Assembly (NCBI GenBank): GCA_018818105.1
Contig: JAHISK010000090.1
Span: forward strand, 1 to 33,305
Source of the DNA: Candidatus Omnitrophota bacterium
GTDB lineage: Bacteria; Omnitrophota; Gorgyraeia; Duberdicusellales; 4484-171
DNA length: 33,305 nt
Direction: 5' to 3'
The notes beneath the pieces are model-generated. The model searched no databases and was not told the origin of the DNA. It was given only the letters and a program-made list of their open reading frames with translations. A program made the position numbers and the translations under genes. Positions 1 to 33,305 of this stretch are shown here, piece after piece; positions within the stretch are counted from its first letter, which is position 1, and each line of letters begins with the position of its first letter.

Positions 1-1616
1 AATTTCATAACATACTGTTTCGCTCTTTGTGAAAACTGACTATCAGGATAATCCGAAATTAGTTTAGAAAATAAGTCTTTTGCCTTATCATAATTTTTTA
101 AATATTGATAATATATAAGTCCAGCATTGAATCTTGCTTCCAATGCTTTACTACTCTGAGGAAAAGCAGTAAAAATATGTTCATAAAGGCTTAATGCCTG
201 TTCTTTCCTAAACTGCTCATCTTTTCTACGACTGGCAAAATCTTTACCGCTATCTAAATTTCGAGCTTTATTAAATAAATTATATATAATACCCAACTCA
301 GCAGTCACCTCGCCACTGGTCTCAATTTTTTCTTCATGAACTTGCTTTTTGCTTACCATTTTTTTCTCTTCCATCGAACGTAATATTTTAGGAGTTATAA
401 ATACAGCCAACTCTTTCTGTTCAGCATCTCGCTCACTTCTGGAAAAAAGCAGCCCAATTAAAGGAAGCTTGCCTAAAATAGGAACTCTTTCTCTACTGCT
501 GTTATCCTGCTGCTTAATTAACCCTCCAATAACCAACGTTTCGCCCTCTTTTACTCGAACAGTCGTATCAGCCTCTCTGGTAGTAATACGCGGCCCTGCG
601 TCTAAGGCTTCTGATAAAGAAGATACTTCTGGATGCACACGCATAGTAATATAGCCATCATCATTTATCTGAGGCGTTACTTTTAAATTTGTTCCAATAT
701 CAACAAACTTAGTAGTTTCAGTGGTTCCGGTTGTTGTCTGCGTTCGCTCTTTATAGGGAAACCGCTCACCAATAACAATTCTCGCTTCCTGTCCGTTTAT
801 AACCGCTATAGACGGCGCCGCTAAAAGACTGGCTTTCCCATCACGAATTAAAGCATCAATGGTCGCGTTAATACTAACATCTTTTATCGTATAAGCATCC
901 ACTGTTAACTGACCACCGCTTAAAGTGCCAGATTGACCATCCATAGTAATAGTATTTTGTCCTTCATTATAATCCACGCTCCAGGTAATCCCTATATTAT
1001 GAAGATCTGTAGTTGTTATATCTATAATTTTAGCTTCTATCAAAACCTGTTTAGGCTGGGCATCAATCTTTGAAAGCAACTCTTTAACTCTTATAATATT
1101 TGCCGGATAATCAGTCATAATAAGGCTATTTGCCACATCATCAACTTTTAAATCACCTTTGGAAGAAACAACTTCCCTCAACATCCCTTGAGCAGCGGAA
1201 GCCCTAACATATTTTAGAAATAATACTTCGCTGGTTAAATCTATTACTTCCTGATCTCCCAGCGACACATAAATAATTCCCTCTCTTATGCTATAAACTA
1301 ATCCATTTATTGAAAGAATCGCCCCTAAAGCTTTATCTACCGTTACGTCTTTCAAGCTAATAGTTACTTTTCCTTTTACATCCGGACTCGTCACAATATT
1401 TAACTTATATGTCCATGACAAAGAGCGCAGTACGGTTGTAATATCTATATCTTTATAATCAAGATTTATTTTAACCGCTAATTTATCATCGAATAATTCT
1501 TTATCGCTCTTTCCAGAAGAAAGAACCTCCTCCCACTGCTGCTCTTCCTGAGCAAAAACTTGCCCCCCACACATAAACACAACAGTTACCACTATCCCTA
1601 CAATTATCTTACCCAT
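1..1616 (-). CDS. pilQ: Secretin (PilQ/GspD-like) with C-terminal TPR-like tail; 3' end truncated by window edge
   Basis: My translation from ATG at 1616: MGKIIVGIVVTVVFMCGGQVFAQEEQ (signal peptide), STN/N1-like region (INLDYKDIDITTVLRSLSWTYKLNIVTSPDVKGKVTISL), secretin core (VLIEAKIIDITTTDLHNIGITW, LLAAPSIAVINGQEARIVIGERFPY, GETLVIGGLIKQQDNSSRERVPILGKLPLIGLLFSRSERDAEQKELAVFITPKIL), then a TPR-like tail open to base 1. Absent from the ORF track because it runs off the edge. Confidence 0.93.
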   Translation of the reverse strand, partial: MGKIIVGIVVTVVFMCGGQVFAQEEQQWEEVLSSGKSDKELFDDKLAVKINLDYKDIDITTVLRSLSWTYKLNIVTSPDVKGKVTISLKDVTVDKALGAILSINGLVYSIREGIIYVSLGDQEVIDLTSEVLFLKYVRASAAQGMLREVVSSKGDLKVDDVANSLIMTDYPANIIRVKELLSKIDAQPKQVLIEAKIIDITTTDLHNIGITWSVDYNEGQNTITMDGQSGTLSGGQLTVDAYTIKDVSINATIDALIRDGKASLLAAPSIAVINGQEARIVIGERFPYKERTQTTTGTTETTKFVDIGTNLKVTPQINDDGYITMRVHPEVSSLSEALDAGPRITTREADTTVRVKEGETLVIGGLIKQQDNSSRERVPILGKLPLIGLLFSRSERDAEQKELAVFITPKILRSMEEKKMVSKKQVHEEKIETSGEVTAELGIIYNLFNKARNLDSGKDFASRRKDEQFRKEQALSLYEHIFTAFPQSSKALEARFNAGLIYYQYLKNYDKAKDLFSKLISDYPDSQFSQRAKQYVMK

Positions 1617-1640
1617 CGATTATCATTTTAAATTTACCAT

Positions 1641-1770
1641 GGCGCTGTTGCGAAATACCCCAAAAGTGTCATCCCTGCGAAAGCGGGGATACAAAACATT
1701 AATGGAATCAATGGATTCTGGATTCCCGCTTTCGCAGGAATGACAGAAAACGTTATTTCGCAACAGCGCC
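1641..1770. mobile_element. MITE-like non-autonomous element, 130 bp
   Basis: Perfect 17-bp terminal inverted repeats GGCGCTGTTGCGAAATA (1641-1657) / TATTTCGCAACAGCGCC (1754-1770); flanking direct repeat ACCAT (1636-1640 and 1771-1775); internal inverted arms GTCATCCCTGCGAAAGCGGGGAT (1668-1690) / ATTCCCGCTTTCGCAGGAATGAC (1722-1744); no coding capacity. Confidence 0.9.
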
Positions 1771-1784
1771 ACCATTTATCAATT

Positions 1785-1823
1785 TCCGCCAAAGGCGGAT
1801 CAGCCTTTAACTAATGTGGCTGA
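1785..1823. repeat. 39-bp insert made of two short hairpins, interrupting a heptad array
   Basis: TCCGCCaaaGGCGGA + TCAGCCtttaactaatgtGGCTGA; sits inside ATT^AGCA relative to the intact sister array at 31439-31445. Confidence 0.6.
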
Positions 1824-1883
1824 AGCATTTTAAATTTTTAAACATTAATTCTTCCAAGCACTATCCTCTATATTCTTCTCTTC

Positions 1884-1918
1884 ACTAAATACTATATACT
1901 AACGACTAAACACTATTC
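1884..1918. repeat. Heptad array ACTANNN x5
   Basis: ACTAAAT ACTATAT ACTAACG ACTAAAC ACTATTC, contiguous, ending at the stop codon of the PilO-PilP CDS. Confidence 0.85.
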
Positions 1919-2775
1919 TATCTTTCCACATAAAGAACATGCTCTTCTACTCCGTCAATAACAATAACCTTATCTGCTAATATTTCTTTAACCCGATATT
2001 CTGCTACCTCATCTCCCTCTTTAATAACTTCGCCATTGATAATAGCTGTTGGTAGCTTTGAGTCATAAGTTATACCTTCCAACTTTAACTTTGACTTTCG
2101 AATAGGCGTTACAGGCTTAGTCTTTGACACAAATATATCTCTCATTTGAGATGACACCTCGGTTACCTCTTTAGCCTTCATTAATTCAGAAAAAGTAATA
2201 TCCCCTAAAAGGCTTGTCAACACTATCCGAACCGGAGTAGCAGTACCTCTGCCAGACTTCGCGTTTACCTGAGAAATCTCTAATGCTTCTACCTTTAAAA
2301 ACGGAGATATTGTTTCCAATTTTCTTATATAGTTTATTGTATCCTGATAAGACGCGTTAAACTTTAACTCTACATATATACGAGAATAATTTTCTCCATC
2401 ATCTATCTTTTTACGAATAGAAATTAATTTAAATCCTTTTGCTAACCGCGTTAATTCTCCAATTAAACTCGGAACACTTTTCTTCGCCGGGACCTGATTC
2501 TCCCATGCCGCAATCACGCCAAGAGTGCTGTTGAATTCATCATTTAAGCTTCGTAAATCACGTTTTTGTTCATCTATCCGCGGAAACTTAGCCTCTATTT
2601 CAAATATCCTTGCTTTTAATTTCTCATTCTGAAGCTGATAAGTAGCGATATTCTTAACTACTGGTTTATACAAAATGTTATAATACCCACTTATTATTAT
2701 CACACATATAAATACAATTAAAAATCCTTTTTCGCTTTTTTTTAGCTTTTTAAAATTTAATAAATTATTTGTCAT
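1918..2775 (-). CDS. PilO-PilP fusion (T4P/T2SS alignment-complex protein)
   Basis: N-terminal TM then PilO-like coiled-coil/ferredoxin-like region; C-terminal PilP/GspC-like domain (LKLEGITYDSKLPTAIINGEVIKEGDEVAEYRVKEILADKVIVIDG). The track ORF extends to 2850, but residues 1-25 are translated from an intergenic repeat; MTNNLLNF at 2775 is the likelier start. Confidence 0.85.
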   Translation of the reverse strand: MTNNLLNFKKLKKSEKGFLIVFICVIIISGYYNILYKPVVKNIATYQLQNEKLKARIFEIEAKFPRIDEQKRDLRSLNDEFNSTLGVIAAWENQVPAKKSVPSLIGELTRLAKGFKLISIRKKIDDGENYSRIYVELKFNASYQDTINYIRKLETISPFLKVEALEISQVNAKSGRGTATPVRIVLTSLLGDITFSELMKAKEVTEVSSQMRDIFVSKTKPVTPIRKSKLKLEGITYDSKLPTAIINGEVIKEGDEVAEYRVKEILADKVIVIDGVEEHVLYVER

Positions 2776-2803
2776 ACCTATCTTTACTTCTGGTTCCGCC
2801 AAA

Positions 2804-2951
2804 AATTCCAAATAACAATTTCCAAATCCCAAATAAATCTCAATATACAATGATCAAAATTACAAACAATACGAAAACATTGATGTTTTGGTCATTTGAA
2901 AATTGGAATTTGGAACTTATTTGTTATTTGGTGCTTGTAATTTGTTATTTT
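2804..2951. repeat. Inverted heptad element, family A copy 1
   Basis: Left arm AATTCCA AATAACA ATTTCCA AATCCCA AATAAAT CTCAATA...; right arm TCATTTG AAAATTG GAATTTG (GAAC) TTATTTG TTATTTG GTGCTTG TAATTTG TTATTTT. Confidence 0.85.
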
Positions 2952-4872
2952 TATATAAATTTTGTAATCCCTCCCCCTCATCAAATTCCTTATCAGTACT
3001 TTCACCAGCCACAACAGAAACAATTTCAAACTTATAAATCTCAGCAGCCGGTTCTTTCTGCGTATAACTGAAATCAGCGCTTATAAAAAATGATGATTCT
3101 TTTATACTAGCTATTAATTGAGATATTAAACTCGTGTTAGTTGTAGACCCTGTTAACGTTACTTCGTTATCTTCATATTTTAACTCCGTAATCCAAATTT
3201 CTTCCGGTAGAAGCCGCGCAATTTCTCCTAATACCGCGGAAAATTCGTCAGGTCTTCTTACCCCATCTTTAAGAAGACGAACTCTGGAATCCAATAAATT
3301 TTTGGTTCCCATAATCTCCGCTTTTTCTTTAGATAACTCCAGCTCCATTCGCTGCAAAACTCCAAGCCTAGCTTTAATTTCTTTAACTTGCCGCGTGTAA
3401 AAAGACATCTTTGATTTATAAAAAGCGGCCTTTCCTATTTGAACGCCTAAAAACCCGACCCCAATCAAACCAACCAAAATACCGGCTAAAACCGTCTTCT
3501 TTTTTAAAGATTGAAAACAAAACTGAGCGAATTCGCTTCTTTTCTGAACTAATAAACTAATACGCTGCGACGTATCTATCCCTTGCCCCGCGGCTAATGC
3601 TGTACACACCGTAAAATTCACTCCCATATTTATAAAACGATTTCTTAAAGACTCACCTATATTCATGAGGCTGAATATTTTAAAAGGATTATACGGTTCA
3701 ACAGAAACACCTAACCTTGCGGTTAAAAACTGAACCAAATTTTTAAGATTTGCCCCTCCACCACAAAGAACTACCCGGTCAAATTTAGTAATTTGAGACT
3801 GCGTTACTTGATAAGAAAAATATTTAAAGGAGTGTTCTATATCTACTACTAAATTCTCTAAAAGAGAAATAAGACCATAATATACTTTTTTTGATTTATC
3901 ATTTGTTTCTTCAACCTCCTCTCCCGCTTCGAAAAAAGGAGTAATTTTTTTATCTGGCGCCCAAAAAATAAGACCGTACTTACTCATTAACTCTTTGGCT
4001 TGACCCACCTCCACACCACAATGAACCGCGACAGTTTCCGTCATTTTTTTAGAAGTTAGCGATAAACTCCTGGCAAAATTTAACTTTGTGCCCTTTTCTA
4101 TACCAATAAAACTCTCTTCCTCTCCAATATCTAACCACAAAATAACTTCATTATTCTTTACCGTTTCTAGTCCTGCTTTTTTCGAAAATTTATTCAAATT
4201 AATTAAACTTAGAGCTGGTACTTCTATACTTATAGGCCGAAGACCTACGCTATCAAATAAAGAAATCCACTTCTTTATCGTTTCCCGCAAAACACAAATA
4301 ATTATAATCTTACACTGAGATTGCCTTCCTAATACCATACCTCCATCATCCAACCTAATAAATCTAAAAAAGACATCATCAGCTCCTACCCCAAATGGTT
4401 TTAACTGCGATACTTTAAATTTTACCGCGGCTGTAAGCTCAAACTCTGACATAGGAGGAAAAACAACGTTAAAAAAAAGGACTTCTTTTGTAAATATAGT
4501 AAGCAAACAATCTCCGCGAACTTTATTACGTTCAATAATTCTTTGAAGAGTCTTTTTTAGGTTAACAACAGAATCATACCGAGGAACAGCATCATATCCT
4601 TCCTGGTCAATACGGGCAATATCTAAGTTTGAGTCTTTTCTCATTGCCATCTGAACTAACTTAATAGAGGACGTACCGATATCAATAGCGGGAGGCAACA
4701 GCATTGATTTAGGAAATGATATTTTCACCTCATTAGACACTACCTTAGGCGGATGCCTAAAATGTGTTAATAAAGTAGAAATCCCTTCCGTTAATATTTT
4801 TTTTCGTTCGAATACTTCTTTTACTATATTTTTAGTACTATTGAGACTGACAAATTTTTTCTCGGGCTCCAT
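2917..4872 (-). CDS. PilM-PilN fusion (actin-like cytoplasmic ATPase fused to bitopic PilN)
   Basis: LLPPAIDIGTSSIKLVQM (PilM), VVLCGGGANLKNLVQFL (actin-fold), TM TVLAGILVGLIGVGFLGVQIG, PilN-like LLPEEIWITELKYEDNEVTLTGSTTNTSLISQLIASIKES. Confidence 0.9.
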   Translation of the reverse strand: MEPEKKFVSLNSTKNIVKEVFERKKILTEGISTLLTHFRHPPKVVSNEVKISFPKSMLLPPAIDIGTSSIKLVQMAMRKDSNLDIARIDQEGYDAVPRYDSVVNLKKTLQRIIERNKVRGDCLLTIFTKEVLFFNVVFPPMSEFELTAAVKFKVSQLKPFGVGADDVFFRFIRLDDGGMVLGRQSQCKIIIICVLRETIKKWISLFDSVGLRPISIEVPALSLINLNKFSKKAGLETVKNNEVILWLDIGEEESFIGIEKGTKLNFARSLSLTSKKMTETVAVHCGVEVGQAKELMSKYGLIFWAPDKKITPFFEAGEEVEETNDKSKKVYYGLISLLENLVVDIEHSFKYFSYQVTQSQITKFDRVVLCGGGANLKNLVQFLTARLGVSVEPYNPFKIFSLMNIGESLRNRFINMGVNFTVCTALAAGQGIDTSQRISLLVQKRSEFAQFCFQSLKKKTVLAGILVGLIGVGFLGVQIGKAAFYKSKMSFYTRQVKEIKARLGVLQRMELELSKEKAEIMGTKNLLDSRVRLLKDGVRRPDEFSAVLGEIARLLPEEIWITELKYEDNEVTLTGSTTNTSLISQLIASIKESSFFISADFSYTQKEPAAEIYKFEIVSVVAGESTDKEFDEGEGLQNLYKNNKLQAPNNK

Positions 4873-5743
4873 TTCTTTTTACCTTTTTTTCGGACGCGGT
4901 TAATAAAACTACCTCTAGCGCTAAAGAAAAATAGTCGGTAGCACCATCTGAATCTGGAGCATAATCAAATATAGACCTCTTAAACGCAACAGCTTCAGAT
5001 AAAGACGCGTCTAAACGAATAACCGTCTTAAAAACTTTATCTTGGAAGTAATCCCGTATCTGGCTAAGAATATCTTGAGTAACTTTCCCTCGATTATCAA
5101 ACAAAGTAGGTAAAATTCCTAAAATTTGCAAATCAAGATTAAGTCGATCTTTTATTACTCTCAGTGTAGCAAAGAGATCTTTCATTCCTTCTAAAGAAAA
5201 ATAATGAGCCTGAATAGGAACAAGCACAGAATTCGCCGCGACTAACCCATTTATAGAAATAAGATTCAACGACGGAGAGCAATCTAATATTATATAATCA
5301 TAATTTTTTTTAGAATTATTCACCATCTTATAGAGCGCTGTCCTTAAAATACCTTCTCGACCTAATAAATCCGCTATCTCTAGTTGCGCGCCATTAAGCG
5401 CTGATGTTGCCGGCGCGATATCTAAATTTTCGAGATATGTTGGAACAATAACATATTCCAACTCGATATTTTTTACGATCACATCGTAAGTTGAACAACT
5501 TATGTTATCTACGCCAATACCTATACCTAAAGAAGCGTGAGCTTGAGCGTCTAAATCTATTAATAAAACTTTAAATTCCTGTCGCGCTAACGCGGCTGAA
5601 AGATTTAACGCTGTTGTAGTTTTGCCACACCCGCCTTTTTGATTTGTAACAGCTATAATCACAGGAAATTGACCACGTTTATATCGTTGAGAATCGTTTT
5701 GGATAAAAATATTTTTTATTTCCTCAAACATAATATGACCCAC
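4838..5743 (-). CDS. ParA/Soj-family ATPase
   Basis: Deviant Walker A VTNQKGGCGKTTTALNLSAAL, DLDAQAHASLGIG, YDYIILDCSPSLNLISING, VLVPIQAHYFSLEGM. 3' end overlaps the PilM-PilN start by 35 nt. Confidence 0.93.
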   Translation of the reverse strand: MGHIMFEEIKNIFIQNDSQRYKRGQFPVIIAVTNQKGGCGKTTTALNLSAALARQEFKVLLIDLDAQAHASLGIGIGVDNISCSTYDVIVKNIELEYVIVPTYLENLDIAPATSALNGAQLEIADLLGREGILRTALYKMVNNSKKNYDYIILDCSPSLNLISINGLVAANSVLVPIQAHYFSLEGMKDLFATLRVIKDRLNLDLQILGILPTLFDNRGKVTQDILSQIRDYFQDKVFKTVIRLDASLSEAVAFKRSIFDYAPDSDGATDYFSLALEVVLLTASEKKVKRNGAREKICQSQ

Positions 5744-6056
5744 ATTTTTTCGTAAGTTATTATTAGCTATTATCTCCTATCTTTTTTTTCGTTCTTGCTC
5801 TTCTTTCCTTTTTGCCAAAATTAACTTTGTAAGGTAATCTTTAAATACACCGTTGACTACTAATGAGGGCTGGAATAAACCATATTTTATATATAGTATA
5901 TATACATATTATAAGATAATGTATATACGAATACAAGAACATATATGTATTTTTTAAATAATTGGTTATAATAAAATCAATCTTTCGGCAGGTCTATGAA
6001 ATAATTATGAGTTCGGAATAAAAATACTTCTATGAACTATTTTATAGTATTTTTCT

Positions 6057-6077
6057 ACGAACTACCAACTACAAACT
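6057..6077. repeat. Heptad array ACNAACT x3
   Basis: ACGAACT ACCAACT ACAAACT, overlapping the stop codon of the TPR CDS (6076). Confidence 0.7.
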
Positions 6078-8166
6078 AATTCTGTTCTCTTTCATTAAAA
6101 ATTGCCTGAGAGATACGGCTAAGGTAATAATTAGTTTCTTCATAATTTGGCAAGATGCGTTTTACTTCTTCAAATTTTTTTAACGAAGATTGATATTTAC
6201 CTCCCTCATACAGAGATACCGCTTGCCGATATAATAATGCCAGGTTACTCGCGGACGAACTTATCCTCTGTAATTTAGATTCAATACGATCAAAATAAAC
6301 TAACGCGATTTTATTATCAGGATGGTATTCAAGTATAGTTTTATATATAGATTTCGCGTCCATATAATGGCCTTGTTCATACAAAATTTCTGCTTCTTTA
6401 AGTAAGGAGCTAAGCCTATCCTCTTGGACTTTCTTTGTAATACGATGAATATAAATGAATGTATCTTTATAATTGGGATAAAACTCCTCTAATTGCTTAA
6501 ATTTTTCTAAAGCTTTTTTATGCTCTCTCCCATTGTATAAAAAACAAGCTTCTTTATATTTACCCTCAGCTGTAGCATCAATCATCTTTTTGTTCTCATC
6601 TTTATCATCTCTATCCTTTTTTAGTTCCACAAAAATAAGTTTAATATACTGCTCGGTTTTTTCATATTTAGGCCAACTTTCATTGACCTCTTTAAATTTA
6701 TTTATCGCGTCTAAATACATTTTTTTCTTATACAATGTAATTGCCTCTTTATAATCGGCTCTAACTTCCTCGGCAAATGCCTGTTCTTGCGCTTTACGAA
6801 TAGCCGCAAGTCCCCTCTGAATATACTTTTCCGTGTTCTTATACTTCGGAACTAAAATTTGCGCTTCTTTAAACTGCTCTAAAGCACCTCTATACTGTTT
6901 CTTTTTATACAACGTAACCGCCTGACAATAAACAAATTGAGCTTTCTCTATCAACTGCCGTCGCTTTTTCTCCCTAACCTTCGCCGGTATACGGTCCAGT
7001 TGAAATAACGCTACTGAATTCTGTGGGTCACGAACCAACACTTTCTGATAAATAATTTCTGCTTCAGTATAGTTTTCTTTTTCCAACACATTCTCAGCCT
7101 CTTTTAATAACAATTGAATTTCATCTCTTTTTATATCTTTATCTATACAATTAAAATAACTGGCAACATCTTTATAAACAGGATACTCTCTAGTTATTTC
7201 TTTAAATTTGTTCAAAGCCATTTGGTAAGACTTCTTCTTATATAGACTAACTGCTTCTTTGTATTTTTTTCCTATTCGTTTTGCCTGTAAATTCTTCTCG
7301 CCTAAATCCTTAACGTTTAAACTATGCTTGCGCTTTTTAATGTTTGAAGGAAGGTTTTCAATGAAGTATCTCGTCTGTTTATAATCAGGAGCTAGACCTT
7401 CTACTTCTTTGAACTTCTCTAAAGCACGGCTGTACTGACTGTCCTGGTATAAACTAACCGCCTGCTTATAAATATTCTGGGTTTGCCTCTCCCTCTCAAA
7501 TTTTTCTTGTTCTTTCATCTTTTCCGGAATTCGTTCCAAATAAAGCAAAGCAACATTATTTTCAGGATCAAGCTCAATAACTTCTTCATAAAAAGATTTC
7601 GCTTCCAAAAACTTACCGTCTTCATATAAACTATAAGCTTCTTTAAGAAATGATTCCGCCTTCTGGGCAGCATCTACGGAAACCTGTTGACACAAAGAAC
7701 TTGCTTCCTCTAACTGTATTTTCTTAAGATTTTTTTTTCCTTCAATATCGGAGGGAATTTTGTCCAGATAATATTTTGTTCTCTTATAATCAAGTAATAT
7801 GTCTTCGACCGCTTTGAATTTTTCTTGAGCTTGTTGATACTGTTTATTATTATACAAACCAAGCCCTTGATGATACAGGATATATACTTGCTGTTCTTTT
7901 TCGTATTCGGCTTTTTCTTTTATCTTTTCAGGAATAAGCTGCAAATAAAACACCGCGATAGCATTTTGGGGTTGTAATTTTACTACTGTTTCATAAACAC
8001 CCTTGGCTTCAACATAGTTTTCCTCTTCATATAATTCATTCGCTTTACGAATTAAAACATCAATATTTTCTGTCCGCCTATCCGTATCTTTACGGCTCTG
8101 GGCAAAACCATTATTTACCCCTAAAAAACATATACTATAAATTAGTATAGCGATTATATATTTCAT
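6076..8166 (-). CDS. Secreted TPR-like repeat protein (about 11 modules of two types)
   Basis: Signal peptide MKYIIAILIYSICFLGVNNGFAQ; repeated modules such as AVSLYKKKQYxxALxKFKEVxxxxPxYKxTxxYI (type B) and AExLYEExNYxEAKxxYExVxxxxPxNxxALxYLxRIPEK (type A). Confidence 0.88.
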   Translation of the reverse strand: MKYIIAILIYSICFLGVNNGFAQSRKDTDRRTENIDVLIRKANELYEEENYVEAKGVYETVVKLQPQNAIAVFYLQLIPEKIKEKAEYEKEQQVYILYHQGLGLYNNKQYQQAQEKFKAVEDILLDYKRTKYYLDKIPSDIEGKKNLKKIQLEEASSLCQQVSVDAAQKAESFLKEAYSLYEDGKFLEAKSFYEEVIELDPENNVALLYLERIPEKMKEQEKFERERQTQNIYKQAVSLYQDSQYSRALEKFKEVEGLAPDYKQTRYFIENLPSNIKKRKHSLNVKDLGEKNLQAKRIGKKYKEAVSLYKKKSYQMALNKFKEITREYPVYKDVASYFNCIDKDIKRDEIQLLLKEAENVLEKENYTEAEIIYQKVLVRDPQNSVALFQLDRIPAKVREKKRRQLIEKAQFVYCQAVTLYKKKQYRGALEQFKEAQILVPKYKNTEKYIQRGLAAIRKAQEQAFAEEVRADYKEAITLYKKKMYLDAINKFKEVNESWPKYEKTEQYIKLIFVELKKDRDDKDENKKMIDATAEGKYKEACFLYNGREHKKALEKFKQLEEFYPNYKDTFIYIHRITKKVQEDRLSSLLKEAEILYEQGHYMDAKSIYKTILEYHPDNKIALVYFDRIESKLQRISSSASNLALLYRQAVSLYEGGKYQSSLKKFEEVKRILPNYEETNYYLSRISQAIFNEREQN

Positions 8167-8172
8167 TTTTTA

Positions 8173-8277
8173 AGTTAGTAGTTATGAGTTCGTAGTTCAT
8201 AGATAAGAAAGATTTACGAACTATTTCATATTCTCTTTCTACGAACTATGAACTATCAGCAAAGCGTACTACGAACT
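8173..8277. repeat. Inverted heptad element (AGTTNNN / ANGAACT)
   Basis: Left AGTTAGT AGTTATG AGTTCGT AGTTCAT AGATAAG (8173-8207); right ACGAACT ATGAACT (8241-8254) and ACGAACT (8271-8277); central ACGAACT (8216-8222). Confidence 0.75.
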
Positions 8278-8279
8278 AA

Positions 8280-8684
8280 TTATTCTTCCCAATTCACAAC
8301 ATCATCTTCGCTTTCAACTCCGTCTCTGCCTAAAGAGTACAAATCATAATCATATGTCCGATGGACTCCGGGACTTTTATATTGATACAACCGACCCCAA
8401 GGATCAAGCGGTTTTTTTTCTAAATACGGACCTTTCCAATTAGTCGCTGAAGAAGAAGCTCTGGTTAAAGCGTCTAATCCTTCTTCCGTTGTAGGAAACA
8501 CACCATTATCTAATTCATAGAGTTTTAAGGCCGTGGGTAAATTTACCTCTATATCCGCCTTAGAAACCTTAATCCTTGCCTCTTCACTTCTTCCTGTTAA
8601 CCGCGGCATAACCATAGCAACTAATACCCCAATAATAATGACAACCAACATCAACTCAATCAAAGTAAACCCTCTTCGCTTCAT
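8280..8684 (-). CDS. gspG: T2SS major pseudopilin GspG
   Basis: Class III leader MKRRG|FTLIELMLVVIIIGVLVAMVMP; GspG C-terminal signature KKPLDPWGRLYQYKSPG...DYDLYSLGRDGVESEDDVVNW. Confidence 0.95.
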   Translation of the reverse strand: MKRRGFTLIELMLVVIIIGVLVAMVMPRLTGRSEEARIKVSKADIEVNLPTALKLYELDNGVFPTTEEGLDALTRASSSATNWKGPYLEKKPLDPWGRLYQYKSPGVHRTYDYDLYSLGRDGVESEDDVVNWEE

Positions 8685-8725
8685 TTTACCCCCTTTTTAA
8701 CATATACCCTAACTGGATAATTATA

Positions 8726-8880
8726 AATTCGAAGCACGAAATACAAAATTCGAAACAATTTTCAAATGTTCAAAATTTTAATACTTAAAATAAAAATGTT
8801 TTGCCTTTTTCGTATTCCGACATTCAATATCACATTTTCTTAGTTTGTTTCGTATTTCGATATTCGCATTTCGAATTTAA
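8726..8880. repeat. Inverted heptad element (AATTCGA / NATTTCG)
   Basis: Left AATTCGA AGCACGA AATACAA AATTCGA AACAATT TTCAAAT GTTCAAA; right TGTTTCG TATTTCG ATATTCG CATTTCG AATTTAA, reaching the gspK stop codon (8877-8879). Confidence 0.8.
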
Positions 8881-9689
8881 TACTCCTTCCATCTCTTTAT
8901 TTTCTCTCCCTCCATAATAATAATATAGCGCATAGCAGGTCTGTCAAGAATTTCTGTATTAATTTTTACAGCTAAATTATTAGATGACACCCCTAGTAAC
9001 TTTTTTCCTTTCAAAGAAATCAAAAGAGTTTGATCTTCTAAGAAAGAACTTACCTCTGTCACTTCAACACTTTCAAAAGCAACGTCATCTTCTGTTCCTT
9101 CTTGAAAATCAGGACCGCTACGATACGCTTTTATCCCATTAATTAGATCATCATTACAGCCCAACACTTTAAGGGTTTCCTCAGAAGCCGTATTAATGTT
9201 AACCGCGCCATCACCATATACAGTAATAATATCTTTAAACTCTTTATACTTATCTTCGGTGATACCTTCCACAAGTAAAACTTCCTCTACTAATTCAAAA
9301 GGATATAAAGGTGACTCCTTAATAGCGGAAGCTGCCTCCTCATCTAACCCCGGTAAATTAGCTATAATTTCTTCAGTCACTTTATTTATATTAATCTTGC
9401 TCTCCTCATCTACGATAGTGTACTTAAATCTTCCCTTGCCTAATTCCCCCTCAAAATCTGAACTAAATTCATATAAAGTATCATAAGCTGTCCCATCCCC
9501 TTGACGAACTCTCTTAACATACGCCACCGCCGCGTTTGCTGCGGATAAAGAAACTAATCGTTCTTCTAAAACTTTAGCAACTGTTATCTGAGAAGAAACT
9601 ATTTTATATATTCCTACGCTTAAAATAGAAAAAAATACCAACACCCATATCGCGAAGATCAAAAGACTAGCTCGTTTTTTAGTACGCAT
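8877..9689 (-). CDS. gspK: T2SS minor pseudopilin GspK-like
   Basis: Prepilin-like N-terminus (RASLLIFAIWVLVFFSILSVGIYKI) lacking Glu5, as in GspK; helix-hairpin-like region ININKVTEEIIANLPGLDEEAASAI...VNINTASEETLKVLG; position next to gspI/gspJ. Confidence 0.85.
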   Translation of the reverse strand: MRTKKRASLLIFAIWVLVFFSILSVGIYKIVSSQITVAKVLEERLVSLSAANAAVAYVKRVRQGDGTAYDTLYEFSSDFEGELGKGRFKYTIVDEESKININKVTEEIIANLPGLDEEAASAIKESPLYPFELVEEVLLVEGITEDKYKEFKDIITVYGDGAVNINTASEETLKVLGCNDDLINGIKAYRSGPDFQEGTEDDVAFESVEVTEVSSFLEDQTLLISLKGKKLLGVSSNNLAVKINTEILDRPAMRYIIIMEGEKIKRWKEY

Positions 9690-9705
9690 TTTTAATATTA
9701 CCCGG

Positions 9706-9840
9706 ATTGTAGGGGCGTCGCTTGCCTGCGCCCATAATACTATAAAATTATCAACAATTGAATGAATAATTATATCAAATCACATTCACGATATAATCAT
9801 AATTAATAATCGGGCGCAGACAAGCGGCGCCCCCTACAAT
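9706..9840. repeat. Inverted pair of REP-like units (BIME-like)
   Basis: ATTGTAGGGGCGTCGCTTGCCTGCGCCC (9706-9733) and GGGCGCAGACAAGCGGCGCCCCCTACAAT (9812-9840), near-perfect reverse complements with a GTAG head. Confidence 0.8.
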
Positions 9841-9861
9841 TATTATCTCTCTACCCTCTCT

Positions 9862-10488
9862 CTATTCCTGATCTTGCGGCTCTATTGTTTCCTCCCTACT
9901 TTCTTCGGCTATTTTTTTTGACGAAACTGGAATAAACACTGTTTTCACAAATTTATTATCTCCTACTTCAACCTCTAATTTTAATGCTGAAAAAATCCCT
10001 AATTCTTGATCCCACTCATCTACCCAACCATAGGAATCTTGCTCTTCATCCCAATAAAAATAGCTCACATAAAAACTATCTGCGGAGGAAAATTTCCTTT
10101 CGGTATACTCAACGTCCGCCGCCTCTATTTCCTCTTCCTTCGCGAAAAGAATATCTTCGAGCTTCTGAAACCGTAACAAAACACGATTGGAAGAAGAATC
10201 AAACTTATATGTAACTCTACCTATTGAATTAGCTAAAACCGCTGGGAAAAAAAATTCATCTTTAGTTCCGCCAAAGCCTACCGCAGATATATTCACGCTT
10301 TGACGTAACTGACTAGCTATCCTTTCAAGATTAAAGAGAGTTTCGCCTTGAACGAAATCTACGCCTCTAGCCCGACCCCAGATCTTCATGCCGGCAGTAA
10401 AACTTGAAGCTATCCCTACCGCTATGATAGAAAAAATCGTCATTACAACTATCGTCTCAATCAGTGTAAAACCCGGTTTTTTTCCCAT
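9862..10488 (-). CDS. gspJ: T2SS minor pseudopilin GspJ-like
   Basis: MGKKPG|FTLIETIVVMTIFSIIAVGIASSF; GspJ-like ...LFNLERIASQLRQSVNI. Confidence 0.82.
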   Translation of the reverse strand: MGKKPGFTLIETIVVMTIFSIIAVGIASSFTAGMKIWGRARGVDFVQGETLFNLERIASQLRQSVNISAVGFGGTKDEFFFPAVLANSIGRVTYKFDSSSNRVLLRFQKLEDILFAKEEEIEAADVEYTERKFSSADSFYVSYFYWDEEQDSYGWVDEWDQELGIFSALKLEVEVGDNKFVKTVFIPVSSKKIAEESREETIEPQDQE

Positions 10489-10503
10489 GATATTACAAAT
10501 GTT

Positions 10504-10530
10504 GTAGGGGCGTGGAAACTACGCCCCTAC
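10504..10530. repeat. REP-like hairpin
   Basis: Perfect 10-bp stem GTAGGGGCGT / ACGCCCCTAC with 7-nt loop, touching the gspI stop codon; same GTAGGGGCG head as the 9706-9840 units. Confidence 0.75.
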
Positions 10531-10979
10531 TAATATCCAAAATCCTGAACTGATTCATTAGACAAAAAATAAGTTGAGACACTCATCTCTTTTTCTCTAT
10601 ACTCTTGCGACCACGAAACAGAAAGTTGGGCGATATTAATCGTTTCACCCTTCTCAATTTGAGCTTCAATTTCTTCCTGTAACGTCATTTCATCTTCTAA
10701 ATCTAAAACTTCTACATTCAACTTAAACTTTGCTTCCCGATTACCGATTTGAATTTGTTCCTGTTCTTGATATTGTTCAATATATTTCTTCTCTAACACC
10801 TCCAGCCTAAGCTGACTCATTTTATCGTCTAAAAATTGGATAGCTTTTATCCGATTATAACTAGTATCCAAAGCGCCAACCATAGTTAGAAATGAACGAG
10901 AAATAAAAACTATCCCTATCGCCAAAATTGAAGACGCGATAATAAGCTCAACCAACGTAAACCCCTTTCTTTTATTCAT
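10530..10979 (-). CDS. gspI: T2SS minor pseudopilin GspI-like
   Basis: MNKRKG|FTLVELIIASSILAIGIVFISRSFLTM. Confidence 0.8.
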   Translation of the reverse strand: MNKRKGFTLVELIIASSILAIGIVFISRSFLTMVGALDTSYNRIKAIQFLDDKMSQLRLEVLEKKYIEQYQEQEQIQIGNREAKFKLNVEVLDLEDEMTLQEEIEAQIEKGETINIAQLSVSWSQEYREKEMSVSTYFLSNESVQDFGY

Positions 10980-11034
10980 TTCTTAACTATTTACCAAAAA
11001 TATTTTATGGAAAATCTAAGGCTTGTGTTTTGTC

Positions 11035-11076
11035 TGTCTTCTGTCTTCCGTCTTCCGGCCTCTGTCTTCCGCCATC
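11035..11076. repeat. Heptad array (NGTCTTC)
   Basis: TGTCTTC TGTCTTC CGTCTTC CGGCCTC TGTCTTC CGCCATC, contiguous, running into the stop codon at 11075. Confidence 0.8.
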
Positions 11077-11593
11077 ACGGAATCGTTATACTCACTACAC
11101 CATCTACTCTTAACGCTTGAGCCGCTTCATCTTTAGAAGTAATAGCTATTTTATCTAGTCTAATAAGCAACTTGCTCTCTCCTATCGCGTTTAAAAATTT
11201 AAGCAACTGGATAAACGACATTTCTAACCGAAAATCAGCCTTAAAAATATTAAGTTGAGTTTCCTTTTCCTGAGGATTTAAATTTATAACGGTTCCGCCG
11301 CAAATACGAATAACACTTTCAATTTCCTTCAGCAACATCGCGACTATATGTTTATCACTCTCTACCTCCACGTCTAAATAAGGCTTACTCTGTTCATAAT
11401 CCTGAAGGATTTTATCTTTTGTTTTCTCAATAGCAATCCCCTTCTTTAATTCCCTCTCCGTAAGCCTCACCTTACGATTTAACAGTTCTAAACGGTCACG
11501 TAATCCGGAAACAAAGAATCTATCCGCTAAAAATATAAACGCTACCACGACAACAATGTAAATAATGATTTTTTGACTTTTTGCAATCGCCAT
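11075..11593 (-). CDS. PilO/GspM-like bitopic protein
   Basis: Single N-terminal TM (IIIYIVVVVAFIFLADRFFV), coiled coil, C-terminal PilO-like FIQLLKFLNAIGESKLLIRLDKIAITSKDEAAQALRVDGVVSI; follows the GspL/PilMN-like gene. Confidence 0.75.
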   Translation of the reverse strand: MAIAKSQKIIIYIVVVVAFIFLADRFFVSGLRDRLELLNRKVRLTERELKKGIAIEKTKDKILQDYEQSKPYLDVEVESDKHIVAMLLKEIESVIRICGGTVINLNPQEKETQLNIFKADFRLEMSFIQLLKFLNAIGESKLLIRLDKIAITSKDEAAQALRVDGVVSITIP

Positions 11594-11621
11594 ATAATAA
11601 TTATTTAAATTTCATTAAATG

Positions 11622-11706
11622 TTTCAGGTCTCATGTCACAAGTAGCATGTCTTTAACACCCTCTCTACCTGTTACCTGCAACCTGCTACCTGTTTTTTGT
11701 ATCCTG
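11622..11706. repeat. Heptad array (NNACCTG)
   Basis: TTTCAGG TCTCATG TCACAAG TAGCATG ... CTACCTG TTACCTG CAACCTG CTACCTG TTTTTTG TATCCTG; overlaps the 3' end of the CDS ending at 11686. Confidence 0.75.
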
Positions 11707-13119
11707 TTTATCTATATCAAAAATAAAACCAATTTCAAAATCAGTAATCTCTCCCTCTACCATCTTTCTCTGCCGGGTATAATTTGTCCGAGCGGCCTCA
11801 ATATACCGCAATTTATCTAAAACTGTAGTATACTGAAACACTTCTGATAGATTATAAGCTTGACCCCGTAACGTTACTTTGTTGTTTTCATCCATTCCTA
11901 TGAAATTAAACGATATCCCTTTAGGCGTATTTTTTTGTAACTGGCTCATAATATAAAAATAAATTTGTCGATCGTTAACATACTTTTTAACAAACTCTAT
12001 TCTATCGAGTTGCCGCACTAAATTACCTACCCCCTCCTCAATTCCGGATTTTTTTTCCTTCAGCTTATTCAAATAATTTTCTTCATTATAAATACGGCCT
12101 AAAAAAATCACACAAACAAGCGATAAAATATAAATAGATAACGTCCCGCAAATACTTAAATCTTTTATCTTCTCGCGTATTGATTTTCTAATCTGAATAT
12201 CAGGAAGAATGAATGACAATCTATTATCTTTATCTTCTAATATTAAATTAGACGCGCTAGTTAGAGAAACATCCTTAGGTAAAGATCTCTTCCTCGCAGA
12301 GATAACCTCAGGAGGCACAATCCCAGACGCATTTAGAACTTCGATATCTAATTCTCCTTTGATTATTTGCCCTAAATTAGGTAAATCTATGCCTGACAAA
12401 AAAATCTTTACCGGTTTTTTATTTATCTCTTCATTCTGAAAAATTAATAACGACTGGCGTATCTCTCCCAAAAATTTTCTTTCGCCCACTTCACCATCAA
12501 TATCAGAAAATTTAATAGCAATGCTACGAGTAAATAACATATGTTCACCGCTAAAAATAATAAAATCAGTAAAAGTCGTATCAATGTCTAATATAAGATA
12601 TAAATCTGTCCGGTTTATCTGTGTCCGCTGGTTATGCACAACCGCCTGCCAAACACAGTAAGAACTCAAACTCACTTTATCTAATAAAAATCCCGCCTGA
12701 TCCAATATCTTTATCTGCCTTCTTATGATATCATTATGTACAATAGCTAAGATTACCCGACTATATCCCATATCATCTTTTCCCGCAAAACTATAATTAA
12801 AAACAACGTCTTCTTTCTTATATGGAACTATTCTGTCAATATGCAGCTCAATCATCTTAGATATCTCGTCTCTATTTTGTGAAGGCAAATGTAAATTCCT
12901 AACCGTAACGAAATTTCTCGGCAACGATACACCCACAAATTTAGGCTTATATTTATCTTTCTTTAAAATATCAACTATCATCCTAGAAATTCCGTCATCG
13001 TCACTATCCGGTAACGATTCCGCTATACAATCAAAAAGTTTTGAATGCATACCTTTAAACTTAACAATCGAAACTTTTAAATATTTTTCTGATACTTCTA
13101 CGCCTAAAGAAACCTTCAT
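11686..13119 (-). CDS. GspL-like / PilM-PilN fusion protein
   Basis: PilM-like VSLGVEVSEKYLKVSIVKFKG...GVSLPRNFVTVRNLHLPS...EISKMIELHIDRIVPYKKEDVVFNY; TM ICGTLSIYILSLVCVIFLG; PilN-like NTPKGISFNFIGMDENNKVTLRGQAYNLSEVFQYTTVLDKL. Confidence 0.82.
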   Translation of the reverse strand: MKVSLGVEVSEKYLKVSIVKFKGMHSKLFDCIAESLPDSDDDGISRMIVDILKKDKYKPKFVGVSLPRNFVTVRNLHLPSQNRDEISKMIELHIDRIVPYKKEDVVFNYSFAGKDDMGYSRVILAIVHNDIIRRQIKILDQAGFLLDKVSLSSYCVWQAVVHNQRTQINRTDLYLILDIDTTFTDFIIFSGEHMLFTRSIAIKFSDIDGEVGERKFLGEIRQSLLIFQNEEINKKPVKIFLSGIDLPNLGQIIKGELDIEVLNASGIVPPEVISARKRSLPKDVSLTSASNLILEDKDNRLSFILPDIQIRKSIREKIKDLSICGTLSIYILSLVCVIFLGRIYNEENYLNKLKEKKSGIEEGVGNLVRQLDRIEFVKKYVNDRQIYFYIMSQLQKNTPKGISFNFIGMDENNKVTLRGQAYNLSEVFQYTTVLDKLRYIEAARTNYTRQRKMVEGEITDFEIGFIFDIDKQDTKNR

Positions 13120-13145
13120 AATTTATCCACCAATATATTCTCTCT

Positions 13146-13173
13146 ACTAAATACTATATACTAACGACTAGAC
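13146..13173. repeat. Heptad array ACTANNN x4
   Basis: ACTAAAT ACTATAT ACTAACG ACTAGAC; 3 nt from the gspF stop codon. Confidence 0.82.
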
Positions 13174-13176
13174 CCC

Positions 13177-14427
13177 CTACCCCATCGTCTGCGTTATCTG
13201 AAACGTAGGAATAAGAATAGCCAAAACAATTGTCCCTAAAACTAATCCCAAAAAAAGAATCAACAGCGGCTCTAATAAAGAACTCACTAAAGAAATATCT
13301 GACTCTACATGTTGATTATACGAACCCGATATTTCACTTAATACCTCTGATAGGCGACCAGATTCCTCTCCCACCGCTACCATTTTTGTAAAAAAATTCG
13401 GTAAATCCGTTAATTCTTCTATACTAGCCGATATACTCTTTCCCGCGGATACTGAGTCATACACCTTTTCAAATGCTTTACGCGATCTTGGATCCTCTAG
13501 CGTCGGAGTAACAACAGCTAAAGAATCCAACACCGGCACACCTCTTTCAAGAAGAAGGCTTAATGACCGCGAAAACTGCGCTAACTCCTGATTTTTAATC
13601 ATGCGCTTGACAATAGGAAGCCGTCCCTTAATCTTTCTCGCTGTTTCTCTAAAAAAGCTCCCCCCTCCAGGCATACGTGACAAAACTAAAATAAAACCAG
13701 CCACCGCCGGTAAGATAATCCACCAGCTTTTATTAGAAAATTCACTAACACCTAAAACTAATCTAGTAAGTAACGGTAACTCTTCACCTAAATTATCAAA
13801 AATAGGTTTAAGTCGGGGAACAACAAAATTTATTAGCACAAAAATACTTGATACCCCTACAAATAAAAGTAACGACGGATACGCCAAAGCTACTGTGATT
13901 TTCTTACGCATAGCTTCTTCCCTGGATAAAAATTCATTTATCTGATCCAAAGCTGTGTCTAACGCTCCAGAAGCTTCTCCCGATTTGATAATATTCACGA
14001 ATAAAGACGAAAAAGTTTTAGGATAAAGTCTCAATGAATTAGAAAAAGAACGCCCTTCCCTAGTTTCATTATAAATCGCTAAAAGAATTTCACCAAAAAA
14101 AGGATTCTCACTCTGTTCATATAGTATTTTCAAGGCCGGAAGTAACTCTACTTTTGCTCTGATCAAAATTGCTAATTTTTGAGTAAAAACTAGAATTTGA
14201 TGCGAAGTAATTTTCTTACGAAACTCTATTTTAATGTTTGCAATACTCGGTTTCGCCTGAATTACTTTACCGGATGGAATTTCTCCCTTAATACCATAAC
14301 TAACAGAAATAGGATAAAGACCTTCCTTAAACAGCCTATTTAAAGCATCTTCCTTGTTCTGTGCCTCAATAGTGCCCTCTACAATATCCTTTAACCCCTT
14401 CTTAGCTTTATAAAAGAATTTTGCCAT
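13177..14427 (-). CDS. gspF: T2SS/T4P inner-membrane platform protein GspF/PilC
   Basis: Two GspF domains: HQILVFTQKLAILIRAKVELLPALKILYEQ and LAQFSRSLSLLLERGVPVLDSLAVVTPTLEDPRSRKAFEKV; C-terminal VSSLLEPLLILFLGLVLGTIVLAILIPTFQI. Confidence 0.96.
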   Translation of the reverse strand: MAKFFYKAKKGLKDIVEGTIEAQNKEDALNRLFKEGLYPISVSYGIKGEIPSGKVIQAKPSIANIKIEFRKKITSHQILVFTQKLAILIRAKVELLPALKILYEQSENPFFGEILLAIYNETREGRSFSNSLRLYPKTFSSLFVNIIKSGEASGALDTALDQINEFLSREEAMRKKITVALAYPSLLLFVGVSSIFVLINFVVPRLKPIFDNLGEELPLLTRLVLGVSEFSNKSWWIILPAVAGFILVLSRMPGGGSFFRETARKIKGRLPIVKRMIKNQELAQFSRSLSLLLERGVPVLDSLAVVTPTLEDPRSRKAFEKVYDSVSAGKSISASIEELTDLPNFFTKMVAVGEESGRLSEVLSEISGSYNQHVESDISLVSSLLEPLLILFLGLVLGTIVLAILIPTFQITQTMG

Positions 14428-14461
14428 GTTTTTTATTAGCGCAACGCCGCCACCGTCCCCT

Positions 14462-14496
14462 ACTATCGACTATATACTAAATACTAACGACTATCT
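14462..14496. repeat. Heptad array ACTANNN x5
   Basis: ACTATCG ACTATAT ACTAAAT ACTAACG ACTATCT, ending at the gspE stop codon (14496). Confidence 0.85.
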
Positions 14497-16175
14497 TATT
14501 CTTCTAGTTTCGTCACCCTTAATACTTCTTCCGGAGTTGTAATCCCTTCTTTCACTTTTGTCATTCCTACATCCCATAAAGTTTTAAATCCTAACTCTCT
14601 TGCTTTTTGTTGAATTTCGACCGATGACGTTTTCCTTAAAATAAGATACTGAATCTCACTAACTATAGGAAATATCTCATAAATAGTAGTTCTTCCTCTA
14701 TATCCAATAGATTTACAACTTTCACATCCCTTGCCGTAATAAACAGGAACATCCTGAAACGCTTGAGGCAATTTGTCCTTCTGTTTTTTTTCTGTTTTAC
14801 AAACAGGACATATCATTCTTACAAGTCGCTGAGAAATAAACGCGTTAACTGAAGAAGCGACTAAATACGGCTCTATGCCTATATCTATAAGTCGCGTAGC
14901 TCCACTCGCAGCGTCATTAGTATGCAATGTAGAAAAAATAAGGTGCCCGGTCAACGCCGTCCTAATCGCCAATTCCGCGGTTTCTAAATCTCTTACCTCT
15001 CCAATCATCATTATGTCAGGATCATGACGTAGGATACTTCTAAGCGCGCTGGCAAAATTAAAACCTATTTCAGGTTTAATCTGTATTTGCATAATCCCGC
15101 CAAGATCATATTCCACGGGATCCTCAATAGTAATAATCTTTACCGTATCTTTATTTAGTTTACTTAAACAAGAATATAACGTTGTGGTTTTTCCACTGCC
15201 TGTAGGTCCAGTTAGAAAAATAATACCATGAGGTTTTTGCATAATATCTTCTATCTGTTTAAAATCTTCAGGAAAAAACCCTAATTCTTCTAAATTAAAA
15301 AGTAAATGTGTTGGCAATATTCTAATCACCACACTTTCGCCATAAATTGAAGGAATAATCGAAATTCTTAAATCTATTTGTTTTGTATGAAGTTTAACAA
15401 TAGCGCGGCCATCCTGAGGAAGGCGTTTTTCAACAACATTTAAGCTGGACAAAATCTTTATTCTGGAAACTATTGATTGATGAAATGATTTAATTTGTTC
15501 AGAAATATTAATATCATAAAGGATTCCGTCAATACGGTACCTTACCCTTACTTTATCACGATAAGGTTCAATATGAATATCCGTAGCGCGGCTGGTTATT
15601 GCTTCTGACAATATCTGATTAACCAACTTAATTACTGAAGCCTCCTGCACGTTTTTTTCTACTTCTTCTATTTCTTCAACCTCCTGGCGGTGGGGTTTCT
15701 CTTCTTTTTTAGCTTCATCTTTCTTAAGAATCTTATCAACTGTATCAGCGCCAAATCCATAATATCGGCGAATTGCCACTAATATCTCTTTCTCTACAGC
15801 TAAAACTCTCTCTATATCATACCCTAAATGTAATTTTAAATCTTCCATAGACCAAATAGCTAATGGATCTGAAATCGCGATAGTAAGTACTCTTCCCTCA
15901 ACTTTAAGCGGCATAAATTTATAATGCCATACATACTTTACCGGAACAGCATCGATCACATCCTGTTTAATTTCTATATTTTTTAACGTGGGAGAAAACG
16001 GCAAGCCTAACTGTTGTCCTAAAACTTCCAATAAATGATCCTCCGTAATAAACTTAAGCCGCACTAATGTTTTCCCAATAACTTCTCCTTTTGCCTTAGA
16101 CTCTTCCAACGCAATTGTTAACTGCTCTGAACTAATCATCCCTTTCTTAATTAAAATTTCACCAATCTTTGCCAT
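14496..16175 (-). CDS. gspE: T2SS/T4P assembly ATPase GspE/PilB
   Basis: Walker A FLTGPTGSGKTTTLYS, IMMIGEVRDLETAELAIRTALTGHLIFSTLHTNDAA, CPVC...CESC zinc motif, N-terminal T2SSE_N/MshEN-like region KIGEILIKKGMISSEQLTIALEESKAKGEVIGKTLVRLKFITEDHL. Confidence 0.97.
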   Translation of the reverse strand: MAKIGEILIKKGMISSEQLTIALEESKAKGEVIGKTLVRLKFITEDHLLEVLGQQLGLPFSPTLKNIEIKQDVIDAVPVKYVWHYKFMPLKVEGRVLTIAISDPLAIWSMEDLKLHLGYDIERVLAVEKEILVAIRRYYGFGADTVDKILKKDEAKKEEKPHRQEVEEIEEVEKNVQEASVIKLVNQILSEAITSRATDIHIEPYRDKVRVRYRIDGILYDINISEQIKSFHQSIVSRIKILSSLNVVEKRLPQDGRAIVKLHTKQIDLRISIIPSIYGESVVIRILPTHLLFNLEELGFFPEDFKQIEDIMQKPHGIIFLTGPTGSGKTTTLYSCLSKLNKDTVKIITIEDPVEYDLGGIMQIQIKPEIGFNFASALRSILRHDPDIMMIGEVRDLETAELAIRTALTGHLIFSTLHTNDAASGATRLIDIGIEPYLVASSVNAFISQRLVRMICPVCKTEKKQKDKLPQAFQDVPVYYGKGCESCKSIGYRGRTTIYEIFPIVSEIQYLILRKTSSVEIQQKARELGFKTLWDVGMTKVKEGITTPEEVLRVTKLEE

Positions 16176-16206
16176 AATAACTCCCTATTATTAAATTCAA
16201 AATAAG

Positions 16207-16382
16207 CAATAAACAAATTACAACCAATAGACAATTCCAAATATACAATATACAAATCACAATGAAAAAATTATAAATTCAAGTTGTGTCGCAATTGTTC
16301 TTTTCTTATTCATTCTTCTATAGTTTTCTCCATTTGTTTATTGTAATTTGTTTGTAATTTGAATTTTGTATATTGTTTATTT
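16207..16382. repeat. Inverted heptad element, family B copy 1
   Basis: Left CAATAAA CAAATTA CAACCAA TAGACAA TTCCAAA TATACAA TATACAA ATCACAA; right TTTATTG TAATTTG (TTTG) TAATTTG AATTTTG TATATTG TTTATTT. Confidence 0.85.
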
Positions 16383-16396
16383 TGATTTTCATTGCC

Positions 16397-17212
16397 TTAG
16401 GTTTCCTTATCAAAAAAATCAGCCAAATATTTAGCGCTATCACCCAACTCACTGGATAAGATAGCCGCTTCTAACTTTGCTAAATTAAACGGTTTAACTA
16501 AATAAGCGCCCGCGCCTAAATCCTTAGCCTGTTTTACAACTTTATCATTTTCTATTCCCGAAGTCACAATAACAAAGATTGAAGAATCGATTTCTTTAAT
16601 GCGGTTCAAAATTACTAAGCCATCCATCCCCGGCATTAAAATATCTAAAATAACGACTTTCGGTTTAGTCACTTTCACTTTTAAAAGAGCTTCCTCTCCG
16701 CTGAAAGCGTTATCAACAATATATCCCCGTCTGCTAAGATGATTGCCAACTAGACTGTTTGATTCATGTTCATCATCAACAATTAGAATACTCCCATTAA
16801 ATGTAATCTCGCCCTCTTTTTTCTCTATATCTTTTTCCTTTAAAATATCTAAGATCGATTGCAAAATCTGCTGAATCTGGACATCTTTATTTAAAAATAT
16901 AATCTTATCATCAACACTCTTTTGAATATTAACTTTTTCTTTTGCTAATTCCGATACCAAAACTATAATTTTAGTGCTGCTATCTATATCTCGTAATTGT
17001 TTAAGCGCGGTTCCCTTGACGGGTTCCTCTAAAGTATCTAAATCAATGATTATATAGTTAGGTCTTTCTTTTTTTATTATTGTAATTAATTCACTGTAAG
17101 AAGGAACCGTAGTAACTTTATAATTAGATTGAACTAACACATTATAAAAGGAGTCCCGCCTATCTAAATCACTATCCATCACTATCACATACTTAAACAT
17201 TCCTCCATTCAT
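16397..17212 (-). CDS. Tandem response-regulator receiver (REC-REC) protein without output domain
   Basis: REC1 YVIVMDSDLDRRDSF...PNYIIIDLDTLEEPVKG (degenerate); REC2 SILIVDDEHESNSLV...PKVVILDILMPGMDGL...VIVTSG...AYLVKPFN (canonical). Confidence 0.9.
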   Translation of the reverse strand: MNGGMFKYVIVMDSDLDRRDSFYNVLVQSNYKVTTVPSYSELITIIKKERPNYIIIDLDTLEEPVKGTALKQLRDIDSSTKIIVLVSELAKEKVNIQKSVDDKIIFLNKDVQIQQILQSILDILKEKDIEKKEGEITFNGSILIVDDEHESNSLVGNHLSRRGYIVDNAFSGEEALLKVKVTKPKVVILDILMPGMDGLVILNRIKEIDSSIFVIVTSGIENDKVVKQAKDLGAGAYLVKPFNLAKLEAAILSSELGDSAKYLADFFDKET

Positions 17213-17245
17213 ATTTTACCACACTCTCCTTCATAGGTTTAATAC

Positions 17246-18643
17246 CTACTTTTTCACCAACTCATCAACATTACCAATCATATAAAACTTATCGTCAGAA
17301 ACAGAATCTAAGTTACCCGAAACTATTTGTTCACACCCGACTATAGTTTCCTCTAAAGAAAGATAAACTCCCTTGGTTCCGGTATATAACTCCGCGGTAA
17401 AAAATGGCTGTGTTAAAAAATTCTGCATTTTTTTTGCTCGGTCAAATATAACACGTTCCTGTTGAGACAGTTCTTCCCGTCCAATAATGGCAACAATTCT
17501 TTGCAACTCTTGATACCGCTGAAAATGTCTTATCACCTCCTGCGTAATATTAAAATGGCGTTTTCCAATAATAACAGGATCTATAAAACCGCTGCTTGAC
17601 TGCAATGGATCTATCGCTGGATACAACCCCCTCTGAACGTATTCACGAGATAAAACAAGCATTGAATCTAAATGGGAAAAGATAGCTACAACTGCCGGGT
17701 CAGTCAAATCATCGGCAGGAACATACACAGCTTCTGCCGACGTAATAGCCGAAGACTCAGTAGACCTAATTCTTTCATGAAACTCACTGATCTCACTGGC
17801 CAAAGTAGGCTGATATCCCGTTTCTGAAGGAATTCGCCCCAACAAAGCGGACAACTCTGCTCCCGCTTGAGCAAAACGAAAAACATTATCAACAAAAAAC
17901 AATACATCCTGACCTCTATTTAAAAAAGCTTCTGCTAAACATATCCCGGCTCCAGCCGCCTCAAACCTCGCTCCGGGAGACTCATTCATCTGCCCAAAAA
18001 CTAAAATAGAACGCTTCAAGAGATCAGCTTTTTCAAACTCATAATACAACTCGTTACCTTCTCTTATACGTTCGCCAATCCCACTAAAAATACAAGTACC
18101 TCTTTGTTTAGTAATAATATTATGAATAATTTCCAAGATTAAAATAGTTTTACCTAAAGCAGCTCCACCCAAAATACCTGTTTTAGACCCTTTTATTAAA
18201 GGAAATAATAAATCAATGACTTTTATCCCTGTAGCCATAATCTCATATTTAAGTTTTTTACTTTCATCAATAATAATTTCCTTAGACTCTTTTCCTTTCG
18301 AACGAATGGGCACATACTCTGATACTTTTATCTCACCTTTATCGTCAATGGGTTGACCTAAAACATTTAATATTCTTCCATACAACTCTTCGCCTACCGG
18401 CATAGAAAGCGACTTATGCGTTCGCTGACATAAGGAATTACGTTTTAATCCAAAGGTAGGAGTTAACGCGATACAACGACATATATTTGGTTCATAATGT
18501 TCTACTACTTCTAAAATCATTTCCTCACCATAAGAGGTTATAGACTTAAGAATCTCATAAATAATAGGCAACGCGCCCTCTTGAAATTGAACGTCAACAA
18601 CTGCCCCGTAGACCGCTAAAATTGTACCTTCATTCTTAGTCAT
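17246..18643 (-). CDS. atpD: F1 ATP synthase subunit beta
   Basis: [17 protein letters not shown] (P-loop), [108 protein letters not shown]. Confidence 0.96.
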
Positions 18644-18689
18644 CTTTCTACTTCCCTATTTTTATACAATCTTCCATCTTAAAAATAAA

Positions 18690-18866
18690 CAATACACAAT
18701 TAACAAATTACAAACAATATACAATTACGAATACACAAACAAAAATAAAATTTTTTTATTAATTATCTCTAAATACATTCTTTATCTATTCTTTCTCTCC
18801 CGTTTGTTTATTGTTTATTGTCTATTGTTATTTGTTTGTAATTTGGGAGTTGTTTATTGTGATTTC
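18690..18866. repeat. Inverted heptad element, family B copy 2
   Basis: Left CAATACA CAATTAA CAAATTA CAAACAA TATACAA TTACGAA TACACAA; right TTTATTG TTTATTG TCTATTG TTATTTG (TTTG) TAATTTG GGAGTTG TTTATTG TGATTTC. Confidence 0.85.
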
Positions 18867-18869
18867 ATA

Positions 18870-19739
18870 TTAAAACGCTCCACTTAGCCCAACTTTTTTC
18901 TTTAATAAAATTTTTGTCGCCGAAATCTCACGAATAGCCTTATCACTCAAAGCATGCACCTGCTTAAAATAAGAGAGAGTAACTTTTTTGCTTACAACAT
19001 TTAGTTCTTGAGTACTTCCTTCTAAATGCATGATTCTAGCAGCGAATTCCGCCTGTTTTGCTGAAGAAAATATTTCCAAAAGTTTATAATCCATCCAGAG
19101 ATGGACTAAAGAGTTAATCACTCTCCTTATAAACGGCTCAATAAGAATATCTCCCATCTTTTTGCCAATATCTAACTTTGATGACGAAAAAGAATACGGT
19201 AAAAAAGGAAACACACTTATTCGTTGAGAAGTCAAAGATATAAATTCCGGAGACACGATAATAATACGCCCAAATTTTTTATTATATCGGCTTAATAAAT
19301 AATTAATTATCTTTTGAGATTCGTTAGAATCAATCGTTTCAGTAATCCCTGGAAAAAAAACAAACCGATCTCCTCTATCTTCTAAATATCTAGCCCCGCG
19401 TTCTCCTAAAATTATAATTTCATCTCTATCCGATTGTTTCCTCTCAAAAGCGGCATTAATACACAGTATATTCAGCTCTCCTAAAAAGCCCTCGTCCGAA
19501 GTTATTATTACTATACCCTGCGGCAGTCCCTCGTTTACCGCTAAATAGGGAGAAGAAACCTTCCTCTCTATTAATAATTTAAAACCAGCCTCTAACTCTT
19601 TCAAATAATCCGCGTTCAATTTTTCTTTCCCTTGAAAAAAACAAAACTGGACTAATGCCGCTGTTTTAAACGCGTCAATTACCCCTCCTAAATCTTTTAT
19701 TAATTCTAAATCCTGTTTTAATTTTGCTAATGCTTTCAT
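18870..19739 (-). CDS. atpG: F1 ATP synthase subunit gamma (divergent N-terminus)
   Basis: C-terminal signature SSAKQAEFAARIMHLEGSTQELNVVSKKVTLSYFKQVHALSDKAIREISA; mid-domain IVIITSDEGFLGELNILCINAAF. Confidence 0.88.
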   Translation of the reverse strand: MKALAKLKQDLELIKDLGGVIDAFKTAALVQFCFFQGKEKLNADYLKELEAGFKLLIERKVSSPYLAVNEGLPQGIVIITSDEGFLGELNILCINAAFERKQSDRDEIIILGERGARYLEDRGDRFVFFPGITETIDSNESQKIINYLLSRYNKKFGRIIIVSPEFISLTSQRISVFPFLPYSFSSSKLDIGKKMGDILIEPFIRRVINSLVHLWMDYKLLEIFSSAKQAEFAARIMHLEGSTQELNVVSKKVTLSYFKQVHALSDKAIREISATKILLKKKVGLSGAF

Positions 19740-19834
19740 TAACCGCTTATTTTCTTAACTTATATTTACAAACATATACCATTTACCTGCTTTATCATTA
19801 CTCTCTGTTTATTCATTGTATGTTGTTTGTAATT

Positions 19835-21328
19835 TCACCCCATTCTATCCTCTGATGCCTCTGATTTCATCTCTCTAAAAAAAGTTACTATAATTTTGTC
19901 AAGTTTGTCCCTTATTGAAGGGACTAAATCTTTCTTTTGATGTAATTCCTCTAGAAAATCGGGAGCAAATTTAGACATATACCCAAAAAACCTATCTATA
20001 AATTTAGACAACATATCAGGAGAAACTACTTCTAAAATCTTTCGTTTAAAAGCATAAAAAAGAACTATTTGCTCTTCCTCAGACATAGGGGAATTATTAT
20101 TTTGCAAAAGTAATTCCCGTAAAGCCTTACCCCGGCGCATTCTTTCTACCGCTTCAGAAGAAAGTTTAGTCCTCAATTTAGTTAACCTCAACATTTCTCT
20201 ATATTGGGCGTATTCTAACCTTAACCCTTTACTTACTTCTTTTATTGCCGGACATTGGACTTTACTTCCAATACGAGAAACTGAAAGACCTAAATCAATA
20301 GATGGTTTAAATCCCTCTTTAAATAAATCTGTGCTGATATATATTTGGCCGTCAGTTATAGAAATTAAATTTGTCTGAATGTATCCAGTTATATCGCCTT
20401 GTAACGTTTCTACGATGGGAAGAAAGGTCATTGACCCGCCGCCAATATCTTGCCTTAAGCGGCCAGCCCGCTCTAACAGCTGGGAATGCAGATAAAAAAT
20501 ATCTCCCGGGTAAGCTTCCCTGCCCGGCGACCGCTCAAGAAGAAGAGAAATTTGCCGATAGATCCAAGCGTGTTTAGTAAGGTCATCAAAAACGACTAAA
20601 ACGTCTTTGCCCTTATTCATGAAATATTCACCTATGGCCGCGGCGGTGTAAGGAGCCAGATATTGTTCAGCAGCAGAATTATCCGCGGCAGCTGAAACAA
20701 CAACAGTATAATCTAACGCTCCATTACGCATTAATGTGTATAAATGTTTTTTAAACGCTGCCCCAGGACCGCCAATCCAACAATATATACATATAACATC
20801 TTTATCTTTCTGGTTAATTATAGCATCTAAACAAATACTGGTTTTGCCTGTTTGACGATCACCAATAATTAACTCACGCTGTCCCTTCCCAAGAGGAATA
20901 ACTAAATCAACAATTTTTACCCCGGTAAGAAGAGACTGACTCAAAGGAATTCTTTTCATAACTCCCGGCGCTTCCTTGAAAACAGGTAGAGACTCTGCCG
21001 AGAGAATCTCTCCTTTCCCATCCAAAGGTTCACCTAAACTATTAACTATTCTGCCTAAAAACTCTTCGCCTACCGGAACATCAATCCGTTCGGCAAAAGA
21101 ACTCACCATATCGCCAATCGATATTTTCGCGTGCTGACTAAGTAAAATTATCATTACATCCTGAGGATTAAACCCCATGACCATGCCTTTGGTACCATCA
21201 GGAAACTGAACAAACTGACCGTAGGCGCAGGAAGGCATACCATCTACTTTAACAATTCCATATTTAACTTCTTTTACACGACCGACTTCTTTGATATCTA
21301 ACGTGGGAACTTTGATTTGTTTGGACAT
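19835..21328 (-). CDS. atpA: F1 ATP synthase subunit alpha
   Basis: IGDRQTGKTSICLDAIINQ, SLLLERSPGREAYPGDIFYLHSQLLERAGRL, ISITDGQIYISTDLFKEGFKPSIDLGLSVSRIGSKVQ. Confidence 0.96.
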   Translation of the reverse strand: MSKQIKVPTLDIKEVGRVKEVKYGIVKVDGMPSCAYGQFVQFPDGTKGMVMGFNPQDVMIILLSQHAKISIGDMVSSFAERIDVPVGEEFLGRIVNSLGEPLDGKGEILSAESLPVFKEAPGVMKRIPLSQSLLTGVKIVDLVIPLGKGQRELIIGDRQTGKTSICLDAIINQKDKDVICIYCWIGGPGAAFKKHLYTLMRNGALDYTVVVSAAADNSAAEQYLAPYTAAAIGEYFMNKGKDVLVVFDDLTKHAWIYRQISLLLERSPGREAYPGDIFYLHSQLLERAGRLRQDIGGGSMTFLPIVETLQGDITGYIQTNLISITDGQIYISTDLFKEGFKPSIDLGLSVSRIGSKVQCPAIKEVSKGLRLEYAQYREMLRLTKLRTKLSSEAVERMRRGKALRELLLQNNNSPMSEEEQIVLFYAFKRKILEVVSPDMLSKFIDRFFGYMSKFAPDFLEELHQKKDLVPSIRDKLDKIIVTFFREMKSEASEDRMG

Positions 21329-21340
21329 AATTAAATTCCT

Positions 21341-21530
21341 AATTGACCTAATTCCTAATCAATTCCCAAATACCAATTCACCAAATACATTTGACCATTT
21401 CCTCATTAGGTATTTTTAAGAGCCCTTACCAATTTATCATTCTCTCAAATTACTAATTAATCTATTGGTTATTTTATAATTGGGTATTTTTTAGATCAAT
21501 TAGGTTAATTAGAAATTAGTCATTTTTAAA
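21341..21530. repeat. AT-rich intergenic repeat with recurring AATTNNN words and inverted arms
   Basis: AATTCCTAATTGACCTAATTCCTAATCAATTCCCAAATACCAATTC ... AATTGGGTATTTTTTAGATCAATTAGGTTAATTAGAAATTAGTC; period less strict than other arrays. Confidence 0.5.
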
Positions 21531-21536
21531 AATTCG

Positions 21537-22274
21537 TTATTTATTCTGTCCTTTTACAAACGGAATAACTTTTTGCATTTTATTTTGAAGGCTACCATCA
21601 ATAACAAATCCACCAATCTTAACAATAATACCTGAAATCAAATCCTGATTAATTTCTTCGTCTAAACTGACACTAGTCCCTATTTTAACAGACAATATTT
21701 TTACAAGCCGTTCCTTCTCTTCTTTACTTAACGCGAAGCTTGAAATCACTTTGACCTTATCTGTCTTTACAGAAAAAATATGTTTATCAAGAGTATCTAT
21801 TTCACTAACAAGCTCTCCAGTTAACTGCTGCTGCAGGCTTTCCTTACCCTTCTCAGTAAATATGCACTTAATCATTTCCATGGCCAAACCTAACGCTTGT
21901 TTTTCAATATCGGATAAAAGCTTTTGGCGCAACTTATCAACCTCTTCCTTACCATAAATAATAGTCTTCTGACAATCTTCTTTTGCCCGTTCTTCTAATT
22001 TTAGACGCACGGATTCAGCTTCCTTTTTCGCTCTCTCGATTAAATCTTTAGCTTCCTGTTTTCCTCTTTGAACCTCCGCGAGTCTTTCCTGTCGAGCACG
22101 TTCTAACTCTTCGCGTAAATTCTCTTCCTTAATTAAAGCTTCTTCCTGCAATTTTTTAAGCCTTCGTAACGCGGAATTTAAATGCTGATAAAACAACAAT
22201 CTTAATCCTACAATTAAAGCGGCAAACGTCCCTACCTGAATCAAAACTAACCTAATAATATCTTTTATCTCCAT
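21537..22274 (-). CDS. ATP synthase b subunit fused to delta C-terminal domain
   Basis: N-terminal TM (LVLIQVGTFAALIVGLRLLFYQHL), long charged coiled coil, C-terminal delta signature NQDLISGIIVKIGGFVIDGSLQNKMQKV. Confidence 0.88.
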   Translation of the reverse strand: MEIKDIIRLVLIQVGTFAALIVGLRLLFYQHLNSALRRLKKLQEEALIKEENLREELERARQERLAEVQRGKQEAKDLIERAKKEAESVRLKLEERAKEDCQKTIIYGKEEVDKLRQKLLSDIEKQALGLAMEMIKCIFTEKGKESLQQQLTGELVSEIDTLDKHIFSVKTDKVKVISSFALSKEEKERLVKILSVKIGTSVSLDEEINQDLISGIIVKIGGFVIDGSLQNKMQKVIPFVKGQNK

Positions 22275-22293
22275 ATTTATTTCCCCTTATAAT

Positions 22294-22321
22294 TAGTCGT
22301 TAGTATTTAGTATATACTAAT
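22294..22321. repeat. Heptad array TAGTNNN x3 plus TACTAAT
   Basis: TAGTCGT TAGTATT TAGTATA TACTAAT; reverse complement of the ACTANNN family; ends at the atpE stop codon (22321). Confidence 0.8.
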
Positions 22322-22530
22322 TATTTAAATAACATAAACACAATCAACAGAGCCAGCACAGCAATTCCTTCAGCAAAAAGAAAAGCTGTAATCATCGCTA
22401 TTAAAATTTTTGACGCAGCAGCTGGATTTCGTCCTAAAGCCTTAACTGAAGCATACCCAACAAGCCCAATTACCGCGGCCGGTCCCAGTGTACTCAAAAA
22501 CATAATTAAAGTTATAGTAAAATTCTCCAT
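22321..22530 (-). CDS. atpE: ATP synthase Fo subunit c
   Basis: 69 aa helical hairpin with GRNPAA loop and a central Glu in helix 2 (AFLFAEGIAVLALLIVFML). Confidence 0.92.
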   Translation of the reverse strand: MENFTITLIMFLSTLGPAAVIGLVGYASVKALGRNPAAASKILIAMITAFLFAEGIAVLALLIVFMLFK

Positions 22531-22600
22531 AATTTTATCGTATTTCTTATCTTCTATTTCCTAATTATTCTATCTTTTCGTTTTTTAGTCTTCCGTCTTC

Positions 22601-22870
22601 TCACATCATTATCACAAGCTCATTACTTACCATCTTTGCTAACCCCTTACGGATATTAATACGGACAGCTGATACTTTTTTAGGAGTTTTTTTTGCTTCT
22701 TTTTTCTCCCAATCACTAAGAATAATCCTAATAATTCCTGCTGTTAAAGAATATAAAAATGCCTGATGAAAATCTAAAACTGCGAACTCTCCATCCTCTC
22801 CCGGCAAAATAACCTCTTTGGCATTGCCTTCATATATAATTTTTTTTGAGTTTATTACTCTAACCCTCAT
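22601..22870 (-). CDS. atpC: ATP synthase subunit epsilon, N-terminal domain only
   Basis: MRVRVINSKKIIYEGNAKEVILPGEDGEFAVLDFHQAFLYSLTAGIIRI; 89 aa, no C-terminal helical hairpin. Confidence 0.88.
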   Translation of the reverse strand: MRVRVINSKKIIYEGNAKEVILPGEDGEFAVLDFHQAFLYSLTAGIIRIILSDWEKKEAKKTPKKVSAVRINIRKGLAKMVSNELVIMM

Positions 22871-22882
22871 ATAATTTGTTTA

Positions 22883-22914
22883 CCAGTTAACTGGCTAACC
22901 GGTTAACCAATTAA
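22883..22914. repeat. Octad array NNNNNTAA x4 with palindromic core
   Basis: CCAGTTAA CTGGCTAA CCGGTTAA CCAATTAA, contiguous, between atpC and the GGDEF gene. Confidence 0.7.
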
Positions 22915-22919
22915 CGCTC

Positions 22920-23795
22920 TTACACGACGCTCACCTTATTTCTTCCCATATCCTTTGCGTTATATAACGCCGCGTCAACCTTAGCCACTATCTTCTCAAA
23001 ATCTTTACCATCATCGGGAAAAGTTCCTACCCCTAGACTTACTGTTGTTGGCATATACAAATTAACTACCGTCCTAATGCGTTCAGCAACTAATACTGCC
23101 CCATCTTTACCCGTATGCGCTAGAAAAATAATAAATTCCTCTCCTCCATAACGAAAAATTACATCTTCCTGACGAATAGCCTCTTTAAATATCTCACACA
23201 TCTTCTTTAATAACTGATCTCCAGCTAAATGACCTTTAGTATCATTGTACTTTTTAAAATAATCAATATCAACCATTAACAACGAAAATCTTTCAGATGT
23301 CCGCTCTACCAACGATATTCTATTATCAATATACATCTTAAGAAAACGCCGATTATAAACACCAGTAAGACCGTCTCTAACTGATAACTCAGCGAATTTT
23401 TCTTTCTTCTTATCGGAAGATAAAAGAAAAAAACGCTCTATCGCCCGTTCTAAAACAATTCTTATTTCTGATGAATTAAAGGGTTTAGTAACATATCCGT
23501 AAGCGCCTTCCTCCATCGCTTCAATAGCTGAACTTATAAAAGTATATGCGGTAATAACGACTATACTTATTTGCGGATTAACTCTTAATAACGCTCTAGT
23601 TATGTCTACCCCGTTCATACGCGGCATATGCAACTCAGTAATTACAGCGGTAAAGGATACACTCTTTGCCAGTTTTATCCCCTCTTCTCCCCTTGAGGCG
23701 CTCCATACTTTGTACCCTGAAGATTTTAATATTTTCTCCAGAAAGACTAAATCCTCTTTCTTATCTTCAATAATTAAAACGTTTATTGATTCCAT
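22920..23795 (-). CDS. REC-GGDEF diguanylate cyclase with Asp-to-Glu substitution at the REC phospho-acceptor
   Basis: REC: INVLIIEDKKEDLVFL...FTAVITELHMPRMNGVD...ISIVVITAYT...YGYVTKPFN; GGDEF: DGLTGVYNRRFL...MVDIDYFKKYNDTKGHLAGDQLL...RQEDVIFRYGGEEFIIFL. Confidence 0.94.
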   Translation of the reverse strand: MESINVLIIEDKKEDLVFLEKILKSSGYKVWSASRGEEGIKLAKSVSFTAVITELHMPRMNGVDITRALLRVNPQISIVVITAYTFISSAIEAMEEGAYGYVTKPFNSSEIRIVLERAIERFFLLSSDKKKEKFAELSVRDGLTGVYNRRFLKMYIDNRISLVERTSERFSLLMVDIDYFKKYNDTKGHLAGDQLLKKMCEIFKEAIRQEDVIFRYGGEEFIIFLAHTGKDGAVLVAERIRTVVNLYMPTTVSLGVGTFPDDGKDFEKIVAKVDAALYNAKDMGRNKVSVV

Positions 23796-23830
23796 AGCTA
23801 ACTCCTTATTGAAACCGATGTATTATTGTA

Positions 23831-23963
23831 AATTCCAAATAACAATTTCCAAATCCCAAATAAATCTCAATCACCAAAATTCAAATGACCGAAACAGTTT
23901 TGGTCATTTGGTAATTGGAATTTGGTGGTTATTTGTTATTTGGTGCTTGAAATTTGGAATTTT
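23831..23963. repeat. Inverted heptad element, family A copy 2
   Basis: First 41 nt identical to 2804-2844; right arm TCATTTG GTAATTG GAATTTG (GTGG) TTATTTG TTATTTG GTGCTTG AAATTTG GAATTTT. Confidence 0.87.
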
Positions 23964-23975
23964 CATATTCATCTC

Positions 23976-24773
23976 TTACTTAAGCAAAAAGGTTCTCCAC
24001 TTAGTGTTCATATCATGGATATCAGCAAAACTGTAGATATCGAATAATCCTGTATACCAATCTCCTTTATCACGCAAGAATCGGCAATATTCAACGAACT
24101 TATCTCTTCCGTATTCTTTTAACAAAAATTCAATTATACTCGCGGCCTCGGCATAAAAAGTATCCGGATCTGTAATGTTAGTCAAATTAATTTCGGTCAA
24201 CCGTTTGAGAGGAATGAAATTAAAAGTCTTTACTATTTCTTTCGCGCGGATAAGTCGGCGACCCTTATTCCTTTCCACAAAAGTAGCGATACCTTCATCC
24301 ACCCACAATGGAAGAGGAGTCATATACCCTATAAACTCCCGAAAAATTAAATGCCCCATCTCATGAGGTAATATGGTATCAAGAAAATACTGCTCAACTG
24401 AATAGGCGTGAATCACTCTATCCTTTATATGAACACTTGCTCTCGACCACTGCGGCTGCTGCGTGCTATTATAATAATCTTCGGCTGAAGAATAAAGATA
24501 AATTTCACAACGATTATCCCAAGTCCAAAAATTAAATCTTCTAAACCCCAACTCATCTGTAATATCGGCGTAATAATCTTCCGCCTTCTTTAAAAGTTTA
24601 TTAACATCTCCTATTTTAAAATCAGCGGCGTGATATATTATAAAATGCGTACCTTTCTTAATTATCCACTTATTTGATTGATTTTGAGCAAAACTTTCTA
24701 ACGGACTAAAAAAAGCAAGACAGGAAATTATGACAAGCAAAAACAAAATATATTGCCGCGGCATCACCCTCAT
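23976..24773 (-). CDS. Secreted peptidase MA-like (gluzincin) metalloprotease
   Basis: Signal peptide; DTILPHEMGHLIFREFIGYMTPLPLWVDEGIATFVE (HEXXH plus downstream Glu). Confidence 0.85.
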   Translation of the reverse strand: MRVMPRQYILFLLVIISCLAFFSPLESFAQNQSNKWIIKKGTHFIIYHAADFKIGDVNKLLKKAEDYYADITDELGFRRFNFWTWDNRCEIYLYSSAEDYYNSTQQPQWSRASVHIKDRVIHAYSVEQYFLDTILPHEMGHLIFREFIGYMTPLPLWVDEGIATFVERNKGRRLIRAKEIVKTFNFIPLKRLTEINLTNITDPDTFYAEAASIIEFLLKEYGRDKFVEYCRFLRDKGDWYTGLFDIYSFADIHDMNTKWRTFLLK

Positions 24774-24800
24774 TTATTAAATAGTTATATCAAAAATAAA

Positions 24801-24950
24801 CAATTTACAAAATCCAAATTACAAGCAATACACAATACCAAATATACAATATACAAACGAGAATATTCTTAATTTATAAATCTTTTTATCTTTTTCTTCA
24901 TTTGTTTATTGTTATTTGTTTGTAATTTGAGAGTTGTTTATTGTAATTTA
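24801..24950. repeat. Inverted heptad element, family B copy 3
   Basis: Left CAATTTA CAAAATC CAAATTA CAAGCAA TACACAA TACCAAA TATACAA TATACAA; right TTTATTG TTATTTG (TTTG) TAATTTG AGAGTTG TTTATTG TAATTTA. Confidence 0.87.
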
Positions 24951-24985
24951 TAGTAGAAAGTTCATAGATTTTTCTATGAACTATA

Positions 24986-25798
24986 TTATTTATCCTCTTC
25001 TTCGTTAATTATTTTCTCAATATCTTCCGGATTAATTTTATCGTCTTCTTTCATTTCATGCTTTTGAGGCATCATATCCTGCATACTACCGCTGTCTTCT
25101 TTTAGTTCAGAACCTAACCCTTTTAATTGTTTATGCCACACAAAATATAAAGCTAATGCTATAACAGTTAAAATACCAATAACCGCGATAAATACCTTCC
25201 AAACAGTTACTGAAGGCAATGACTTTGCTTTTGTTAAAAGACTTCTAGCTAAAAGCAAATCAGCCTTTACCTCTTCCATAAGCTTTAAATTATCTCGATA
25301 ATCAGAAATATGTTTTTGAGAATTTAACGGGGGTACGCTTTGTTTTTCTTCTATTTTGTTTAGTTTAGATTCTATGCTTTGCTTTAAAAAAATAACTCTT
25401 TCTTCAAAATCCGTATCCTTTAGGAGCTCAGCAGTCTTTACCGCTTCACTGCGTAAAGTAACTAATTCATCTGTAGGGATCATCCAAATATCTTCCATTT
25501 CGACTTCTTTAGCAATTGTTTCTCCCGGAACAAGGTCGTATTCGCCATACACATAATACGCTCCCTGCTGAGTATCATAGATAAGGTCTAAATCTTCTCT
25601 GTCAATAACATGTTCCGGTTTTATTTCTTTCGGCAAGAACGCTTTTAACGTCACTTTTTGTGTCTGCTCTTTTGAAGGGTTTACCCCCATGATTTTTAAA
25701 ACAATACTAGCTTGCGCTGAAGACATAAGAACAGAAAAACAAAAAAACAGAAAAATAAAAAAACCCGCACTCAAAAAATGTCTTCTTTTTCTATTCAT
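24986..25798 (-). CDS. Exported single-pass membrane protein of unknown function
   Basis: Signal peptide (FLSAGFFIFLFFCFSVLMSSAQA), extracytoplasmic domain, C-terminal TM VWKVFIAVIGILTVIALALYFVW, acidic cytoplasmic tail. Confidence 0.75.
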   Translation of the reverse strand: MNRKRRHFLSAGFFIFLFFCFSVLMSSAQASIVLKIMGVNPSKEQTQKVTLKAFLPKEIKPEHVIDREDLDLIYDTQQGAYYVYGEYDLVPGETIAKEVEMEDIWMIPTDELVTLRSEAVKTAELLKDTDFEERVIFLKQSIESKLNKIEEKQSVPPLNSQKHISDYRDNLKLMEEVKADLLLARSLLTKAKSLPSVTVWKVFIAVIGILTVIALALYFVWHKQLKGLGSELKEDSGSMQDMMPQKHEMKEDDKINPEDIEKIINEEEDK

Positions 25799-25923
25799 CT
25801 ACTCACCTCTTATGGAGCTGGTGCTATTATGCATCAACGCCCTTATTTAAAATAATATAATAGTTAAATATCTTTACCCCAAATTATTATACCATCCTCT
25901 TTTAAAAAGCAAAGACTGTTTTC

Positions 25924-25965
25924 AGTCGTCCGTCGTCAGTCGTCAGTCTTCCGTCTTCCGTCATC
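25924..25965. repeat. Heptad array (NGTCNTC) x6
   Basis: AGTCGTC CGTCGTC AGTCGTC AGTCTTC CGTCTTC CGTCATC, overlapping the stop codon of the 1078-aa CDS (25961). Confidence 0.85.
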
Positions 25966-28900
25966 TCAACTCATACCAAACCTGAATAACCGGCTCACTA
26001 GTTACTTCATCTATAATATTTTTTGATACGCTCATAAGCGCTTCCAACTCTTTTATTTTGTTCATTAGATAAATAATATCCGTACTTTCTTTTTCGGAAA
26101 TCTTACAAATTTCATCCAAATCTACTTTTAACCCCGCGTTTACCCCCCACTTTTTAACTTCTTCACTTATATTACTCAATTGACTGTAGATAATTTTTGT
26201 ATCAGCCGCTGACGTTTGTTCTGTTTGTATACTTACATTCTTGTTAATCTGCGCTAACGCTAATGACAACAATCCCATCTGACTGGTTATATCTTCAGCA
26301 GCACTGGTTAACTTTGACTGTTTAGTAGTCGTCCCTAATATTGTAGTAGCTGCGCCAGCTATATCCTGAAGGCTATGCTCAACCAGCTGAATAGAATAGG
26401 CATCTTTAGTACTATAGATAGACTCCTCGCAGACAATACTATAATCACCTGTATCCCAGGAAGAATCAAATGTTAAATCGTAAGTATAAATCCCTGATGT
26501 CCCAGTTTCAACCATTACCCCGTCATTTACTAATAACGTTTCAGAAGGAGCATACACATCCACCGTAGGTGAAAGCCCAGTTTCAGTCTGATACTTAACA
26601 GGGATTGTCTCTCCCGGCTTAACCTGTTTTTCACGATTAAGTATTGACGATTTAACATGCGGTTTCACATTTGAAGCAACTTGAGTGTTAACCGCCGATA
26701 TCTGATCCGGCAATGAAGTAGTACCAGTAGCGGTTACAATACTGCTGGTATCGCTCTTGATAGAAGTAATGTCAGTGCCTATCTCCCCTGATACGGCAGT
26801 AGCGACAGTACTAGCTTGACTTGTTAACGCGGTATCCACCGCCTCAATTTGCGTTTTTAACTCTTTCGCCTTCTTACTAGTTGTGATATCAAATGATGTA
26901 GAACTCTGATAGGTCACATTATCGGATTCAGTAACACCGCCATAATTAATCGCTAATTTGACATAATATTTCTTACCAGCGGCAAAATTATAGGTATCCA
27001 CAGCATCTAAAACTGTATACCAATAATTGCCGTTAGCATCCGGCACGGCTAAATTACCCGTATACATAGTAGTTACCTCATCCAAACTGCTGTATATATT
27101 AACTGTTCCTGTTTTTAACGTATTAGAACCGCTGTCAACAACCTGTCTCCCTTCTTTCTCTAAATACATTAAAATATTAATTTCATCATCATCCCCATCG
27201 TAAACAAAACTAGCTATCGCTTTAGCTGATGGCGCCGCGATTACAAGCGCTTTATTAGCGCCTAAAGAATTTGCCGCCCCCGGCGTAGCTAACGTTAATG
27301 TGGCGTCATTACTGCTGACGTCCGTAATCGTGCCTCCGTTAAGAGTAAGCGCGCCAGTACCCGTGTAATCTAAATCTTTACTCTCATCATGAGACTGAAC
27401 TATATATTGAAACGTTAAAGTCGTCGTTGTGCTACCGGAATAATTCGCGATTCTATCAACAGCGCCTGTTTCTAATTCTAACCGGGGAGTTCCCGTCACT
27501 GTTACTGCTTCATTAAAGGTAATCGTAATATCTAGAACCTCTCCAACAACACTATACGTACCATTCGGTTCAGTCGAAGAAACACTAGAAACCGTAGGTC
27601 CGATTGTGTCTATTACTAACGCTTTATTCGCCCCCAGAGAACCTGTAGCTGCCGGACTAGGTAAATTTAAATCAACATTATGACTGTTAGAATCGACTAT
27701 TGTACCGCCGTTCAAACTAAAAGCGCTCATTCCCGTACAATCTAAGTCTGAACTGGTATCTCCGGCAACAACCGTATAACGAAACGTCAAAGTAACTGTT
27801 CCGGTACCGCTTAGATAATCTATAATTTGATCACTAGTCCCTGTTTCAAGCTCTAACTGCGGCGTACCGGTCACAGTAACAGTATCGCTGAAAGTAACAG
27901 TAATATCAATTACCTCGCCAGTGGTATATGTACCATTAGTTTTATCGGAAGTTACATTAGTAACTGATATCAAATCATCCGGTCCTATATCCCAACCACT
28001 GCGCGTATCTCCGTCAATATCATCGGTAAAGATACCTGACAAATCTTCTCCCGCATTTCTCGCTACTGTATCAGTTGCCGCTAAATGAAAGTCATTGCCG
28101 TCTTTATCAACAAACACCGGCTCCACCCCGTTGATACTATTATCTCCGGGCGCATCATCGGCTATATCTGATATATTGTAATCCGACGCGGCTTCAAAAG
28201 TTCCTACAAATCCATTAGTACAGTCTACGGTCACGCAATTTCGTACCGTTGTATTTGTCGTGTCATAATCCGCAAAAAAACCATTCCTTGTATTTTGTGC
28301 CATGCAATTATAAAAATACGCCGTAAACCCACTATGAACCGGCATCCACCCCGCGGAATTCAGATTAAACCCAAAATCATAAAATAAAGTATTAGTAACC
28401 GTTACTATTGCCCCGGACGCATTGAAGGCAGTATATATTCCGGATGTACAAGCCTCACTCCCATTACTCTTTAAAATACACCTGTCAATATTAATCGCCC
28501 CTGAACCTATGCCAATGCCATGAAGCAATACACTTCTACCGAAATGATCCTCGTACTGATTCATAATTTGAAGACCTTCTAACCGAACATAACTTTCTTG
28601 AATATATATATTAATGTTATCGGTAACAGGAAGTACATGCGAATAACACAAGCTAGCGTCAACCCATTTGCCGGTATGACAAAAACTGGGATGAGTATAA
28701 ATACGAATATAATTCTCACTGCTCGTTGACCATGTACCAGCAATCTCTACCTCCGTACTGTCAGTCATAGGATAACATACTACTTCCGCGATTACATTAT
28801 TCGTTATAAGATCCTGCTCTTCTCCCGCTTCCCAAGCGTTTAAAGACGTGTAGGCCTCATCAATACTAAACGCTAATACTGACTGACCGGTTTTAGTTGA

Positions 28901-29197
28901 CGCCGTCTGTAACGTAACCTGTGTGGCTGAATCTTTAGATAAAACGTACCTGGCTTCCGGAGTGCCGCCAGTATCAAGAGTCAACTCATCGCCTTTTCCC
29001 ATATCCGCGGACAAATTATCTGTAAAGGTTACGGTTAATCCGTCAGCGCTTACAGAAATAGTTCCGGTTGAAAAAGCTGTTTTACTACCCACAGAACGAG
29101 ATTCTGTAGTAGCCGCCCGCGCCGGCAAACAAAAAAATACCGCCATCACTGCGACTACAATTACTGTCGTTAATATAATTTTTGTTGTTCTACCCAT
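25961..29197 (-). CDS. Large secreted surface protein: beta-helix-like N-terminus, two Ig-like repeats, coiled-coil C-terminus
   Basis: Signal peptide MGRTTKIILTTVIVVAVMAVFFCLPARAA; repeats SVxxVTSxxxNGTYxxGExxDITVTFxxxVTVTGTPxLELETG...LTLNGGTIxD...SLGANKALVI; C-terminus paralogous to the CDS at 31520-33305. Confidence 0.87.
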   Translation of the reverse strand: MGRTTKIILTTVIVVAVMAVFFCLPARAATTESRSVGSKTAFSTGTISVSADGLTVTFTDNLSADMGKGDELTLDTGGTPEARYVLSKDSATQVTLQTASTKTGQSVLAFSIDEAYTSLNAWEAGEEQDLITNNVIAEVVCYPMTDSTEVEIAGTWSTSSENYIRIYTHPSFCHTGKWVDASLCYSHVLPVTDNINIYIQESYVRLEGLQIMNQYEDHFGRSVLLHGIGIGSGAINIDRCILKSNGSEACTSGIYTAFNASGAIVTVTNTLFYDFGFNLNSAGWMPVHSGFTAYFYNCMAQNTRNGFFADYDTTNTTVRNCVTVDCTNGFVGTFEAASDYNISDIADDAPGDNSINGVEPVFVDKDGNDFHLAATDTVARNAGEDLSGIFTDDIDGDTRSGWDIGPDDLISVTNVTSDKTNGTYTTGEVIDITVTFSDTVTVTGTPQLELETGTSDQIIDYLSGTGTVTLTFRYTVVAGDTSSDLDCTGMSAFSLNGGTIVDSNSHNVDLNLPSPAATGSLGANKALVIDTIGPTVSSVSSTEPNGTYSVVGEVLDITITFNEAVTVTGTPRLELETGAVDRIANYSGSTTTTLTFQYIVQSHDESKDLDYTGTGALTLNGGTITDVSSNDATLTLATPGAANSLGANKALVIAAPSAKAIASFVYDGDDDEINILMYLEKEGRQVVDSGSNTLKTGTVNIYSSLDEVTTMYTGNLAVPDANGNYWYTVLDAVDTYNFAAGKKYYVKLAINYGGVTESDNVTYQSSTSFDITTSKKAKELKTQIEAVDTALTSQASTVATAVSGEIGTDITSIKSDTSSIVTATGTTSLPDQISAVNTQVASNVKPHVKSSILNREKQVKPGETIPVKYQTETGLSPTVDVYAPSETLLVNDGVMVETGTSGIYTYDLTFDSSWDTGDYSIVCEESIYSTKDAYSIQLVEHSLQDIAGAATTILGTTTKQSKLTSAAEDITSQMGLLSLALAQINKNVSIQTEQTSAADTKIIYSQLSNISEEVKKWGVNAGLKVDLDEICKISEKESTDIIYLMNKIKELEALMSVSKNIIDEVTSEPVIQVWYELR

Positions 29198-29209
29198 CTT
29201 TCTTTCCCT

Positions 29210-29249
29210 CTTTAACGGTCAGGCGCAGGAACCTGTCCCTACATATTTT
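29210..29249. repeat. REP-like 40-bp unit, copy 1
   Basis: CTTTAACGGTCAGGCGCAGGAACCTGTCCCTACATATTTT; 35/40 identical to 31281-31320; between the DUF2341 CDS and the 1078-aa CDS. Confidence 0.8.
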
Positions 29250-29253
29250 TCAT

Positions 29254-31365
29254 TTATTCTATCACCTGCTCAATGATTTCTTTTGATAAAATACTATTTT
29301 TTAATGATTTACGCACTTGGCCCATCTTTTTACCTTTAAATTTTAACCTTTCTAAATTAATTATGTTCTTCTGTTCTTTAAATATTAGCGCGCCGGCGAC
29401 GTCAACTTTACCGGTATTGATGCTGCGCGGCTTTATCTGATCAAACTCATCATCAGTAAGGTAAACTTGTATAATTAAAAAATTTCGCTTCTCAGATGAA
29501 CCCCATTCATATCCTGTTGGATTAATCGCTATCACTTTTCCTTTTTTATAAGTGATTTCGGCGCCATCTAAAAACACGGTGGGATCTTTCATTTTATCTC
29601 TTACCTTTACTAAAACGTCGTAAGATTTTTTATCTGACCGTATGACCATATCATCAATAACCGCGCTTAAATCTATCATTTCTTCCCTCGCTGAAATTAT
29701 TTCTTCTTCTAAAACAACTCCACGCGCAGCTTCTTCCTTAGAGTTTATCCTAAAGACCTGATCTGACACATCGAAAACGCTGAAATCAAATGGATCAGAT
29801 ATTTTTATCAAAGCCGCATCAGAAAACTCCTGAGGTACATCCCAGATAAAACTGCCTGTGTTTGGCACTTTCTTCGAAATCAAATTATAGGTCTTACCGT
29901 TATCAAAAGAATACTCTAACTTTATATTATACGCGCCATATTCATCCGCTGTCCATATGATTTCTTCTTTTTCTCCCACGACTAGAATCTCCCTACCGTT
30001 AGGTGAAATGAGAGAGATTTCGCCGGAGGCATATTCAAGTTTTATTGAATCAACTTCGATTAAGTTTTCTGCTGACCTGCCATTGCTAAAAGTGAAACGG
30101 TAATCTATCTCACTACCAATAAAAAAGTCACCTCTGGTCGCGTAATAATTCCGGCTACTTACACAATTAGCCCTATAAGTACTACCGCCATCAGCGGAAA
30201 TATCTAATCTTAGCTCTCCCGATTCAGGATAAAGAACAGTATAAACTGCTTTTATAATACGAATATCAAAATCGGTATTTATAACAGCTGAAGTAAAACT
30301 ACCTTTGTCCGCGCCGTCGGCTAATACTAAATTACCATTTTCTTTAAGTGTTGTGCTAGAAAACTTACCTAACCTAACGATTTCTTCTTGATCCATGGTA
30401 ATTTCAAATGAATACAGCGTTGTCGCGACTTCCTTAACTTTCCCATCCAAAATCGTCTCGTCAGGATAATCCCACGGATTTATATCAAAAACCTCATATA
30501 TGCTGGAATCATCACTTGCAAGTTTATTACCATAATAAAGGTAGATATCTACTCCCGAGGAGGGTATCTGTAAAACTTTTATGAAAACCTCTGCTAACTG
30601 CTCGGAGTCGTCCCCTGTTATCTTTCCTACATAATAAGGGAGAGACGTTTGGCCGTCTGAAGCAGTAAACCTTATATCTCTAAACCCAATCGCTACCCCT
30701 CCTTGGTAACTCACATCGGCTGCTCCTTGAGCTAAGGAATCACCTGTTGAAATAACCATTTTTACTACTTGATTAAATAAAGACGTGTTTATATTATCTT
30801 TAGCAGTAATATTAATTTTTTTCCTGTATTTAAACCCTGCTAATTCAGGATTACCAAATGAACCAGCAACGCCAGAAGTATCGGTATAAACAATACTAAC
30901 CTCTTCAAGCTGGCTATTGGCACCAATGCTAGCCTTCCACTTTAGCCTTCTCCCCTGACCCTTGACCCCTGACCCTTGACCCTCTAAATCCAACGGCACT
31001 CCATTGACCACATCCATATAATCAATACCACCATTAACGCTCACCGCTAAAGAAACTCTCCCTTTACTCTTGTAACTGACAACAATACTTTTTATCTGTC
31101 CGGCAGTAAGAAAAGTTTCTTTAACCTCATATACGCCTTGCTGTAATTGAGACAGGCCATAATCACCCTTACCATCTGTTCGCCAAACCAACGGTGATTT
31201 AAAAATAGCCGTACCGCTTTCACAGTAGGCAAAACTACTCCATCCCGCTATCATCATTGCTACTAAAATAATTTTTATTCCTTTAACGGACAGGCACAGG
31301 GACATGTCCCTACATATTTCCGTGATTTGTGATTTGTGATTTGTGTTTCGTGTTTCGTGTTTCAT
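29254..31365 (-). CDS. DUF2341-containing surface protein (likely start 31305 or further downstream)
   Basis: FKYRKKINITAKDNINTSLFNQVVKMVISTGDSL...FRDIRFTASDGQTSLPYYVGKI...IYLYYGN is DUF2341-like. The first 20 residues of the track ORF (MKHETRNTNHKSQITEICRD) are translated repeat. Confidence 0.8.
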   Translation of the reverse strand: MKHETRNTNHKSQITEICRDMSLCLSVKGIKIILVAMMIAGWSSFAYCESGTAIFKSPLVWRTDGKGDYGLSQLQQGVYEVKETFLTAGQIKSIVVSYKSKGRVSLAVSVNGGIDYMDVVNGVPLDLEGQGSGVKGQGRRLKWKASIGANSQLEEVSIVYTDTSGVAGSFGNPELAGFKYRKKINITAKDNINTSLFNQVVKMVISTGDSLAQGAADVSYQGGVAIGFRDIRFTASDGQTSLPYYVGKITGDDSEQLAEVFIKVLQIPSSGVDIYLYYGNKLASDDSSIYEVFDINPWDYPDETILDGKVKEVATTLYSFEITMDQEEIVRLGKFSSTTLKENGNLVLADGADKGSFTSAVINTDFDIRIIKAVYTVLYPESGELRLDISADGGSTYRANCVSSRNYYATRGDFFIGSEIDYRFTFSNGRSAENLIEVDSIKLEYASGEISLISPNGREILVVGEKEEIIWTADEYGAYNIKLEYSFDNGKTYNLISKKVPNTGSFIWDVPQEFSDAALIKISDPFDFSVFDVSDQVFRINSKEEAARGVVLEEEIISAREEMIDLSAVIDDMVIRSDKKSYDVLVKVRDKMKDPTVFLDGAEITYKKGKVIAINPTGYEWGSSEKRNFLIIQVYLTDDEFDQIKPRSINTGKVDVAGALIFKEQKNIINLERLKFKGKKMGQVRKSLKNSILSKEIIEQVIE
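31281..31320. repeat. REP-like 40-bp unit, copy 2
   Basis: CTTTAACGGACAGGCACAGGGACATGTCCCTACATATTTC; contains perfect palindrome AGGGACATGTCCCT. Confidence 0.8.
31322..31363. repeat. Tandem heptamers GTGATTT x3 and GTGTTTC x3
   Basis: Six contiguous exact heptamers directly readable in the sequence. Confidence 0.93.
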
Positions 31366-31410
31366 GATTCGTCCCTCATCTTTCCCTCTTCCTTGATGAC
31401 TCTTGCCCCT

Positions 31411-31505
31411 ATTATCATTTTAAATTTATCATTTATCAATTAGCATTTTAAATTTTTAGATATTTCTCTTAAATGCTAATTTTAAAATGTTAATTGTTAA
31501 ATTTC
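31411..31505. repeat. Inverted heptad element (TTTATCA/TTTTAAA family), intact copy
   Basis: ATTATCA TTTTAAA TTTATCA TTTATCA ATTAGCA TTTTAAA TTTTTAG (31411-31459); AAATGCT AATTTTA AAATGTT AATTGTT AAATTTC (31471-31505). Confidence 0.87.
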
Positions 31506-31519
31506 TATCACTTCCTCCT

Positions 31520-33305
31520 TTACTTTGTCTCAAGCCACGACTGTATAACCGGATCATCAGACATCCGCTCAATCATTTTTTTAGATATATCCATCATCGC
31601 TTTTAATTCCTGCGTTTTATTCTTTAGATACTCTATATTATACTTCTTACTTTCTGTAACTTCATAAATTTTTTCTAAACTCGGACCGCTTACACCTAAC
31701 TCCTTAACCACACCGCTGATCTCTTTTAGTTTTGCGTATATAAATTCCATGTCTGTCCCTGTATTAGTTATAGCGGTAGTACGCGTCGCGATATTAGTAT
31801 TAAGCTTAGATAAAATAGTATCAATACTGCTGAACTTAACACTTATGTTTTCCGCCGCCGCTGACAACGTGGATTGTCGTGAAATTTGACCTAATACGGC
31901 TGATGTAGACGCCGCGACATCTTGGAGATCATAATTAGCCGAAGTTAAAAGCATGGCATCAGTTGTTCCCTGGGTGGACTCTGAACAAACAATAGTAAAA
32001 TCTCCTGTTCCCCAAGAATCCAACATCGTTAAATCGTAAGTATAAATTCCTGTTGTTCCCATCTCAGTCATATCCACGCCATCTAAGACTTTTGTTCCAT
32101 CGGCATCATAAACTGTCATCGTTGGACTCAATCCTGAAGCTGCCCTATAAGCAACATTTAAAGAGTCTCCCATCTTTATAAGCGCCTCGCGGTTTAGTAT
32201 TTCTGAAGTAACATGATACTCAACTGATGAAACTTCAGCACTAACACTTGAAATTTGCGTCGCTAATGATGTTGTACCTACCGCGGTTACAATACTGGAA
32301 GTATCACTTTTTATAGACGTAAGATCGGCATCCACATCAGCTATAACCGCGTCTGAAATTGTACTGGTCTGTGTTGCCACGGTAGCTGACATTGACTGAG
32401 CCATAGTCTGGACTTGTTTCATTTTTTTACTAACCCCTAAATCAAAAGACGTCGCGCTTTGATAAGTAACATTATCGGAAGCAGTACCATAGACAACACT
32501 AAGGTCAGCGTAATATTTTTTACCTACAGCAAAACTATAAGTACTCATCGCATCACTAATAGTAAACCAGTAGTTTCCATTAGCGTCGGCGGTTGCTGAG
32601 GAACCCGTGTACATCGCGACAGCGGCATCGGCAGAACTGTACAGACTTATTGCCCCTGTACGTAAAGTATTGGTACTACCTCTGGTAACCTGTCGACCTT
32701 GGGACTCTAAATACATAACTATATTAATATCGTCTTCATCAGGATCATAAACAAAATCAGCGATAACTTTCGCTGACGGAGCGGCAATAACTAAGGTCTT
32801 ATTAGCGCCTAAAGAATTAGCTTCTTCCGGCATAGCAAGGGTTAAAATCGCGTTATTGCCAGCAGCATCTTTAATCGTACCGCTGTTAAGAGTAAGAGCG
32901 CCGGTTCCCGTGTAATCTAAATCACCGGTAATATCTCCTGTTTGAACAGTGTATTGAAACGTTAGTGTAGTAGTTCCCGTACCTGAAGAGTAACTTGCTT
33001 TTCTATCAGCCTCACCGGTTTCTAACTCTAATTGAGGAGTACCGGTTACTATTACGTTTTCAGTAAATGTAATCGTAATATCTAAAATTTCACCTACTAT
33101 GGTATAATTACCATTTAATTCAGTTGAAGTTACATTAGAAACCGTAGGCGCACCGGTATCAACAACAATCGCTTTATTTGCGCCTAACGACCCTGCCGCG
33201 CCAGGTGACGCAAGCGTTAAGGTCGCGTTGTTAACCGCGGCGTCTTTTATCGTCCCGCCGTTCAGCGTTAACGCGCCGGTTCCCGTGTAATCTAAATCGC
33301 TGGAT
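31520..33305 (-). CDS. Large surface protein, paralog of the 25961-29197 CDS; 5' end truncated by window edge
   Basis: The frame stays open upstream of the track ORF start (32833) to the window end: SDLDYTGTGALTLNGGTIKDAAVNNATLTLASPGAAGSLGANKAIVVDTGAPTVSNVTSTELNGNYTIVGEILDITITFTENVIVTGTPQLELETG... Confidence 0.88.
   Translation of the reverse strand, partial: SSDLDYTGTGALTLNGGTIKDAAVNNATLTLASPGAAGSLGANKAIVVDTGAPTVSNVTSTELNGNYTIVGEILDITITFTENVIVTGTPQLELETGEADRKASYSSGTGTTTLTFQYTVQTGDITGDLDYTGTGALTLNSGTIKDAAGNNAILTLAMPEEANSLGANKTLVIAAPSAKVIADFVYDPDEDDINIVMYLESQGRQVTRGSTNTLRTGAISLYSSADAAVAMYTGSSATADANGNYWFTISDAMSTYSFAVGKKYYADLSVVYGTASDNVTYQSATSFDLGVSKKMKQVQTMAQSMSATVATQTSTISDAVIADVDADLTSIKSDTSSIVTAVGTTSLATQISSVSAEVSSVEYHVTSEILNREALIKMGDSLNVAYRAASGLSPTMTVYDADGTKVLDGVDMTEMGTTGIYTYDLTMLDSWGTGDFTIVCSESTQGTTDAMLLTSANYDLQDVAASTSAVLGQISRQSTLSAAAENISVKFSSIDTILSKLNTNIATRTTAITNTGTDMEFIYAKLKEISGVVKELGVSGPSLEKIYEVTESKKYNIEYLKNKTQELKAMMDISKKMIERMSDDPVIQSWLETK

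Follow-up and report, generated by a model that had tools for sequence, protein, structure and literature searches.

The secretin gene at the left end of this DNA raises the question of what a TPR module is doing at the C-terminus of an outer-membrane channel. An earlier, sequence-only reading had proposed that the module may be a built-in pilotin, of the kind represented by PilF, PilW and Tgl, which could take the place of a separate TPR pilotin. The DNA analysed, hereafter called the window, is the entire contig G000:C19 of 33,305 bp, part of an Omnitrophota draft genome (2.03 Mb in 157 contigs), and its features are collected in Table 1.

Table 1. Coordinates of the secretin gene, its parts and its neighbours in the window
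Feature	Position	Strand	Remarks
Secretin gene, cut by contig end	3..1616	-	STN/N0, N1, secretin core, C-terminal TPR tail
TPR tail, CpoB/BamD-type, last residues absent	3..284	-	residues about 445-538
Charged linker, variable	285..377	-	residues about 414-444
Secretin core	378..854	-	PF00263, residues 255-413
Inverted-repeat element in the pilO-secretin gap	1640..1771	.	18-nt perfect arms, 116 bp apart
PilO/GspM-like protein	1918..2775	-	conserved neighbour, upstream of secretin
PilM with PilN-like C-terminal part	2917..4872	-	conserved neighbour; relative L058 matches PilM_2 and PilN
ParA/MinD-type ATPase	4838..5743	-	conserved neighbour; relative L058 matches AAA_31
Separate many-TPR protein	6076..8166	-	apparent signal peptide; upstream of ParA
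Second, T2SS-like operon	8280..16175	-	GspG, GspK, J, I/H, M-like, PilM/GspL-like, GspF, GspE

The secretin and the structure of its tail

Positions 1-360 of the window, where the tail had been proposed, were found to be the 3' portion of the minus-strand secretin ORF. The product is 538 aa long up to the left end of the contig, with the frame unbroken into the tail, and both motifs quoted in the earlier reading occur in its translation. Pfam gave the order STN (STN/N0-like), one Secretin_N, Secretin (residues 255-413, E 4.4e-52; 176.5 bits against a gathering cut-off of 27.5, which is passed) and TPR_6 (residues 493-526; E-value 3.3e-8 in the whole protein and 4.2e-10 in the tail alone). The nearest NCBIfam models are PilQ and GspD, both under their cut-offs; PilQ (TIGR02515) scored 250.5 bits against 284.35, the truncation of the protein falling after the matched part, and GspD (TIGR02517) scored 224.7 against 351.35. 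The gene product is the outer-membrane secretin of an Omnitrophota type IV pilus/T2SS-like machine. Its genuine C-terminus is absent, and complete relatives mostly extend 15-51 aa beyond residue 534, a few of them 146-285 aa.

The AlphaFold2 model of the whole window secretin (mean pLDDT 73, pTM 0.41) matched solved secretins. Helices of the tail were predicted at residues 432-456, 467-484, 489-505, 509-522 and 527-537. The block-mean pLDDT lies at about 80-95 onward of residue 441, and residues 426-439, which form a flexible linker, fall below 50; the tail modelled by itself reached a mean pLDDT of 86. Its content corresponds approximately to one canonical TPR with half-repeats on its flanks. 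The presence of a C-terminal TPR tail on this secretin is thus confirmed by the Pfam TPR_6 match and the AlphaFold2 helices, as well as by the orthologs described below.

Conservation and evolution of the tail

Orthologs were searched for in 58 related genomes and in 384 genomes sampled across Omnitrophota. Those from independent genomes align to the query through the tail, and their translations contain it; the relatives obtained from the scan of related contigs, which reaches close relatives only, are all Omnitrophota. Among 28 aligned members, the mean pairwise identity is 0.33 in the tail, 0.66 in the core and 0.20 in the linker, and the tail is nearly gap-free. Most conserved positions in it resemble those of ordinary TPR packing, and no conserved surface patch was demonstrated in this conserved-position analysis. 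A tail profile was built from the 28 members and run on 94 secretin ORFs; every high-scoring secretin ORF has the tail except L090 and L100, and no other ORF does. At least 10 tailed members outside the 28 building sequences also match the profile.

In a maximum-likelihood tree of 91 Omnitrophota secretin cores, a 42-member clade was recovered (support 100/99) in which 40 members carry the tail, whereas the 49 secretins outside it, five of them from the window's genome, are all without it. The presence of the tail on this tree takes a minimum of 3 changes as compared to a shuffled mean of 30, a pattern for which a single early gain and two losses would suffice. The tail appears, from these sequences, to have been carried by the clade since an old ancestor. 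Moreover, tail distances follow core distances (r = 0.864; 0 of 2000 permutations), and tail and core evolve together and are inherited as one. A chance or assembly fusion is ruled out by the orthologs across genomes, the tail profile and the clade distribution. A tailed member is present in 38 of the 384 sampled genomes, spread over 20 families. The window's genome has seven secretins, of which two are tailed, the one in the window and another on contig C109, which finishes in a long, charged extension of coiled-coil-like character. By eye, four members of one family (L013, L043, L086 and L092) have a TPR-like N-terminal stretch in addition to the C-terminal tail.

Relationship of the tail to known TPR proteins

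The repeats had been described in the sequence-only reading as YbgF-BamD-type, and here NCBIfam, PDB profile and fold searches agree with it. At E <= 0.01, YbgF was matched by 26 and BamD by 25 of the 28 tails. These matches lie below the family cut-offs: the tail scored 29.9 bits against 90.1 for CpoB/YbgF (TIGR02795) and 23.9 against 81.4 for BamD (TIGR03302). The PDB profile search with the tail placed CpoB on top (1.2e-17), followed by BamD and YbgF. Foldseek with the tail model was led by the YbgF TPR (2xev) and BamD (3qky); their E-values are weak, at about 0.01, as is unsurprising for so short a repeat. CpoB/YbgF and BamD are cell-envelope TPR proteins for protein docking. They are the best matches of the tail in both sequence and fold; however, they are free envelope proteins, whereas the tail is part of a secretin and scores far under their family cut-offs.

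The proposed kinship with PilF, PilW and Tgl did not hold. None of the 28 tails scanned matched PilW (TIGR02521) at E <= 0.01, and no PilF, PilW or TadD structure was among the matches listed in the PDB profile and fold searches with the tail, both of which CpoB/YbgF and BamD lead. The tail as a PilF/PilW homologue is therefore rejected by all three kinds of search. In size too the two are far apart, the five tail helices amounting to about two and a half hairpins against 13 helices in PilF (PMC10499894).

Free TPR proteins were also found. Contig C4 of the window's genome encodes a 247-aa TPR protein with a lipobox, whose PilW and Tgl matches are weak and under cut-off, and contig C110 encodes the genome's own BamD-like protein. 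PilW was above cut-off in none of the 384 Omnitrophota genomes, the control genomes being equally silent, so that this absence carries no information.

Gene neighbourhood of the tailed secretin

In relatives, the first half of the locus has the order HTH, ParA/MinD, PilM(-N), PilO and tailed secretin, and past the secretin it continues with GspF, pilin-like genes and GspE, in some cases after a coiled-coil or TPR protein. The window carries ParA, PilM-N, PilO and secretin in this order, and the remainder lies beyond the contig end. On contig C14, about 23 codons that close a reading frame come first; after them lie a 969-aa signal-peptide/coiled-coil/TPR gene, a GspF that shares 60% identity with its counterpart in L120, a near relative, and then pilin-like genes, GspE and a response regulator. 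From this gene order, C14 is the likely continuation of the window. Its start showed no overlap with the end of either C19 or C109, and the window's opening 26 bases recur on no other contig of the genome. A separate coiled-coil/TPR protein adjoins the tailed secretin in several relatives, and through C14 the window's genome probably has one in this position too. In a deep group (L130, L131, L135 and L136), PilM, PilN and PilO are not at the secretin locus and the tail is retained, which indicates that the tail serves the secretin itself and not those neighbours.

The T2SS-like operon of the window is not the one that accompanies the tailed secretin as its conserved partner. Across the genome there are 17 occurrences of the arm of the inverted repeat between pilO and the secretin gene, including at least six copies with both arms at the equal 116-bp spacing, and the element is a MITE-like repeat. 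At the operon end of relatives, a large secreted repeat protein was observed (L058:1124-4501, L123:3-4835, L126:3-4040 and L142:8269-9150), which begins ..ARAGTLEFDGVPVDIT in L058 and L142; no Pfam family matched it, and it may be the machine's surface product. Elsewhere in the window, minus-strand ATP synthase genes (17246-22870) adjoin the T2SS-like operon, and among them the 21537-22274 protein looks by eye like a fused b-delta subunit. Two large secreted proteins (25961-29197 and 31520-33304) show repeated Ig-like-looking units by eye, with no Pfam match above cut-off. Contigs G000:C61 and G000:C155 carry very long open frames, with 12,225 and 8,809 codons, respectively.

Tail-less members and the lipobox

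Only L090 and L100 of the 42 clade members are without the tail. L100 (G059:C37) ends 13 aa past the core and has a clear lipobox, LAGC; its N-terminal extension is TPR-like by eye, without a Pfam match. The order of G059 is represented by two genomes only, the second one being without the secretin. L090 has lost this tail, has no lipobox and carries instead another, weakly TPR-like end. In a pattern scan, the window secretin was without a lipobox pattern, and the tailed members scanned had no convincing lipobox following the signal peptide; L093 is the sole pattern match among them, at a site which precedes the signal peptide end. The loss of the tail in L100 may be compensated by lipidation, a single event hinting at a piloting role.

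Proposed role of the tail

As the most likely reading, at about even weight for and against, we propose that the tail is a built-in docking platform which places, anchors or stabilises the channel. Beyond the core, the flexible linker would connect to the small TPR module, of CpoB/BamD type, at the position of the S-domain in other secretins. Known secretins have 12-15 subunits, and in the assembled channel the modules would form a ring at the periplasmic side of the outer membrane, where each may bind a periplasmic or outer-membrane partner. Candidate partners are the BAM machinery, the coiled-coil/TPR protein encoded beside the secretin in several relatives, a lipoprotein, or a protein linked to peptidoglycan, and such binding would help to place, anchor or stabilise the secretin channel. 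The small size of the module, the lack of a demonstrated conserved patch on its surface and the fact that L090 and L100 dispense with it speak against this docking role.

The built-in pilotin of the earlier reading, in which the tail both delivers its own secretin to the outer membrane and favours multimer formation so that a separate pilotin becomes unnecessary, survives in part, and we consider it unlikely on the whole. What stands is a conserved TPR module located at the pilotin-binding end, together with the use of TPR proteins (PilF, TadD) as pilotins in related systems (PMC10499894) and the contrast between tailed members lacking a convincing lipobox and the lipobox-bearing, tail-less L100. 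On the other hand, the kinship to PilF/PilW/Tgl is absent and the tail is missing the lipid anchor through which pilotins work; moreover, L100 is one event, and L090 lost its tail without gaining a lipobox. The idea that the tail replaces a separate TPR pilotin is not borne out, given the free TPR lipoproteins encoded in the window's genome, the one on C4 among them, and the coiled-coil/TPR protein beside the secretin in several relatives. The refutation set out in the earlier reading applies by half: there are free TPR proteins, yet the tail is strongly conserved.

A slightly poorer prospect is a clamp in which adjacent tails touch and form a collar stabilising the secretin ring, without an outside partner. 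TPR modules can pack side by side, and both the co-inheritance of tail and core and the retention of the tail across loci of differing gene content would suit such a clamp; however, the long, variable, low-confidence linker is easier to reconcile with a tethered module than with a rigid collar. The broader proposition that this is a phylum-wide lineage with its own pilotin-like C-terminal TPR, which needs no lipoprotein pilotin to reach the outer membrane and in which tail and lipid anchor are interchangeable, as L100 hints, is in our judgement improbable. An accidental TPR fusion retained without function, to which the lower conservation of the tail than of the core and its absence from two clade members might point, is very improbable for a module kept almost gapless in 40 of 42 clade members and in 20 sampled families.

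Comparison with known systems

The insertion of secretins into the outer membrane varies among systems and is solved by unrelated pilotins. A large uncultured lineage with a folded docking module as the pilotin-binding end would offer a testable case of a fused solution, for which the tail-less, lipobox-bearing clade member gives a natural comparison. Further, the tailed secretin marks one family of pilus/secretion machines in Omnitrophota whose gene order is conserved. No published secretin with a C-terminal TPR tail was found in the open-access literature searched, and within that literature a CpoB/BamD-type module fixed at this end throughout a large clade of Omnitrophota is undescribed.

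Fused TPRs in a secretin are already known as an idea from Akkermansia PilQ (Amuc_1098 family), which comes from a related superphylum and whose three N-terminal TPRs were likened to pilotins by its authors (PMC4960237). That protein has 907 residues with the TPRs at its N-terminus, whereas the TPR of the window secretin is C-terminal, and against the model of the Amuc_1098 family (NF042912), whose cut-off is 750, the window secretin reaches 75 bits. Lipidated secretins, the liposecretins such as HxcQ, are a possible parallel to the tail-less L100, whereas the tailed members carry an ordinary signal peptide.

The RcpA-TadD and PilQ-PilF/PilW pairs resemble the present case in that a TPR fold works with a secretin. 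TadD, a TPR lipoprotein of PilF-like fold, attaches to the four C-terminal residues of RcpA (PMC10499894); TadD and PilF/PilW are separate lipoproteins, whereas the tail consists of five helices within the secretin chain, is of CpoB/BamD type and has no lipid. In GspD/PulD/RcpA-type secretins the C-terminus is the pilotin-binding end (PMC3542185, PMC10499894), and the C-terminal S-domains of PulD/GspD are necessary for pilotin-dependent targeting (PMC3542185). Like the window secretin, GspD/PulD have an extra C-terminal region past the core, theirs being required for assembly (PMC3542185); however, their S-domain is short, natively disordered and bound by PulS/AspS, whereas the tail of the window secretin is a folded TPR module.
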